Source: Sphingomonas morindae
GTDB taxonomy: Bacteria; Pseudomonadota; Alphaproteobacteria; Sphingomonadales; Sphingomonadaceae
Reading direction: 5' to 3'
DNA length: 64,000 nt
NCBI RefSeq assembly: GCF_023822065.1
Contig: NZ_CP084931.1
Span: forward strand, 434,001-498,000
The notes under the pieces are model-generated. The model did no database searches. It saw only the letters and a program-made list of their open reading frames with translations, and was not told where the DNA came from. Shown in pieces: positions 1-64,000 of the stretch. The translations under genes and the position numbers were made by a program. Each line of letters begins with the position of its first letter. Position 1 is the stretch's first letter.

Positions 1-2698
1 CGCCACCGCCACGCGCGGCGCGCAGCTGGGCGGCCTGCGCGGCCAGTTCACCGTGGAGGAAGGGCTGCGGCGGCTGATCGCGCCGAGCCGGCTCCACCTC
101 GTCTCGTTCGACGGGCGCACCGCCGTGCTGACCGGCGACGACAGCGCCGCCGCGCGCCCGGCGCCGGGCTTCCGCACCGTCGCCTTCCAGAACGCGACGC
201 CGCCGGTGGCGGCCCCCGCGGGCGCCGGCGCCAGCCCCGCGCCCACCAGCCCGCCCGGCGCGGAGCCCGCCGCCGAGGCGCCGGCGCCGATGGAGGAGAT
301 CATCGTCACCGGCAACACCTCGGGCCGCCGCACCGTCTTCACCTCCTCGTCCAACGTCACGCTCGCCAACACCGCCGACATCCAGCGCAAGGCGCCGCGC
401 TCGACGGCGGACGTGCTGGAGCTGGTGCCCGGCGTGTTCGTGGAAGGCACGGCGGGGCCGGTCTCCAACAATTATTCGGTGCGCGGCCTGCGCGGCGGCG
501 GCCAGACCTTCATCGCGCTGGAAGAGGACGGCATGCCGATCCTCTATGGCGGCGCGGGCGCGGACATCTATTTCCAGAACGACATCACCATCGACCGCGT
601 CGAGGCGGTGGAGGGCGGCACGTCGGGCGTGCTGGCGGTGAACGGCGCCGCCGCGACGATCAACTTCATCTCGCTCAAGCCCAGCTTCACCAAGCCGGTG
701 GCCTCGGTGCGCTTCACCGGCACCACTTATGGCGATTACCGCGCCGACGGCTATTTCTCGGCGCCGCTCACCGACAGCCTCGCCTTCAGCCTGGGCGGCT
801 ATGTCGACAGCACGCGCGGCGTGCGTAGCTCGCCCTTCATCTACAATACCTATCATGTGAAGGCGATGCTGGAGAAGCGCTTCGCCGGCGGCGGCTTCGT
901 GCGGCTGACGGCGCGGCGCGGCGACGAGCATGATCCCTATTATGCCGACATGCCCTTCGCCGTCTCCTCGAGCGGCAAGATCGGCGGCGTGCCCGGGCTC
1001 GATCCCAAATATGCCAATATCGGCGGCCCGGGCTTCGCCAATATCCTCGTGCCCGACAGCTGCGCGACCGGCGCCTGCCAGCGCCGCTTCAGCCTGAGCG
1101 AGGGCATCCACACCCGCACCAACCAGATTCGGCTCGATCTCGAGGCGCCGGTGACCGACGGCGTGACGCTGTTCGCGCGCGCCCGCTATCTGGACGCCTA
1201 TTTCGATTTCAACGGCATCTTCGCGGGCAGCGGCGCGGGCACCGCCGGCCTCGCCAGCGCCAGCGCCTATCTCGATCCCGCCCGCTCGCCGATCGCCGGC
1301 TTTCTCGGCCAGGGGCTGGTCGCCTTTCCCGGCACCACCCAGTTCGGCATTCGCGACACGCGCACCGGGCGGATCATCCCCGCCTCCGACACGGCGACGC
1401 TGAACGCGCTCAACGGCAACGGCCTGCTCCAGCAGACGGTGCTCAACCACCAGACGGTGAAGACGCGCGATTTCGGCAGCGACTTCGGCGCGCGCTGGGA
1501 CGCGGACATGGGCGCGCTCGACAATTCGCTGACGGTCGGCGGCATGGTCTACAATGTCCGCCGCTACAACGACCAGTCCGGCGTGGCGACGCTGATCAAC
1601 GACGTGACCGACCAGTCCAACATCTACGACATCGTGGCGCTCGGCGCGAACGGCGCGCCGCTCGGCCAGCTCTCGAACAACGGCATGATCAGCTACGGCA
1701 ATTGGGGCCAGGGGGTGTTCAAGGACGAGGTCACCTCGGTCTCGGGCTATTTCAACGACGAACTCAAGATCGGCACGCGCCTGCATGTCGATTTCGGCGC
1801 GCGCTACGAGCGCCAGCATGTCCGCGTGGATATCGGCGACACCGCGCCGGTGAACCAGCCCGTGCCGGCGGGCACGCCCGGCATCGTCGCCGATGTCGGC
1901 AGCACCTTCGCGGGCACCTATACCCGCCAGTCCGCCACCTATGACGATTGGGCCGCGACCGCCGGCGTCAACTATACGCTCACCGACAATATCGCCCTCT
2001 ATGCCCGCTATGCGCGCGGCTTCCAGACCTTTGGCGGCGATACCGGCGGCACCCACAAGCCCTCGGACCTGACGCTGTACGAGGGCGGCGTGCGCTTCCA
2101 GAGCCGCTATCTCTCGGCCTCGGTGATCGGCTTCCGCACCATCTTCAAGAACCAGTCCTACCAGTTCATCAACCCAGACAATCCGGCGGTGCAGGCGAAC
2201 GCGCTCGCCAACAACAAGACGAGCGGCGTGCAGTTCGACGCCAGCCTGAAGCCGGTCTCCTTCTTCAGCCTGACCGGCCAGGGCGTGTACCAGGATCCCA
2301 AGCTCAACAATCTGCGCTTCGATGGCGTCGCCCAGCCGCAATATGAGGGCAATACGCCGGAGCGGACGCCGAAACTGCTCTTCACCCTCACCCCGGCGGT
2401 GATCCTGCCCGACAATCGCGGCGAGATCTATCTGCGCTACAAGCATATCGGCAAGATCTACGCCGATAGCGGCAACGGCGTGGCGCTGCCGAGCTATGGC
2501 GTGATCACCATCGGCGGCAGCTTCAACGTGACGCCGCGCGTCAATGTCAATGTCAGCGTGGACAATCTCACCAACGTCAACGGCTTCACCGAAGGCAATC
2601 CGCGCCAGGGCCAGACCCAGTCGATCGTCGGCGGCTATTTCTACGGTCGCAGCATCGTCGGCCGCAACGCGCTGGTCAGCATGACGGTCAAGCTGTGA
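1..2698 (+). CDS. TonB-dependent receptor with N-terminal STN domain, 5'-truncated
   Basis: Outer-membrane active transporter, energised by TonB. The reading frame is open from base 2, so the true start lies left of the window; the GTG at 53 is inside the STN (secretin/TonB N-terminal) domain, whose end reads LRGQFTVEEGLRRLI. After a Pro/Ala linker comes the conserved plug start EEIIVTGNTSGRR, plug residues such as VRGLRGGG, then a long beta-barrel ending in an aromatic-rich strand (ALVSMTVKL). STN domains usually mark receptors that signal to an anti-sigma/ECF-sigma pair (FecA type), so fecI/fecR-like genes may lie upstream (inference). The stop overlaps the next gene's GTG start, implying co-translation with the glycosidase-like protein. 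The ligand is unknown; the neighbours suggest a glycan or glycoconjugate. Confidence 0.9.
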   Translation, partial: ATATRGAQLGGLRGQFTVEEGLRRLIAPSRLHLVSFDGRTAVLTGDDSAAARPAPGFRTVAFQNATPPVAAPAGAGASPAPTSPPGAEPAAEAPAPMEEIIVTGNTSGRRTVFTSSSNVTLANTADIQRKAPRSTADVLELVPGVFVEGTAGPVSNNYSVRGLRGGGQTFIALEEDGMPILYGGAGADIYFQNDITIDRVEAVEGGTSGVLAVNGAAATINFISLKPSFTKPVASVRFTGTTYGDYRADGYFSAPLTDSLAFSLGGYVDSTRGVRSSPFIYNTYHVKAMLEKRFAGGGFVRLTARRGDEHDPYYADMPFAVSSSGKIGGVPGLDPKYANIGGPGFANILVPDSCATGACQRRFSLSEGIHTRTNQIRLDLEAPVTDGVTLFARARYLDAYFDFNGIFAGSGAGTAGLASASAYLDPARSPIAGFLGQGLVAFPGTTQFGIRDTRTGRIIPASDTATLNALNGNGLLQQTVLNHQTVKTRDFGSDFGARWDADMGALDNSLTVGGMVYNVRRYNDQSGVATLINDVTDQSNIYDIVALGANGAPLGQLSNNGMISYGNWGQGVFKDEVTSVSGYFNDELKIGTRLHVDFGARYERQHVRVDIGDTAPVNQPVPAGTPGIVADVGSTFAGTYTRQSATYDDWAATAGVNYTLTDNIALYARYARGFQTFGGDTGGTHKPSDLTLYEGGVRFQSRYLSASVIGFRTIFKNQSYQFINPDNPAVQANALANNKTSGVQFDASLKPVSFFSLTGQGVYQDPKLNNLRFDGVAQPQYEGNTPERTPKLLFTLTPAVILPDNRGEIYLRYKHIGKIYADSGNGVALPSYGVITIGGSFNVTPRVNVNVSVDNLTNVNGFTEGNPRQGQTQSIVGGYFYGRSIVGRNALVSMTVKL

Positions 2699-4731
2699 GG
2701 CGCGGCCGGCGGGCGGGCGTGCTGGCGGCGGCGGTCGGCTCGGCGGCGGCGCTGATCGGGGCCGCCGCGCCGCCGCCGGGCGATGCGCGGCGCGAGGGCC
2801 TGAACCTCAACGCCTTTGTGCAGCAGGGCCCGGTCGCGGCGCATATCGTGCTGCGCGACGGCACCGCGCCGCGCCTGCTCATAGCCTTTCCCGCCGGCAA
2901 TAGCGGCGTGGCACTGTGGTTCGCGCCGCTCGCCGCGCCGGCGCGCTGGACGCTGACCGCGCCCGCGCGGCCGGTGACCGAGGCCGACGCGCAGGGCCGC
3001 GCGATGCACGGCGTGCGCTTCACCGTGCGCATCGACGCGCCGGCCCTGCGGCTGCGCCAGGCGCTGCTCACCAGCGTGCGCGTGCTGCGCGACTATCAGG
3101 CGCTCGGCACCGCTCCCGCGATGGTGACAAGCCCCGCGCGCCAGACCGGCGACACGCTGCGCTGGCAGCGCGACCGGCTGGACGGCGCCCCCGGCTACGC
3201 GCTGGCGGCGCGGGTGACGGGCGGCCGGCTGGTGGCGCCCGACATGATCCGCGCCGATGCGCAGGGCGGCATCACGCTGGACATCACCGCGCTGACCGGG
3301 GAGATGCCGCTTACCCCCTTGCCCACCGCCGATCTGCTCACCGCCGCCGCCAATCCCGATCCCGCCGCGCGCGCGGCGCTGGGCTTCCTCTCCTATCGCG
3401 AGAAGTTCCTGGCGGGCTCGTGGCGCTTCAACACCTATTTCGGGCGCGACACGCTGCTTTCGCTGCGGCTGCTGCTGCCGGCGCTGCAGCCGGGCGCGGT
3501 GGAGAGCGGGCTCGGATCGGTGCTGGCGCGGCTCTCGCCCGAGGGCCGGGTGGCGCATGAGGAGGATATCGGCGAGTTCGCGATCCTCGACCATCTCAAG
3601 CAGGACGGGACGCGATCGGCCGCGCCCGTCTATGACTATCGCATGATCGACGGCGATTTCCTGCTCGCGCCCGTGGCGCGGGCCTGGCTGCTCGACGATC
3701 CGCGCGGCGCCGCCCGCGCGCGCGCCTTCCTCGCCACGCCGATCGACGGGACGCCGGCGGGCGCCGCGCTGGTGCGCAACCTGCGCTTCGCGCTCACCCG
3801 CGCCGCCGCCTTCGCCGCCGCGCCCGCGCCGGCGCGGCTGATCGGGCTGCAGCCGGGCGTGCCGGTGGGCGAATGGCGCGACAGCAATGACGGGCTGGGC
3901 GGCGGCCGCTATCCCTATGACGTGAACGCGGTGCTGGTGCCCGCCGCGCTGGAGGCGGCGGCCGCGCTCGATCGCGCCGGGCTGCTCGCGGCCTATTATC
4001 AGCCGGGCGACGCGGCGCTGTTCGCGCGCGCCGCCGCCATGGCCGCGACCTGGCGCGACGCCGCGCCGCCGCTGTTCGCGGTGACGGTGCCGGCGGCCGC
4101 GGCGCGCGCGGCGGCGGCGCGCTTCGCCGCCGCGCAGGGCGTGCCCGCGCCCGCCATGGCGGGGCCGCTGCGCTATCATGCGATCGCGCTCGACGCCGCC
4201 TATCGGCCGGTGCCGATCCAGAACAGCGACGAGGGCTTCGCGCTGCTCTTCGGCACGCCCGACCCCGAGCGACTGGCGGTGGCGCTGGATACGCTCGGCC
4301 GCCCCTTTCCGGCGGGGCTGATGACGGGCGCGGGGCTGCTGGTGGCCAATCCCGCTTTCGCGCCGCCCGCGCTCCAGGCCAAGTTCGGCGCCAATGCCTA
4401 TCACGGCATGGTCGTCTGGTCGTGGCAGCAGGCGCTCGCCGCCGCCGGCCTCGCCCGCCAGCGCGCGCGCACCGATCTGCCCGCGCCGCTGCGCTGCCGG
4501 CTGGTGGCGGCGGAGACGGCGCTGTGGCGCGCGATCGACGCGACGCGCGCGGTGCAAAGCTCCGAACTCTGGTCGTGGCGCTATGCGGACGGCACCTATG
4601 CGGTGGTGCCGTTCGGGGCGCGCGGCAAGGACGCCGACGAATCCAACGCCGCGCAATTGTGGAGCACCGTCTATCTCGCGCTCCATCCGCCCGCCGCGGC
4701 GCCGACTTGCCCCGGCGGCGCGAGCCGCTAG
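2695..4731 (+). CDS. Secreted six-hairpin glycosidase-like protein (debranching-enzyme-like)
   Basis: A 678-aa protein starting at a GTG that overlaps the receptor stop by 4 bases (GTGA). The N-terminus (RRGRRAGVLAAAVGSAAALIG) looks like a signal peptide. The centre holds NTYFGRDTLLSLRLL and VAHEEDIGEFAILDHL, resembling the GRDT segment and acidic catalytic region of glycogen-debranching C-terminal and other (alpha/alpha)6-barrel glycosidases. The C-terminus (ELWSWRYADGTYAVVPFG) is aromatic-rich, as in sugar-binding clefts. Substrate cannot be told. Translational coupling with a TBDR suggests it trims a periplasmic oligosaccharide imported by that receptor. The glycosidase fold is inferred from motifs; catalytic residues are not assigned. 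Confidence 0.6.
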   Translation: MRRGRRAGVLAAAVGSAAALIGAAAPPPGDARREGLNLNAFVQQGPVAAHIVLRDGTAPRLLIAFPAGNSGVALWFAPLAAPARWTLTAPARPVTEADAQGRAMHGVRFTVRIDAPALRLRQALLTSVRVLRDYQALGTAPAMVTSPARQTGDTLRWQRDRLDGAPGYALAARVTGGRLVAPDMIRADAQGGITLDITALTGEMPLTPLPTADLLTAAANPDPAARAALGFLSYREKFLAGSWRFNTYFGRDTLLSLRLLLPALQPGAVESGLGSVLARLSPEGRVAHEEDIGEFAILDHLKQDGTRSAAPVYDYRMIDGDFLLAPVARAWLLDDPRGAARARAFLATPIDGTPAGAALVRNLRFALTRAAAFAAAPAPARLIGLQPGVPVGEWRDSNDGLGGGRYPYDVNAVLVPAALEAAAALDRAGLLAAYYQPGDAALFARAAAMAATWRDAAPPLFAVTVPAAAARAAAARFAAAQGVPAPAMAGPLRYHAIALDAAYRPVPIQNSDEGFALLFGTPDPERLAVALDTLGRPFPAGLMTGAGLLVANPAFAPPALQAKFGANAYHGMVVWSWQQALAAAGLARQRARTDLPAPLRCRLVAAETALWRAIDATRAVQSSELWSWRYADGTYAVVPFGARGKDADESNAAQLWSTVYLALHPPAAAPTCPGGASR

Positions 4732-4740
4732 AGCGGAGCC

Positions 4741-6234
4741 ATGGCCGGCGACCGCATCCATTCCCTCGTCATTCTCGGCGGCGGCACCGCCGGCTGGATG
4801 ACGGCGGCGGCGCTGGCGCGCACGCTGCCGCCGGGGCTCGAAATCACCCTGGTCGAGTCCGACGCCATCGGCACCATCGGCGTGGGCGAGGCGACGATCC
4901 CGACCATCCACTGGTTCAACCAGCTCGCCGGGATCGACGAGGCGGAGTTCATGGCGGCGACCGGCGCCACCTACAAGCTCGGCATCGAATTCAGCGGCTG
5001 GACCGGCGATGGCAGCCGCTATTTCCACCCCTTCGGCACGTTCGGACCGCCGCAGGACGGGGTGATGTTCCTCCACCGGCTGATCCGCGCGCGGCTGGCG
5101 GGCGAGGCGATCGACCCTGAGGCCTATTCGCTCACCGCCCAGGCGGCGCGCGCCGGCCGCTTCGCCAAGCCGGTGGCGGATCCGCGCTCGCCGCTCGCCA
5201 CGCTCGGCTATGCCTATCATTTCGACGCGGGCCGCTACGCCGCCTTTCTCCGCGCGCGCGCCGAGGCGGCGGGGGTGCGCCGGATCGAGGCGCTGGTGGA
5301 GGGGGCGGAGCGCGATCCGGCGAGCGGCGCCGTCGCCGCGCTCGCCACCTCGGCCGGGCGCATCGCGGGCGATCTCTTCATCGACTGTTCGGGGCTGCGC
5401 GGGCTGCTGATCGGCGAGACGCTCGGCATCGGCTATGAGGATTGGAGCGCGTGGCTGCCGTGCGATCGCGCCTGGGCGGTGCCGACCGCCGCCGAGACCG
5501 AGCCGCGCCCCTATACCCGCGCCACCGCCGCCGAGGCCGGCTGGCGCTGGCGCATCCCGCTCCAGCATCGCACCGGCAATGGCTATGTCTATTCCAGCCG
5601 CTTCCAGTCGGATGCGGCGGCGCGCGCGGCGCTGCTCGGGGCGCTCGACGCGCCGGTGCTGGCCGAGCCCCGGCTGATCCGCTTCCGCCCCGGCCGCCGC
5701 GCGCGCGCCTGGTCGGCCAATGTGGTGGCGATCGGGCTCGCGGCGGGGTTTCTGGAGCCGCTGGAATCGACCAGCATCCACCTCATCCAGAGCGGGATCG
5801 CCAAGCTGCTCGCGCTGTTCCCGCCGGGCGGCGGCAGCGCCTTGCTGGCCGAGCAATATAATCGCCTGATGGCGCGCGAGATGGAGGAGATACGCGACAT
5901 CCTCATCCTCCATTATGCGATGACTTCGGGCCGCCCCGAGCCGATGTGGCGCGAGCGCCAGACGATGACGCTGCCCGACAGCCTCGCCTGGCGGCTCGAC
6001 CATTTCCGCGAGACCGGCCGCATCGTGCTGGCGAGCGAGGAATTGTTCCGCGACGCGAGCTGGTTCGCCATTCTCGATGGGCAGGGCGTGCGCGCCCGCG
6101 ACCATAGCCCGATGATCGAGGGGGAGAGCGTGGCGGCGCTGACGGCGCGGCTCGCCGCCGTCCGCGAGGCCACCGCCGCCGCCTGCGCGCGGCTGCCGCG
6201 GCTCGCGCCCCCCGGCGGCGCGGCGCGCGGCTAG
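4741..6234 (+). CDS. Flavin-dependent tryptophan-halogenase-family protein
   Basis: A 497-aa member of the tryptophan 7-halogenase family (PF04820), which uses FADH2, O2 and halide to halogenate an aromatic ring. Visible hallmarks: the FAD-binding GGGTAG at about 13-18; a lysine at position 79 (TYKLGIEF) that matches the catalytic Lys79 of PrnA; the WxWxIP motif as WRWRIP at 268-273; and the GFLEPLESTSI segment with the glutamate near 342. All residues needed for halogenation are therefore present. It starts at ATG 4741, 9 bases after the preceding stop, in an apparent operon with a TBDR and a glycosidase-like gene. Homologues beside TBDRs are known in Xanthomonas and Caulobacter relatives, and their natural substrates are mostly unsettled. 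The true substrate here is unknown. Confidence 0.88.
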   Translation: MAGDRIHSLVILGGGTAGWMTAAALARTLPPGLEITLVESDAIGTIGVGEATIPTIHWFNQLAGIDEAEFMAATGATYKLGIEFSGWTGDGSRYFHPFGTFGPPQDGVMFLHRLIRARLAGEAIDPEAYSLTAQAARAGRFAKPVADPRSPLATLGYAYHFDAGRYAAFLRARAEAAGVRRIEALVEGAERDPASGAVAALATSAGRIAGDLFIDCSGLRGLLIGETLGIGYEDWSAWLPCDRAWAVPTAAETEPRPYTRATAAEAGWRWRIPLQHRTGNGYVYSSRFQSDAAARAALLGALDAPVLAEPRLIRFRPGRRARAWSANVVAIGLAAGFLEPLESTSIHLIQSGIAKLLALFPPGGGSALLAEQYNRLMAREMEEIRDILILHYAMTSGRPEPMWRERQTMTLPDSLAWRLDHFRETGRIVLASEELFRDASWFAILDGQGVRARDHSPMIEGESVAALTARLAAVREATAAACARLPRLAPPGGAARG

Positions 6235-6240
6235 GCCGGC

Positions 6241-8643
6241 TCAGTCGCCCGCGTCGGCGGCGGTCTGGTAGGGCCAGCTCCAGTCGCGGATCTCGGGCAT
6301 GTCCTCGCCATGGGTGGTGACATAGTCATGATGCGCGATCAGTGCGTCGCGAAAGGCCTGGCGCGCGGGGCCGGCGGTATCGGCGAGGCCGGGCACGCGC
6401 GCGATCGCATCCATGGCGAGATGGTAGCGATCGAGATCGTTGCGCACCACCATGTCGAACGGGGTGGTGGTGGTGCCCTCCTCCTTGAAGCCGCGGACAT
6501 GGAGATTGGCGTGGCTGGCGCGGCGATAGGTGAGCCGGTGGATCAGCCAGGGATAGCCGTGATAGGCGAAGAGGATCGGCCGGGTGCGCGTGAAGATCGC
6601 CTCGAAATCGGCATCGGTGAGGCCGTGCGGATGCTCCTCGCGCGGCTGGAGCGTCATGAGATCGACCACATTCACCACCCGCACGCGCAGATCGGGCAGG
6701 TGCTGGCGCAGCAGATCGGCGGCGGCGATCGTCTCCAGCGTCGGCACGTCGCCGCAACAGGCGAGCACCAGGTCGGGCGCCTCGCCGGGCTGCTCGCTGC
6801 CCGCCCAGTGCCAGATGCCGAGGCCGGCGGCGCAGTGGATCTCGGCCTGCTCCGCCGTCAGCCATTGCGGCGCGGGCTGCTTGCCCGCGACGATGACGTT
6901 GATCCGGTCGTGCGTGCCCAAGCAATGGTCCAGCGTGCGCAGCAGGCAATTGGCGTCGGGCGGCAGATAGACGCGGACGATGTCGGCCTTCTTGTTGACG
7001 ACATGATCGATGAAGCCGGGATCCTGATGGCTGAAGCCGTTATGATCCTGCCGCCAGACATGGCTGGACAGAAGATAGGTGAGCGACGGCACCGGCCGCC
7101 GCCAGTCCAGCGCGCGCGAGACCTTCAGCCATTTGGCATGCTGGTTGAACATGGAATCGACGATGTGGACAAAGGCCTCGTAGCAGTTGAACAGGCCGTG
7201 CCGGCCGGTGAGCGTATAGCCTTCGAGCCAGCCCTGGCAGAGATGTTCGGACAGGACCTCCATCACCCGCCCGCCGCGCGCCAGCCCCTCGTCATAGGGC
7301 TCGATCCGCTCCATCCAGGCGCGGTCGCTGACGTCAAACACGGCGGAGAGCCGGTTGCTGGCCGTCTCGTCCGGCCCCATGACGCGGAAATTGCGCGCCG
7401 CCTCGCTCCGCCGCAGCAGCTCGGCGAGATAGGCGCCGGCCGCGCGCGTCGCCTCGGCGACGGCGCCGCCGGGGTGCGGCACCGCCACCTCGAAGGCGCG
7501 CCAGTCGGGCCGGTCGAGCGGCGCGCGGCGGCCGCCATTGGCATAGAGCGAGGCGCCCATGCGCTTGCCGCCGACCGGCGCGAGCGCGCGCAGCTCGGGC
7601 AGCAGCCGGCCCTCGCCGTCGAACAGCTCCTCGATCCGATAGCCGCGCATCCAGGATTCGAGCAGCGCGCGATGATCCGCATTCTCGCGCGCGGCGGCGA
7701 TCGGCACCTGATGCGCGCGCCAAAAGCCCTCGACGCGCTTGCCGTCGACCTGCTTGGGGCCGGTCCAGCCCTTGGGGCTGCGCAGCACGATCATCGGCCA
7801 GCGCGGCGGCGCGGCGGCGGGCGCGGCCTGCCCGGCACGGGCCGCCGCCTGGATCGCGGCGATGGCGGTGAGCGCCTGGTCCATCGCCGCCGCCATCGCC
7901 TGGTGCATCACCAGCGGATCGTCGCCGCAGACGAACAGCGGATCATGGCCGAGCGCCTCGAAGAATTGGCGCAGCGCGGCATCGTCCATCCGGCCGAAAA
8001 TGGTCGGCCCGGCGATCTTGTAGCCGTTCAGGTGCAGGATCGGCAGCACCGCGCCATCGTGGCGGGGATCGAGGAACTTGTTGCCGTGCCACGAGGCGGC
8101 GAGCGGCCCCGTCTCGGCCTCGCCATCGCCGACCACGCAGGCGACGACCAGATCGGGATTGTCGAAGGCGGCGCCATAGGCGTGGACGAGCGCATAGCCA
8201 AGCTCGCCGCCCTCATGGATCGAGCCGGGCGTTTCGGGCGCGGCGTGGCTGGGAATGCCGCCGGGAAAGGAGAATTGCCGGAACAGCCGCTTCATGCCGG
8301 CCTCGTTCTCGGCGATCTCGGGATAGATCTCGCTGTAGCTGCCCTCGAGATAGGTGTTGGCCACCATGCCCGGCCCGCCATGGCCGGGTCCGCAGATATA
8401 GAGCATGTCGAGATCGCGCGCGCGGATCACGCGGTTGAGATGGGCATAGATGAAGTTGAGGCCGGGGGTGGTGCCCCAATGGCCGAGCAGACGCGGCTTG
8501 ATGTGCGCGGCCTCGAGCGGCACGCGCAGCAGCGGATTGTCGAGCAGGTAGATCTGGCCGACCGAGAGATAGTTGGCGGCGCGCCAGTAGCGATCGATCA
8601 GGGCCGCCTCGGCGGCGTCCAGCGGGTGGGCGGCATCGGTCAT
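6241..8643 (-). CDS. xfp: Phosphoketolase (xylulose-5-P / fructose-6-P)
   Basis: ThDP-dependent enzyme that splits xylulose-5-phosphate (and often fructose-6-phosphate) with phosphate into acetyl-phosphate plus glyceraldehyde-3-phosphate or erythrose-4-phosphate. 800 aa, the usual size. The family signatures [12 protein letters not shown] (about 53-64) and GDGEAETG (172-179, ThDP/Mg site) are intact, as is the C-terminal [16 protein letters not shown] region. The ATG at 8643 is preferred because it overlaps the acetate kinase stop (ATGA) and gives the normal length; the frame stays open further upstream but only as an antisense extension inside ackA. Forms an operon with ackA, which consumes its product. 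Convergent with the halogenase gene, 6 bases away. Confidence 0.95.
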
Positions 8644-9830
8644 CGGTCGGTCTCCGCGAGCAGGGGGAGGCTTTGGTCGGCGATCACACGTTCCTCGTCG
8701 GCCGGCACGATCCGCACGGTGACGGGCGCGCCGGGCGCGCTGATCACCGGCCGGGCGGCTTCGTTGGCGGCCTGATCGAGCGCGAGGCCGAGCCAGGCGA
8801 GCCGCGCGCAGGCGCGCGCGCGGATCGGCGCGGCATGTTCGCCGATGCCGCCGGTGAAGACGAGCCCGTCGAGCCCGCCCAGCGCCGCCGCCATCGCCCC
8901 CACGCCCTGCGCCAGCCGCCAGAGGAACAGCGCGATCGCCGCCTCCGCCGCCGGCTCGGTGCTCTCGAGCAGGGCGCGCATATCGCCGGTGCCGCCCGTC
9001 AGCCCCTTGAGGCCGGACTCCTTGTAGAGCAGCGTCTCGATCCGCTCCGGCGACCAATGCTTGTGCTGGAGCAGGTAGAGGATCACGCCGGGATCGAGCG
9101 CGCCCGGCCGCGTGGCCATGACCAGGCCGTCGAGCGCGGAAAAGCCCATGCTGGTATCGACGCTGCGGCCGCCCGCCATGGCGCAGAGGCTGGCGCCGGC
9201 GCCGAGATGCGCCACCACCACGCGCCCGGCGGCGAGCGCGGGATCAATGTCCGCGAGCGTGTGCGCCACATGCGTGTAGGACAGGCCGTGAAAGCCGTAG
9301 CGCAGCACGCCCTCGCGGGCGAGATCGGGCGGCAGCGCGAAGTGGCGCGCCGGCTCGGCCATGGTGGCGTGGAAGGCGGTATCGAAACAGGCGGTCTGCG
9401 CCACCTGGGGGCGGTGCGCGGCGACCGCGCGCATCGCGTTGAGCGCGTGCGGCTGGTGCAGCGGCGCGAGCGGGCACAGCGCCTCCAGCGCGGCGAGCAC
9501 CGCCGCATCCACCCGCACCGGCGCGGTGAAATCGCGCCCGCCATGAACGACGCGATGGCCGACGCCGACCAGCTCGGCAGCGCCCGTCTGGCTGTCGATC
9601 CAGTCGAGCAGCGTGCCGAGCAGCGCCTCGTGCGTGCCATCCTCGCCTGCGGACCAGCGCCGCTCGATCAGACAGGCGCCGGCGGCATCCTTGGCGATGA
9701 GGTGCGGCGTAGCGCCGATACCCTCGATCTGCCCGCGCACCCGCGCCGCGCGCGCGCCGCGATCGGCCTCGAACAGGGCGAATTTGAGGCTCGACGAGCC
9801 GCTGTTCAGGGCGAGGATGGTGCCGCGCAT
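8640..9830 (-). CDS. ackA: Acetate kinase
   Basis: Converts acetyl-phosphate plus ADP to acetate plus ATP (reversible), in the cytosol. 396 aa with the ASKHA-fold hallmarks: NSGSSSLKF at 9-17 (phosphate-binding), RYGFHGLSY in the middle, and the adenosine-site GGIGEHAA near the C-terminus. ATG 9830 begins the typical [14 protein letters not shown] sequence. First gene of an operon with xfp, whose start overlaps this stop by 4 bases. No phosphotransacetylase (pta) is nearby, so this pair alone makes the phosphoketolase bypass end in acetate and ATP. The upstream region contains a strong GC-rich inverted repeat. Confidence 0.95.
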
Positions 9831-9920
9831 CCGGTGTCTCCCGGCGATGAGGCCTGCGGCGCAAGCGTCCGGCCGGCGCGATCGTTCCTCGGCTGGTCCC
9901 GCGCGCCGGCTCGCCCGAGC

Positions 9921-9956
9921 CGATCCGCCGCGCGGCGCGCAGCGCGCGGCGGATCG
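9921..9956. repeat. Perfect 14-bp inverted repeat in the ackA / flavoenzyme divergent region
   Basis: Arms CGATCCGCCGCGCG (9921-9934) and CGCGCGGCGGATCG (9943-9956) are exact reverse complements around an 8-base loop. The element lies between two divergently transcribed genes, about 90 bases from the ackA start and 55 from the flavoenzyme start. It therefore cannot be a 3' terminator of either; it may be an attenuator-like 5' UTR hairpin, a regulator site, or an insulating hairpin. No T-run follows on either side. Function is inferred only. Confidence 0.6.
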
Positions 9957-10011
9957 ACAAGCGCGATCCCCTGCGCCAAGGGCGGGGCGCCCCGGCATAA
10001 GAGGAGGGATC

Positions 10012-11262
10012 ATGCAGTGCTCGGACATTCTGATCGTCGGCGCGGGCCATGCCGGCGCCCAGCTCGCGATCGCGCTGCGCCAGCGCGGCTTTGCGGGCAC
10101 GATCCGGATCGTCGGCGAGGAACCCGATCTTCCCTATGAGCGGCCGCCGCTCTCGAAGGACTATCTCTCGGGCGCGCGGAGCTTCGAGCGCATCCTGATC
10201 CGCCAGCCGGGCTTCTGGACGGAGCGTGCGATCACGATCGACACGGGCGTGCGGATCGATGCGGTGGATGCCGAGGCCCGCACCGCGCGCGCGCAGGACG
10301 GCCGCCTCTTCGGCTATGGCGCGCTGGTATGGGCGGCGGGCGGCCATGCGCGCCGCCTGTCGTGCGACGGCTTCGCGCTCGACGGCGTCCATGCCGTCCG
10401 CAGCCGCGCCGATGTCGACCGGATGATCGCCGCGCTGGACGGGGTGCGGCGGGTCGCGGTGATCGGCGGCGGCTATGTCGGGCTCGAGGCGGCCGCCGTC
10501 CTGCGCACGCTCGGCAAATCGGTGGTGGTGCTGGAGGCGCAGGCGCGGGTGCTGGCGCGCGTCGCCGGCGTGGCGCTCTCGCGCTTCTACGAGGCCGAGC
10601 ATCGCGCCCAGGGCGTGGATGTGCGGCTCAACGTGCGGGTCGCCTGCATCGAGGGCGCGGAGGGCCGGGCGTGCGGCGTGCGGCTGGCGGACGGCACGAT
10701 CGTGCCCGCCGACATGGTGATCGTCGGCATCGGCATCGTGCCGGCGGTGGAACCGCTGATCGCGGCCGGCGCGCGCGGCGGCGACGGGGTGGCCGTCGAC
10801 GAGCATGGCCGCACCTCGCTGCCGGGCATCTGGGCGATCGGCGATTGCGCGCTCCACGCCAACGCTTTTGCCGAGGGCCTGCCGATCCGGCTGGAATCGG
10901 TGCAGAACGCCAACGACATGGCGACCAATGTGGCGAAGGCGCTGACGAACGCGCCCGAACGCTATCACGCCCTGCCCTGGTTCTGGTCGAACCAATATGA
11001 TCTCAAGCTTCAGACGGTGGGCCTCTCCGCCGGGCACGATGCCGAGGTGGTGCGCGGCGATCCCGCCAGCCGCGCCTTCTCCATCGTCTATCTCAAGCAG
11101 GGCCGGGTGGTGGCGGTGGACGCGGTCAATGCGGTGAAGGACTTCGTCCAGGGCAGGGCGCTGGTCCTCGCACAGGCGGTGATCGATCCGGCGCTGCTCG
11201 CCGACGCCGCGCGGCCGCTCAAGAGCCTGATCGCGCCCGATGCCCCGGCCGGAGTGGCGTGA
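10012..11262 (+). CDS. FAD/NAD-dependent ferredoxin (rhodocoxin-type) reductase
   Basis: A 416-aa two-dinucleotide-fold flavoprotein that passes electrons from NAD(P)H to a small iron-sulfur protein, as in P450 and dioxygenase systems. The FAD site VGAGHAGAQLA is at about 9-19, the NAD site VIGGGYVGLEAA lies in the middle, and a second FAD signature reads GIWAIGDCAL. The C-terminal reductase domain has the typical WFWSNQYDLKLQTVG. The ATG at 10012 follows a strong ribosome site (GAGGAGG) and removes a long spurious upstream extension. No ferredoxin, P450 or oxygenase gene is adjacent, so its redox partner must be encoded elsewhere. Confidence 0.9.
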   Translation: MQCSDILIVGAGHAGAQLAIALRQRGFAGTIRIVGEEPDLPYERPPLSKDYLSGARSFERILIRQPGFWTERAITIDTGVRIDAVDAEARTARAQDGRLFGYGALVWAAGGHARRLSCDGFALDGVHAVRSRADVDRMIAALDGVRRVAVIGGGYVGLEAAAVLRTLGKSVVVLEAQARVLARVAGVALSRFYEAEHRAQGVDVRLNVRVACIEGAEGRACGVRLADGTIVPADMVIVGIGIVPAVEPLIAAGARGGDGVAVDEHGRTSLPGIWAIGDCALHANAFAEGLPIRLESVQNANDMATNVAKALTNAPERYHALPWFWSNQYDLKLQTVGLSAGHDAEVVRGDPASRAFSIVYLKQGRVVAVDAVNAVKDFVQGRALVLAQAVIDPALLADAARPLKSLIAPDAPAGVA

Positions 11263-11268
11263 CGCGCG

Positions 11269-12339
11269 TCACGCCGCCACCCGCCCCTCGCCGGCGTCCG
11301 CCCCGCCGGCCCGCGCCGCCGCCCGGATATCGGCGGCGAGCGCGTCCACCCGCGCGGGATCGGCATCCCAGGCGAACATGAAGCGGGCGCCGCCGCCGAT
11401 GAAGGTATAGAAGCGCCAGCCGCGCGCGCGCAGCGCCGCCAGCAGCGCCGCATCGGCCTTGAGGAACACCGCATTGGCCTCCACCGGGAACATCAGCGCC
11501 ACGCCGGGCACGTCCGCGATCGCCCGCGCGAGCCGTAGGGCGCACGCATTGCCGTGCCGCGCATTGGTGAGCCACGCCCCGCTTTCCAGAAGCCCGACCC
11601 AGGGCGCCGACAGGAAGCGCATCTTGGAGGCGAGCTGGCCCGCCTGCTTGCAGCGATAATCGAAATCGCGCGCCAGTTCGGTATCGAAGAACAGCACCGC
11701 CTCGCCCACCGCCATGCCGTTCTTGGTGCCGCCGAAGCACAGCACATCGACCCCGGCGCGCCAACTTATATCCGCCGGATCGCAGCCCAGCGTGGCGCAG
11801 GCATGGGCGAAGCGCGCGCCATCCATGTGGAGCTTGAGGCCAAGCTCGCGGCAGACCGCCGACAGGCTGCGGATCTCGTCCACCGTATAGACCTGGCCGG
11901 TCTCGGTCGGCTGGGTGATGGTGACGACGCGCGGCTTGGGAAAGTGGATGTCCGAGCGGCCGGTGGCGAGCGCGCGGATCGTCTCGGCCGTGAGCTTGCC
12001 GTTTTCGGTGTGCGCCACCAGCAGCTTCGATCCGTTGGAGAAGAATTCGGGCGCGCCGCACTCGTCGGTCTCGACATGCGCCTGCGCCGAGCAGATCACG
12101 CTGTGATAGGATTGGCAGAGCGCGGCGAGCGCCAGCGAATTGGCGGCGGTTCCGTTGAAGGCGAAGAACACCTCGCACGCCGCCCCGAACAGGCCGCGGA
12201 ACGCATCCGATGCGCGCTGCGTCCACAGATCCTCGCCATAGGCGGTGGCGGAGCCGGTGTTCGCCGCCTCCATGGCGCGCCACACCTCGGGGCAGATCCC
12301 CGCATAATTGTCACTGGCGAACTGCTGGCTGCTGGGCAT
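11269..12339 (-). CDS. ltaE: Low-specificity L-threonine aldolase
   Basis: PLP enzyme cleaving L-threonine or allo-threonine (and beta-hydroxy amino acids) to glycine and an aldehyde; cytosolic. 356 aa from ATG 12339 (MPSSQQFASDN), the family's usual start and length. The PLP lysine is K206 in CFGGTKNGM, with the ring-nitrogen aspartate at D173 (HMDGARF) and the aldolase pattern FFAFNGTAANSLAL. An in-frame start 84 bases upstream would add an unconserved tail. It is convergent with the flavoenzyme gene, 6 bases away, and its 5' region carries a conspicuous set of inverted repeats, described separately. Confidence 0.92.
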   Translation of the reverse strand: MPSSQQFASDNYAGICPEVWRAMEAANTGSATAYGEDLWTQRASDAFRGLFGAACEVFFAFNGTAANSLALAALCQSYHSVICSAQAHVETDECGAPEFFSNGSKLLVAHTENGKLTAETIRALATGRSDIHFPKPRVVTITQPTETGQVYTVDEIRSLSAVCRELGLKLHMDGARFAHACATLGCDPADISWRAGVDVLCFGGTKNGMAVGEAVLFFDTELARDFDYRCKQAGQLASKMRFLSAPWVGLLESGAWLTNARHGNACALRLARAIADVPGVALMFPVEANAVFLKADAALLAALRARGWRFYTFIGGGARFMFAWDADPARVDALAADIRAAARAGGADAGEGRVAA

Positions 12340-12424
12340 TGCGTCCTGGTCCTTCGTCCGGTTCCCACCAGATTTCGGATCGACGCATGGCTTGGTCCCG
12401 TTTGGTTGCCGGTCCGGCCACATC

Positions 12425-12470
12425 CCTCCCGCACGGGAGGCACCACCTTGCCCGGGAGCAGGTTGGTGCC
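12425..12470 (-). promoter_or_regulatory. Structured leader candidate upstream of threonine aldolase
   Basis: On the minus strand, about 85-130 bases before the ltaE start, a hairpin GGCACC...GGTGCC (12439-12470) extends inward with an ACCT/AGGT stem and a bulged A. It is followed immediately by a second hairpin CCTCCC-GTGC-GGGAGG (12425-12440). The loop of the first carries CTCCCG, which could pair with the CGGGAG arm of the second, so two exclusive foldings are possible, as in riboswitches or attenuators. I do not recognise a known riboswitch consensus. It could also simply be a terminator or an operator. Confidence 0.35.
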
Positions 12471-12609
12471 GGGCGTCGGCCCGACTCTTGATGTCGTGGA
12501 CGCCCTAGCGGCGCGACACGGCGGGATCAAGCCGACACGACCGCGCGCGCGTCGCATAGCGGTACAGGGGCGCCAGGGCACCAGGCGCGCGCCGCCGCGT
12601 TGCCGCCGG

Positions 12610-13107
12610 ATGCGCCATCCAACCCCCGACCCCCTCAAGCCCGGACAGGAGAGTGTCTGGGACTATCCCCGCCCCGCCATCGCCGAGGCGATCACGGCGC
12701 ATATCGTCGTGATCCTCGGCGGCGAGACGATCGCCGAGACGCAGCATGCGGTCCGGACGCTCGAGACGAGCCATCCGCCGAGCTATTATCTGCCCCCGGA
12801 CGCGGTGCGCGCGGGCGTGCTGCTCCCCGCGACGGGATCGAGCTTTTGCGAATGGAAGGGTGACGCCCGCTATTTCGACGTGGTGGGCGGCGGGGTGCGT
12901 CGCCCGCGCGCGGCGTGGAGCTATCCCGATCCGACCCCCGGCTTCGCGCTACTGCGCGACCATATCGCCTTCTACGCGGCGGCGATGGACGCCTGCTTCG
13001 TGGATGGCGAGCGGGTGGTGCCGCAGCCGGGCGGCTTTTACGGCGGCTGGATCACCACGCGCGTGGCCGGGCCGTTCAAGGGCGGCCCGGGCAGCGCGGG
13101 CTGGTGA
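12610..13107 (+). CDS. DUF427-family protein
   Basis: A 165-aa protein of the DUF427 family (PF04248), small soluble beta-rich proteins of unknown function common in proteobacteria and actinobacteria. Typical residues are seen: GGETIAETQHAVRTLETSHPP near the start, YYLPPDAV, the FCEWKGDARYF segment, and a C-terminal PGGFYGGWIT. ATG 12610 is chosen because it begins shortly before conserved sequence; the frame is open far upstream without coding character. Its stop overlaps the GTG start of the following short-chain dehydrogenase (GTGA), so the two are co-translated. No signal peptide or membrane segment. Confidence 0.85.
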   Translation: MRHPTPDPLKPGQESVWDYPRPAIAEAITAHIVVILGGETIAETQHAVRTLETSHPPSYYLPPDAVRAGVLLPATGSSFCEWKGDARYFDVVGGGVRRPRAAWSYPDPTPGFALLRDHIAFYAAAMDACFVDGERVVPQPGGFYGGWITTRVAGPFKGGPGSAGW

Positions 13108-13817
13108 GACGCGCCGTCGTGATCGGCAGCGGCGGCGGGATCGGCGCGGCGCTGGCGCGGAGGCTGGCGGCGAGCGCCGGCTTCGATATGGTCCACGCCC
13201 TCTCGCGCCATCCGCCCCCGAACGAGGGACCGGGGCCGCTGCGGCCGGGCTATATCGATATCGGCGCGCCCGACAGCATCGCGGCGGCGGCGGCGGCGAT
13301 CGGCGGACCGCTCGAGCTGGTGCTCATCGCCACCGGGCTGCTGCACGAGGGCGAACACCGCCCCGAACGCGCGCTCAAGGCGCTGGACGCCGCCTGGCTC
13401 GCCGGCCAGTTCCAGATCAACGCGATCGGTCCGGCGCTGGTGCTGCGCCATTTCGCGCCGCTGCTCGCCGGCGATCGCCGCGCGATCATCGCCGCGCTCT
13501 CGGCGCGGGTCGGCAGCATCTCGGACAACCGGCTCGGCGGATGGTATGGCTATCGCGCCTCCAAGGCGGCGCTCAACATGATTGTCCGCACCGCCGCGAT
13601 CGAACTCGCGCGGGTGCGGCCCGCCGCGATCTGCGTCGGCCTGCATCCGGGCACGGTGGATACCGGGCTCAGCCGGCCCTTCCGGAGCGGAGTGCCCGCG
13701 GCGCGGCGCTTCACCCCCGAGGCCGCCGCAGATCGGCTGCTCCGCGTGCTCGACGGGCTGGACGCGCGCGCCACCGGCCGCTGCTTCGCCTGGGACGGCA
13801 GCGAGGTGCCGCCCTGA
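13104..13817 (+). CDS. Short-chain dehydrogenase/reductase (C-factor-like)
   Basis: A 237-aa SDR oxidoreductase with Rossmann motif GSGGGIG at 8-14 and the active site S138 ... Y150-x3-K154 (GYRASKAALN). It resembles CsgA/C-factor type SDRs, which share the GSI...GYRASKAALN context. The GTG start at 13104 overlaps the DUF427 stop by 4 bases and puts the nucleotide-binding motif at the expected distance from the N-terminus; an earlier ATG in frame would add an arginine-rich shadow of the preceding gene. Substrate unknown. The coupled DUF427-SDR pair is probably one operon. Confidence 0.88.
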   Translation: MRRAVVIGSGGGIGAALARRLAASAGFDMVHALSRHPPPNEGPGPLRPGYIDIGAPDSIAAAAAAIGGPLELVLIATGLLHEGEHRPERALKALDAAWLAGQFQINAIGPALVLRHFAPLLAGDRRAIIAALSARVGSISDNRLGGWYGYRASKAALNMIVRTAAIELARVRPAAICVGLHPGTVDTGLSRPFRSGVPAARRFTPEAAADRLLRVLDGLDARATGRCFAWDGSEVPP

Positions 13818-13833
13818 CGCGGGCGGCGGCGGA

Positions 13834-15606
13834 TCAGGCGGCGGCGCGGCGCTCCGCCTCGATCCAAGCGCGCAGCGCGTCGGGCGCCATCGGCCGGCCG
13901 AAGACATAGCCCTGGCCCTGCTCGCATCCCTGCTCGCGCAGGAAGGCGGCGACGGCCATCGTTTCGATCCCCTCGGCCACCACCTCATAGCCGAGATCCT
14001 GCGCCAGCCGGATCATGCTGCGGATCAGCCGGCGATCGGCCTCGCGCGTCTCGATATCGGCGACAAAGGCGCGGTCGATCTTGACGATCCGCGCGGGCAG
14101 CCGCTGGAGATAGGCGAGGCTGCTATAGCCGGTGCCGAAATCGTCGATGGCGATGCGGAAGCCGGCGGCGGCGAGCGCGGCGAGGCAGGCGGTGGATTGC
14201 GCCGTCTCCGCCATCAGCGCGCTTTCGGTCAGCTCGATCTCGATCAGCTCGACGGGCACGTCATGGGCGCGCAGGCACCGCTCCAGCCTGTGCGGCAGAT
14301 CCGGCTCATCGAGATTGGCGGCGGAGATGTTGAGCGAGACGGGCAGGACGAGGCCGGCGCGGCGCCAGGCGCCGACCTGCGCGACGGCGGCGCGCATCAC
14401 CCAATCGGTGGTGCGCGCGATCAGCGAGGTGCGCTCCACCGCCGGGATGAACTCGGCCGGCGGAACCTCGCCATGCGCGGGATGATGCCAGCGCAGCAGC
14501 GCCTCGGCGCCGACACAGGCGCCCGTGGCGAGCGCGATCCGCGGCTGATAGACGAGGCGCAGCTCGCCCGGGCTATCGAAGGCGGAGCCGAAGGATTCGA
14601 TCAGCGCCAGCCGGCGATGGTGGCGGCCGTCCGCCGCGGCGGAGAAGATGTTGATCGCGCCATCGCCCGTGCGCGCATCCTGCGCGGCGCTGTGGCCGCC
14701 GCGCAGCACATCCTCGGGCGTGATCGCGCCGAGCGTGAAGGGCATCACCCCGATCGACACGGTGGTGAGGAAGCGCACCGAGGAGCGTGCCCGCGCATCG
14801 AGGAAATGCGTCTTCAGCAGGCCGACATAATCGTCCAGCGCGGCGCCGTCCGGGGCGAGGAAGGCGAATTGGGTGGCGGCCACATGATAGGCGGCGCGAT
14901 CCGCCGGCATGCGCGCGCGCAGCGCCTGCGCCGCCTCGCGCACCATCTCGTCCAGCCGGCCCGCGCCCATCACGCGGCTGAGCGCGCTGAGCTCGTCATG
15001 CCGGGCGAGATCGATCAGCACCGCGATCCGCGACGCGCCCGGCCGATCGCGCGCGAGATCGGCGAGATCCTCGAGAAACTGGTTGCGATTGGGGAAGCCG
15101 CTGACGGGATCGACGCGGCCATAGGCGTGCTGCAGCTCGATCTGCGCCATCACCATGGCCGCGAGATCGCGCAGCGCCGCCCGCTCCGCCGCGCTCACAA
15201 CGCGCGGGACGGTGCCGAGCACGCACAGGGCGCCCAATCCGTGGCCGTCGCGCGTGACCAGCGGCGCGCCGGCATAGAAGCGGATGCCATCGCGCGCGAG
15301 CCGGCTTTCGGCATAAGCGGGGCATAGCGCGAGATCGGACAGGATCAGCACGTCCTGCCGCTCCGCGACTTCGGCGCAAGGCGCCTGATCGCGCGCGATA
15401 TGATCATGCTCGACGCCGATGCGCGACTTGAACCATTGCCGGTCGCGATCGGTGAGCGAGATGGCGGCGATCGGCAGATCGAAGATCTGCGCGGCCAGCC
15501 GGGTGATGCGATCGAAGCTCTCGCTCGCCGGCGTATCGAGCAGGCACAAATGGTGCAGCGCGCCCAGACGGGCTTCCTCCAGATCGTGGGCGCTCTGTTC
15601 GTCCAT
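13834..15606 (-). CDS. Cyclic-di-GMP phosphodiesterase: GAF, degenerate GGDEF, EAL
   Basis: A 590-aa soluble signalling protein. Residues about 20-160 form a GAF sensor domain (LTDRDRQWFKSRIG, GALCVLG). Residues 165-320 are a GGDEF domain whose catalytic motif is lost (AATQFAFL where GG[D/E]EF should be). Residues 330-590 are an EAL domain with the catalytic set intact: EAL at 368-370, N426 in SLNIS, E458, DD at 488-489, K509 and E545. It should therefore hydrolyse c-di-GMP under control of the GAF domain, with GGDEF as a regulatory GTP site at most. No membrane segments. ATG 15606 is preferred over a GTG five codons upstream. Convergent with the SDR gene. Confidence 0.92.
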   Translation of the reverse strand: MDEQSAHDLEEARLGALHHLCLLDTPASESFDRITRLAAQIFDLPIAAISLTDRDRQWFKSRIGVEHDHIARDQAPCAEVAERQDVLILSDLALCPAYAESRLARDGIRFYAGAPLVTRDGHGLGALCVLGTVPRVVSAAERAALRDLAAMVMAQIELQHAYGRVDPVSGFPNRNQFLEDLADLARDRPGASRIAVLIDLARHDELSALSRVMGAGRLDEMVREAAQALRARMPADRAAYHVAATQFAFLAPDGAALDDYVGLLKTHFLDARARSSVRFLTTVSIGVMPFTLGAITPEDVLRGGHSAAQDARTGDGAINIFSAAADGRHHRRLALIESFGSAFDSPGELRLVYQPRIALATGACVGAEALLRWHHPAHGEVPPAEFIPAVERTSLIARTTDWVMRAAVAQVGAWRRAGLVLPVSLNISAANLDEPDLPHRLERCLRAHDVPVELIEIELTESALMAETAQSTACLAALAAAGFRIAIDDFGTGYSSLAYLQRLPARIVKIDRAFVADIETREADRRLIRSMIRLAQDLGYEVVAEGIETMAVAAFLREQGCEQGQGYVFGRPMAPDALRAWIEAERRAAA

Positions 15607-15667
15607 GGTCCCGCTTTTCACGCCTTCCCCTTAACAAACGGGAAAAGCAGGAGCATTTTTTATACGA

Positions 15668-18001
15668 TCAGAGCAGCCGATCCAGAGTGATCGGGAGATC
15701 GCGCACGCGCTTGCCGGTGGCGTTGAAGATCGCGTTGGCGATCGCCGCGCCGGTGCCGGTGATGCCGATCTCGCCGATGCCGCGCGCGCCCATGGGCGTG
15801 TGCGGATCGGGAATGTCGGTCCAGATCACGTCGATCTCGGGCACGTCGAGATGCGCCGGGATGTGATAGTCCGACAGGCTCGGATTGGCGATGCGGCCGG
15901 TGCGCGGATCGAGCTGGGTCTCCTCCATCAGCGCCAGGCCGATGCCCATGATGATGCCGCCGCGGAACTGGCTGGCCGCCGTCTTGGGGTTGAGGATGCG
16001 GCCGCAATCGAAGGAGCCGAGAAAGCGGCGCACGCGCGGCTCGCCGGTAACGGCGTTGACCGCCACCTCGCAGAACATCGCGCCATGGCTGTGCATCGAC
16101 CAATGCTGGGTCTCGAGCGGCATCGGCGGCTCCGCCTCGACGCTGATCGACTCGCGTCGGGCGCGGGCCAGGATCGAGGCGTAGCTTTCGTGCCGGCCCG
16201 GATCGTCGAGCGCGCACAGCCCGGCCTCGCGGCTCGCCACCTCGTCCACCGACAGGCCGGCCAGCGGGGAATCATTGCCCGCGAGCGCCAGCAGCGCCTT
16301 CACCAGCGCGCGATGCGCGGCGATGATCGAGGCGCCGATCGCCGCGGTCTGTTGCGAGCCGCCGGCCAGCACCACGCCCGGCAGGGTGGAATCGCCATAG
16401 TCGAACCGGATCGCCGCCATCGGCAGGCCGAGCCGTTCCGCCGTCACCTGGCTGTGCGCGGTGGCCGTGCCCATGCCCATTTCGTGCGCCGCGATCGCCA
16501 CCACCGCCTCGCCGGCGGCGGTGAGCGTGATCCGCGCCGCGCCGCCCGGCATGCGGTAATAGGGATAGGTGGCGGTGGCGCAGCCCAGGCCGATCAGCCA
16601 TTCGCCCTCGCGCCGCGCGCCCGGCCGGGGATCGCGCGCGGACCAGCCGAAGCGTTCCGCGCCCGCCCGCCACGCCTGATCGAGATGACGCGCCGAGAAC
16701 GGCAGATTGGACAGCGGATCGCGCTCGGGCTCGTTGCGCAGCCGCAGCGCCACCGGATCCATGGCCAGCGCATGGGCCAGCTCGTCCATCGCCGATTCCA
16801 GCGCGAAGGTGCCGACCGACTCCCCGGGCGCGCGCATGAAGGTGTTGCTCAGCACGTCCAGCTCGACCGTCTCCACCGCGAGCTTGACCGTCTCGGCGGC
16901 ATAGGCGCTGCGCGTCGGCAGGATGAAGGGCTCGGGCATGGCGTTGGCGCGCGATTTGGGCGTCACCCCCTCATGGATCAGCGCGGTGAGCCGGCCGCTG
17001 CGATCCGCGCCCAGGGCGACGCGCTGCTCGGTCGGCGCGCGGCCGCCGACGATCCGGTACACCGCCTCGCGCGAGAGCACGAGCCGCACCGGCCGGCCGC
17101 TCAGCCTTGCCCCCGCCGCCGCGAGGATCTGGTGCTGCCACAGGCATTTGCCACCAAAGCCGCCACCCACGAACGGCGAGGTGACGATCACCTGCCGCTC
17201 GTCGATGCCGAACATATGGGCGAGCGACCAGGCGGTGTGGGCGACGAGCTGGGAGGCGTCGTGCAGCCGCAACGTATCCCCCTCCCAATAGCAGGTGACG
17301 CCGTGCAGCTCGATCGCATTGTGATTGTGGCGCGGCGTGGTGTAGCGCTGGTCCACCCGCACCTCGGCGGCGGCGAGCGCCTGCTCTGCATCGCCGCGCG
17401 CATCGTGCAGCGGGCCGCCCATAAATTCGGCCGGCCGCGCGCCGCGCGCCTTGGCCTCGGCGAAATCGGTGAGCGCCGGCTCGGCCGCATAGTCGACCTC
17501 CACCAGCATCGCGGCATGATCCGCCTGTTCCTGGCTCTCGGCGAGCACCAGCGCCACCGGCTCGCCATTCCAGGCGATGCGATCGTCCTGCATCACCGGC
17601 AGCGTATCGCCGCCGGCCGCCTTGGGCGCGGAGAGGAAGACGGGCGGCGGCCGCAGCCGCGGCGCGTTGCGGTGCGTCATCACCGCCACCACGCCCGGCG
17701 CCGCCTCGGCCGCCGCCGTATCGAGCCGGCTGATCCGGCCGCGCGCGATGCGGCTGTGCACCAACGCGCCATAGACCATCGCCTCGACCGGGAATTCGGC
17801 CGCGAACGGCGCCTTGCCCGACACCTTGAGCGGACCATCGATCCGCGACACGGGCTGGCCGATCACGCCATGCTGGTGGCGGATCAGCGGATCGGGAACA
17901 CCGCCGGGAATCCACTGGTCCGGCGCGAGCGCCACCGCCTTGCCGATCGCCGCCTGGACCAGACCCTGCGCGGCCTGCTTGGCCTCCTCGATCATGCTCA
18001 T
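15668..18001 (-). CDS. Molybdopterin-binding subunit of an aldehyde-oxidising molybdenum hydroxylase (PaoC-like)
   Basis: A 777-aa large subunit of a xanthine-oxidase-family heterotrimer that oxidises aldehydes or N-heterocycles using water as oxygen source. Seen: the Moco-binding SPFVGGGFGGK, the RAPGESVG segment, and the catalytic glutamate near residue 744 in GARGIGEIG. ATG 18001 overlaps the stop of the FAD subunit (ATGA), fixing the start; the frame remains open upstream only as antisense. The order 2Fe-2S, FAD, Moco equals E. coli paoABC. No Moco-insertion chaperone (PaoD/XdhC type) is adjacent. Substrate is not predictable from sequence. Confidence 0.92.
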   Translation of the reverse strand: MSMIEEAKQAAQGLVQAAIGKAVALAPDQWIPGGVPDPLIRHQHGVIGQPVSRIDGPLKVSGKAPFAAEFPVEAMVYGALVHSRIARGRISRLDTAAAEAAPGVVAVMTHRNAPRLRPPPVFLSAPKAAGGDTLPVMQDDRIAWNGEPVALVLAESQEQADHAAMLVEVDYAAEPALTDFAEAKARGARPAEFMGGPLHDARGDAEQALAAAEVRVDQRYTTPRHNHNAIELHGVTCYWEGDTLRLHDASQLVAHTAWSLAHMFGIDERQVIVTSPFVGGGFGGKCLWQHQILAAAGARLSGRPVRLVLSREAVYRIVGGRAPTEQRVALGADRSGRLTALIHEGVTPKSRANAMPEPFILPTRSAYAAETVKLAVETVELDVLSNTFMRAPGESVGTFALESAMDELAHALAMDPVALRLRNEPERDPLSNLPFSARHLDQAWRAGAERFGWSARDPRPGARREGEWLIGLGCATATYPYYRMPGGAARITLTAAGEAVVAIAAHEMGMGTATAHSQVTAERLGLPMAAIRFDYGDSTLPGVVLAGGSQQTAAIGASIIAAHRALVKALLALAGNDSPLAGLSVDEVASREAGLCALDDPGRHESYASILARARRESISVEAEPPMPLETQHWSMHSHGAMFCEVAVNAVTGEPRVRRFLGSFDCGRILNPKTAASQFRGGIIMGIGLALMEETQLDPRTGRIANPSLSDYHIPAHLDVPEIDVIWTDIPDPHTPMGARGIGEIGITGTGAAIANAIFNATGKRVRDLPITLDRLL

Positions 18002-18981
18002 GCCGCGCCTCCCGCCACTTCGGTCAGCACGGCGACGATGGTGCGCCGCGCCAGTTCGATCTTGAAGCCATTGTCGCGGAGCGGCGCCGCGCCCGCCAGC
18101 AGCGCCTCGGCGGCTTCGGCGAAGCGCGCGGGCTCGGCCGCGCCGCCGATCAGCGCCGCCTCGGCCGCCGGGACGCGCCACGGCTTGGGCGCGACGCCGC
18201 CCAGCGCGATCCGCGCCTCGGTGATCCGCCCCTCCTTGATCGCCAGCGCGCCGGCGACCGAGACCAGCGCGAAGGCATAGCTCGCGCGATCGCGGACCTT
18301 GCGATAGGTGGCGCGCAGCGCGGGCGAAACCGGCGGAAGCAGGATGGCGGTGATAAGCTCGCCCGGCGCGAGATCGGTGTCGCGGTCGGGGCGGTCGCCC
18401 GGCAGGCGGTGGAGATCGGCGAGCGCGAGGGTGCGCGCGCCGTCCGGGCCTTCGATCTCGAGCTGCGCATCATAGGCGAGCAACGCCACCGCCATGTCCG
18501 ACGGATGGGTGGCGACACAGGCTTCGGAGGCGCCGAGAATGGCGTGGGCGCGGTTGAAGCCGCCGATCGCGTCGCAGCCGGCGCCGGGGGTGCGCTTGTT
18601 GCAGCGTGCGCCCTCGACATCGTAGAAATAGGCGCAGCGCGTGCGCTGGAGCAGATTGCCGCCGGCGGTCGCCATATTGCGGATCTGCGCGCTGGCGCCG
18701 GCGAGGATGGCGCGCGCCAGCGCGGGATAGCGGGTGCGCACGAGGCGATGCTCGGCGATCGCGGTGTTGCGCGCCGCCGCGCCGATGCGCAGCCCCTCGC
18801 CCGCCGCCGCGATCTCGGCGGAAAGCCCGGTGACATCCACCAGCGCCGCCGGCCGCTCGATCGTCTCGCGCATCAGATCGACGAGATTGGTGCCGCCGCC
18901 AAGATAGCGGACGGGCGCGCCGCCGGCGCGGCGCACGGCATCCGCCGCGTCGGCGGCGCGGGCATAACCGAAGGGGGTCAT
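17998..18981 (-). CDS. FAD-binding subunit of the molybdenum hydroxylase, with extra iron-sulfur cysteines (PaoB-like)
   Basis: A 327-aa subunit carrying FAD between the iron-sulfur and Moco subunits. The FAD pyrophosphate loop is YLGGGTNLVDLM (about 26-38), and NMATAGGNLLQRTRC (about 102-116) is the second FAD motif. Cysteines at 116, 127, 136 and 155 occupy the insertion that binds a [4Fe-4S] cluster in E. coli PaoB, a feature of the PaoABC subgroup rather than classical xanthine dehydrogenases. Both ends overlap neighbouring genes by 4 bases (ATGA), so the three subunits are translated in step. Confidence 0.9.
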   Translation of the reverse strand: MTPFGYARAADAADAVRRAGGAPVRYLGGGTNLVDLMRETIERPAALVDVTGLSAEIAAAGEGLRIGAAARNTAIAEHRLVRTRYPALARAILAGASAQIRNMATAGGNLLQRTRCAYFYDVEGARCNKRTPGAGCDAIGGFNRAHAILGASEACVATHPSDMAVALLAYDAQLEIEGPDGARTLALADLHRLPGDRPDRDTDLAPGELITAILLPPVSPALRATYRKVRDRASYAFALVSVAGALAIKEGRITEARIALGGVAPKPWRVPAAEAALIGGAAEPARFAEAAEALLAGAAPLRDNGFKIELARRTIVAVLTEVAGGAA

Positions 18982-19481
18982 GCCATCGTCTCCAAGCTCT
19001 GCGCGATCGCTTCGATGATGCCGTTATGCGCGCCGCAGCGGCAGAGATTGCCGCTCATCCGCTCGCGCAGCTCGGCGCCGTCGAGCAGGATCGTCTCCTC
19101 GGCCAGATCGGCGGTGACATGGCTGGGCACGCCGCGCCTTGCTTCCGCCACCATGTCGACCGCCGAACAGATCTGGCCGGGCGTGCAATAGCCGCACTGG
19201 AACCCGTCATGCTCGATAAAGGCCTGTTGCAGCGGGTGCAGCGCCGTCTCGGTGCCGAGGCCCTCGATGGTGGTGATGGAACGGCCCTCATATTGCACCG
19301 CGAGCGCGAGGCAGGAGAGGATGCGCATGCCATCCACCAGCACGGTGCAGGCGCCGCACGCCCCCTGGTTGCAGCCCTTCTTGGTCCCGGGGAGGCCGAG
19401 CCGATCGCGTAGCAGATCCAGCAGCGATACGCGCGGATCCTCCGGCAGCGCCACCGGCGCGCCATTCACCGTCAAGCCCAT
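18978..19481 (-). CDS. 2Fe-2S subunit of the molybdenum hydroxylase (PaoA-like)
   Basis: A 167-aa electron-transfer subunit with two [2Fe-2S] clusters. Plant-type cluster cysteines C37, C42, C45 and C57 (GCNQGACGAC) and the C-terminal pair sets C96/C99 and C147/C149 (QCGYC, LCRCG) are all present. The ATG at 19481 (MGLTVNGAPV) matches the family start. The frame extends 19 codons further but without a twin-arginine or other signal, so unlike the Tat-exported E. coli PaoA this enzyme looks cytoplasmic. First gene of the operon; divergent from the GH115 gene with about 214 bases between. Confidence 0.9.
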   Translation of the reverse strand: MGLTVNGAPVALPEDPRVSLLDLLRDRLGLPGTKKGCNQGACGACTVLVDGMRILSCLALAVQYEGRSITTIEGLGTETALHPLQQAFIEHDGFQCGYCTPGQICSAVDMVAEARRGVPSHVTADLAEETILLDGAELRERMSGNLCRCGAHNGIIEAIAQSLETMA

Positions 19482-19695
19482 GACGACCCTCCCCTTTGCT
19501 TTCCGCACCGTGGCGGCGGACCACGCCGGAGCCGCCAACCCCGATCATGTCCTTTGGTTGCATTGTCTTAGATCAGCTTTTGGAGCTTTGCCGCGCGACG
19601 AGCCGAGCCGTGCTCCGGGTGCGGCCATGCGCGGCGGGATCGCCGCCGCGCAGCGCGGCGCGGTGGTATCGCTACCAAGGACAGGGAGAGGATCT

Positions 19696-22299
19696 ATGCT
19701 CAATCGCGGTTCGATCCGCCGGTCCGCAGGTGCCCCGCTGGCGCTGGTGCTCGCGATCGCCTCGGCCGCGCCAGCGACGGCGGCGGCGGATAAGGGCTGC
19801 GCGGCGCCGATCGCCGTGTGCACGCATCCGGTCGCGGGCGGCTTCGCGCTGATCCGCCCCGGTCGCCCGGCCACGGTGCTGATCGACGCGAACGCCGATC
19901 CGGCGGTGCGCCAGGCCGCGACCAGCTTCGCCGAGGATCTCGGCCGGGTCGGCGGGCGGCGCGCCACGCTGATCGACGATCCCGCGCGCGCGCACGGCCC
20001 GGTGGTGCTGATCGGCGTGCGCGGACAAAGCCCGATGCTCGACCGGCTGATCGCCGCGCGCAAGATCGCGGCGGAGGATCTGGCCGGCCAGTGGGAGGCC
20101 TATCGCCAGATCGTGGTGGAGCATCCGCTGCCCGGCGTGCCGCGCGCGCTGGTGGTGATCGGCAGCGACCGCCGCGGCGCGGTGTTCGGCACCTATGATC
20201 TGAGCGCGCGGATCGGCGTATCGCCCTGGTACTGGTTCGCCGATGTGCCGGTGGCGCGGCACCGCCGGCTGGACATCACCCCCGGCGCGCGGCGCGACCA
20301 GCCCAAGGTCCGCTATCGCGGCTTCTTCATCAACGACGAGGATCCGAGCTTCAGCGGCTGGGCCAAGGCGCGGTTCGGCGGCGTCAATGCGCGCATGTAC
20401 CGCCATGTCTTCGAGCTGGAACTGCGGTTGATGGGCAATTATTTCTGGCCCGCCATGTGGGGCAAGGCCTTCCACCAGGACGATCCCGAGAATGGCCGCC
20501 TCGCCGATGCAATGGGCATCGTCATCGGCAGCTCGCATCACGAGCCGATGATGCGCGCGCAGGCCGAATGGCACCGCCCGCAGCCCGGCCTCACCACCGG
20601 CGGCCCCTGGGATTATACGCGGAACGGCGCCAATCTCCGCGCCTTCTGGCGCGGCGGCATCGCCCGGATGATGAGCAAGGGCGGCGGCCGGGCCTATGAC
20701 AGCCTCGTCACCATCGGCATGCGCGGCGATGGCGACGAGGCGATGGGCGGAGGCACCGCCACGGCGCTGCTCGAAAAGATCGTGGCCGACCAGCGCGCGA
20801 TCATCGCCGACGTGACCGGCCGCCCCGCCGCCGAGACGCCGCAGATCTGGGCGCTCTACAAGGAGGTGCAGGATTATTACGATCATGGGATGCGCGTGCC
20901 CGACGACGTGATCCTGCTCTTTTCGGACGATAATTGGGGGCAGCTGCGGCGCCTGCCGGCGGCAGGCGATCATCATCCCGGCGGCTACGGCATCTATTAT
21001 CATTTCGACTATGTCGGCGCGCCGCGCAACTATAAGTGGATCAACACCAACGCCATCGAGAAGATCTGGCAGCAGATGGACCTCGCCTATCAGGCGAACG
21101 CGCGCGCCGCCTGGATCGTCAATGTTGGCGATCTGAAGCCGATGGAATATCCGCTCAGCTTCTTCCTCCGCCAGGCCTGGGATCCGGACGCGATGACGCT
21201 GGCGGCGATGCAGGCCTTTCCGCGCGACTGGGCGGCCGCCGCCTTCGGGCCAGGCCAGGCCGCCGCGATCGGCGCGCTCCTGACCCGCTATGGCCAAGGC
21301 GTGGCGCTCCGCAAGCCCGAGCTGCTCGATCCCGACAGCTTCCCGCTCGGCGGCCAGACCGCGACGCGTCTGGACGGCGGCGCCTTCGGCCGCGCGGTCG
21401 AGACCTGGACGCGGCTCGAGCGCGATGTGGCGCGGGTCCGCACGCACCTCGCGGCCGATCAGCGCGACGCCTATTTCGAACTGGTGGAGCATCCGGTGCG
21501 GGCGATGGCGACGCTCTACCGCCTCTATTATGCGGTCGCGTGGAACCACCGTCTCGCCGGCGCCGGCGATCCGCGCGCCAATGTCTTCGCCGATCGGGCG
21601 GAGGCGGCCTTTGCCGAGGATCAGGCGCTGACCCGCGCCTATCACGCGCTGCGCGGCGGCAAATGGGACGGCATGATGCGCCAGACGCATATCGGCTATA
21701 CCGGCTGGCAGGAGCCGGCGCGCCAGATCATGCCGGCGGTGACGCGCATCGCCGCCGCCGGGCCGGTGCCGCCGATCCGCTTCGCCACGCTCCCCGCGCC
21801 CGATCCCGACACGCTGCATATCGAAGCGGCGGACTATGTCGGCGCCGAAGGCGCGGCGGGTCTGCGCTGGGCGGTGATCCCGCATCTCGGATCGGGGCGC
21901 GGCGCGGTGACCAGTCTGCCCCAGGGCCGCGCGCCGACCCGGCCGGCGGACGGGATGCGGCTCGACTATGCCATCCGCGTCGCGCGCGACGGGCCGGTCG
22001 ACATCGGGCTGACTTTGGTGCCGACGCTCGACACCAGCGGCGCGGGCGTGCTGCGCACCGGCGTGTCGCTGGACGATGGGCCGGTGGCGGTGCTGGAGGA
22101 TCGGCTGACGCCCTCGCCCGACGATCCGGCGACGGCGGCGCAGCGCGCCTGGACGCGCGCGGTGATCGAGAACCGGCGCGATCTTCACCTGCGCCTGCCG
22201 CATGTCGCCGCGGGGGCGCATCGGCTCTCGGTGTGGCGGCTGGATGGCAATGTGGTGCTGGGCGGCCTCACCGTCACCAGCCGCCCCGACGACCGCTAG
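19696..22299 (+). CDS. Secreted glycoside hydrolase family 115 (xylan alpha-1,2-glucuronidase)
   Basis: An 867-aa protein of family GH115, which removes (4-O-methyl)glucuronic acid from xylan. Signal peptide at about 1-30 (LALVLAIASAAPATAAA). Family-typical stretches: SPWYWFADVPV, YRGFFINDEDPSFSGW, ELRLMGNYFWPAMWG, VIGSSHHEPMMR and VIGSDRRGAVFGTYDLS. It has the usual N-terminal, TIM-barrel and C-terminal beta-domain layout. ATG 19696 follows an AGGGAGAGG ribosome site; the long upstream open frame is the antisense of the hydroxylase operon. A short dyad (CGCCGCGC / GCGCGGCG, 19644-19660) lies in its 5' region. It converges on a TBDR that may import the released products. Specificity inferred from family. 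Confidence 0.9.
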   Translation: MLNRGSIRRSAGAPLALVLAIASAAPATAAADKGCAAPIAVCTHPVAGGFALIRPGRPATVLIDANADPAVRQAATSFAEDLGRVGGRRATLIDDPARAHGPVVLIGVRGQSPMLDRLIAARKIAAEDLAGQWEAYRQIVVEHPLPGVPRALVVIGSDRRGAVFGTYDLSARIGVSPWYWFADVPVARHRRLDITPGARRDQPKVRYRGFFINDEDPSFSGWAKARFGGVNARMYRHVFELELRLMGNYFWPAMWGKAFHQDDPENGRLADAMGIVIGSSHHEPMMRAQAEWHRPQPGLTTGGPWDYTRNGANLRAFWRGGIARMMSKGGGRAYDSLVTIGMRGDGDEAMGGGTATALLEKIVADQRAIIADVTGRPAAETPQIWALYKEVQDYYDHGMRVPDDVILLFSDDNWGQLRRLPAAGDHHPGGYGIYYHFDYVGAPRNYKWINTNAIEKIWQQMDLAYQANARAAWIVNVGDLKPMEYPLSFFLRQAWDPDAMTLAAMQAFPRDWAAAAFGPGQAAAIGALLTRYGQGVALRKPELLDPDSFPLGGQTATRLDGGAFGRAVETWTRLERDVARVRTHLAADQRDAYFELVEHPVRAMATLYRLYYAVAWNHRLAGAGDPRANVFADRAEAAFAEDQALTRAYHALRGGKWDGMMRQTHIGYTGWQEPARQIMPAVTRIAAAGPVPPIRFATLPAPDPDTLHIEAADYVGAEGAAGLRWAVIPHLGSGRGAVTSLPQGRAPTRPADGMRLDYAIRVARDGPVDIGLTLVPTLDTSGAGVLRTGVSLDDGPVAVLEDRLTPSPDDPATAAQRAWTRAVIENRRDLHLRLPHVAAGAHRLSVWRLDGNVVLGGLTVTSRPDDR

Positions 22300-22365
22300 G
22301 CGGCGGCGGGACGGCTGGATCGGGCGCCGGCGCGTCCGTGCAGGTTCGGGGTGGCCGCGCCGGCC

Positions 22366-22386
22366 TGGGAGCGGGGTCGGCTCCCA
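22366..22386. terminator. Hairpin between convergent GH115 and TBDR genes
   Basis: TGGGAGC (22366-22372) and GCTCCCA (22380-22386) form a 7-bp stem with a 7-base loop in the 102-base gap between two convergent genes. It could serve as a bidirectional transcription stop. There is no T-run, so Rho-independent action is uncertain. Confidence 0.4.
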
Positions 22387-22401
22387 TCCGGTTCGGCCCG
22401 C

Positions 22402-24960
22402 TTAGAAGCGCAGGCTGATCTCGCCGCCGAAGGTCCGCGGCGCGTTGAAATTGCCGTAGTCCCCGAGGATGTTGTTGACGCTCGCCGTGGTCGCGCTGGT
22501 GGTCGGCGCGCCGGGCAGGCTGTTCGAGGGATCGCGGCGATACACATAGGCGCGATCGAACAGGTTGCGCACCCAGACGCTCGCCGTCAGCCGCGTATCG
22601 CCCCGCCCGACATTGATATCGGCCAGCGCGAGCCGGGCATTGGCGATGAAGGACGAGTCCGCCTTGGTGGCGAACTGGTCGAAGGTCTGCGTCGCCTGCG
22701 CGTAATTGCCGTCGATATGGAAGCGCAGCTTGGCGCCGTCGCTCACCATCGGCATGGGCAGCTCATAATCGATCGATCCGCTCGCCGCGTTGCGCGGCGT
22801 GAAGACGATGTAGAAGCGCTGCAACGTGGTGTAGCTGACGCCGCCCGCATTGACCGTGATCGGCACCAGCGGGATCTTGGTATAGGTATAGGCATAGGAG
22901 GCGCTCAGCGTCAGCCCGTCCACCGGACGCAGCGTCAGATCGGCCTCGACACCCCGGATCTTGGTGGTGCCGGGCGCATTGATCGTCACGAGATTGTTGA
23001 AATTGCCCGTCGCCGTCGTCTGGATCGAGCTGATATCGACCTGGCTGTCATCGCGGTCCATGATGTAGCCGGCAACGTTGAAGCGGCCGCGATGGCCCCA
23101 GAAATCGGTCTTCATGCCGACTTCGTAGGAGCGCACATCCTCCGGATTGAACGCCTGATAGTTGGACGTGCGCGAGCTGGCGCCGCCGGCGCGATAGCCG
23201 GTCGCATATTTGGCGTAGACATGCACGTCGTTGCTCACGTCATAGGCGAGCGTGACCATCGGGTTGAAGCGGTTCCAGCTGGCATCGAGCGGGCGATAGC
23301 CGTTGGCGGCGGCGATGTCCGGGCGCAGCGCGTAATCGATGTTGCGCGACATCAGCAGCTCGCCCTGCTTCTTGTCGTGCGTGTAGCGGCCGCCGGCGGT
23401 GAGGTGGATCGCGTCGGTCGCGTTCCACGTCACCTGGCCATAGACGGCATAGCTGCGCGAGCGCACCCGCGAGGCGCGGTCGGTGGAGCGGCACTCGGTC
23501 TGCGAGCCGAACCCGCCCGAGCCGCGGCACGGATCGAGGATCACATATTGATAGCCGCTGGTCTGGCCGGGCGTGACATAGCCGGTGATCGCGTTGGAAT
23601 TGGGCGTGGCAGCATCGTCGCGCACATGTTCGTTGAAATAATAGAGGCCGGCCACATAATCGAAGCGGCTGATCGTGCCGACCGCCTGGAACTCCTGGCT
23701 GAACTGGGTCTGGTTCAGATTGGCGAGGCTGTAGCGGCTGAAATTGCACGCGGTGGTGGCGCAGCCCGGCGCGACCACGGGCACGCGGTGCGCGCCGCCG
23801 CTATTGTCCCACTGGCCGACATTCACGCCGCGCCACGCGGTGATCGAGCGCAGCTCGATCTGCGGGGCGATGCTCCATTTGAGATTGTTGGTGAAGCCAT
23901 GGGTGCGATCGACGCTCGGCTGCTGCGGCACGCCGATATCGGCGACCGTCATGCGCTTGTCGCCCTCCACCACCACGCCGGGCAGGGTCGGCTTCACCGT
24001 CCCGGTCAGCGTCGTATATTGGGTGCCCGGCAGCACGCACTTGGGCGCGGCGGCCTGCGGCCCGGCGACGCAGCCATTGGGATTGACGTTGAGCAGCTGG
24101 CTGTAGAAGGGCGAATTGCTGTCGCGGCTGTAATCGAACGAGAAGTCGTTGGTGATGCCGTCGACCGGCTTCCACCGCACGGCGGCGCGGATGCCCTTCC
24201 GATCATAATAGTTCCACCCGGTCGCGCCCTCGAGCGGGTTCTTGGTGGTGGCGTCCTGATGCTGGATCACGCCATCCAGTTTTACGCTGAAGCCATGCAC
24301 CTCGGGCAGATCGAGATGCAGCTCGGTATTGTGCGATCCGTAATTGCCGATGCCGCCCGTCACGCGGCCCTCGAAGCGGCCGCTCGGGCCACGGCTGACA
24401 AGGCTCAGCGCGCCGCCCTCGGTGTTGCGGCCGAACAGCGTGCCCTGCGGGCCTTTCAGCACCTCGACGCGCTCGATATCGAAGAGCGCCGCGTTGAGGC
24501 CGTGCTGGCGGCCGAGATAGACGCCGTCGATATAGATGCCGACGCCCTGCTCGCGCGCGGGCTGGTTGGCATCCAGCGGCACGATGCCGCGAATGCCGAT
24601 GGTGAGCGCGCTCTGCCGCGCCTCGAAGGTGGCGACGCGCAGCCCCGGCACCGCGCCGTCGGCGAGATCGAGCAGGCTCTGCACATGGCGATCGCGCAGC
24701 GTCTGGGCGCTGAGCACCGAGATGGAGATTGGGGTCTGCTGGAGATTGGTCTCGCGCTTGGTGGCGGTGACGACGATCTCGCCGAGCGGCTCGGCATCGG
24801 CCCCGGCGGCCGCATCCGGCGCGGCGGCGGCGTCGGGCGCGGCCGCGAAGGCGAGCGCCGGCGCACTCAGCGCTGCACTCGCAAGAAGGAAGGGAAGCGC
24901 GGCGCGCAGACGCGTGGAGACCGCCCCGCGAAGCGGGCGCGTGGAATAGTTCTGGTTCAT
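22402..24960 (-). CDS. TonB-dependent receptor
   Basis: An 852-aa outer-membrane receptor. The signal peptide spans about 1-42 (FLLASAALSAPALAFA). The TonB box/plug start reads GEIVVTATKRETNLQQTPISISV, followed by plug motifs and GTLFGRNTEGGALSLVSR, typical of the large iron-siderophore/sugar-type sphingomonad receptors. The barrel ends FGGEISLRF with a terminal aromatic residue. ATG 24960 (MNQNYS) precedes the signal sequence; an earlier in-frame start would add eight residues. It converges with the GH115 gene, so uptake of glucuronoxylan fragments is plausible but unproven. Its upstream region (25083-25092) carries GTTTCGTTAC, similar to repeats in the galactoside cluster. Confidence 0.92.
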   Translation of the reverse strand: MNQNYSTRPLRGAVSTRLRAALPFLLASAALSAPALAFAAAPDAAAAPDAAAGADAEPLGEIVVTATKRETNLQQTPISISVLSAQTLRDRHVQSLLDLADGAVPGLRVATFEARQSALTIGIRGIVPLDANQPAREQGVGIYIDGVYLGRQHGLNAALFDIERVEVLKGPQGTLFGRNTEGGALSLVSRGPSGRFEGRVTGGIGNYGSHNTELHLDLPEVHGFSVKLDGVIQHQDATTKNPLEGATGWNYYDRKGIRAAVRWKPVDGITNDFSFDYSRDSNSPFYSQLLNVNPNGCVAGPQAAAPKCVLPGTQYTTLTGTVKPTLPGVVVEGDKRMTVADIGVPQQPSVDRTHGFTNNLKWSIAPQIELRSITAWRGVNVGQWDNSGGAHRVPVVAPGCATTACNFSRYSLANLNQTQFSQEFQAVGTISRFDYVAGLYYFNEHVRDDAATPNSNAITGYVTPGQTSGYQYVILDPCRGSGGFGSQTECRSTDRASRVRSRSYAVYGQVTWNATDAIHLTAGGRYTHDKKQGELLMSRNIDYALRPDIAAANGYRPLDASWNRFNPMVTLAYDVSNDVHVYAKYATGYRAGGASSRTSNYQAFNPEDVRSYEVGMKTDFWGHRGRFNVAGYIMDRDDSQVDISSIQTTATGNFNNLVTINAPGTTKIRGVEADLTLRPVDGLTLSASYAYTYTKIPLVPITVNAGGVSYTTLQRFYIVFTPRNAASGSIDYELPMPMVSDGAKLRFHIDGNYAQATQTFDQFATKADSSFIANARLALADINVGRGDTRLTASVWVRNLFDRAYVYRRDPSNSLPGAPTTSATTASVNNILGDYGNFNAPRTFGGEISLRF

Positions 24961-25175
24961 TCTAGACCCCTTGCGCGGCCCCACCGCCGCGATGCGGGGC
25001 CGCTAGCGCGCCAATGGCGACAAAAAGGGGTAGAACTCGTTACACTTTTGCGACGCCGAGAAATTCCGTAATCTTGTGAAATGTTTCGTTACATGGCGCG
25101 CATTTTCAACGCCGCAAATTTGCGGTGGTGTGACCCTCGGGACACGATTTCGAGGGGTCGGAGTCGAATCGCCGG

Positions 25176-26192
25176 TCAGGCCGGTTCGGCGAGGATGGCG
25201 GCCTCTGTGACCGCCGCCACCTCGCCGCGATCGCCCAGCACCACGCCCACGCGCTGGTGCAGCGCGGCCGGCTCCATCTCCATCAGCCGCACCCGCCCGT
25301 CGGTGGCGGCGCCGCCCGCCTGCTCGACCAGAAAGGCCATGGGATTGGCCTCGTACATCAGCCGCAGCCGCGCCTTGCCCGGCTGGCGATGATCGGCGGG
25401 ATAGAGGAAGACGCCGCCGCGCTTGAGGATGCGATGCACGTCCGCGACCATCGAGCCCGTCCAGCGCATATTATAGTCGCGCCCGCACGGGCCCGCCGCC
25501 CCCGTCACCCGCTCCTCGACATAGCGCGCCACGGCGGGCGACCATTGCCGCCGGTTGGACATGTTGATCGCGAATTCGGGATATTGCTCGGGGATGGTCA
25601 TCGGCCCGTCGGTGAGCTTCCACGAACCGATCTCGCGATCCAGCGTGAACTCGTACACGCCGGTGCCGACGCTCAGCACCAGCAGCGTCTGCGGGCCGTA
25701 GATGGCATAGCCTGCAGCGATCTGGCGCGCGCCGGGCTGGAGGAAATCGGCCTCGGTCACGTCGCGCCCGCTGGCGCTTTCCGGCGCCTTCAGCACCGAG
25801 AAGATGGTGCCGACCGAAATATCGACATCGATATTGCTGGAGCCGTCGATCGGATCGAACAGCAGCAGATATTCGCCCTTGGGATAGCGGTTGGGCACGC
25901 GGTGGAGCGTCTCCATCTCCTCGGACGCCATGGCGGCGAGGTGGCCGCCCCATTCATTGGCCTCGAGCAGCAGCTCGTTGGCGAGCACGTCGAGCTTCTT
26001 CTGCACCTCGCCCTGGATATTCTCGCGGCTGAGTTCGCCCAGCACGTCGCCCAGCGCGCCCTTGGAGATGGCGTGGCTGATCGTCTTGCAGGCGCGCGCC
26101 ACCGTCTCGATCAGCAGGCGCAGCTGCGGCGGCATGGCCCGGGGCCCCTGCTGCTGCTCGATCAGGAAGCGGGTCAAGGTCTTGCGTTGCAT
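25176..26192 (-). CDS. fbp: Fructose-1,6-bisphosphatase class I
   Basis: Hydrolyses fructose-1,6-bisphosphate to fructose-6-phosphate; gluconeogenesis and pentose cycling. 338 aa, the standard class I length. Metal-site residues: EE at 91-92 and the signature [12 protein letters not shown] starting at 113; the C-terminal region includes GGVFLYP and the [15 protein letters not shown] substrate-site motif. ATG 26192 ([10 protein letters not shown]) is the family start; the open frame upstream is not conserved. It sits between two TBDRs on the same strand, 120 bases behind the next receptor gene, a context that says nothing specific about a dedicated pathway. Confidence 0.95.
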
Positions 26193-26311
26193 GCGGCGCA
26201 CTCGCGCTGGAGGGATGGGCGACGCCTCCGCGCGCGGGCGCCGTGGCCCCGCCATAGCCCGCCGCTGGCGGCGATCGCAACCGGCCCCGGCCACGATCGC
26301 CGCCCATCAGG

Positions 26312-29224
26312 CTACATCTTGAAGGAGATACGCGCGTACCCGAACTGGCCCGGCACGTCATAGGTGGTGGGATCGTAATTAGGACCGGTGCAGGTATAGC
26401 AGGCCGGCGGCTTGGTGTTGAACACGTTGATCACGCCGAGCGTGAAGGCGAAGCGCTTGTCGAGAAAGCCGGGCGTGTAGACGAGCTGCACGTCGCCGTA
26501 GAAGCGCTCCTTCAGCTCATGCACCGTATCCCCGTTCAGCTCGGTGACATGGTGAATATAGCGGCCCGTGAAGGACGTATCGAACTCGCCCAGCGACCAG
26601 CTCAGCACGCCCGTGCCCTTGAACTTGGGATAGGACTGATCGGGGAAGCCGCGCGTGGTGCCGCGATAGCTGATCGTGGCGGCGCCGTCGGCGGTGGGGA
26701 AGCTCTCGGTATATTTGGCGAGATAATTGCCGTTGAGCGTGAAGCCGAAGGCGCCGACGCCGGTCTGGGGCGAGCGATAGGTGAGCGTCAGGTCCACGCC
26801 CTTGGTGCGGATGCTGCCGATATTCTGCAACAGGCCGATCACGCGCGAGATGATGCCGCTCGGCGTCCGGATCACATTGGCGCAGGCGCTGGGATCGCCC
26901 AGCTCCGCGCAGCGGCTCAGCGTCACCTGCGGGTTGATCGCGGCGATCGCGCCCTTCACCTTGATGTCGTAATAATTGACCTCGAGGCTCAGCTGGCTGG
27001 CGAAGCCGCTGTCGCGCACCCAGTGCGGGCTGAACACGCCGCCGAACAGCCAGGTGCGCGAGGTTTCCGGCTTGAGGCTGCGATTACCGCCGGTGAGCGT
27101 GCCGATCTGGCCGCCCTGCGGCTCCTGATAGCTGCCGCTCGCGGGCACGCCATTGGCGATGCAGTTGTTGCGCACCGTCTCCGAAGCCTGCCAGCGCGCG
27201 CCGGCGACATTGGTGCAGGGATCGTTGATCGGCGCGTCCGCGCGGCTTTGGGCGCCGAACAATTCGCCCAGGCCCGGCGCGCGGAAGCCTTCCGCATAGG
27301 AGGCGCGGAGCAGCAGATCCTCCGCCGGCTTCCACAGGCCGGTGCCGGTGAAGGTGGTGCTGCTGCCGCTGGTGGAATAGCTGGCGTGGCGCACCGCGCC
27401 ATCCGCCTCCAGCATATGGAAGACGGGCACATCCTTGAGCAGCGGCACGCGCAGCTCACCATAGACTTCGTCGCTATTATATTTGCCGCTGGCCGCCTGC
27501 GCGGGGATATCGGCGCCGAGCCCGGCCTGGATCAGCGGATCGGGGGTGAAGGAGCCGCGCTGGATGCGATGCTCATAGCCGACCGCGATGCCGACATTGC
27601 CGGCGGGCAATTTGAACAGATCGCCGGTGATGTTGGCGGTATAGTCATACAGGGTCTGGCTGCTCTTGTCCTTCTCGACGAAGGAAATGTAGTTGAGCAT
27701 CGCCGGCGTGATCGAGCCCAGTCCGCCGAACAGGTTGAGCGGCACGCAATCGTCGGTGCATTGCGCGAGCGGGCCGAGCGCGCGCTGCACCTTGGCCGCG
27801 TTGACATTGCCCGTGAAGATCTGACGGGCATCGTTCAGGCCGAACACCGCGTTGGCGTCCCAGTAGAATTTGCGCCCGAACAGATCGAAATTGCCATCGA
27901 GCGTGGTCGTGACCGACCAGGTATCGACACGCTGCGTGTAGGTGCGCTGCCCCGCCTCCACCAGACGTCGCGCGACATAGCTGTAGGTGGCGGGCTGGCC
28001 GTTGCCGCCGGCCGACAGCGTGATGCCGAACGGATTATACGGATTGGTCGCGTCGATCGAGACGGTATCGAGCAAGGTGCCATTGCCCGCGTCCGGCCCC
28101 ACGAACAACGGCAGGAAGGCCGCCTGGTTCTGCGAGTTGCGGCGATTATACACCGCCTTGACACGCAGGTTCACGTTGGAGGCGACTTCCTGCTTAAGGC
28201 TGACGAAACCGCCAATCCGCTCCGACGGCGTGAGATAGTAGTTATAGGGCGAGAAGTTGAAGCGGTCGGCATTGGTGAATGTGCGATAATCGCCGCCCAC
28301 GCCTGTCGGATCATAGACGCCGCGGCTGGTGAGCGGCGGGTTGCGCACGGTCAGCGCGCCGCCCGCGGGCAGCGTGGGGTTGCCGGGGTTGAACAGGAAG
28401 CGGCCATTCACCGAGGCCGACGAGCAGCCGCCGATCGGATCGGTGCAGCTCGTCTGGAAGGGATTGGGGAATTGCGATTCCTTCCGGTCGGCGGTGGAAA
28501 CCTTGTTCTGCTTCACATAGCTGAAGCCCGCCACCAGCGTGGTGCCGCCATGCTTCAGGCCGTAGCTGATATCGTAATCCTGGGTGTGGCCGTCGCCCTG
28601 GCGGAAGGTCCCGAACTGGGCGGAGGCGCGGAGCCCGGTCTGGCTCGCCTTGGTGATGATGTTTACCACGCCCGCGATCGCGTCCGAGCCATAGAGCGGC
28701 GACTGGCCCGATTGCAGCACCTCGATCCGCTCGATCTGGCTGTTGGGTATGGTGTTGAGATCGACGGTGGAGGGAATGCCGCTGCCCGCCGTCGCCGGAA
28801 CATAGCGCAGCCCGTCGACCAGCACGAGCGTGCGCTTGGCCAGCAGGTAGCGCAGATCGATTTCGGCGGTGCCGGCGCCGACGCCGCCGCCATCCTGCGG
28901 ATTGCCGATATTGCCGCTGTTATTGGCCTTGGTGTTGAGACCGCCCGCCGCGCTGGGCAGACGCTGGAGAATGTCGGCCACCGAACTCAGGCCGGTCTGG
29001 GCGAGGCTGGATTGGTCCAGCGTCACCACGGGGCTGCTATTGTCGAGCGGGTCGCGCCGGATGCGCGAGCCGGTGACGATGATCGCCTCGCCCGGATCGG
29101 CGCCATTGCCCGCCGCCGCCGCGCCCGCCGCCGGCCCGACATCCACCGCCTGCGCGGAGAGCGCCGCCGGCAAGGCCAGCGCGGCGAGGCAGATCGTTGC
29201 GTGCAAAAGTGCCTTGGTCGCCAT
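26312..29224 (-). CDS. TonB-dependent receptor
   Basis: A 970-aa outer-membrane receptor. Signal peptide 1-23 (LAALALPAALSAQA); plug begins EAIIVTGSRIRRDPLDNSSP, followed by VLVDGLRYVP and YGSDAIAGVVNIITK, the pattern of the large sphingomonad/xanthomonad TBDR subgroup often tied to carbohydrates or peptides. Barrel ends GQFGYARISFKM. ATG 29224 (MATKALL) is preferred to a TTG four codons upstream. Its promoter lies in the 144-base gap after kdpD, an AT-richer stretch with the near-repeats GCACCGCAAT and GCATATTGCG. Ligand unknown; followed by fbp. Confidence 0.92.
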   Translation of the reverse strand: MATKALLHATICLAALALPAALSAQAVDVGPAAGAAAAGNGADPGEAIIVTGSRIRRDPLDNSSPVVTLDQSSLAQTGLSSVADILQRLPSAAGGLNTKANNSGNIGNPQDGGGVGAGTAEIDLRYLLAKRTLVLVDGLRYVPATAGSGIPSTVDLNTIPNSQIERIEVLQSGQSPLYGSDAIAGVVNIITKASQTGLRASAQFGTFRQGDGHTQDYDISYGLKHGGTTLVAGFSYVKQNKVSTADRKESQFPNPFQTSCTDPIGGCSSASVNGRFLFNPGNPTLPAGGALTVRNPPLTSRGVYDPTGVGGDYRTFTNADRFNFSPYNYYLTPSERIGGFVSLKQEVASNVNLRVKAVYNRRNSQNQAAFLPLFVGPDAGNGTLLDTVSIDATNPYNPFGITLSAGGNGQPATYSYVARRLVEAGQRTYTQRVDTWSVTTTLDGNFDLFGRKFYWDANAVFGLNDARQIFTGNVNAAKVQRALGPLAQCTDDCVPLNLFGGLGSITPAMLNYISFVEKDKSSQTLYDYTANITGDLFKLPAGNVGIAVGYEHRIQRGSFTPDPLIQAGLGADIPAQAASGKYNSDEVYGELRVPLLKDVPVFHMLEADGAVRHASYSTSGSSTTFTGTGLWKPAEDLLLRASYAEGFRAPGLGELFGAQSRADAPINDPCTNVAGARWQASETVRNNCIANGVPASGSYQEPQGGQIGTLTGGNRSLKPETSRTWLFGGVFSPHWVRDSGFASQLSLEVNYYDIKVKGAIAAINPQVTLSRCAELGDPSACANVIRTPSGIISRVIGLLQNIGSIRTKGVDLTLTYRSPQTGVGAFGFTLNGNYLAKYTESFPTADGAATISYRGTTRGFPDQSYPKFKGTGVLSWSLGEFDTSFTGRYIHHVTELNGDTVHELKERFYGDVQLVYTPGFLDKRFAFTLGVINVFNTKPPACYTCTGPNYDPTTYDVPGQFGYARISFKM

Positions 29225-29368
29225 TTTGTCCCCCAATGCGACGTGAACTCGGGAGGCAACTTTCCGGAGTCATTGCTGCACCGCAATGGAGTTCCGACGG
29301 CATATTGCGTATTGCGGAAAGGTGTAGCAACTATGTTACAGGGATGACACGCCCCGCGACACAAGCTG

Positions 29369-32047
29369 TCACAGCAGCAGGGTGCCGTCGGCGTCGCGCA
29401 CCAGCAGCGCGCGGGGGAAGATGAGGCTGAACTCCGCGCCGTCGCCCTCGGCGCGGTTGCCGGCGCGCACCGTCATGCCCATCGCTTCGGCAAAGGCCTT
29501 GACGATCGCGAGGCCGAGCCCGGTGCCGCCGATCTTGCGGTCCGATCCCTCCAGTCGGCGGAAAGTCTCGAACACGTCCGCCTCGCGCCCGGGCGGAATG
29601 CCCGGCCCCTGGTCCAGCACCGACAGGATGAGCCGATCGGCACGGTGCGTGCCGCGCACCACGATCGGCGTGCCCGGCGCGCCATAGATGCCGGCATTGT
29701 CCAGCAGGTTGAGCAGGCAATGGTGGAGCAGCTGGGGATCGACCCGCACCAGCGGCAGATTGGGCGGCACCTCGAGGCGAATGGCATGGCCCTCGAGCGC
29801 GCGGCGTGCGTCCTGCGCCGCGCCGGCCACCGCGTCGCTCAGATCCACCGGCTCCAGCCGCAGCGTCAGCGCCCCCGCCTCGACCCGCGCCATGTCGAGC
29901 AGATTGGCGACGAAGCGGTTGAGGCGGTTGGCCTCGCTGGTGATGGTGCCGATCAGCGCCGGGCTCGGCGCGCGGGCCAGTTCGGCGGCGGCGGCGAGAA
30001 TGGCGGTGAGCGGCGTGCGCAGATCATGGCTCACCGAGGAGAGCAGCGCCGCGCGCAGCCGGTCGCGCTCGCGCAGCCGGTCGACATCGCGCATGTCGCG
30101 CTCCAGCCGCAGCCGCTCCAGCAGCAGCGCCGCCTGGTCGATCAGGCTGGCGAGCAGCGGCCATTGATCGGACCGGATCGGCTCGGCGCCATCCTCGCGG
30201 GCGAGGCCGATCACGCCGAGCGTGCGCTCGCCCGCGCGCAGCGGCCGGAACAGCCATTCCGAGGCGGCGAGCGTGCCCGATCCGCGCCCGGCCGGCGCGC
30301 CGCTGTCCAGCGCCCATTGCGCGGCCGCCATCTCCATCGGTTCGATCCGCGCATCGGCGACATTGGCCGCCACCACCACCAGCCCGCCGCCGGTGGGCGC
30401 GGGGCCGAGCAGCACCGCGCGGACGCCGAGCAGCCGCCCGATCTCCTCGCAGATCGCGCGCGCCAGCGCCTGGCTGTCGTTGAGCGGGCCGAGCCGGCCG
30501 AGAAAACCCGCCAGCGCGGCATTGGCGCGCGCGCTGGCCGCCGCGAGATCGGCCTGGGCGCGCACCCGCGCGGTCAGCTGGCTGGTCGCCACCGCCACGC
30601 CGAGCAGCACGCACACCGAGACGACATTCTCGGGATTGCTGATCGTCAGCGTCCAGGTCGGCGGGAGGAAGAAGAAGTTATAGGCGAGCGACGAGGCGAC
30701 GCCCGCGAACAGCCCCGCGCGCAGCCCGAACAGGCTGGCGGCCGCCATCACCGGCAGCAGATAGAGCAGCGCGACATTGCCGAGCTGGAGGATGTGGAAG
30801 AGCGTGGTGGCGACCCCCGTCACCGCCGCCACCATCGCCGCCGTCCAGCCATAGCCCGCCGGCGCGCCCCAGCCGGCGCCCAAGCCCGCGGCCGGCCGGC
30901 GGCGGCGCGTCGGGGCGGGCGCGGCGATCGGCAGCACATGCACCGCCATGTCGGGCGTCTCGCGCACCAGCTGGTCCACCACCGAGCCGTGGCGCAGCTC
31001 GAACCAGCGCGACCGCGCCGATTTGCCCACCACCAGCTGGGTCGCGCGGGCCTCGGCCGCGAAGGCCTTGAGCCCTTCCACGACATGGGTCGCGGGGACG
31101 CTCGCCACCGCCCCGCCGAGCTGGGTGGCGAGCGCAAGCGCCTGAGCGATGCGGCGATGCGCCTCGGCATCGAAGCTCTGGGCGCGCGGCGTCTCGACAT
31201 AGACCGCCGTCCAGGGCGCGTGGAGCGCATCGGCGATGCGCTTGGCGGCGCGCACCAGCCCCTCGCCGCCCGGCTGCTCGCTCACCGCCACGACGATGCG
31301 TTCGCCGCCCGCCCAGGTGCCGCCGACGCCGAGCGCGCGGACATGATCGAGCATCTGCGCGTCCACCGCCTGCGCCGCGCGGCGCAGCGCCAGCTCGCGC
31401 AACGCCGAGAGGTTGGACTTGGAGAAGAAATGCGCCAGCGCCCGGGTCGCCTCCTCGGGCAGATAGACCTTGCCGGCGCGGAGCCGCTCGATCAGCTCGT
31501 CGGGCGGAATGTCGACCACCTCGATCTCGGCGGCCTCGAGGATCGAATCCGGCACCGTCTCGCGCACCCGCACGCGGGTGAAGGAGGCGACCACGTCGTT
31601 GAGGCTCTCGACATGCTGGATATTGACCGTGGAATAGACGTCGATCCCCGCGTCCAGCAATTCCTCCACATCCTGGTACCGCTTGGCGTGGCGGCTGCCG
31701 GGCGCGTTGCTGTGCGCCAGCTCGTCCACCAGCACCAGCCGGGGCGCGCGCGCGAGAATGGCGTCGAGATCCATCTCGAACAGCGTCTGCCCTTCATAGG
31801 CGATCTCGCGACGCGGCACGATCTCGTAGCCGCGCGTCAGCGCCTCGGTCTCGGCGCGGCCGTGCGTCTCCACCACGCCGATCACCACGTCCGCGCCGCC
31901 GAGGCGACGGGCGCGTCCGTCCGTCAGCATCTCATAGGTCTTGCCGACCCCCGGCGCCGCGCCGAGGAAGATTTTGAGCCGCCCGCGGCCCTCCTGCGCC
32001 GCCTGGCGCAGCAAGGCCTCGGGCGAGGGCGCGGCGCCGCCCGGCAT
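29369..32047 (-). CDS. kdpD: Osmosensitive K+ channel sensor histidine kinase KdpD
   Basis: An 892-aa membrane sensor that controls kdp expression by phosphorylating KdpE. Order: N-terminal KdpD domain with Walker-A-like GAAPGVGKT (29-37) and the VDELAHSNAPGSRH motif; a universal-stress-protein-like domain; four short membrane helices (about 400-500); GAF-like region; HisKA with phospho-acceptor H674 (SVSHDLRTPLTAI); and an ATPase domain with LLDNAGIYG, LDQGPGIP and GGTGLGLAIV. Its start shares one base with the kdpC stop. Notably no kdpE response regulator follows; the next gene is an unrelated TBDR, so the partner must be elsewhere or different. Confidence 0.95.
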   Translation of the reverse strand: MPGGAAPSPEALLRQAAQEGRGRLKIFLGAAPGVGKTYEMLTDGRARRLGGADVVIGVVETHGRAETEALTRGYEIVPRREIAYEGQTLFEMDLDAILARAPRLVLVDELAHSNAPGSRHAKRYQDVEELLDAGIDVYSTVNIQHVESLNDVVASFTRVRVRETVPDSILEAAEIEVVDIPPDELIERLRAGKVYLPEEATRALAHFFSKSNLSALRELALRRAAQAVDAQMLDHVRALGVGGTWAGGERIVVAVSEQPGGEGLVRAAKRIADALHAPWTAVYVETPRAQSFDAEAHRRIAQALALATQLGGAVASVPATHVVEGLKAFAAEARATQLVVGKSARSRWFELRHGSVVDQLVRETPDMAVHVLPIAAPAPTRRRRPAAGLGAGWGAPAGYGWTAAMVAAVTGVATTLFHILQLGNVALLYLLPVMAAASLFGLRAGLFAGVASSLAYNFFFLPPTWTLTISNPENVVSVCVLLGVAVATSQLTARVRAQADLAAASARANAALAGFLGRLGPLNDSQALARAICEEIGRLLGVRAVLLGPAPTGGGLVVVAANVADARIEPMEMAAAQWALDSGAPAGRGSGTLAASEWLFRPLRAGERTLGVIGLAREDGAEPIRSDQWPLLASLIDQAALLLERLRLERDMRDVDRLRERDRLRAALLSSVSHDLRTPLTAILAAAAELARAPSPALIGTITSEANRLNRFVANLLDMARVEAGALTLRLEPVDLSDAVAGAAQDARRALEGHAIRLEVPPNLPLVRVDPQLLHHCLLNLLDNAGIYGAPGTPIVVRGTHRADRLILSVLDQGPGIPPGREADVFETFRRLEGSDRKIGGTGLGLAIVKAFAEAMGMTVRAGNRAEGDGAEFSLIFPRALLVRDADGTLLL

Positions 32048-32631
32048 CAGGGCGCGCGGCCGAGCTGATCGAGCGCGCGGTTGAGCGCCAGCACATTGAC
32101 GCGGGGCTCGCCGAGGATCGCGGCGAGCGGCGCCTCGGTCTGCGCGGCGACGAGCGCATCGAGCCGCGCCGGGGCGAGGCCGCGCGCCCGCGCCACGCGC
32201 GCGATCTGGGCGCGCGCCGCATCCGGCGAAAGATCGGGATCGAGGCCCGAGCCCGAGGCGGTGACGAGATCGGCCGGAATGGCGCCGGCCACGCCCGCGC
32301 GCCGCAGCGCCGCGACATCGCCGCGCACCCTGTCGGCCAGCGCCTGCGCCGCCGGGCCGAGATTGGAGCCGCCCGAGGCCATGCCGTCATAGCCCTTGCC
32401 CGCCGCCGAGGGCCGGCCGTGGAAGTAGCGGTCGCTGGTGAAGCTCTGGCCGATCAGCGCCGAGCCGATCGGGCGGCTGCCCGCGAACACCAGGCTGCCA
32501 TTGGCCTGGCGCGGCAGCAGCGTCTGTCCGATCCCCGTCATCAGGAGAGGATAGACGATGCCGAGCAGCAAGGCGAACAGCAGCGTGAGCACCAGCGCGG
32601 GCCGCAGAGCGGAGACGATATCCTTGGTCAT
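32047..32631 (-). CDS. kdpC: K+-transporting ATPase subunit KdpC
   Basis: A 194-aa single-span subunit that stabilises the KdpFABC complex and raises its ATP affinity. The N-terminal helix is about 10-32 (PALVLTLLFALLLGIVYPLLMTG). The conserved GQTLLPRQANGSLV, GSALIGQSF and the DLVTASGSGLDPDLSPDAA region identify it. Ends with RVNVLALNRALDQLG, a family feature. Starts at ATG 32631, 11 bases after kdpB, and its stop TGATG overlaps kdpD. Confidence 0.95.
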   Translation of the reverse strand: MTKDIVSALRPALVLTLLFALLLGIVYPLLMTGIGQTLLPRQANGSLVFAGSRPIGSALIGQSFTSDRYFHGRPSAAGKGYDGMASGGSNLGPAAQALADRVRGDVAALRRAGVAGAIPADLVTASGSGLDPDLSPDAARAQIARVARARGLAPARLDALVAAQTEAPLAAILGEPRVNVLALNRALDQLGRAP

Positions 32632-32642
32632 GATGGCGTTCC

Positions 32643-34673
<2,031 letters not shown>

Positions 34674-34687
34674 GACAGGCGCTCCGG

Positions 34688-36391
34688 TCAGAACAGCTGG
34701 CCGCGGATCATCGCGAGATGATCGGCGATCGGGCCAAGGGCGAGGCTCGGCAGGAAGGTAAGGCCGCCGAGAATGAGGATGATGCCGACCAGCAGGCCGA
34801 CCCAGAGCGGGCCGGTGGTGGGGAAGGAGCCGGCCGAGGGCGGCACGGGCTTCTTCGCCGCCAGCCCGCCCGCGATCGCCAGCATCGGCACGATGATGAA
34901 GAAGCGCCCCACCCACATGGCGACGCCCAGCAGCCCGTCATAATAGGGCGTGCTCGCGGTGAGCCCCGCAAAGGCCGAGCCGTTATTGGCCACCGCGCTG
35001 GTGAAGGCGTAGAGGATCTCGCCAAAGCCGTGCGGACCCTTGTTGAGCGGGCCGGCAAGCCCGGGCGCGACCACCGAGGACAGGGCGGTGAGGCCGAGAA
35101 TGGCGAGCGGCAGCACCGCGATCGCCAGCACCGCCAGCTTCACCTCGCGGCTTTCGATCTTCTTGCCGACATATTCGGGCGTGCGGCCCACCATCAGGCC
35201 GGCGACGAACACCGCCAGCAGCGCGAACAGCAGAAAGCCGTAGATGCCGGCGCCGACGCCGCCCACCACCACCTCGCCGAGCTGCATGTTGAACAGCGGC
35301 ACCAGGCCGCCGAGCGCGGTGAAACTGTCGTGCATGGCGTTGACCGCGCCGCACGAGGCGGCGGTGGTGACGACCGCGAACAGCGCCGAGGCGGCGACGC
35401 CGAAGCGCACCTCCTTGCCTTCCATATTGCCGCCCGCGACGCCCAGGCCGTGGAGCACGGGATTGCCCGCCGCTTCCTGCCAATAGGCGACGGCCACGCC
35501 GGCGAGGAAGAGCAGCACCATCGCCGCCAGGATCGCCCAGCCCTGGCGCGTGTCCTTCACCGCCTTGCCGAAGGTGAAGGTGAGCCCGAAGCCGAGCACG
35601 AAGATCGACAGCATCTGCACGAAGTTGGTGAGGCCGGTCGGGTTCTCGAACGGGTGCGCGCTATTGGCGTTGAAGAAGCCGCCGCCATTGGTGCCCAGCA
35701 TCTTGATCGCCTCCTGGCTGGCCACCGGGCCGAGCGCGAGGCTCTGCTTGGCGCCTTCCAGCGTGGTGAGGTCGATCGCGCCCGCGAGCGTTTGCGGCAC
35801 GCCGCAGGCGATCAGGAACAGCGCGTAGACGATCGAGACGGGCAGCAGCAGATACAGGGTGATGCGCGTGCAATCGGCCCAGAAATTGCCGATCGTCGCG
35901 GCCTCGCGCCGGGCGAAGCCGCGGAACAGCGCAAAGGCCAGCGCGATACCCGTCGCCGCCGACAGGAAATTGTGCAGCGTCAGCCCCAGCATCTGCGACA
36001 GGTTCGACATGGTCGATTCCCCCGCATAGCTCTGCCAGTTGGTGTTGGTGGTGAAGCTGATCGCGGTGTTGGCGGCGAGATGCCCGGGTACGGCGGCGAG
36101 CCCGAGCGGATTGCCCGGCAACAGCGCCTGGCCGCGCAGCACGGCATAGGTGAAGAGCATCAGCGCCGCGTTGAAAAGCAGCATGTGAATGGCGTAGCGG
36201 CGCCAGCCCTGCTCGGCGTCCGGATCGATCCCGGCGAGCCGGTAGAAGCCCCGCTCGACCGGGCCGAGCAGCGCGTGGAGCGGCGTCCGCCGCCCCTCGT
36301 ACAGCGCGAACAGCCACAGCCCCACCGGCTTGGTGAGGGCGAGCAGGATGGCGAGAAAGGCGGCGATGAGCAGCCAGCCCTGAATGGTCAT
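34688..36391 (-). CDS. kdpA: K+-transporting ATPase channel-like subunit KdpA
   Basis: A 567-aa polytopic subunit, the K+-selective channel of the pump. The four selectivity-filter loops are seen: [48 protein letters not shown] and [13 protein letters not shown]. About ten membrane helices, normal family length. ATG 36391 has a good ribosome site (GAAGGAG) directly after the kdpF stop, implying coupled translation from kdpF. Confidence 0.96.
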
Positions 36392-36403
36392 GCGTCCGCT
36401 CCT

Positions 36404-36493
36404 TCAGAAGCGCTCGGGCCGCATCAGCACGGCGACGAGATAGGCGATGAGGCCGAGCGCGACGAGCGCGGCGAGCCAGAGATCGAGGGTCAT
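36404..36493 (-). CDS. kdpF: KdpF small membrane subunit
   Basis: A 29-aa single-helix peptide reading MTLDLWLAALVALGLIAYLV then AVLMRPERF. Size, the hydrophobic helix, and the closing RPERF match KdpF, which stabilises KdpA in the membrane complex. ATG 36493 is preceded by GAGGAGG; its stop is 12 bases before kdpA. Too short for most automated gene finders but placed exactly where kdpF belongs. Confidence 0.9.
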   Translation of the reverse strand: MTLDLWLAALVALGLIAYLVAVLMRPERF

Positions 36494-36503
36494 GCCGGCC
36501 TCC

Positions 36504-36587
36504 TCAGGCATGGTCGCAGAGGCGGACATAGGCGAGCGTGGCGGCGGTGAGGCCCGCCATCACGGCGAGCCAGAGCAGATCCTGCAT
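36504..36587 (-). CDS. 27-aa membrane peptide upstream of kdpF
   Basis: A very short open frame: MQDLLWLAVMAGLTAATLAY then VRLCDHA. It has one hydrophobic helix, a positively charged then His/Cys-bearing tail, and a ribosome site AAAGGAAA. Its TGA is followed directly by the GAGGAGG of kdpF, with only 10 bases between stop and next start, so the two would be translated together. I do not know a characterised family for it. The tight spacing and helix suggest an accessory Kdp subunit or leader peptide (inference). Confidence 0.65.
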   Translation of the reverse strand: MQDLLWLAVMAGLTAATLAYVRLCDHA

Positions 36588-36619
36588 AAGCGTTTCCTTT
36601 GCTGGCCATTGCGGGGCGA

Positions 36620-37459
36620 TCAGAAACCGGCGGTGAGCGTGCCGACCACGCGGCTGCCGGCGATGCTGCCGCGGCCATCCTGGCCCTGGCTGAAGGCGGG
36701 CTGGAGATAGGCGGAGTCGCGGCGGCTGATATCGGTGTCGATCCAGGCGAGGCCGAGCGTCAGCTGCTTCCAATGCGCCTCGCCGCCGAGCGACCAGTCC
36801 CAATAGTCGCCCGTCGGCGCGGCGCTGGTGGCGTTGGGGCCGAGCCCGTCATTGCCGTGGCTGTGGCCGATATGCGCCTTGGCGGTGATCGGCAGGTTCG
36901 GCAGCGCCAGCGCGCCGTCGGCGGCGAGGTAGAGATTGTCCTTCTTGTCCCCGGGATGGCTGTAGACGCCGGCGGCGGCCTCGGCGCCGGTGCGATACCA
37001 GCGCCCGAGCGCCTGCTGCGGCGGCGCATAGGCGACGCTGCCGGTGAGCGTGAGCGGCCCGCGCGTGCCGCCGAGCTTCACATAGGGCTCGGCATAGTCG
37101 CTCCGGTCCGCGCCGCCGGGATAGAGATACCAGGTCAGCCCGACATCGAGCGTCGCGGCATCGGACAAGGCGCGGCGATAGCCGCCGATCAGGTCCAGCT
37201 CCATATTGGCGCCGCCGAAGCTGCCCCAGCCGGCCAGGCTGGAGCTCCAGAAGCCGGCATAGAGCCCGCTTTGATGCGCCACGGTGATGCCGCCCTGGAC
37301 GGCGGCATGATTGTCGGACTGGGAGACGCCGCGCAGACGATAGTCGCTCACCAGCGCGGCCGAGCCGCTGATGGTGAAGGGGCCGGCATCGGCGGCGGTG
37401 GCGGCGCCCGGCGCGGCCAAGGCCGTGAGCGCGGACGCGGCAAGGAAGAGACGCTTCAT
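36620..37459 (-). CDS. TorF-family putative porin
   Basis: A 279-aa outer-membrane beta-barrel protein of the TorF/Gcw_chp family. Signal peptide 1-23 (LFLAASALTALAAPGAATA), then alternating strands with typical SDYRLRGVSQSDNHAAVQGG and GFWSSSLAGWG near the start and a C-terminal GTLTAGF ending in Phe. It precedes the small peptide, kdpF and kdpA on the same strand by short gaps, so it probably heads the kdp transcript and may supply an outer-membrane K+ path (inference from position). Translation starts at ATG 37459. Confidence 0.88.
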   Translation of the reverse strand: MKRLFLAASALTALAAPGAATAADAGPFTISGSAALVSDYRLRGVSQSDNHAAVQGGITVAHQSGLYAGFWSSSLAGWGSFGGANMELDLIGGYRRALSDAATLDVGLTWYLYPGGADRSDYAEPYVKLGGTRGPLTLTGSVAYAPPQQALGRWYRTGAEAAAGVYSHPGDKKDNLYLAADGALALPNLPITAKAHIGHSHGNDGLGPNATSAAPTGDYWDWSLGGEAHWKQLTLGLAWIDTDISRRDSAYLQPAFSQGQDGRGSIAGSRVVGTLTAGF

Positions 37460-37709
37460 CTTGTACCCCCGGCGAGCGCGGCCGCCGACCCTCGACGGCC
37501 CGCCTCGCGAGGAGGCTCAAGTAGAGCCGCGCCGGATTGGATTGCGAGAGCGATTCCCGACGATCGCATATGTTTCGCATAAGGTACGCGGGAAGCGGCG
37601 CCGGGGCGGGGCGCGGAGGCGGCGCGCGATCTGGCCCGCCAAGTCTAGACAGGGGGACTCACGCCGCGCCCATGCTGGCGGCGGTTCTGGCGCGCGGCGG
37701 GACGGTGGA

Positions 37710-37743
37710 TCAGGGGCCGACGCGGCCGCGCGCCGGCCCCTGA
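37710..37743 (-). terminator. Hairpin 3' of the alpha/beta hydrolase gene
   Basis: TCAGGGGCCG (37710-37719) and CGGCCCCTGA (37734-37743) are perfect 10-bp arms around a 14-base GC-rich loop. The element starts three bases after the hydrolase stop on the minus strand, in the gap before the TorF gene, as expected for a transcription stop insulating the kdp operon. No clear U-tract follows. Confidence 0.6.
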
Positions 37744-37746
37744 TGC

Positions 37747-38577
37747 TCAGCCGCGGATGAAGGCGAGCAGATCGGCGTTGATGACATCGGCATGGGTGGT
37801 CGCCATGCCATGGGGGAAGCCCGGATAGGTCTTGATCGTGCCGTGCTTGAGCAGGGTGATGGCGATGCGCGCCGAATCGTCGATCGGCACGATCTGGTCG
37901 TCCTCGCCGTGCAGCACCAGCACGGGCACGTCGATCGCCTTGAGATCCTCGGTGAAGTCGGTTTCGGAAAAGGCCTTGATGCAATCATAATGGGCCTTGG
38001 CGCCGCCCATCATGCCCTGGCGCCACCAGTTGCGCACCACGCCTTCGATGAGCGGCGTGCCCGGGCGGTTGAAGCCGTAAAAGGGCCCGCTCGGCACATC
38101 GAGGAAGAATTGCGCGCGATCGGCGGCGAGCGCCGCGCGGAAGCCGTCGAACACCTCGATCGGCAGGCCGCCGGGATTGGCCTCGCTCTTGACCATCACC
38201 GGCGGCACCGCGCCGATCAGCACCGCCTTGGCGACCCGGCCCGGCGTGGCGCGCGCGACATAATGCGCGACCTCGCCGCCGCCGGTGGAGTGGCCGATAT
38301 GCACGGCGTTCTTGAGATCGAGATGCGCGGCGAGCGCGGCCACGTCGGCGGCGTAGCTGTCCATCTCATTGCCCGTATCCGTCTGACTGGAGCGGCCATG
38401 GCCGCGCCGATCATGCGCGATCACGCGATAGCCCTCGCCCAGGAAGAAGAGCATCTGCGCGTCCCAATCGTCGGCGCTGAGCGGCCAGCCATGATGGAAC
38501 ATGATCGGCTGCGCCTCGCGCGGCCCCCAATCCTTGTAGAAGAGGGTGATGCCGTCGGTGGTGGTGATGGTGCTCAT
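37747..38577 (-). CDS. Alpha/beta hydrolase (cofactor-free haloperoxidase / perhydrolase type)
   Basis: A 276-aa soluble alpha/beta-hydrolase of the non-heme chloroperoxidase (esterase/perhydrolase) group. Catalytic triad: S97 in GHSTGG, D227 or D226 in HGEDDQIV, and H256 in GFPHGM. The start [19 protein letters not shown] and the oxyanion strand [12 protein letters not shown] are highly typical. The physiological role of the group is usually esterase or lactonase activity; peroxidation is a side reaction. Monocistronic by appearance: a strong hairpin follows the stop and a gene-poor stretch lies upstream. Confidence 0.9.
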
Positions 38578-39474
38578 CGCGATTCCTTTCGACCCTGCGG
38601 CGTGCGCGACGCGACAGGCCGCTGGCCCACCAGCTAAGCCTATCGTTTCGCAGCCATAACCCTAATCAAGCCGGGGCCTGCTGGCCAGCCGTTGCGGTCC
38701 CCGGCATCGCCTTTCACGACGCCGGCCGCCCGCGCCTCGACCGGCGCGCGACATGGCCGGCAAGGCGTGGCGGCGCGCGCAGTCACGCGACGCGACGCGC
38801 CGCCACGCGATCCGCGTTCGAGACGAGGGGGCGACCGGGCGGTCGCCGCGACGCGGCGGCGGCGCCCGCACCGTGGCGCGCCGCCACGCTGGCGTGCTGG
38901 CGTCGGGCGCGGCCTCCGCCATCCAGTCCGTCGCGCGTGACAGAGCCTTGCCGATGGTCGATCCCCTGGCCAGGCGCGGACGGCGGTCGCGACGCGCCGG
39001 CCGGCGTCGGGCGCGCATCTCGAGACGGAGACTGTGCCGAACCCTGCCATCCCCGCGCTTCGGTGATGACGGCGCCGCACCAGCCCAGGCCAAGCGGCGG
39101 ACCATCGATGGGCGCCTGCACGCGGGGGGCGGCGACAGGATGGGCGCGCGCTGGTCGGGCTCTGCCCCCCCGCTGGTGACAGCCGGCCGGCTGGAGCAGC
39201 GGAGCGACACGAGCCGCGCTTGCACCTCCGGCACAGCCCTTGCGGACGAGCCGCGCCTGGGATGCCTAGCGGACCAGCACCATCGACCCACCGATCCGCG
39301 CCGGCGCGCGGCGGAGAGCGGCGTGCTGGCCGCCTTCTGTACGAGGCCGTAGACTCATAAAGCGGACGGACCGCTACCGCCCCACAAGTGGACATAGAAG
39401 CTAAAGCGAACTCGTCCCGATAGGCGACAGGCCACCGTGATGCGAGAGCGAGGGCTAGATGAAGCGATTAGCGC
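38578..39474. other. Gene-free GC-rich stretch
   Basis: About 900 bases with no coding region I can support. Open frames on both strands are long only because stop codons are rare at this GC content; their translations are arginine/proline-rich without domains, initiation signals or conserved motifs. The stretch contains one copy of a 48-bp repeat (39191-39238). From about 39350 the composition falls to that of the SnoaL/TetR module, so the left border of a possible insertion lies near 39.35 kb. Confidence 0.5.
39191..39238 (+). repeat. Imperfect 48-bp direct repeat, copy 1
   Basis: Matches 40869-40916 at 43 of 48 positions in the same orientation, with core GAGCAGCGGAG and GCCGCGCTTGCACC. 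The two copies bracket the low-GC SnoaL/TetR module, 1678 bases apart. Could be remnants of a small dispersed intergenic element, or scars of an integration or recombination event. Confidence 0.7.
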
Positions 39475-40008
39475 CTAGCTCAGATCTGGTTCGCCGAGCG
39501 ATGCGGCGATCTCATGATGAAACTGCCAGTTCCCCTCGGCCCACCCAACCGTCTGAACAGACTCAGCGATCTTCCACCCCGAGCCAGTACGATGGAACTT
39601 AAGATCGTACCCGCCAATGAGTGTCTGGTTCGGGCTACCATTCGCCGCGCGATAATAGTGGCTGGCGTGCATCAACACATGGCATGACGCAGTGTCGCCG
39701 TCGATAACTATGCTCTGTGGGATCATGATATGTTCGTCGCCGTCTAGCTGACTGTGAAACTTGTCAGCCAGCTTGCACCACTTGTCTGCCGAGACCGTCA
39801 TGCGTCCCATGCCAATCGTCGGTTCGTGATCGACTTCGATCGTGTCGCCATAGCAGGTCCGAAGCTTCTCAAAATCGTGTGCGTCCGTTGATTGGCCATA
39901 GCGCTGCACGAGGTCGGAGATAGCGATATAGTCCAGAAGGTACGCGACCTTCTCGTCAAGGCCGGCGCTGCGCACATGAACAAGCTGGGCGGCGGTATCG
40001 CTGAACAT
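39475..40008 (-). CDS. SnoaL-like / NTF2-fold protein
   Basis: A 177-aa protein of the SnoaL-like (NTF2 superfamily) type, a cone-shaped fold used by dehydratases, isomerases and ring-hydroxylation partners. Recognisable are the N-terminal helix with AISDLVQRYGQSTDAHDFE, the CYGDTIEVDHEP strand, and HVLMHASHYYR, which supplies polar pocket residues. ATG 40008 follows a GGAG ribosome site; a further upstream start is less likely. GC content is clearly lower than in neighbours. It is divergent from the TetR gene, with a dyad operator between, so TetR probably represses it in the absence of an inducer. Substrate unknown. Confidence 0.8.
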   Translation of the reverse strand: MFSDTAAQLVHVRSAGLDEKVAYLLDYIAISDLVQRYGQSTDAHDFEKLRTCYGDTIEVDHEPTIGMGRMTVSADKWCKLADKFHSQLDGDEHIMIPQSIVIDGDTASCHVLMHASHYYRAANGSPNQTLIGGYDLKFHRTGSGWKIAESVQTVGWAEGNWQFHHEIAASLGEPDLS

Positions 40009-40075
40009 GCGTTGATCTCCTGCGGAAACGAGCAAACAGATTGAAACGCCCTCGATGATCGCTAGATGGAGGGGG

Positions 40076-40106
40076 CCTCCGGTTCATTTACGGAGGTTGC
40101 CTCCGG
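40076..40106. promoter_or_regulatory. Probable TetR operator in the divergent promoter
   Basis: Three half-sites occur in the 113-base intergenic region: CCTCCG (40076-40081), CGGAGG (40091-40096) and CCTCCG (40100-40105). The last two form the perfect dyad CGGAGG-TTG-CCTCCG. An intergenic dyad between a TetR gene and its divergent neighbour is the classical arrangement for autoregulation and control of the neighbour. Confidence 0.65.
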
Positions 40107-40121
40107 ATATCAAGGTGTGAT

Positions 40122-40715
40122 GTGACAGAAGACCGCGCCACTGCTCAGAAACGCCGGCCTCGGGCCGATGGCGAGAGAAACAGGGAGCGGCTCCTTGCGG
40201 TCGCCAAGCAGGTTTTTACCGAGGCTGGCGCCTCCGCAAGCCTTGAACACATCGCCCGCCAAGCGGGCGTCGGAATAGGGACGCTATACCGTCACTATCC
40301 CACGCGTGACGCCCTGATCGAAGCCGTTTATAGGCAAGAAATTGACGCCTTGGCTCAGGCCGGAACGAGGTTCGCTGAAACTATGGAGCCGGTCCCCGCC
40401 TTGCGGGCTTGGCTTCACCTTTTTATCGATTTCGTCGAGACCAAGCACGACATCGGAGAAGCGCTGGGAACACTGATCGGAGGTCCGGAGCCGCTCTATA
40501 GCGGCACACCGGCCCTGCTCTCGCCGCCGATCACTAAGCTCGTCGAGGCGGTGAACCATGACGCCACGCTCCGCATCACGATCCCTCCACTCGACCTATT
40601 GCGCGCAATCGTCGGCGTCGGGACCATAAGGCCCGGACCAAATTGGAAAGAGCACGCAGTCGGCTTGGTCGCGTTGTTATTGAACGGCGCGAGCGACCAT
40701 AGCTCACCATTGTGA
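40122..40715 (+). CDS. TetR-family transcriptional regulator
   Basis: A 197-aa regulator. After a basic N-terminal tail (QKRRPRADGERNRERLL) the helix-turn-helix spans about 39-60 (SLEHIARQAGVGIGTLYRHYP), the canonical TetR pattern. The C-terminal ligand domain contains ALRAWLHLFIDFVETKHDI and is typical of small-molecule-responsive members. Starts at GTG 40122, 26 bases past the dyad. Codon choice and GC content resemble the SnoaL-like gene rather than the rest of the window, supporting joint acquisition. Confidence 0.9.
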   Translation: MTEDRATAQKRRPRADGERNRERLLAVAKQVFTEAGASASLEHIARQAGVGIGTLYRHYPTRDALIEAVYRQEIDALAQAGTRFAETMEPVPALRAWLHLFIDFVETKHDIGEALGTLIGGPEPLYSGTPALLSPPITKLVEAVNHDATLRITIPPLDLLRAIVGVGTIRPGPNWKEHAVGLVALLLNGASDHSSPL

Positions 40716-41414
40716 TGGCGTGGGATTTCGCCAAGCGGCTGCTTGAACGTCCGCTTACCGATCCCGAAAGCAGCCCGAGCGCTATCCACCAAGATACGCG
40801 CTTCCGCCGCTTCGCGAAGAGCGGCCGTTTATGAGTTCACGACCTAACACACGCGGATAGTGGCTTTGCTCGAGCAGCGGAGTGACACGCGCCGCGCTTG
40901 CACCACCGGCCCAGCCGATCCGGACGCCCCGGATCGCGGGACGCGCGGACAGGAGAAAGCGCCGCACAGCGCAGGGACGAAGGCCGCACCAGACCCAGGC
41001 TTGCGCGGTCACCGCGTCCCATCCGGCGGCGCATGGCACGGTTCGCGCTTGGGGAATGACCGAGGCCGCCGCCACCACCGCCATTCCGGCGCAAGAAAAT
41101 CACCGGCGGCGCGGGAGCTTTTCACCCGTCACGCCGTTATGCCCTTCGAGACCCGGCACCAATGCCCCCCCGCTCGCCGGATCTCGCAAAGCTACGGCCC
41201 CGCCGGTCCTCCCCCCCGGCCGGCGGGGCCAATTGCAGAGCGCGTGGCATGGCCGCGAACCGCCAGCCTCCCAAGACGCGACACAATCGCAACGCGCCTC
41301 GGCGCGGCCCGCCGCCCGTCTCCGTTCGCCCCTCTCCGCCATAATCATCCGCCGCGGGGCGCGCCCGAGCCGCCGCGCGCGCCCACTCGCCGACGCCCCG
41401 GTCGCGCCCGCCGA
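40716..41414. other. Gene-free stretch with return to high GC
   Basis: About 700 bases without a supportable gene. The first 140 bases continue the lower-GC composition of the TetR module; then high GC resumes at about 40.86 kb, right at the second copy of the 48-bp repeat. The remainder, up to the autotransporter stop at 41415, has only Arg/Pro-rich shadow frames. Confidence 0.5.
40869..40916 (+). repeat. Imperfect 48-bp direct repeat, copy 2
   Basis: Second copy of the repeat seen at 39191-39238 (43/48 identical, same orientation). Its position coincides with the switch from lower-GC to high-GC sequence on the right side of the SnoaL/TetR module. Confidence 0.7.
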
Positions 41415-44400
41415 TCAGAAGCGGAAGGCGAGCCGGGCGGTGGCATTATGGTCGGTCGCGCCGGCGCGGAGCGTCGCGGCGTGGCGCAGCGTCAGGCTGG
41501 CGCCGCGCGCCACCGCGACATCCACCGTGACATTGGTGCTGGCACCGTCGCGCGGCAGCGCGGCGCTGCGGATGGTGAAGGGCGCGCCATCCGCGAAGGC
41601 GACGCGGCTGCGCCCCGCGAGCGGGCCGAAGCCATGCTGCCACCCCAGTCCGCCGCCGATCCGCACGGGCAGGCCCAAGGCCGCCAGGTCCGCGGTCGCG
41701 CGCGCGCCGAGCGTGACACTGGTCTGAAGCCGGGTGTCGCCGGGCGAGACCAGCGCGCCGGGGCCGCCCTGCTCGGTGAAGCGGCGGCGCCACGCCTGGC
41801 CGAGCGCGAGCTGGCCATAGGGCTCGATCCGGATCGGGCCTGAGGCCAGCCGCCACCCGGCTTCGACAAAGCCCTGGCTCGTCATCGCGCCCGCACTGGT
41901 CGAGGGCTGGCCCTGCAGCGTCGAGACGGCGAGCACGCGATCGGTGTCGATCGATTGCAGCGCCGTCATCGCGCCGCCGCGCAGCACCAGCGCGCCCAGC
42001 CGCGCGGTGCCATAGGCGCCGAGGTGGACGCTCTCGATCCGCGCGCTGGCGGCGAGCGCGCGATCCTCCACGCGGTCGCGGCCATAGCCCCCCACCAGGC
42101 CCAGGCTCGCCGTGCCGGACAGCGGCACGTCCCAGCCGACGAGCAGACCGCCGCCCGAGACGCGCGCGCCATAGGCGGTGGCGTCGCCGCGATAGCGGCT
42201 CCACCCGCCAAAGCCCGTCATCCACACGCGCGGGCCACCCTGCCCGGCGTCCGCCAGCCGGTCGGACAGATCGCGCGCATGATCGGCCACCGTGTCGCGC
42301 ACCATGCGCCCGCGCTCGATCAGCGCGGCATTGGCCTGGGCGTGGATCTCGCCCGAAAGTTGCGAGAAAGCGCGCTCGGGCTCGGCGTCGCGCAGGAAGA
42401 GCGCGGCGTCGGCGATCGGGTGTGTCTGCGGCAGCCGGTCCACGGCGCGCGCCGCCGCGCGGGCATTGCCGGAGCGGACCCCCTCGGCGAAGCTGCCCCC
42501 CGCCCGATCGTTTCGGACCAGGAGCAGCGTCAGATCCTTGAAGTCGGCGCTGGGCGTGACCTTGGCGGTGAGATAGGCATAATCCTGCTTCACCCCGGCA
42601 TAGGTGCCGTAAATGCCGCCATCGGCATGGACGAAATTATAGGGCACCGCTTTCTTATACCCGGTCCGCGCCCCCTGGATGTCGGTGATCTCGAGCATGA
42701 CATTGCCCTCGATCACCATCCGGCCCTTGGTGGTCAGCCTGTCGCTTTCGCCCGCCTCGTTCACCCGGATGAGGTGCCGCGACCCTGCGCCGAGCAGGAT
42801 ATCGGTTTTCGCGGTGATCGTGCCGAACCCGCCGGGTCCGCCGGGCGCCACCACGCCGCCCGCGCCCATCCTCAGCCTGCCGACCGTGCCGCTCCCCTCG
42901 AGCCGACCCAGCGCGCCGACCTTCGCCACCATCGAGCCGAGCTGCGCATCGCCGAGCGCGGCCGTGCCCTTGGCGATATCCAGCGTGCCGGCGAAGTCGC
43001 CGCTGCCCGCGAGCATAAGCCGGCCGCCGCCCGTCATCGCGACGGTGCCGCCGAAACCGGTCCAGCTGCCGCCCAACCGGTAGCTCTCCGCGCCCGCCAG
43101 CTCGAGCGTGGCGCCGTAGCCGAACTGCGTCAGCCCGGCATAATCAGCCCGGCCGGTGATGCGCAGCGTGCCGGAGCCACTTAGGTTGAGACCACCTTCG
43201 CCGGACAGGCTGTTGGTCACTTCCAGTGTCTTGTCCGACTCCACCAACAGGGTGCTGTCGCTCTCCAGCGTGATGGCGCGTGCCGTGACCATATCTTCGG
43301 TGACGTCTAGCGTGCCGCCCGCCAGGGTGATGCCGCCCTCGGGCGCACCCAGCGCCGTATCCGCGCCCACTTCGAGCGTGCCGGTGGCGATCCGCGTTCC
43401 GCCCGCATAGCTGTTGACGCCATCCAGCCGGACCACGCCATCCCCGCCGACGGTCAGCCCGCCCGCGCCGGACAGGCTGTTGGTGAGTTGCAGCCTTTTG
43501 CCCGCGTCCACCGAAATGCCGCTGTTGCTCTCGATCGCTATGGGGCGCGCCAAGACTATGTCCTCGGTGACGCTCAGCGTGCCCCCCGCTAGGGTGATGC
43601 CGCCCTCGGGCGCGCCTAACGCCGTGTCCGCGCCGACTTCGAGCGTGCCCGCGCTGATCCGCGTGCCGCCCGCATGACTGTTGATACCATCGAGCCGGAG
43701 CACGCCGTCCCCGCTAACGGTCAGCCCGCCCGCGCCGGACAGGGTGTTGGTCAACTGGAGCCTTTTGCCCGCCTCAACCGCGATACCACTATCGCTCTCG
43801 ATCGTTACGGGGCGTGCCGAGACGAAATCCTCAAGCGCGCGCAGCGTGCCACCTGCCAGGGTGATGCCAATATCCGGCGCGCCAAGCGCCGTATCCGCGC
43901 TCACTTCAAGCGTGCCCGCGCTGATCCGCGTGCCGCCTGCATGACTGTTGATACCGTCCAGCCGGAGCACGCCGTCCCCGCCGACGGTCAGCGCGCCCGC
44001 GCCGGACAGGCTGTTGGTCAATTGCAGCCTTTTGCCCGCCTCCACCGAAATTCCGCTGTCGCTCTCGATCACTATGGCCCGCGCCGAGACGAAATCCTCA
44101 AGCGCGCGCAGCGTACCGCCCGCCAGGGTGATGCCGCCCTCGGGCGCGCCGAGCGCCGTGTCCGCGCCCAGTTCGAGCGTACCCGCACTGATCTTGGTGC
44201 CGCCCGCATAGCTGTTGACGCCGTCCAGCCGGAGCACGCCGTCGCCGCCGACAGTCAGCCCGCCCGCGCCGGACAGGCTGTTGGTGAGTTGCAGCCGTTT
44301 GCCCGCATCGACCGAAATGCCGCTGGTGCTGTCGATCGTTACGGTCCGCGCCGAGATTATGTCGTCGGTGGCGCGCAGCGTACCGCCCGCCAGGGTGATG

Positions 44401-47400
44401 CCGCCCTCAGGCGCACCGAGCGCCGTGTCCGCACCCAGTTCGAGCGTGCCGGCGCTGATCTTGGTGCCGCCCGCATAGCTGTTGACGCCGTCGAGCCGGA
44501 GCACGCCGTCGCCGCCGACAGTCAGCCCGCCCGCGCCGGACAGGCTGTTGGTGAGTTGCAGCCTTTTGCCCGCATCGACCGAAATGCCGCTGGTGCTGTC
44601 GATCGTTACGGTCCGCGCCGAGACTATGTCGTCGGTGGCGCGCAGCGTACCGCCCGCCAGGGTGATGCCGCCCTCAGGCGCACCGAGCGCCGTATCCGCG
44701 CCCACTTCGAGCGTGCCGGCGCTGATCTTGGTGCCGCCCGCATAGCTGTTGAGGCCGTCCAGCCGGAGCACGCCGTCGCCGCCGACAGTCAGCCCGCCCG
44801 CGCCGGACAGGCTGTTGGTGAGTTGCAGTCGCTTGTCCGCGTCCACCGAAATGCCGCTGGTGCTGTCGATCGTTACGGTCCGCGCCGAGACTATGTCGTC
44901 GGTGGCGCGCAGCGTACCGCCCGCCAGGGTGACGCCGCCTTCGGGCGCACCCAGCGCCGTGTCCGCACCCACTTCGAGCGTGCCGGCGGCGACCCGCGTA
45001 CCGCCCGCATAGCTGTTGACGCCATCCAGCCGGAGCACGCCGTCCCCGCTAACCGTCAGCCCGCCCGCGCCGGACAGATTGTTGGTCAATTGGAGCCTTT
45101 TGCCCGCCTCCACCGCGATGCCGCTATCGCTCTCGATCGATATGGGGCGCGCCGAGACGAAATCGTCAAGCGCGCGCAGCGTGCCACCCGCCAGGGTGAC
45201 GCCGCCCTCGGGCGCACCCAACGCCGTATCCGCGCCCACTTCGAGCGTGCCGGCGGCGATCCGCGTTCCGCCGGCATAGTTGTTGACACCATCCAGCCGG
45301 AGCACGCCGTCCCCAAGAACGGTCAGCCCGCCCGCGCCGGACAATGTGTTGGTGAGTTGCAGCCGCTCGCCCGCCGCCACCGAAATGCCGCTGTTGCTAT
45401 CGAGCGATTGGGCGCGTGCCGAAATGCCGCTTGCACCTCCGAGCGTCATGGCGCGCGCCGAAATGCCGCTTGCGCCCTCGAGCGTTATGGCGCGCGCCGA
45501 GACGAAACCTATTGTGGCGTGCAGGATGGCTTCATGCATGAGGATGACGCGGCTATACTGGTCGCCCAGCGCCGTATCCGCGCCCACTTCGAGCGTTCCC
45601 GACTCGATCCGCGTGCCGCCCGCATAGCTGTTGACAGCCTCCAGCCGGAGCGCGCCGGCCCCGCGAAGGACCAGCGCGCCGGCGCCGGACAGGCTGTTGA
45701 TGAGTTGCAGCCGCTTGTCCGCGTCCACCGAAATGATGCTGTCGCTCTCGATCGTTACGGGGCGCGCCGAGACTATGTCGTCGGTGACGCGCAGCGTGCC
45801 GCCCGCCAGGGTGATGCCGCCCTCGGGCGCGCCGAGCGCCGTGTCCGCGCCCACTTCGAGCGTCCCCGCACTGATCTTGGTGCCGCCCGCATAGCTGTTG
45901 GTGCCGGTCAGGCGGATCGTGCCAGCGCCGATTTTCTCAAGCGCCCCGCTGCCGATGATCGGCACGTCGATCGTCGCCAATGTATCGGCGCCCTCCGCCC
46001 AGAGCCGGCCGCCCGCACCGAGATCCAGTGCATGCGGAGGCGTCGCGTTCTGCGGCTCCGCGGCGATGAGGCGATAGTCCGATGTGAGGAATTCCAGCGT
46101 TTTGAAGCTTTGCCGCCCTTTGACCGTGATCGTGCCCGGCGTGCCGTCGAACACCAGCGTGTCGCCCGCCCAAGGCGTGGCGGAGGAGGCGCCGTTGAGC
46201 ACGGTCTTGGTGTCATCCCACACGCCGTCGCCACCCCGGTTGACGCCGTCCCCGCTCCAATATTGCAGGCGCTCGTCGGCCACCGCGAGATCGAGGCCTT
46301 TCTCCAGCGGCTGGAGGCGCGCGCTATTGCCGTCGATCAGATAGTTGGTCAGCGTGATATCGCGGTTGACCAGCGATCCGTCGGTCTTGAACAGGTGGTA
46401 GACGCCGGCGCCATAGCCGGGCTGGTTCACGATGGTGAGGCGGCCGGCCAAAGTGAGGGCATTGCTGACGTCGAAGATGGCGTCCCCGCCCCCGCCGGGC
46501 TCGCCGAGCGTCACGCGCGTTTCGGCGCCCTCTCGCAGCGTCAGCGTACCGAGCTTCATCGTGCCGCCATTCTGCCCGCCGGACAAGATGCCGCCGCGAT
46601 AGACGGTGACGATGCCGCCCGTGCCGCCGCCCCCCTGGATCGTGGCGTTCTCGCCCACATCGATGCCGGCGCTGGGGCCGAACACGCCCCCCTCGAGCAG
46701 GTCCAGCGTGGCGCCGCTGCCGAGTCTGATCGTGCCGAAGAATTGGCGGGCGTCACCCGCGATCCCCAGCCGACTGTTATTGAGCGCGATCAGCGAGAAA
46801 ACCGAGCCGCTGAGTTTTCCGGCGAAAACCGTGTCCTGCGGCGCTTCGGCGGCGGCGAGCGTGATCGCGCTCCCTTGCGCCAGGGTGCGTTGGGCAGGAT
46901 CGGCGCCGGTGATGATCAGGCTTTTCCCGCCGAGCGTGATGGTGCCGCCGCTGCCGGACAGGCCCTGGATGCGGGTGGCGCCCAGGGTCGCAGTCGAGAG
47001 ATCGAGCGTCCCGTCGCTGATGGCGAACCGGCCCTTCCGCATATCGCTGGCGAGGTCGGTGATCTGCAGGCCGCCCTTCTCGACCGCGATCAGGCCGGAC
47101 CAGTCCGAAAGATCGCCGCGCAGGGACAGGATCTGGTCGCCCGTCTTCCGGATTTCGCCGCTGCCCGTGATCTTGCCGCCGAAACGGTCGGAACTCGTCT
47201 GGTTGATCGCGATCGAGGCACCACCGACGCGCAGCTCGCTCTGGCCCAGCGAGCTTGTGATATTGGTGATGATCGCCCCGCTGGAGCCGGACATGTCCAG
47301 CACCCCGCCGGTCAGAACCGTCTTCTTGGCCGCCTCGAGCGAGGCACTGCCCTCAAGCGCCAGCGTGCCGTCCGCGATCGTCACCGCGCCCGCATAGTTG

Positions 47401-49520
47401 GACAGGTCGCCCGTCAAGGTGAGGCTGGCGTCGCCCAGCTTGGCCAGCGCGACATCGCTGCCGCCGACGATCGCCCCCTTGAAGATGCCGTCCGCATTCT
47501 GCTTGACCGTGAGCGGATCACCGGGTGTCGCGATGGTGAGGATGCCGGCCTCGCTCCCGCTCAGATTGGCAAGCTCGGGCAGCCGGCCCTTGAGTGTGAG
47601 CTTGGCGTTGACCGCCATGCTCGTGCCGGCGCGGTTCACGCCGTTCAACACCAACTCGCCCGCATCGACGACGATACCGCCGGCGAAATTGTCCAGCCCT
47701 TCGTCATTGTCCTGAACGAGCGACAGCGTGCCGTCGCCCGCCTTGCGCAGCGTGCCGCTGCCGCGGACCGTGCCTATGAGCTCATAGTCTTCCTTTTGGA
47801 GAATGGTGAGCGGCGCGGCGCCCATCTCGATCACGCCCACGCCGCTCAGCGTGGGGATGGTCGTGCCCGGCGTGGCGTTGCGCGCGGGATCCCCCGTCGC
47901 GCTGATGTCGAGCGTGACGTTGCCGGATTCCGCTTCACCGGCGAGGTACAGGGCATTAGCCGTTTCCAGCGATGCGCCGGCATCGAGCTTGAGCGTACCG
48001 GCCGTAATCCGCCAGCTTGCGGTGCTGTCGGTCCGGCCGAACAGCAGCAGGCTATCGTCGCCGGCTTTCTGGATCTCGCCGAAACCGCCATAATCCGGGA
48101 CGAGCGTGTTGAGATCGAACTGGCTGCCAGTCCGCGTCGTGGTTTTGAGGACGAGCGTGTCTTCGGCACTGGCGCCGCGCACACCGCCGTCTAGCCGCGT
48201 GAAGGCGCCATCAGCGTCGGAATTGATCGTGAGCGTGTTCCGACCGCCGGTGAAGCGGATCGCCGGGGCGCGGCCATCACGGCCGACCCCGCCCGAAACA
48301 TTGCCGAGATGTCCGATCTCGATCGAAAGATTCTTCCCCTCAACGCCCGCGCCGCCCTTGCCGCCCAGCGCGGTATCGGCATTGGCGCCGCCCACGCCGC
48401 CCGACACCTGACCTTCGATCCGCACCACTTCGCCATCGGCGGCGGCTATGCCCGCCCCGCCCATGCCGCTGGCTGCGTTGGCGCCGCCCACGCCGCCCCA
48501 GCCACCCAGGATCGCGCTACCCGCGCGGACCTCCAGCTGCGCCAGGCCAGCCCCGCGCAGGCCGGCGCCGCCATCGCCGCCCGCACCCTTGCGCGCTTCC
48601 TCGCCGACACCGTCACCACCGGTGCCGCCGGTGATCTGCGTCGCCTGCAATGTGACAAGCCCGGTGAAATCAGAACCGATTTCGACGCCGTCGCCCCCGG
48701 CGCCGCCGCGCCCGCCCCGCTCGGCGTCCGAGCGGCCGCCCGCCCCGCCGGCGCCCCCCGTCGCCACGAGATTCTGGATGACCGCCCCCGGACCAAAGCG
48801 GTATCGCTCGAATAAGGCCAGCCCGGCGCCGCCGCCGCCGCCATCGCCTCCCACAAACCCCGCATCGGTCCGCAAGGCCGCGCCGCCCGCGCCCCCTGCG
48901 CCGCCGGCTACCGTCACGCTCGCGAAGTTGAAGTCCGTGCTGCCCTGGTTCACGCCGAGCAGGACACCAAAGCCACCGCCGCCACCACCGCCACCGGTGC
49001 CGACCTCGCTATCCCCGCCGGCGCCGCCCATGCCGCCGATCGCGGTGGAGAAGGCCTGGGTGCCGTCCGAATAACCGTGCGCGCCGCCGCCGCCGCCGGC
49101 GCCGCCGGCTTGCAGGAAGACCGTGCCCGGGCGCCCGCGCCTGTCACTGGCGCTGCCGCCGGCGCCCCCCGAAATCGGTACATGGTCGGCTAGGACATTG
49201 CCGCCCGCGCCACCCGGCGCGCCGGCCGAACCGCCGCCCGCGCCGCGGAGCAGGCCATCGGCAACCGGCACATTCTCGCCAGCGGCGCCGGCGCCCCGTG
49301 TGGCGACGCCGCCCTTGGCCTGGTTGCCCCGATAGGCGCCGCCATCGCCGCCCCGGCCGCTCGTCCATTCCTGCGCCAGCACCGGCGCCGCCGTGCCGAG
49401 CAGGATCAGCGCGGCGGGCGCGCTCCACATGGGGGCCGCGCCCGCCAGCAGCATGGCCGCCCGCCGCCGCCCCTGCCGCGCGCGCGACAGGGTAAAGTTC
49501 TGCTTTCTTTGTTCTGTCAC
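41415..49520 (-). CDS. Giant autotransporter adhesin-like protein with passenger-associated repeats
   Basis: A 2701-aa type Va autotransporter. A long basic signal peptide (1-49, ending VLA before QEW) is followed by about 380 residues extremely rich in Gly/Ala (GGAGGAGG runs). Next is a beta-helical passenger with many GTL.L....N.Y.G.T steps (autotransporter-associated repeat type), ten near-identical 89-residue units, a short linker region, and a C-terminal beta-barrel (about the last 270 residues, GGLLVGWDVPLSG ... ATARLAFRF ending in Phe). The start is GTG 49520 (MTEQRKQNF). No protease or lipase active site was seen, so adhesion or aggregation is the likely role (inference). Monocistronic. 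Confidence 0.9.
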   Translation of the reverse strand: MTEQRKQNFTLSRARQGRRRAAMLLAGAAPMWSAPAALILLGTAAPVLAQEWTSGRGGDGGAYRGNQAKGGVATRGAGAAGENVPVADGLLRGAGGGSAGAPGGAGGNVLADHVPISGGAGGSASDRRGRPGTVFLQAGGAGGGGGAHGYSDGTQAFSTAIGGMGGAGGDSEVGTGGGGGGGGFGVLLGVNQGSTDFNFASVTVAGGAGGAGGAALRTDAGFVGGDGGGGGAGLALFERYRFGPGAVIQNLVATGGAGGAGGRSDAERGGRGGAGGDGVEIGSDFTGLVTLQATQITGGTGGDGVGEEARKGAGGDGGAGLRGAGLAQLEVRAGSAILGGWGGVGGANAASGMGGAGIAAADGEVVRIEGQVSGGVGGANADTALGGKGGAGVEGKNLSIEIGHLGNVSGGVGRDGRAPAIRFTGGRNTLTINSDADGAFTRLDGGVRGASAEDTLVLKTTTRTGSQFDLNTLVPDYGGFGEIQKAGDDSLLLFGRTDSTASWRITAGTLKLDAGASLETANALYLAGEAESGNVTLDISATGDPARNATPGTTIPTLSGVGVIEMGAAPLTILQKEDYELIGTVRGSGTLRKAGDGTLSLVQDNDEGLDNFAGGIVVDAGELVLNGVNRAGTSMAVNAKLTLKGRLPELANLSGSEAGILTIATPGDPLTVKQNADGIFKGAIVGGSDVALAKLGDASLTLTGDLSNYAGAVTIADGTLALEGSASLEAAKKTVLTGGVLDMSGSSGAIITNITSSLGQSELRVGGASIAINQTSSDRFGGKITGSGEIRKTGDQILSLRGDLSDWSGLIAVEKGGLQITDLASDMRKGRFAISDGTLDLSTATLGATRIQGLSGSGGTITLGGKSLIITGADPAQRTLAQGSAITLAAAEAPQDTVFAGKLSGSVFSLIALNNSRLGIAGDARQFFGTIRLGSGATLDLLEGGVFGPSAGIDVGENATIQGGGGTGGIVTVYRGGILSGGQNGGTMKLGTLTLREGAETRVTLGEPGGGGDAIFDVSNALTLAGRLTIVNQPGYGAGVYHLFKTDGSLVNRDITLTNYLIDGNSARLQPLEKGLDLAVADERLQYWSGDGVNRGGDGVWDDTKTVLNGASSATPWAGDTLVFDGTPGTITVKGRQSFKTLEFLTSDYRLIAAEPQNATPPHALDLGAGGRLWAEGADTLATIDVPIIGSGALEKIGAGTIRLTGTNSYAGGTKISAGTLEVGADTALGAPEGGITLAGGTLRVTDDIVSARPVTIESDSIISVDADKRLQLINSLSGAGALVLRGAGALRLEAVNSYAGGTRIESGTLEVGADTALGDQYSRVILMHEAILHATIGFVSARAITLEGASGISARAMTLGGASGISARAQSLDSNSGISVAAGERLQLTNTLSGAGGLTVLGDGVLRLDGVNNYAGGTRIAAGTLEVGADTALGAPEGGVTLAGGTLRALDDFVSARPISIESDSGIAVEAGKRLQLTNNLSGAGGLTVSGDGVLRLDGVNSYAGGTRVAAGTLEVGADTALGAPEGGVTLAGGTLRATDDIVSARTVTIDSTSGISVDADKRLQLTNSLSGAGGLTVGGDGVLRLDGLNSYAGGTKISAGTLEVGADTALGAPEGGITLAGGTLRATDDIVSARTVTIDSTSGISVDAGKRLQLTNSLSGAGGLTVGGDGVLRLDGVNSYAGGTKISAGTLELGADTALGAPEGGITLAGGTLRATDDIISARTVTIDSTSGISVDAGKRLQLTNSLSGAGGLTVGGDGVLRLDGVNSYAGGTKISAGTLELGADTALGAPEGGITLAGGTLRALEDFVSARAIVIESDSGISVEAGKRLQLTNSLSGAGALTVGGDGVLRLDGINSHAGGTRISAGTLEVSADTALGAPDIGITLAGGTLRALEDFVSARPVTIESDSGIAVEAGKRLQLTNTLSGAGGLTVSGDGVLRLDGINSHAGGTRISAGTLEVGADTALGAPEGGITLAGGTLSVTEDIVLARPIAIESNSGISVDAGKRLQLTNSLSGAGGLTVGGDGVVRLDGVNSYAGGTRIATGTLEVGADTALGAPEGGITLAGGTLDVTEDMVTARAITLESDSTLLVESDKTLEVTNSLSGEGGLNLSGSGTLRITGRADYAGLTQFGYGATLELAGAESYRLGGSWTGFGGTVAMTGGGRLMLAGSGDFAGTLDIAKGTAALGDAQLGSMVAKVGALGRLEGSGTVGRLRMGAGGVVAPGGPGGFGTITAKTDILLGAGSRHLIRVNEAGESDRLTTKGRMVIEGNVMLEITDIQGARTGYKKAVPYNFVHADGGIYGTYAGVKQDYAYLTAKVTPSADFKDLTLLLVRNDRAGGSFAEGVRSGNARAAARAVDRLPQTHPIADAALFLRDAEPERAFSQLSGEIHAQANAALIERGRMVRDTVADHARDLSDRLADAGQGGPRVWMTGFGGWSRYRGDATAYGARVSGGGLLVGWDVPLSGTASLGLVGGYGRDRVEDRALAASARIESVHLGAYGTARLGALVLRGGAMTALQSIDTDRVLAVSTLQGQPSTSAGAMTSQGFVEAGWRLASGPIRIEPYGQLALGQAWRRRFTEQGGPGALVSPGDTRLQTSVTLGARATADLAALGLPVRIGGGLGWQHGFGPLAGRSRVAFADGAPFTIRSAALPRDGASTNVTVDVAVARGASLTLRHAATLRAGATDHNATARLAFRF
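43155..45905 (-). repeat. Ten tandem 267-bp coding repeats in the autotransporter passenger
   Basis: Units begin at each NSYAGGT (variants NNYAGGT, NSHAGGT) and read through AGTLEVGADTALGAPEGG, the ARxxTI segment, and KRLQLTNSLSGAGGLTV. The period is 267 bases (89 codons) across most of the array. Three adjacent units around 44215-45015 are almost identical in DNA, including synonymous sites, while units at the two ends have diverged, a sign of recent internal duplication or gene conversion. One unit near 45.3-45.65 kb is longer because of a 39-bp micro-duplication. Confidence 0.95.
45382..45498 (-). repeat. Triple 39-bp micro-repeat inside one passenger unit
   Basis: Copies start at 45382, 45421 and 45460, each opening GAAATGCCGCT on the plus strand and encoding 13 residues of the form SGISARAxxLxxx on the minus strand. 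The array keeps the reading frame and lengthens one 89-residue unit, consistent with slippage within a beta-helix rung. Confidence 0.85.
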
Positions 49521-49684
49521 GAAACGACCCCCCGTCCCGGCGCCGTCGCGGCGCGCGCCGGGCGGCTTATAGGAGGGGGTGCCGACTCGTTCCTATTATG
49601 GACTTACCCTAGCAGGACACCTCGCGCAGGCCGCAGCCCGCCATGTGCCTAATGCGTACGGAAATAATTTCCGCCCTTTTTGGC

Positions 49685-52543
49685 TCAAATTCGCGCCCGG
49701 ACGCCGAAGAAGAAGGCGCGGCCCGTATATTCGTAGAAAGCCGGCACATTCTTGTAGGTGGAATAGCGTCGAATCGCTTGGTCGAGAAGATTCGAGCCCT
49801 GCGCATAGATGGTGAGCTGCGGCAGGATGTCGTAGGAAATACTCGCGGCCAGCTCGTGATAGGGATCCTGCTTGATCGCCAGGGTATCGATATAGCTATA
49901 TTGCGACGAGGTGAACTTGCCCTGATATTGGTAGGATACCGAGGCATTGATGCCGTGCTTCTCGTAGAAGATCTTGGCATTGGCCGAGAAGGGCACGGCA
50001 TCCTGCAGCGCGGTGGTGGGCCGCCCCTCGCGCTTGGCGCGGCTGTGGTTGAAGGTGGCGTTGGCCTGGATGCCGAGGCCGTTATCCAGAAAATATTGGC
50101 CGCCCGCCTCGACACCATAGACCTTGGCGCTGTCGCCATTGACATAGGTGAGTTCGGTGAAGGGGAAGCTCGCCGGGGCGCCGGCCACCTGGTCGGTCGG
50201 CACCAGCGTGAAGGGCACCGCGCGCGTCGTGACGAAGTTGGTGAGATGCTTGTAGAAGCCCGCCAGGGTCAGGGCGAGGCGCGTAGTCGGGTAATATTCG
50301 AGCGAAATGTCCGCCTGGTCGGCCGAGACGGGCTTGAGATTGGGGTTGCCCGCATCGGTGACGACCGGCGTGTTGGACTGGGCGGCCGAATAATCCTTGG
50401 CCGAGGAGAGCTGGCCAAAGGTGGGACGGGACAGCGCCTTGGACGCCGCCAGCCGCACCCGCAGGCCATCCGCCAGATCATAGGAGAAATTGGCGGAGGG
50501 GAGGAAGCGCTTGTAGTCGCCGCCGCCGGTGATCGGCGCGATCGGGTTGAACACGACATTGGCGGTGCCGACGCCGATCACCTGATAGCTGCGCACCGTC
50601 GCGCCATAGCCGAGCGAGCCGACCGAGGTGTTGACGTAGCGCACGCCGATATCGCCCTTCCACCGGCTGCCGCCGAAATTGAACTGGGCATAGGCGTTCC
50701 AGGTCCGCTCGCGGATCGCGTAAGAGGCGAGCAGATCGGGCACCACCTGCTGCGCGGCATAGCCGGTGGGATAGGGCGCGCCAGTATTGGGGTTGAGCAC
50801 GTTCGGATTATTCTCGGCCGCCGAGAGCGAGGCGAGATAGGTGTTGATATCGAAGGTGGGGATGGCGCGCGGGAAATTGCCCGAGAGGCGCGGCAGGATG
50901 TTGTCGTACACCGGCGACTGCACGACATTGGCGCCGATCTGCCCGAAGGAGAAGGGATAGCCGGCGAAATTCTCGGCCGTCGTATATTGGTTGTCGATCA
51001 CGTCGACATCCTTGCGGCGGTGCGTGAAGGCGCCGCCGAAGCTGATCGAGCGCAGCGGCCCGAGATCGGCATCGTATTTCAGATCCAGCTTGGCGCCGCG
51101 CGTCTTGTCCGAGATGTTCTGGCCTTGGATGCCGATATAATGGGCGCGCAGATCATCATTGCCGGCCTGGTCGAGCCCGCGATCGGTGACGGTGCCATCG
51201 GCATTGGGGATGGTGATGGAGAGATCCGGCAGACCGCCGTCGCGCGTTGCCACCACCGCGCGCGAGCCCGGAATGCCCGCCACCACGAAGCGGTTCTGGC
51301 CGCCGGTATCGTTCACGGCGCGGCCGAAATAGGCATCGGCCGAGACTTTGAGCCGCGACGCGGGCGTCCAGTCGATATGGCCGCCCAGCTGATAGGTGAT
51401 CGAGTTGCGCGGCTCGTCGGTAGCGAGAATGTCCACCGTGGCGGGCTGCACCGCGTAATTGGTGACGACCTTGTTCTGATCGACCTGGATATTGTTCAGA
51501 TCCCAGCGCACACTGCCATCATCGGCCAGCGGCGTGAGCCCCACCGAGACGCGGTGGTTGTGCTCGGTGTCGGTATAGTTGCTGTAGATGCCGTCGAGCC
51601 GGAACTCGAAATTGCTGGACGGCTTCCACTGATAGGCGGCCGATCCGCCCCAGCGTGTGCGCTCGCCCACGACATAGCCGACGCTGTAGAAATAGGGCAC
51701 GATCACGCCGCCGCTCGGCCTCGAGACGATCGACCGCGACCCATCGGCGGCGGTGGCGATGTCGAAAGTGTCGGTGCTCGAATATTCGCCGAGATTGTCG
51801 GTGCGGAACTTGTAGCGGTTATAGGTGCCCGACACGAGGAAACCCATCGTATCGTTGGCGAAGGTGGTGCTGACCACGCCCGAGACCTTGATCCCGCCCT
51901 TCTCCGCGAACTGGTTATACTGGCCCTCGACCGCGCCGGCGGCGTGGAAGCCCTTGTGATCGAAGGGCCGCGCCGTGCGCAGATCGATATTGCCGCCGAT
52001 GCTGCCTTCCAGCTGCGAGGCCTGCGCCGCCTTCTGGATCTCGGCGCCCGAAATCACTTCGGAGGGCAGCACGTCGAAGGCGAAGGCGCGGTCCGGGCCG
52101 TCGGTGGGGAGGATGCGGCCGTTGAGCGTGGTGAGCGCGAAATCCTCGCCCAGGCCGCGCACGGTGACGCTGCGCCCCTCGCCGCGCCCGTCGCGGCCCA
52201 CGGTCACGCCCGGGATGTTGGCGAGCGCCTCGGCGACGTTGCGATTGGGAAACTTGCCGAGTTCCTCGGCCGAGATGGCATCGACGATGGTGGTCGCATC
52301 GCGCTTGGTGTCGATCGAGCGCAGCAGGCTGCCGCGCACGCCGCGCACCACGATGGCGCCCTGATCGCCGCTGATCTCCGCCGGATCGCCGCTCTGGCCC
52401 GGACCGGACTGGACCGGCGTGCCGGGATTGGGCTGGTCGGTGGGCGATACGGCGGTCTGCGCCCCCGCGGCGCCGCCGGCCGCAAGCGCCGCGAGGCTGA
52501 TCCCCGCCCAAGCCGCCTGCCGAAACCGATTCAATCCGAGCAT
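49685..52543 (-). CDS. TonB-dependent receptor of the galactoside cluster (TonB-Xanth-Caul type)
   Basis: A 952-aa outer-membrane receptor of the large Xanthomonas/Caulobacter subgroup. Signal peptide 1-28 (WAGISLAALAAGGAAGA); plug begins GAIVVRGVRGSLLRSIDTKRD and continues ELGKFPNRNVAEALANIPGV, VRGLGEDFALTTLNGR and EVISGAEIQKAAQASQLEGSIGG, all hallmark strings of this group. Barrel ends FFFGVRARI. It is divergent from the GH27 gene, sharing a 324-base promoter region with TTTCGTTT-type repeats that recur in the cluster, so it most likely imports the glycan handled by these enzymes. Start ATG 52543. Confidence 0.93.
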   Translation of the reverse strand: MLGLNRFRQAAWAGISLAALAAGGAAGAQTAVSPTDQPNPGTPVQSGPGQSGDPAEISGDQGAIVVRGVRGSLLRSIDTKRDATTIVDAISAEELGKFPNRNVAEALANIPGVTVGRDGRGEGRSVTVRGLGEDFALTTLNGRILPTDGPDRAFAFDVLPSEVISGAEIQKAAQASQLEGSIGGNIDLRTARPFDHKGFHAAGAVEGQYNQFAEKGGIKVSGVVSTTFANDTMGFLVSGTYNRYKFRTDNLGEYSSTDTFDIATAADGSRSIVSRPSGGVIVPYFYSVGYVVGERTRWGGSAAYQWKPSSNFEFRLDGIYSNYTDTEHNHRVSVGLTPLADDGSVRWDLNNIQVDQNKVVTNYAVQPATVDILATDEPRNSITYQLGGHIDWTPASRLKVSADAYFGRAVNDTGGQNRFVVAGIPGSRAVVATRDGGLPDLSITIPNADGTVTDRGLDQAGNDDLRAHYIGIQGQNISDKTRGAKLDLKYDADLGPLRSISFGGAFTHRRKDVDVIDNQYTTAENFAGYPFSFGQIGANVVQSPVYDNILPRLSGNFPRAIPTFDINTYLASLSAAENNPNVLNPNTGAPYPTGYAAQQVVPDLLASYAIRERTWNAYAQFNFGGSRWKGDIGVRYVNTSVGSLGYGATVRSYQVIGVGTANVVFNPIAPITGGGDYKRFLPSANFSYDLADGLRVRLAASKALSRPTFGQLSSAKDYSAAQSNTPVVTDAGNPNLKPVSADQADISLEYYPTTRLALTLAGFYKHLTNFVTTRAVPFTLVPTDQVAGAPASFPFTELTYVNGDSAKVYGVEAGGQYFLDNGLGIQANATFNHSRAKREGRPTTALQDAVPFSANAKIFYEKHGINASVSYQYQGKFTSSQYSYIDTLAIKQDPYHELAASISYDILPQLTIYAQGSNLLDQAIRRYSTYKNVPAFYEYTGRAFFFGVRARI

Positions 52544-52643
52544 CGCCCGCCTCCCTTGTTGCCGAATCTTAGGTCGTGACGCGATCTGCGCGCGCTTTAT
52601 TGCGCTTTGCTAACTTTAGCGTCACGCCATTGTCAAACGTTTA

Positions 52644-52658
52644 GAAACGAAAGTTTCG
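52644..52658. promoter_or_regulatory. GAAACGAAA / CGAAAGTTTCG repeat in the TBDR-GH27 divergent region
   Basis: GAAACGAAA (52644-52652) overlaps the palindrome CGAAA-G-TTTCG (52648-52658), about 100 bases upstream of the TBDR start. The same short word occurs at other promoters of the cluster. Candidate site for the DeoR-family regulator encoded at 54805-55578. Confidence 0.5.
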
Positions 52659-52783
52659 CGGACGCTGCAAAATCTTGTCACACGGGCCGCACCGTGGCCT
52701 TTGCGCCACGCAGAAGCCTCGGCGCGCGTCGAAAAAACAGAGCGTCGCGGCACGCCGCTGGGGCAGGACGGAGACAGCCGGCA

Positions 52784-52794
52784 AGTTTCGTTTT
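52784..52794 (+). promoter_or_regulatory. AGTTTCGTTTT site upstream of GH27
   Basis: The 11-mer AGTTTCGTTTT lies 73 bases before the GH27 start and is identical to 59871-59881 upstream of agaZ, in the same orientation relative to the gene. In very GC-rich DNA such a T-rich word is rare, which favours a shared operator. Candidate DeoR-family (AgaR-like) site. Confidence 0.5.
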
Positions 52795-52867
52795 CCTTCT
52801 ACCTCGGTTGACGCGCCCGCCGGGATGCGCGACGCTGCCGCCCTTTCCGCCGGTGCAGGAGCCCGTC

Positions 52868-54700
52868 ATGCCGATCCGATCCGCCCTCCTCGCCGGCCTT
52901 GCCCTCGCGGCGGCGCTCGCCGCGCCCGCGCGCGCCGCACCGGATCCGCTCGCGCCGACCGGCCGGATCGACGCGCCGCCCGCCGCGGCCTCCCCCACGC
53001 CGCCCATGGGCTGGAACCCGTGGAACGCCTTCCGCACCGATGTCGACGAGGCGAAGATCCGCAGCTCGGCCGAGGCGCTGGTGCGCACCGGCCTTGCCGC
53101 CAAGGGCTATCGCTTCGTCAATATCGACGATGGCTGGGTGTTGCGGCGGCTGGCCGATGGCCGGCTGCAAATCCGCACCAGCATGTTCCCCTCCGCTGCC
53201 ACCGCGCCCGCCGCCACCGGCAGCTTCCGCCCCTTTGTCGGCTATATTCACCGGCTCGGGCTCAAGGCCGGCCTCTATACCGATATCGGGCGCAACACCT
53301 GCGCGCAGCGCTGGGACAATAACAAGAGCCCCAATCATCCGATCGGCAGCGTCGCCGAGCGCGAGGTCGGCAGCTATGGCCATGCCGCGGCGGACATGCG
53401 CACCATCTTCGCCGATTGGGGCTTCGACTATATCAAGATCGATGCCTGCGGCGTCGCCGATTACGGCGCCGATTCTCCCGTGGTGCGCGACGGCAGCTAT
53501 CGCGCCTTTCCGCCGCTGATCCGGCGCGGCGACGTGCCCGGCTCCGATCCGGCCGAGGTGGAGCGCCTCTATGCCGATCTGGGCGCGGCGATCCGCCGCT
53601 GGGGCGGCCCGAACGCGGTCTATTCCATCTGCGACTGGGGCGAGGCGGATGCCGCCGCCTGGGCGCCCAGGCACGGCAATCTGTGGCGCACCAGCCCCGA
53701 TATCGAGTTCAGCTGGGCCAGCATGCTCGCCAATATGGACAGCGCGCTGGATGGCGCGCTCTATGCCGGACCGGGCCATTGGAACGATCCCGACATGCTC
53801 GCGATCGGCCATGCGCCGTTCGATGCCGCGCATCTCACCGAGGCGCGCGCGCATTTCACCATGTGGGCGATCATGGCCGCGCCGCTGCTGCTGGGCTTCG
53901 ATCTGCGCCATGCCCCGCCGGCGCTGCTCGATCTGGTGGGCAATGCCGAGGTGATCGCGGTGGATCAGGATGCCGCCGGCAACCAGGGCGTGCCCTATCG
54001 CAGCGGCGCCACGCTGGCGGTGGTGAAAAGGCTCGCCGCGCCGGGCGCGCGCGCGGTGGCGCTGCTCAACCGATCGGACCGGCCGGCGCTGGCGCGGGTC
54101 GATTGGCGCCAGCTCGGCCTCGCGCCCGGCAGCACGGCGCGGGTGCGCGATCTCTGGGCGCGGCGCGATCGGACGCCGGCGCGCGACGCCATCGCGCTCC
54201 GCCTGCCGCCGCACGGCGCGGCGCTACTGCGCGTAACCGGACGACCGGCGCCGGGATCGGACGCCTATCTCGATGCCATGCCCGCGCGCGTCACCGTGGC
54301 GGCGGACGGGCTGAGCCGGCAGACCGCGCTGCCGCTGGGCCGCTTCGCCGCGCGGATCGGGATGACGCCGGACGACGCGCCGCTTCCCCCCGGCCCCGAC
54401 GGCGCCGCCCATGGCATCGGCCTGTTCGCCAATTCGCGGCTCGCGCTCCGCGCCGAGGGCGGGTTCGGGCGCTTCGTCGCCACGCCGCTGGTGCGACCGG
54501 GCGGTGGTGCCGTTACCTTTCGCATCTATGCCGATCGCCGGCTGGTGGCCGAGCGCCGCATCGCTCCCGGTGCGCCCGCGCCCGCGCTTGAGGCGGCGAT
54601 CGGCGGCGCCAAGGTGGTCGAGCTGGTCGCGGCGGCGGATGCGCCGGGCGATGGCCGGCCGCCGATGGTCGGCTGGGTCGGCGCGCGGCTGCTGCGCTGA
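52868..54700 (+). CDS. Secreted GH27 alpha-galactosidase / alpha-N-acetylgalactosaminidase with C-terminal NPCBM-like domain
   Basis: A 610-aa retaining alpha-glycosidase. Signal peptide 1-23 (LALAAALAAPARA). The GH27 barrel shows PPMGWNPWNAF, the substrate-binding DDGW (87-90), the nucleophile D192 in YIKIDACG, and the acid/base D278 in RTSPDIEFSW. At the position that is Glu in alpha-galactosidases (CEW) and Ser in alpha-N-acetylgalactosaminidases (CSW), this protein has Asp (CDW, about 255-257), so specificity is not clear. The last 150 residues resemble an NPCBM galactose-binding domain. ATG 52868 follows CAGGAGC. Divergent from the cluster's TBDR. Confidence 0.9.
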   Translation: MPIRSALLAGLALAAALAAPARAAPDPLAPTGRIDAPPAAASPTPPMGWNPWNAFRTDVDEAKIRSSAEALVRTGLAAKGYRFVNIDDGWVLRRLADGRLQIRTSMFPSAATAPAATGSFRPFVGYIHRLGLKAGLYTDIGRNTCAQRWDNNKSPNHPIGSVAEREVGSYGHAAADMRTIFADWGFDYIKIDACGVADYGADSPVVRDGSYRAFPPLIRRGDVPGSDPAEVERLYADLGAAIRRWGGPNAVYSICDWGEADAAAWAPRHGNLWRTSPDIEFSWASMLANMDSALDGALYAGPGHWNDPDMLAIGHAPFDAAHLTEARAHFTMWAIMAAPLLLGFDLRHAPPALLDLVGNAEVIAVDQDAAGNQGVPYRSGATLAVVKRLAAPGARAVALLNRSDRPALARVDWRQLGLAPGSTARVRDLWARRDRTPARDAIALRLPPHGAALLRVTGRPAPGSDAYLDAMPARVTVAADGLSRQTALPLGRFAARIGMTPDDAPLPPGPDGAAHGIGLFANSRLALRAEGGFGRFVATPLVRPGGGAVTFRIYADRRLVAERRIAPGAPAPALEAAIGGAKVVELVAAADAPGDGRPPMVGWVGARLLR

Positions 54701-54756
54701 TCCGGCGCGCGCGACGAGGGAAAGATATCGAAATATCGGCGCGATTGAAGCGCCGA

Positions 54757-54780
54757 CGGCGGGCTGATATCAGCCCGCCG
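54757..54780. promoter_or_regulatory. Perfect 24-bp palindrome before the DeoR-family gene
   Basis: CGGCGGGCTGAT followed directly by its exact reverse complement ATCAGCCCGCCG, ending 24 bases before the regulator's start and 57 bases after the GH27 stop. It may be an autoregulatory operator, or a GC-rich terminator hairpin of the GH27 transcript; no T-run follows. The adjoining sequence also has GATATCGAAATATCGG (54725-54739 region), a further dyad. Confidence 0.6.
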
Positions 54781-54804
54781 GTTGATCCGGGGAAAGATGG
54801 CCGC

Positions 54805-55578
54805 ATGGCGCGCGATACCAGTGAGAGGCGGCAGCAGATCAGTTCGCTGGTGCGCGAGCGCGGGAGCGTGCAGGTCGCGCCGCTCGCCCAGCGCTTCGGC
54901 GTCTCGATGCAGACCATCCGAAAGGATCTGCGCTTCCTCGCGCTGCGCGGCGTGATGGAGCGCTCCTATGGCGGGGCGATCAGCGCGGACGCGGTGAATG
55001 TCACCACCGAGCTTGCGGTCGAAACCAAACGCTCCAGCCATGCCGACGAAAAGGCGCGCATCGGCCGGCGCGCCGCCGCCATGGTGCGGCCCGGCGAGTC
55101 GGTGGTGCTCGATTCCGGCACCACCACGCTGCAGATCGCGCGCTTCCTGCCCGATGACGAGGACATCACCGTCCTCACCAACGATATCGACATCCTCTCG
55201 GTGCTCGCCGCCAAGGAGCGGCTGACGATCGTGATGCTGGGCGGGATGCTGCGCCGGAAGAACCGCGCCTTCTACGGCGCCCAGACGGTGGCCGCGCTCG
55301 ACGATCTGCGCGTCGACAAGCTGTTCCTGGGCGTCGACGGCTTCGATATCGAGCGGGGCATCACCACCCATTTCGAGCCCGAGGCGATGCTCAACCGGAA
55401 GATGGTGGAAGCCGCCAGCCAGGTGATCGCGGTGACCGACGGCTCCAAATTCGGCCGCGTCTGCCTGCACCGCATCATCGATATCGAGGATATCCACGAT
55501 CTGGTGACGGACGGCACCGTGCCGGCGGATATCGGCGCGGCGGCGGGGCGGCTGGGCTTCCGCATCCACGCCGCCTAA
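54805..55578 (+). CDS. DeoR-family sugar-phosphate-responsive repressor (AgaR-like)
   Basis: A 257-aa regulator with the normal DeoR architecture: winged helix at about 7-60 (RRQQISSLVRERGSVQVAPLA, QRFGVSMQTIRKDLRFLALRG) and a DeoRC effector domain starting VVLDSGTTTLQIARFL and containing FLGVDGFDIERGITT, the phosphosugar-sensing part. ATG 54805 gives the family length and follows GGGGAAAG; an in-frame ATG 60 bases earlier would include the palindrome. Members of this family repress sugar-utilisation genes and are released by pathway phosphosugars; here galactosamine- or tagatose-6-phosphate is the natural candidate (inference from agaZ/agaS). Likely recognises the TTTCGTTT repeats in the cluster. 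Confidence 0.9.
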   Translation: MARDTSERRQQISSLVRERGSVQVAPLAQRFGVSMQTIRKDLRFLALRGVMERSYGGAISADAVNVTTELAVETKRSSHADEKARIGRRAAAMVRPGESVVLDSGTTTLQIARFLPDDEDITVLTNDIDILSVLAAKERLTIVMLGGMLRRKNRAFYGAQTVAALDDLRVDKLFLGVDGFDIERGITTHFEPEAMLNRKMVEAASQVIAVTDGSKFGRVCLHRIIDIEDIHDLVTDGTVPADIGAAAGRLGFRIHAA

Positions 55579-55590
55579 CCGCCGCCCGCC

Positions 55591-56697
55591 TCACCCGCCG
55601 AGGTGGAAGAAGCGGCGGGCGTTCCGATAATAGATCTTGTCGATCACCGGCCGGGGCAGCGCGAGCCCCGGCGCATCGGCGCGGATCGCGCCGACATGCT
55701 GGCTGAGCGGCGTCGCCAGGTAGCGCCAGTCGGACCGCCAGGTGCGATCCGCCTCGCCCGCGAAATCGTTCGTGGCGGGCGGGTTCTGCGCACGGGCATG
55801 CGGATCGGGCGGGCTGTCGGTGAGGTCGGTGCCGTACATCAGCCGGTCCTGATAGCGCAGGAAGAAGGCGCGCACCTTGGCGCGGTTCGCGTTGGACTGG
55901 ACCTGCACCTGCGTCATGCGCGCGGCGAGATCGACCACGGCATTGGGATAGCGATCGAGAAAGCGCGCGAGTTCGTCGACGCTCCATTCCAGGCTCGCCA
56001 TATGCGCGCCGTCGAACGCCAATTTGGGATGCCGGGCGACGAAGCGATCGCGCGCCGCCATCAGCTGCTCGTAGCGCGGCTCATTCGGGTGCTTGTACAT
56101 GTAATATTCGGGGTGATCGCGAAAATAGGTGCGGTCATTGTCGGTCGTCATCTGGTCGAGCGGCAGCCAGCAATTTTTCGGCTCGCCCTGGTGCGCGATC
56201 AGCGGCACGCCGCGCTGCTGCAGATGCGCCATGATCGGATCGAAGCGCGGATCGTCGAGGAACACGCGCTTGCCCGCCGTGTCGCGCGCGATCATGCCGA
56301 TATTCTTCCACACTTTCACTGCCACCGCGCCATGGGCGAGGCCGGCATCGACCTGGCGCTCGGCGCGCGCGGTCCAATCGGGCGCGCCGAAGCCGTGCAT
56401 CGAGAAGGTGGTGGCGAAGTGGAAGCGGTTCGGCGCCGCCGCGTGCATCTTATAGGCGATCGCCGCCTGCACCGGCAGCGGCGGGAAATCGGGATAGTCG
56501 ACATTGATCGACAGCAGCTCGAAGCCGTCCTTGGTGGCGATGCGGAGGAAATCGGGCGCGTCGCGATTGGCGTGCACATGCGCGTCGAGCTTGGGCACGC
56601 GCGTGAAATCGGCCTCGGAATAGCCGGGCGGCGCGGCGCGCGCGCCGATCAGCAGCGTCGCCAGCGTCAGCGGCAGCAAGGTCCGGATCGCACGCAT
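55591..56697 (-). CDS. Secreted metal-dependent amidohydrolase (PF04909 type)
   Basis: A 368-aa TIM-barrel hydrolase of the amidohydrolase_2 group, exported by a signal peptide at 1-21 (TLLPLTLATLLIGARA). Metal-binding HVH at 40-42 (KLDAHVHAN), a strand-5 histidine in PLIAHQGEP, and a catalytic aspartate in YGTDLTD are visible. It is not the NagA/AgaA deacetylase family by motif, so a role in removing N-acetyl groups would be speculative; lactonase or decarboxylase activity is equally possible. Convergent with the DeoR gene (12 bases apart), and its 5' region holds GAAACGTAACGAAAC, placing it under the same presumed regulator. ATG 56697 follows GGAGAGA. Confidence 0.8.
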   Translation of the reverse strand: MRAIRTLLPLTLATLLIGARAAPPGYSEADFTRVPKLDAHVHANRDAPDFLRIATKDGFELLSINVDYPDFPPLPVQAAIAYKMHAAAPNRFHFATTFSMHGFGAPDWTARAERQVDAGLAHGAVAVKVWKNIGMIARDTAGKRVFLDDPRFDPIMAHLQQRGVPLIAHQGEPKNCWLPLDQMTTDNDRTYFRDHPEYYMYKHPNEPRYEQLMAARDRFVARHPKLAFDGAHMASLEWSVDELARFLDRYPNAVVDLAARMTQVQVQSNANRAKVRAFFLRYQDRLMYGTDLTDSPPDPHARAQNPPATNDFAGEADRTWRSDWRYLATPLSQHVGAIRADAPGLALPRPVIDKIYYRNARRFFHLGG

Positions 56698-56711
56698 ATC
56701 TCTCTCCAACA

Positions 56712-56753
56712 GAAACGTAACGAAACTCAGTCTATGTTGCGTTTTGGTTTGCG
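56712..56753. promoter_or_regulatory. GAAAC / TTGCGTTTTGG repeats between amidohydrolase and GH36-like genes
   Basis: GAAACGTAACGAAAC at 56712-56726 (two GAAAC half-sites, spaced 10 bases apart) and TTGCGTTTTGGTTTGCG at 56737-56753 lie in a divergent promoter of 134 bases. They share the TTTCGTT/CGTTTT words with the sites at 52644, 52784 and 59871, as expected for operators of one regulator. Confidence 0.45.
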
Positions 56754-56831
56754 CAAGCCCGAAGCTTGGTGCACATCCGCAGCAAGGCCGGCGATCCACT
56801 GCACCGGCATCTGTCCTGGAGAGGCATGTTC

Positions 56832-58928
56832 ATGGCCCATCCCCTGCTTTCGCGGCGCGCTACCCTGGCCGGCCTGCTGGGCGGCACCGCCGCGCTCACC
56901 CTCGCATCCCCCGTGCGCGCCGGCGCGACCAGCGTCGGCGACAGGCTCCGCCTAGGCGATGCGCGGCTCACGATCGAGATCGACTCGGGGCTCGCCACGC
57001 GGCTGAGCCGCGGTACCGTGCCGCTCACCCACTTCGCCCCGAGCGAGGTTGTGCGCCTGGCGGACGGCCGCGCGGTGGATCGCTTCCTCCGCACCGCGCA
57101 CAGCGAGGCGCCGGTCGATGGTCCGCACGGCCCGGGGCGCGCGCATCAGCTGGAAGGCGCGGGCGCGGCCGGCCTAGTCAAGCAGATCCGCATCACCTTT
57201 CTCGATCGCTATCCCGGGCTCGCCCTGCTCGACATCCGCTATCGCAATGGCGGCACGGCGCCGCTCGAGATCACCGGCTGGAGCGCGGCGCGCCACACGC
57301 TGCTGCCGCACGCGCGCGGCGCCTGGAGCTTCGCCGGCGCCTCCTATCCCGATCGGCGGGACTGGATCCAGCCCGTCACCCCAGGCTTCGGCCAGCGCAA
57401 CTTCATGGGCATGAATGCATCCGATTATGGCGGCGGCACGCCGGTGGCGGTGGTGTGGCGGCCCGATGCGGGGCTGGCGGTCGGCCATATCGATCGCGTG
57501 CCCCGGCTGGTGGCGCTGCCGGTGGCGGCGCAGCCCGATGGCACGCGCATCGCCATCGACGGCGACGAGCCCGTGCTGCTGGCGCCGGGCGCCACGCTGG
57601 ACCTGCCCCCGCTCTTCCTGATGGTGCATGAGGGCGATCATTTCCGGCCGCTCGACGCCTATCGCCGCCTCATGGCCGAGCGCGGGCTCGCCGCGCCGGC
57701 GGTTCCCGAGCCGAGCTACGCGCCGATCTGGTGCGCCTGGGGCTATGGCCGCCGCTTCACCCTGCCCGAAATCTTCACCGCCATGCCCAAGGCCAAGGCG
57801 ATCGGGCTGGAATGGGTGGTGCTGGACGATGGCTGGCAGACATCGGAGGGCGACTGGAAGCTCAACCGGACCAAGTTCCCGCGCGGCGACGCCGATATGA
57901 AGGCGTTCGCGGATCGGGTGAAGGCGGCCGGCATGCGGCCGCGGCTCTGGCTGGCGCCGCTCGCCGCCGATCCCGGCACCGATCTGCTGCGCGACCATCC
58001 CGACATGCTGCTGCTGGACCGCGATGGCGCGGCGCAGAATGTCAGCTTCTGGGATGCCTTCACCCTGTGCCCCGCCTATCCGCCCGTGGTCGACTATTTC
58101 CGCGGGCAGGTGCGCCGCATCCTGGGCGATTGGGGCTATGCCGGGCTCAAGCTGGACGGCCAGCATCTCAACGGTGTCGCGCCCTGCCACAATCCCGCGC
58201 ACAACCACCAGCGGCCCGAGGAGAGCTTCGAGAAGCTGCAGGATTTCTGGCGCGCGCTGTACGAGGAGGCGATGGCCGTCAATCCCGAGGCGGTGATGGA
58301 AATCTGCCCCTGCGGCGACAGCTTCGCCTTTCACAATATCGCCGGGATGAACCACACGCCCGCCTCGGACCCCACCTCCTCCTGGCAGATCCGGCTGAAG
58401 GGCAAGAGCTTCAAGGCGATGATGGGGCGTTCGGCACCGTTTGCGGGCGATCATGTGGAGCTGAGCGACGGCCATCGCGATTTCGCCTCGAGCTATGGCA
58501 TCGGCGCGGTGCTCTCGACCAAATTCACCTGGCCGGACGATCCGGTCGACACCACCGATCCGCTGCCCCCCGGCGGCATCCGGCTTACCGCCGAGAAGGA
58601 GGCCGAGTGGCGCCGCTGGATCGGCCTCTATCGGCGCAATATGCTGCCCAAGGGCGAGTATCTGGGCGAACTCTACGATATCGGCTTTGATCGCCCCGAA
58701 GGCCATGCGATCCGCGCCGGCGGCCGGATGCATTACGCCTTCTATGCCGACCGCTTCGCCGGTACGCTGCCGCTGCGCGGCCTGCCGTCCGGCGCCTGGC
58801 GGCTGACGAACAGCCTGACCGGCGCGCCTCTGGGCACGGTGCAGGGGCCGGACGCGACGCTGGCGGCGCGCTTCGAGCATGCGCTGATGATCGAGGCCAG
58901 CCCGCTCGCGCCGGGGGCCTCGGCATGA
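56832..58928 (+). CDS. Tat-exported GH36-like alpha-galactosidase
   Basis: A 698-aa glycosidase of clan GH-D. A twin-arginine signal (LSRRATLAGLLGGTAALTL, about 6-24) suggests folded export. An N-terminal beta-sandwich (about 30-280) precedes the barrel with CAWGYGRRFTLPEI, the DDGW at 332-335, nucleophile D442 in GLKLDGQ, and acid/base D513 in ASDPTSSW. ATG 56832 is chosen because the ribosome site GGAGAGG is at proper distance; an ATG two codons earlier is too close. Family GH36 includes both alpha-galactosidases and alpha-N-acetylgalactosaminidases, so it may act together with the GH27 enzyme. Stop overlaps the transporter start by 4 bases. Confidence 0.88.
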   Translation: MAHPLLSRRATLAGLLGGTAALTLASPVRAGATSVGDRLRLGDARLTIEIDSGLATRLSRGTVPLTHFAPSEVVRLADGRAVDRFLRTAHSEAPVDGPHGPGRAHQLEGAGAAGLVKQIRITFLDRYPGLALLDIRYRNGGTAPLEITGWSAARHTLLPHARGAWSFAGASYPDRRDWIQPVTPGFGQRNFMGMNASDYGGGTPVAVVWRPDAGLAVGHIDRVPRLVALPVAAQPDGTRIAIDGDEPVLLAPGATLDLPPLFLMVHEGDHFRPLDAYRRLMAERGLAAPAVPEPSYAPIWCAWGYGRRFTLPEIFTAMPKAKAIGLEWVVLDDGWQTSEGDWKLNRTKFPRGDADMKAFADRVKAAGMRPRLWLAPLAADPGTDLLRDHPDMLLLDRDGAAQNVSFWDAFTLCPAYPPVVDYFRGQVRRILGDWGYAGLKLDGQHLNGVAPCHNPAHNHQRPEESFEKLQDFWRALYEEAMAVNPEAVMEICPCGDSFAFHNIAGMNHTPASDPTSSWQIRLKGKSFKAMMGRSAPFAGDHVELSDGHRDFASSYGIGAVLSTKFTWPDDPVDTTDPLPPGGIRLTAEKEAEWRRWIGLYRRNMLPKGEYLGELYDIGFDRPEGHAIRAGGRMHYAFYADRFAGTLPLRGLPSGAWRLTNSLTGAPLGTVQGPDATLAARFEHALMIEASPLAPGASA

Positions 58929-59872
58929 GCGCGGCGCCGCAGGCCGGCGGCCGCGCCTGGCTGTTCAACGCGCTCGCCACCGTCGTGCTCTGGGGCATAT
59001 GGGGCGCCTTTTCGGGCCTCTCGGCCGGGCAGGGCTTTCCCGAGACCCTGGTCTATTGCGTCTGGGCGCTGACCATGATCCCGCCGGCGCTGGTGATGCT
59101 GGCGCAGCGCGGCTGGGCCTTGGATCGCGGCGGCGCGGCGATCGCGCAGGGGCTGGCGGTGGGTCTGCTGGGCGCGGGTGGGCAGATGCTGCTCTTCTAC
59201 GCGGTGACGCGCGGGCCGCCCTATCTCATCTTCCCCGTGATCTCGCTCTCGCCCGTCGTCACCATCGCCCTGTCCTTCCTGCTGATCGGCGAGCGGACCG
59301 GGCGGCTGGGCGCGTTCGGCATCCTGCTCGCGCTGCTGGCGTTGCCGACCTTCGATTTCGCCCCCGGCGGCGGCGGCCATGGCGGCGCCTGGCTGGGGCT
59401 GGCGCTGCTGGTGATGGCCTGTTGGGGGCTCCAGGCCTTTTTCATGAAATCGGCCAACCGCATCATGTCGGCCGAAAGCATCTTCTTCTACATGATGCTG
59501 AGCGGCCTCGCGCTGATCCCGGTGGCGCTGGCGATGACCGATTTCCACCGCCCCATCCCGCTCGGGCTGCGTGGCCCGGGCTTGGCGGCGGCGATCCAGA
59601 TCCTCAACGCGATCGGCGCGCTCACGCTCGTCTTCGCCTTTCGCTATGGCAAGGCGATCATCGTCGCGCCGCTCGCCAATGCCGGCGCGCCGCTCGCCAC
59701 CGCGCTCATCTCGCTGGTCGCGCTGGGGGTGATGCCGGGGCCGGTCAAGGCGATCGGCATCGGCCTCGCGCTGGCCGCGTCGCTGCTGCTGGCGATCGAA
59801 CCCGACGGACAGGACGCCGACGCCGCGCCCGCGCCCGCGCCCGCGGACGAAAGCACCTCGCTCGCAGCGTAG
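58925..59872 (+). CDS. DMT/EamA-family permease, candidate inner-membrane sugar transporter
   Basis: A 315-aa protein with about ten hydrophobic helices in two EamA-like halves (WGIWGAFSGL near the start; LVFAFRYGKAIIVAPLANAGAPL in the second half). The C-terminus ends in a Pro/Ala tail. The ATG overlaps the GH36 stop (ATGA), so it is translated in step with the glycosidase. No MFS or ABC sugar permease is present in the cluster, so this is the best candidate for moving the freed sugar into the cytoplasm, although substrates of EamA proteins vary widely. Confidence 0.82.
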   Translation: MSAAPQAGGRAWLFNALATVVLWGIWGAFSGLSAGQGFPETLVYCVWALTMIPPALVMLAQRGWALDRGGAAIAQGLAVGLLGAGGQMLLFYAVTRGPPYLIFPVISLSPVVTIALSFLLIGERTGRLGAFGILLALLALPTFDFAPGGGGHGGAWLGLALLVMACWGLQAFFMKSANRIMSAESIFFYMMLSGLALIPVALAMTDFHRPIPLGLRGPGLAAAIQILNAIGALTLVFAFRYGKAIIVAPLANAGAPLATALISLVALGVMPGPVKAIGIGLALAASLLLAIEPDGQDADAAPAPAPADESTSLAA

Positions 59873-59894
59873 TTTCGTTTTGCTTCGGTTCGTT
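59871..59894 (+). promoter_or_regulatory. AGTTTCGTTTTGCTTCGGTTCGTT repeat upstream of agaZ
   Basis: Opens with the same 11-mer as 52784-52794, followed by two looser copies, TTCGGTTCGTT. It overlaps the last two bases of the transporter gene and lies about 50 bases before the agaZ start, so agaZ-agaS-kinase may have their own regulated promoter. Three tandem TTCG-T-T words look like a multi-site DeoR-family operator. Confidence 0.5.
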
Positions 59895-59941
59895 GCGGCT
59901 GTACAAGGCGCCTGCTAGGACCGTCCAAAGAGGACCGTAAA

Positions 59942-61225
59942 GTGCATCTGATTCGAACCCTTATCGAGCGCCACAAGCGCGGCGAGCGCGTCGGCGTCCC
60001 ATCGATCTGCTCGGCGCATCCGCTGGTGATCGAGGCCGGCTTCCGCCACGCGCTGCGCACCGGCGCGCCGCTCGTGCTGATCGAGGCGACGTCCAACCAG
60101 GTGAACCAGGATGGCGGCTATACCGGCATGGTGCCGGCCGCCTTCCGGACCTTTGTCGAGACGATCGCGCGGGCGGCGGGCTTTCCGCTCGACCGGCTGG
60201 TGCTGGGCGGCGATCATCTCGGCCCCAATGCCTGGACCGCGCTGCCCGCCGAGGCTGCCATGGCCAAAGCCGAGATTTTGGTGGCCGACTATGTTCGCGC
60301 CGGCTTCGCCAAAATCCATCTCGATTGCTCGATGAGCTGCGCCGACGATCCGGTGCCGCTGCCCGAGCGGGTGATCGCCGAGCGCGCCGCGCGCCTCTGC
60401 CGCGCCGCCGAACAGGCCTTTGACGGCGACGCCGAAGCCGCGCCCGTCTATGTCATCGGCACCGAGGTGCCCGTGCCCGGCGGCGCCGCCGAGGATCTCG
60501 ACACGCTCGCCGTGACGAGCCCCGAAGCCGCGCTGGCGACGCTGGAGATGCACCGCACGCTCTTCGCCGAACAGGGGCTCGGCGACGCCTGGACGCGGGT
60601 GATCGCCACCGTGGTGCAGCCGGGGGTCGAATTCGATCACATGAAGGTGGTGGATTATCGGCCGGCGGCGGCGGCGGCGCTCAGCGCCGCGATCGCGCCC
60701 GTCGAGCGGATCGTCTACGAGGCGCATTCCACCGATTACCAGTCCCCCGCCGCGCTGGCGGCGCTGGTGCGCGATCATTTCGCCATCCTCAAGGTCGGGC
60801 CCGGCGTCACCTTCGCGCTGCGCGAGGCGCTCTGGGCGCTGGACCGGATCGAGGCGGAAACCATCGCCGCGCCGGATCGCGCAGGGCTGCGCCAGGTCGC
60901 GCTTGCCCGCATGATGGAGGCGCCGGAGCATTGGCGGCGCTATTATCACGAGCGCGGCGCCGCGCTGGAACTCCAGCTCCAATATAGCCTCAGCGACCGC
61001 ATCCGCTATTATTGGCCGGATCCCGCGATCGCCGCCGCGCAGGCGCGGCTGTTCGACAATCTGCGCGCGCATCCGCCCGCCCTGCCGCTGCTCAGCCAAT
61101 ATCTGCCGATCGCCTACGCCGCCGTCCGCGCCGGCGAGGCCACGCGCGATCCCGTCGATCTCGTCGTCGCCCATATCGGAGCGACGCTCGATGCCTATCA
61201 TGGAGCCTGCACCGCCAATGTCTGA
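59942..61225 (+). CDS. agaZ: GatZ/KbaZ-family protein (AgaZ): tagatose-bisphosphate aldolase subunit or tagatose-6-P 4-epimerase
   Basis: A 427-aa TIM-barrel protein of the GatZ/KbaZ family. Clear family strings: GVPSICSAHPLVIEA, LIEATSNQVNQDGGYTGM, GGDHLGPNAW, IHLDCSMSCADDP and HSTDYQ. Members are annotated as the non-catalytic aldolase subunit, but a homologue in Agrobacterium was reported to be a D-tagatose-6-phosphate 4-epimerase. Here neither the catalytic KbaY/GatY subunit nor a tagatose-6-phosphate kinase is visible, which favours the epimerase role (inference). Starts at GTG 59942. Overlaps agaS by 8 bases, so the two act in sequence: AgaS makes tagatose-6-phosphate, this enzyme uses it. 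Confidence 0.9.
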   Translation: MHLIRTLIERHKRGERVGVPSICSAHPLVIEAGFRHALRTGAPLVLIEATSNQVNQDGGYTGMVPAAFRTFVETIARAAGFPLDRLVLGGDHLGPNAWTALPAEAAMAKAEILVADYVRAGFAKIHLDCSMSCADDPVPLPERVIAERAARLCRAAEQAFDGDAEAAPVYVIGTEVPVPGGAAEDLDTLAVTSPEAALATLEMHRTLFAEQGLGDAWTRVIATVVQPGVEFDHMKVVDYRPAAAAALSAAIAPVERIVYEAHSTDYQSPAALAALVRDHFAILKVGPGVTFALREALWALDRIEAETIAAPDRAGLRQVALARMMEAPEHWRRYYHERGAALELQLQYSLSDRIRYYWPDPAIAAAQARLFDNLRAHPPALPLLSQYLPIAYAAVRAGEATRDPVDLVVAHIGATLDAYHGACTANV

Positions 61226-62375
61226 CACGCTCACCGCGCCCGCCCCGGCGGCCGCCGCCCCGGACGAGAGCTGGACCCGCCGCGAGATCTTCCAACAGCC
61301 CGATACGCTGCGCGCCACCCAGGCGCTGCTCGCGCGGGATCGCGCCGAGATCGAAGCCTTTGTCGCGCCGCTGCTGGCGCGGCCCGATCTGCGCATCCTG
61401 CTGTGCGGCGCCGGCACCTCGGCCTTTATCGGCACCTGCCTCGCGCCCTGGCTGTCGGCGCGGCTCGGCCGCTGCGTCGAGGCGGTGGCGACCACCGACA
61501 TCGTCTCCGCGCCCGGCCTGTATCTCGATCCGGCGCGGCCCACGCTGATGCTGTCCTTCGGCCGGTCGGGGAGCAGCCCCGAAAGCGTGACGGCGGTCGA
61601 GCTGGCGGACCGGCACCTGCCCAGCGTCCACCACCTCGTCATCACCTGCAACGCCGAGGGCGCGCTGGCGCGGCGGGCGGGCAGTCGCTGCCATGTCGTG
61701 GTGCTGCCCGAGGCGACGCACGACCGCGCCTTCGCCATGACCTCGAGCTTCAGCGCCATGACGCTCGCGGCCCTGTCGATCCTCGGCGGGATCGCGGCGA
61801 TGGACGCGCGGATCGAGGCGATCGCGGGCGCCGTGGCGGCGACGCTCGCCGCGGCCGAGCCCGTGGCGGAGGCGCTGGCGGCCCGGCGGTTCGATCGCGT
61901 GGTCTATCTCGGCAGCGGTGTCTTCCAGGGGCTGGCGCGCGAGGCCGCGCTCAAACTGCTGGAGCTGACCGACGGCGCCATCCCGACCGCGTTCGATTCG
62001 GCGCTCGGCTTCCGCCATGGGCCGAAGACGATCGTCACCGATCGCACGCTGATCTGCGTGTTCGTCTCCAGCGATCCGCTGACCCGCCTCTATGATCTCG
62101 ACATGCTCGCGGAGCTGCGCGGTGATGGCCGCTCGGGCGCGGTGCTGGCGGTGACGGCCGAAGGCGAGGCGCACGACGCGCCCGGGGAGACTCTGGTCGT
62201 GCCGGGCGGCGCGGCGCTCGACGATGCCGGGCTGCTCTTCCCCTATATCGTCCCCGCCCAGCTCTTCGCCCTCGCCTGTTCGCGGCGCGCGGGGCTGACC
62301 CCGGACCAGCCCAATGCCAGCGGCACCGTCAACCGCGTGGTGCAGGGCGTGCGCATCCACATGCCGGCGGCGTGA
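61218..62375 (+). CDS. agaS: SIS-domain galactosamine-6-phosphate deaminase/isomerase
   Basis: A 385-aa cytosolic enzyme of the AgaS family, converting galactosamine-6-phosphate to tagatose-6-phosphate plus ammonia. Two SIS domains: the first with CGAGTSAFIG (63-72) and SFGRSGSSPES (113-123), the second with YLGSGVFQGLAREAALKLLELTDG and the FRHGPKTIV active-site loop. ATG 61218 is taken over in-frame ATGs at 61191 and 61200 because it gives the family length and keeps the 8-base overlap with agaZ. The stop overlaps a GTG of the kinase gene. Confidence 0.92.
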   Translation: MSDTLTAPAPAAAAPDESWTRREIFQQPDTLRATQALLARDRAEIEAFVAPLLARPDLRILLCGAGTSAFIGTCLAPWLSARLGRCVEAVATTDIVSAPGLYLDPARPTLMLSFGRSGSSPESVTAVELADRHLPSVHHLVITCNAEGALARRAGSRCHVVVLPEATHDRAFAMTSSFSAMTLAALSILGGIAAMDARIEAIAGAVAATLAAAEPVAEALAARRFDRVVYLGSGVFQGLAREAALKLLELTDGAIPTAFDSALGFRHGPKTIVTDRTLICVFVSSDPLTRLYDLDMLAELRGDGRSGAVLAVTAEGEAHDAPGETLVVPGGAALDDAGLLFPYIVPAQLFALACSRRAGLTPDQPNASGTVNRVVQGVRIHMPAA

Positions 62376-62377
62376 GC

Positions 62378-63316
62378 ATGTTTCTCGGCGTCGATGGCGG
62401 CGGCACCAAGACCGCCTTTGTCTGCATGGACGAGGGCGGCGCGGTGCTGGCGCGCGCCGTGACCGGCACCAGCTATCATCTCCAGATCGGGCTGGACGAG
62501 GCGGTGGCGCGGCTCAAGACGGGCGTGGAGGCGATCTGCGCGCAGCTCGGCCGCTCGGCGGATGCGTTCGACTTCGCCTTTTTCGGCCTCCCCGCCTATG
62601 GCGAGGATGCGGTGATCGATCCCCTTCTGGCGGCCGCGTGCGGCCAGCTGCTCGGCCATGACCGGTATCGCTGCGACAATGACATGGTCTGCGGCTGGGC
62701 CGGCTCGCTGGCGTGCGGCGACGGGCTCAACCTCGTCGCCGGCACCGGCTCGATCGGCTATGGCCAGCGCCGGGGCCGCGCCGCGCGCGTCGGCGGATGG
62801 GGCGAGCTGTTCGGCGACGAGGGCTCGGCCTATTGGATCGCGGTCCAGGGGCTCAACGCGGTCTCGCGCATGAGCGACGGACGGTTGCGGCCGGGCCCGC
62901 TCCGCCGCGTGGTGCACGAGGCGCTGGGCGTCGAGGCCGATCTCGATCTGTGCGCGCGGGTGATGGGCCCCTCCGGCCTGGGACGCGACGGCATCGCCGC
63001 GCTCGCGCCGCTGGTCAGCCAGGCGGCGGCGGCGGGCGACAGCGTCGCCGGCGCCATCCTCGCCGATGCGGGCGCGGAACTCGCCCGGATCGCGCATGCG
63101 CTGCGGCACGCGCTCGGCTTCCCGGACTCGGAGCCGGCGCCGATCTCCTGGTCGGGCGGCGTGCTGGCGCACCAGCCGGCGGTCCGCGAGGCGTTGACCG
63201 CCGCGCTCGCGCGCGACGGCCGCTACCGCGTCACCCCGCCGCGCCACGGCGCCGATATCGGCGCCGCCCTCTATGCCGCGCATCTCGCCGGCCGGGTGAT
63301 CGCCGTGGCGGACTAG
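62378..63316 (+). CDS. BadF/BcrA-type amino-sugar kinase
   Basis: A 312-aa ASKHA-fold kinase like N-acetylglucosamine kinases. Phosphate-1 motif GVDGGGTKTAF (4-14), base-binding catalytic region DNDMVCGWAG (about 95), and AGTGSIGYGQ (about 118) are all intact; C-terminal SWSGGVLAHQPAVREAL. ATG 62378 (MFLGVDGGG) is the usual start, though a GTG six bases earlier overlaps the agaS stop. In this operon it is expected to phosphorylate galactosamine or N-acetylgalactosamine to give the substrate of AgaS (or of a deacetylase elsewhere). Its end overlaps the next gene, on the other strand, by four bases. Confidence 0.88.
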   Translation: MFLGVDGGGTKTAFVCMDEGGAVLARAVTGTSYHLQIGLDEAVARLKTGVEAICAQLGRSADAFDFAFFGLPAYGEDAVIDPLLAAACGQLLGHDRYRCDNDMVCGWAGSLACGDGLNLVAGTGSIGYGQRRGRAARVGGWGELFGDEGSAYWIAVQGLNAVSRMSDGRLRPGPLRRVVHEALGVEADLDLCARVMGPSGLGRDGIAALAPLVSQAAAAGDSVAGAILADAGAELARIAHALRHALGFPDSEPAPISWSGGVLAHQPAVREALTAALARDGRYRVTPPRHGADIGAALYAAHLAGRVIAVAD

Positions 63317-63741
63317 CGTCGGCGGCGCCGGCGCGGGGCGACACGGTGCAGCAGGAAGAGCGGCAGCGCCGCCAGGCCGAGGCTCCAATGCGCCAGCGAC
63401 AGCGTGGCGCGTGTCGCCTCGTCGCCCACATAATAGAGGAGGTAGCCGCTCGCGATCAGCAGCAGCGCGCTCGCGAAGACCAGCCCGCCGGACCATCGGC
63501 GCCGGCGAAGCGCCCAGCCCGGCTCGATATGCACCGCCCAGAGCAGGCCGATAAAGCCGGTGGTGCCGAGCGCCGCGAGACCGTGCGCCCGCAAACACCA
63601 GGGTTCGAGCGGACTGGGCTGCGGCCCATAATCGCCCGGCCGGACGAGCCAGTGATGCGCGACGAGCCAGAGCAGGCCGCTCGTCCAAAGCATCAGCAGC
63701 ACCGCCTGGAGCATATGGCGGCGGCCGGGTCTCAACCGCAT
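63313..63741 (-). CDS. Four-helix membrane protein with helix histidines
   Basis: A 142-aa integral membrane protein with four hydrophobic helices (about 10-33, 50-74, 87-109, 116-134) and a basic C-terminus RRRRRR. Histidines sit in or near every helix (HHW, RAHG, VHIEPGW, AHWSLG, LLHR), as in diheme cytochrome-b-like bundles. No family is recognised with certainty. ATG 63741 lies inside the end of the ApbE-like gene (10-base overlap), so the two form an operon, consistent with a role in a membrane electron-transfer system (inference). Confidence 0.7.
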   Translation of the reverse strand: MRLRPGRRHMLQAVLLMLWTSGLLWLVAHHWLVRPGDYGPQPSPLEPWCLRAHGLAALGTTGFIGLLWAVHIEPGWALRRRRWSGGLVFASALLLIASGYLLYYVGDEATRATLSLAHWSLGLAALPLFLLHRVAPRRRRRR

Positions 63742-64000
63742 GGCGCACCGGCCGCAGGGGTCGCGGCGCCGATCACGCGCCAATCTCCGTCCGGTCGATG
63801 CAGATAGGCGATCGCCGCGCGGCTCTGCAGAAGCGGGATGGCGGCTTCGCTCTCCGCCAGCACAAGCTTGGTCAGGCCATCGGCATCCACGCAGCGCGGC
63901 GCGACGACGCTGACGAAGCCGGGCGGCATGGGCCGGGCCGTGCGGCCGTGGCGATGGCAGGCCGCGCCATATTCGGCGAGGCTCCCCGCCACGTCGCTGC
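63732..64000 (-). CDS. ApbE-like FAD:protein FMN transferase, 5'-truncated at window edge
   Basis: C-terminal 89 residues of a protein whose start lies beyond base 64000. The segment VSVVAPRCVDADGLTKLVLAE matches the ApbE signature, with the conserved metal-binding Asp and following Thr (DADGLT), and GSLAEYG precedes it. ApbE enzymes attach FMN covalently to threonines of electron-transport proteins such as NqrC/RnfG or flavin-binding domains. The end overlaps the start of the small membrane protein, which may be its functional partner. Confidence 0.7.
   Translation of the reverse strand, partial: SDVAGSLAEYGAACHRHGRTARPMPPGFVSVVAPRCVDADGLTKLVLAESEAAIPLLQSRAAIAYLHRPDGDWRVIGAATPAAGAPCG

Follow-up and report, generated by a model that had tools for sequence, protein, structure and literature searches.

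The window, a 64,000-nucleotide stretch of Sphingomonas morindae DNA, contains nine reading frames at positions 49685-63316, defined by an ORF check and profile searches of the window (Table 1). All nine genes that the preliminary description had clustered here, from the TonB-dependent receptor (TBDR) to the BadF-type kinase, were recovered with family matches. The coupling by overlaps is also present: GH36L/EamA and AgaS/BadF share 4 nt each, and AgaZ/AgaS 8 to 35 nt, set by the start chosen.

Table 1. Genes and promoter words of the locus (window coordinates)
Feature	Position	Strand	Evidence
TonB-dependent receptor	49685..52543	-	TIGR01782 580.7 bits; Plug and barrel domains
TTTCGTTT word, putative AgaR operator, TBDR/GH27 region	52645..52652	-	
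TTTCGTTT word, putative AgaR operator, GH27	52786..52793	+	
GH27 glycosidase, secreted, C-terminal NPCBM	52868..54700	+	PF16499 132.6 bits; PF08305 27.4; Melibiase_C
AgaR-type DeoR repressor	54805..55578	+	NF040755 285.7 bits
AMH2, PF04909 amidohydrolase, predicted secreted	55591..56697	-	PF04909 55.4 bits
TTTCGTTA word, divergent AMH2/GH36L promoter	56718..56725	-	flanking sequence conserved in relatives
GH36L, GH36-like, Tat-like leader	56832..58928	+	weak Melibiase match 55.7 bits; FpGalNase homology
EamA/DMT permease	58925..59872	+	PF00892 75.3 bits
TTTCGTTT word, upstream of agaZ	59873..59880	+	
AgaZ/GatZ-type protein	59942..61225	+	TIGR02810 618.9 bits
AgaS-like, proposed galactosamine-6-P deaminase/isomerase	61218..62375 (alternative start 61191)	+	TIGR02815 465 bits; PDB 3c3j 331.6
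BadF/NAGK-type sugar kinase	62372..63316	+	PF01869 159.4 bits

The repressor scores above the NCBIfam cut-off of 260 bits for the AgaR equivalog. The word TTTCGTTW occurs five times in the window against 0.21 expected, and four of these copies lie in intergenic DNA between locus genes, bearing out the earlier claim of shared promoter words. In 18 sphingomonad loci taken together, the DNA immediately preceding locus genes makes up 4.8% of the bases and holds 59 of the 72 TTTCGTT/AACGAAA sites. We infer that the locus is under AgaR control, and AgaR is predicted to bind the word.

The nine-gene set is a conserved module with GH27 as an optional part. AgaS, AMH2 (at least 55% identity) and GH36L co-occur in the same eight of 249 genomes of the family, counts that are non-independent through linkage and kinship. 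AMH2 adjoins EamA-AgaZ-AgaS-BadF in 36 of 51 AgaS loci, all 36 of which also match AgaR, AgaS, AgaZ, BadF and EamA; a GH27 match of at least 100 bits is present in 12 of the 51. The module recurs in Burkholderiales with changed gene order. A search with AMH2 alone led to one genome from a third family; it carries the whole set in a different order, and its AMH2 and GH36L both have lipoprotein-like leaders, as judged by eye.

A phmmer search of the PDB identifies FpGalNase (9awt) as the best solved relative of GH36L, aligning over residues 32-692 with E = 4.4e-71. The top three PDB rows score 241.5-243.5 bits, and all other GH36 rows 55.1 bits or less. Of these three, two carry the label galactosaminidase (FpGalNase); 8x1b is annotated as an alpha-galactosidase but aligns as the same protein. 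FpGalNase is a galactosaminidase that requires a de-N-acetylated substrate, and its residues tested by mutation include D463, C513 and D532 (PMC11762096). By hand count on the printed alignment, these are GH36L D444, C496 and D515, and W387 has a counterpart, of approximate placement, in W375. Residues W305, D334, D335, K442, D444, C496 and D515 are invariant in 26 aligned sequences. GH36L thus combines full-length homology to FpGalNase with its catalytic and specificity residues (PMC11762096), except that the Y464 position is Gly. An assignment as a standard alpha-galactosidase was rejected, as GH36L groups with FpGalNase. We propose that GH36L is an exo-alpha-galactosaminidase of the FpGalNase type, probably exported by its Tat-like leader, as judged by eye.

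For GH27, the best PDB matches are alpha-galactosidases, with 1uas the top solved relative. The Glu of the 1uas CEW motif, which we take to be the C2-substituent pocket position compared for NAGA-type residues, is replaced by Asp in the window protein and by Ala in seven of the eight relatives' proteins in which the motif was found (17 rows); it is also absent from the GH27 enzymes 3a21 and 1szn. The GH27 matches would suit a locus for plant alpha-galactosides (raffinose, melibiose or galactomannan) with the amino-sugar genes as bystanders. This is very improbable, given that AgaR, AgaS, AgaZ and BadF are found in every AMH2 locus while GH27 is optional, that GH36L belongs with FpGalNase, and that a canonical GH36 (398 bits) is encoded elsewhere in the same genome. 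The alpha-galactoside reading of the preliminary description is accordingly not supported in its plain form; what stands is galactosamine catabolism combined with uptake through the outer membrane and a pair of clan-D glycosidases.

AMH2 exceeds the PF04909 gathering cut-off of 26.4 bits. PF04909 was its sole match at E≤0.001, with no NCBIfam match and none to the NagA/AgaA models (PF01979, TIGR00221). The AF2 model (pLDDT 84.1) has an amidohydrolase fold, to which decarboxylases are nearest, followed by allantoinase and dihydroorotase. H41, H43, K129, H170, H233 and D292 are invariant in 42 aligned sequences, and a leader judged by eye suggests that AMH2 is secreted. We know of no PF04909 member that deacetylates a sugar. 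Searching the PDB at E≤1 returned two chance-like matches and no credible relative; given that the FpGalNAcDeAc structure is solved (PMC11762096), AMH2 is not an FpGalNAcDeAc homolog by sequence.

A NagA/AgaA homolog lies near AgaS (flanks up to 10 kb) in none of the 36 loci with AMH2, as against six of the seven compared loci without it (Fisher p 1.1e-6, kinship ignored). One locus (L041) has no AMH2 nearby, yet GH36L, EamA and BadF are present, and another (L065) lacks both AMH2 and an AgaA homolog. From the alternation of AMH2 and AgaA homologs, we infer that AMH2 probably strips N-acetyl groups from GalNAc before its uptake into the cytoplasm; both activity and substrate are predictions. 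Alternatively, the substrate could be already de-N-acetylated (polygalactosamine, or partly deacetylated GAG or Pel), with free galactosamine entering directly and AMH2 acting on a lactone, ester or carboxylate. The PF04909 decarboxylases nearest in fold to AMH2 and the likeness of GH36L to FpGalNase fit this reading, as does a GH114 endo-galactosaminidase gene, which 8 of 20 Burkholderiales genomes carry within the locus or next to it. We nevertheless consider it improbable: the mutual exclusion of AMH2 and a locus-borne AgaA homolog would be left unexplained, and the six invariant AMH2 residues, which are of metal-ligand type and include a strand-4 lysine, suit a hydrolase.

The preliminary description found no GalNAc-6-P deacetylase, which holds for the locus and not for the genome: the search it had proposed for nagA/agaA located nagA (280 bits) on another contig, adjoining GlcNAc PTS genes. 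Among 42 locus-bearing genomes nagA is present in 39, and in the other three (completeness 100%, 100% and 92%) none was found at E≤1e-10. The presence of nagA allows for the classical cytoplasmic route, in which GH27 and GH36L release GalNAc, EamA imports it, BadF phosphorylates it, and NagA encoded elsewhere deacetylates GalNAc-6-P ahead of AgaS and AgaZ; AMH2 would then have another role, such as removing another substituent. An excerpt of PMC3668189 states that E. coli NagA can substitute for AgaA, and the sole NCBIfam match of the BadF-type kinase is an N-acetylglucosamine kinase (92.7 bits, under the cut-off of 370). This route is rather unlikely, considering that the three genomes without detected nagA keep the locus, that the nagA of this genome is tied to GlcNAc genes, that GH36L resembles an enzyme acting on de-N-acetylated galactosamine, and that AMH2 is conserved alongside the sugar pathway in three lineages. 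Free galactosamine, a deacetylase elsewhere, and an amidohydrolase acting earlier on the glycan had all been offered as solutions; comparative evidence favors the last, and nagA is present as well.

The remaining proteins correspond to steps within the cytoplasm and the entry to it. The EamA/DMT permease is proposed to import galactosamine, its predicted substrate. The BadF-type kinase matches the MurNAc/GlcNAc kinase 8zo3 in the PDB (82.2 bits) and is proposed to be a galactosamine (or GalNAc) 6-kinase, again with substrate predicted. AgaS falls under the TIGR02815 cut-off of 529.2 bits, and is therefore AgaS-like by homology to 3c3j and not a member by the NCBI rule. Galactosamine catabolism is supported, in line with the earlier view that AgaS implies an amino sugar. 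AgaZ exceeds the TIGR02810 (AgaZ/GatZ) cut-off of 568.8 bits. A search for PF01116, the class II aldolase family that supplies the catalytic partner in KbaYZ/GatYZ tagatose-bisphosphate aldolase complexes, gave no match in the window genome; the positive control matched in 11 of 14 genomes. Of 24 sphingomonad genomes carrying the locus, 21 likewise gave no PF01116 match. According to an excerpt of PMC11907403, the active site of GatZ-type tagatose-6-P 4-epimerases comprises Cys, Glu, His, Glu, His and Lys; AgaZ C23, E48, H92, E175, H262 and K284 sit in matching motifs. Since the genome lacks a class II aldolase partner, AgaZ probably acts alone as a tagatose-6-P 4-epimerase, and the earlier description of key steps as missing is not supported for the lower side.

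We therefore favor, with a probability of roughly 55%, an AgaR-controlled, TonB-fed system for alpha-linked galactosamine/N-acetylgalactosamine glycans, which would be stripped to free galactosamine outside the cytoplasm with AMH2 as deacetylase; galactosaminogalactan and Pel are presumed examples of the polymer. The TBDR would import oligosaccharides across the outer membrane, AMH2, acting in the periplasm, would remove N-acetyl groups from terminal GalNAc (or from the free sugar), GH36L would release galactosamine, and GH27 would remove other alpha-galactosyl-type residues. EamA would carry galactosamine into the cytoplasm, BadF would yield galactosamine-6-P, AgaS would convert this to tagatose-6-P and ammonia, and AgaZ would turn tagatose-6-P into fructose-6-P without tagatose-bisphosphate or an aldolase.

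The Flavonifractor plautii A-antigen pathway (FpGalNAcDeAc and FpGalNase) shares GH36L/FpGalNase homology and the same proposed order, deacetylation before galactosamine cleavage. However, AMH2 is unrelated to FpGalNAcDeAc by sequence, and the window locus adds candidates for uptake, kinase, deaminase and epimerase. The E. coli and Serratia aga operons, whose family matches were checked in a Serratia locus (L048), have AgaR, AgaZ-type and AgaS proteins in common with the window locus. In place of their PTS uptake, PF01979 AgaA acting on GalNAc-6-P and PF01116 aldolase KbaY, none of which it contains, the window locus has the EamA permease, the BadF kinase and AMH2. The Shewanella Aga pathway, as reportedly described by Leyn in 2012 and touched on in PMC12118421, comprises AgaK, AgaAII, AgaS, AgaZ and AgaY. 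It resembles the window locus in its outer-membrane receptor, a permease and kinase instead of a PTS, AgaS and AgaZ, but deacetylates GalNAc-6-P in the cytoplasm, with AgaZ proposed as a tagatose-6-P kinase; the window locus lacks AgaA and its genome a class II aldolase. In the excerpt of PMC11907403, GatZ of Agrobacterium/Sinorhizobium and E. coli GatZ/KbaZ are C4-epimerases with known use in galactitol/tagatose metabolism, whereas the partnerless AgaZ, with all six named residues, would close a galactosamine route. OngB, an amidohydrolase-superfamily deacetylase of GlcNAc1A, acts on a non-phosphorylated acetamido sugar derivative, as proposed for AMH2; an excerpt of PMC12017989 describes it as D-aminoacylase-like (subtype V) with a small beta-domain, while AMH2 matches PF04909 only. 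GH114 galactosaminidases degrade galactosaminogalactan and Pel (PMC12054363, excerpt). They are encoded within or next to the homologous locus in the eight Burkholderiales genomes but not in the window genome (no PF03537 match), nor in locus-bearing sphingomonads (0/16 in one set, 0/8 in another). Among the papers listed by literature searches, none pointed to a catabolic locus for galactosaminogalactan or Pel.

The locus is a variation on a known pathway, and AMH2 is a candidate, accessible to testing, for a new family of carbohydrate deacetylases. It is tempting to go further, though this is tentative and somewhat short of even odds: AMH2 may found a new carbohydrate de-N-acetylase family in PF04909, and the locus may encode an entire "deacetylate first" route for galactosaminoglycans, among them the galactosaminogalactan of fungi and bacterial Pel. 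Deacetylation in the periplasm would precede cleavage of galactosamine by the FpGalNase-type enzyme; the free sugar would be imported directly, phosphorylated and deaminated, and a single epimerization step would lead to fructose-6-P, bypassing GalNAc-6-P deacetylase, tagatose-6-P kinase and aldolase. If so, AgaZ/KbaZ, which has long been annotated as an aldolase subunit or a kinase, would be working without a class II aldolase partner, and the locus would hold environmental relatives of an enzyme pair studied for blood-group conversion. Galactosamine-rich polymers such as galactosaminogalactan and Pel form fungal and bacterial biofilm matrix, and bacterial feeding on them is little described; the locus would represent a gene set for such a galactosamine-polymer diet.

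All nine genes that the preliminary description assigned to the locus were recovered in place by reading frames and family profile matches: those for the TonB-dependent receptor (TBDR), GH27, the DeoR-type regulator (AgaR), the PF04909 amidohydrolase (AMH2), the GH36-like protein (GH36L), the DMT permease (EamA), AgaZ, AgaS and the sugar kinase (BadF). The window is part of contig 2 of a 4.24 Mb genome (99.96% complete), and the nearest named relatives carrying the locus are Sphingomonas; S. echinoides and S. oligoaromativorans are among the species that have it. GH36L and EamA overlap by 4 nt, as do AgaS and BadF, and AgaZ and AgaS also overlap. This tight spacing suggests co-transcription from GH36L or AgaZ through BadF; AMH2 and TBDR are oriented opposite to this run. 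The regulator scores above the NCBI AgaR cut-off, a pointer to galactosamine or N-acetylgalactosamine (GalNAc).

Coordinates of the features discussed (L numbers denote single loci)
Sequence	Position	Strand	Feature
Window	49685-63316		Locus
Window	55591-56697	-	AMH2
Window	56832-58928	+	GH36L
Window	41415-49520	-	2701-aa repeat-rich autotransporter-like protein adjoining the locus (by eye)
Window	43674-48194	antisense	Long frame, probably a by-product of the repeats of the autotransporter-like protein
L008	7930-14999		GH92-type glycosidase, major facilitator permease and another TonB receptor (by eye), on the same contig beyond the window; perhaps a second glycan locus
L025	13413-14975		Tat-leader protein (~520 aa) in which Pfam finds no enzyme domain
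L063	4266-4388		GH114-like fragment of 41 aa (E=2e-7) with a TBDR gene on either side; may be what remains of a lost GH114 gene
L106 (Pseudoduganella lurida)	5279-6694		DUF4832+DUF4874 protein between GH36L and GH27
L115	4718-10803		Variant cluster encoding a PfkB kinase, an AgaS-like protein, a LacD/DeoC aldolase, a PF04909 protein and AgaR; NagA has no match here

The word TTTCGTTW occurs five times in the 64-kb window (0.21 expected; none of 100 shuffles reached five), four copies lying inside intergenic DNA of the locus. Of the 72 TTTCGTT/AACGAAA sites counted across 18 sphingomonad loci, 59 lie upstream of locus genes; these upstream regions make up 18,396 of 380,118 bases and hold sites at 89 times the density found elsewhere. 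A site precedes AMH2 in all 17 loci that have this gene and TBDR in 15 of 17, AgaZ in only 12 of 18, and EamA in none. The sequence of the divergent AMH2/GH36L promoter is conserved. We infer that AgaR binds a TTTCGTT-type word as its putative operator. An extended form of the word, TTKCGTTTYG, gave a weak signal when one mismatch was allowed (13 matches against 5.36 expected; 2 of 100 shuffles reached 13) and was set aside.

AgaS is present in 8 of 249 genomes of the family, and AMH2 (at least 55% identity) and GH36L are found in exactly the same eight, counts that are not independent given that the genes are linked and the genomes related; one additional family genome has an AMH2-like match at 30% identity. 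An AgaS scan of 84,980 species genomes, whose reach is close relatives only, gave 51 loci. AMH2 is linked with EamA, AgaZ, AgaS and BadF in 36 of these, and GH36L is also linked within the examined flank in 32 of the 36. In the other four, GH36L lies just beyond the edge (L063), is absent nearby with two copies in the genome (L044), or is without a genomic match at E<=1e-20 (L045 and L052, which have two GH27-like genes apiece). AMH2 was not found in the Stakelama locus (L041) or in ~19 kb adjoining it. Gene order is not alike in sphingomonads and Burkholderiales, so more than block inheritance keeps the module together.

A profile search for AMH2 in 398 genomes of the phylum returned six matches, four of them strong (at least 541 bits) and all four in AgaS loci. 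Three were already known from the same family (genomes G000, G155 and G040); the fourth, in G624, comes from another family and has the order BadF-AgaS-AgaZ divergent from TBDR-EamA-AMH2-GH36L-thioredoxin-AgaR, with lipoprotein-like leaders (by eye) on both AMH2 and GH36L. Plasmid records yielded only four matches, at 26-32% identity. Distant relatives in L115 and L116 (31-33% identity) both lack the HQGEPKNCW motif and were not counted as AMH2. The L115 gene has AgaS-, AgaR-, PfkB- and LacD-type neighbors, the PF04909 gene being retained although the lower pathway differs; the neighbors in L116 resemble glycerol genes (by eye) and AgaS is absent. In the literature, with most subscription journals beyond reach, no bacterial catabolic locus of this type was found.

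Against the PDB, GH36L gives three best rows of 241.5-243.5 bits across most of its length, and the next GH36 enzyme scores 55.1 bits. Two of the three are labelled galactosaminidase (FpGalNase of Flavonifractor plautii); the third, 8x1b, is labelled alpha-galactosidase and aligns as the same protein. FpGalNase acts jointly with a separate deacetylase, and its residues D463, Y464, C513 and D532 were examined by mutation (PMC11762096). By correspondences assigned manually from the alignment output, the counterparts of D463, C513, D532, W317, D346, D347 and K461 are invariant in 26 GH36L sequences, and Y464 is replaced by Gly. From its sequence we take GH36L to be an exo-alpha-galactosaminidase, whose fine specificity may differ, as the resemblance is distant. 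A plain alpha-galactoside locus, which the preliminary description had entertained, was rejected in view of the grouping of GH36L with FpGalNase and of a canonical GH36 elsewhere in the genome. That GH36 match (398 bits; L009, on contig 1) has a second, weak Melibiase match ~4.7 kb away. For GH27 specificity, Ala at the CEW position in relatives looked promising and was dropped, as other GH27 enzymes vary there too.

Intracellularly, galactosamine-6-P would be converted by AgaS to tagatose-6-P, and this by AgaZ to fructose-6-P. AgaZ matches PDB entries 2fiq (432.8 bits) and S. meliloti 3txv (429.5 bits), and carries the active residues named for GatZ, a tagatose-6-P/fructose-6-P C4-epimerase (PMC11907403). 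No class II aldolase (PF01116) protein was found in the S. morindae genome, and the reading of AgaZ as an aldolase subunit was rejected there on this ground. Among 42 locus-bearing genomes surveyed for PF01116 and nagA (8 by genome handle and 34 from the 51 loci), PF01116 is lacking in 21 of 24 sphingomonads; all 18 Burkholderiales have at least one, probably a housekeeping enzyme. The tagatose-6-P kinase role proposed for AgaZ of Shewanella (PMC12118421) would need a subsequent aldolase and is weakened here, the aldolase search being for class II. Given the missing PF01116, the AgaZ relatives and the GatZ residues, an epimerase route of AgaS plus AgaZ can be complete with neither kinase nor aldolase, closing on the lower side the gap of 'key steps missing' noted in the preliminary description.

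The supposed lack of nagA/agaA holds for the flanks of AMH2 loci and fails for the S. morindae genome, where a nagA lies elsewhere, with a NagB-II-like gene on one side and PTS genes on the other; among the latter, one exceeds the cut-off for GlcNAc-specific IIBC. In the standard pathway GalNAc-6-P is deacetylated (PMC12118421), and NagA acting on GalNAc-6-P is the main rival to AMH2 as deacetylase. nagA was found in 39 of the 42 genomes; G164, G083 and G138 (completeness 100, 100 and 92%) have none at E<=1e-10. AgaS flanks of up to 10 kb were searched with the S. morindae NagA (E<=1e-4, which a very distant deacetylase could escape). None of the 36 AMH2-bearing loci has a NagA/AgaA homolog there; of seven compared loci that lack AMH2, six do (L048 of Serratia, L066, L067, L068, L070 and L072; the exception is L065), giving a Fisher p of 1.1e-6 not corrected for kinship. 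Pfam confirmed PF01979 in L048, L067 and L072; L048 additionally has PTS and PF01116 genes, and L067 and L072 a ROK kinase. Eight loci with unclear AMH2 status, truncation or weak AgaS matches were left out of the comparison (L041, L069, which stops near a contig end, L071 and L073-L077), and none of these has a NagA match either. AMH2 thus occupies the place expected of AgaA, and the NagA alternative is weakened.

AMH2 has a leader that looks like a secretion signal (by eye). A set of HxH, Lys, His, His and Asp, as seen in metal amidohydrolases, is invariant in 42 AMH2 sequences. The predicted structure is an amidohydrolase fold (pLDDT 84.1, pTM 0.84) whose nearest solved folds are PF04909-type decarboxylases, followed by allantoinase and dihydroorotase, with query TM-scores no higher than ~0.5. 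Placed at the end of strand 4 in the model, Lys129 may be a carboxylated metal bridge. OngB, a sugar deacetylase with a non-phosphorylated substrate, belongs to the same superfamily and to a different branch (PMC12017989). No PF04909 sugar deacetylase was found in the literature, most subscription journals being beyond reach. The bold part of our reading is that AMH2 is a candidate extracytoplasmic GalNAc deacetylase, for which three things argue: the genomic replacement, the conservation of metal residues and what GH36L needs as substrate.

Galactosaminogalactan (GAG) includes galactose as well, and Pel does not; the galactose of GAG would give GH27 a role. GH114 (PF03537) was surveyed in the genomes of 36 of the 51 loci (20 Burkholderiales, 16 sphingomonads). 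Strong matches (best per genome 294.8-311.8 bits) occur in eight, all Burkholderiales (8/20), and in none of the 16 sphingomonads; a ninth genome has two weak matches (41.1 and 36.6 bits). In all eight the gene lies inside the locus or at its edge, either between AMH2 and TBDR (L050, L055, L057, L059, L061) or just past GH36L (L060, L062, L064). Genome G279, which carries L061, has two copies, that in the locus being the lesser (296.8 bits). GH114 enzymes cleave GAG-type polymers (PMC12054363). The S. morindae genome has no PF03537 match, and GH114 was rejected as a sphingomonad endo-enzyme, PF03537 being found in 5 of 249 family genomes and in none of the eight with AgaS.

Further genes accompany some loci. 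The ~520-aa Tat-leader protein of L025 is also found in L023, L024, L041 and L042, making five sphingomonad loci in four genomes (L025 and L042 share a contig); it directly follows BadF in L025/L042 and L041, and lies two genes further on in L023. The DUF4832+DUF4874 protein of L106 may be a further enzyme acting on this glycan, and among the other loci examined matches only L103, which is the same place.

The locus is confirmed and is more coherent than in its first reading: it is a regulon of AgaR type that serves galactosamine-bearing glycans, includes an FpGalNase-type enzyme and has a lower pathway free of class II aldolase.
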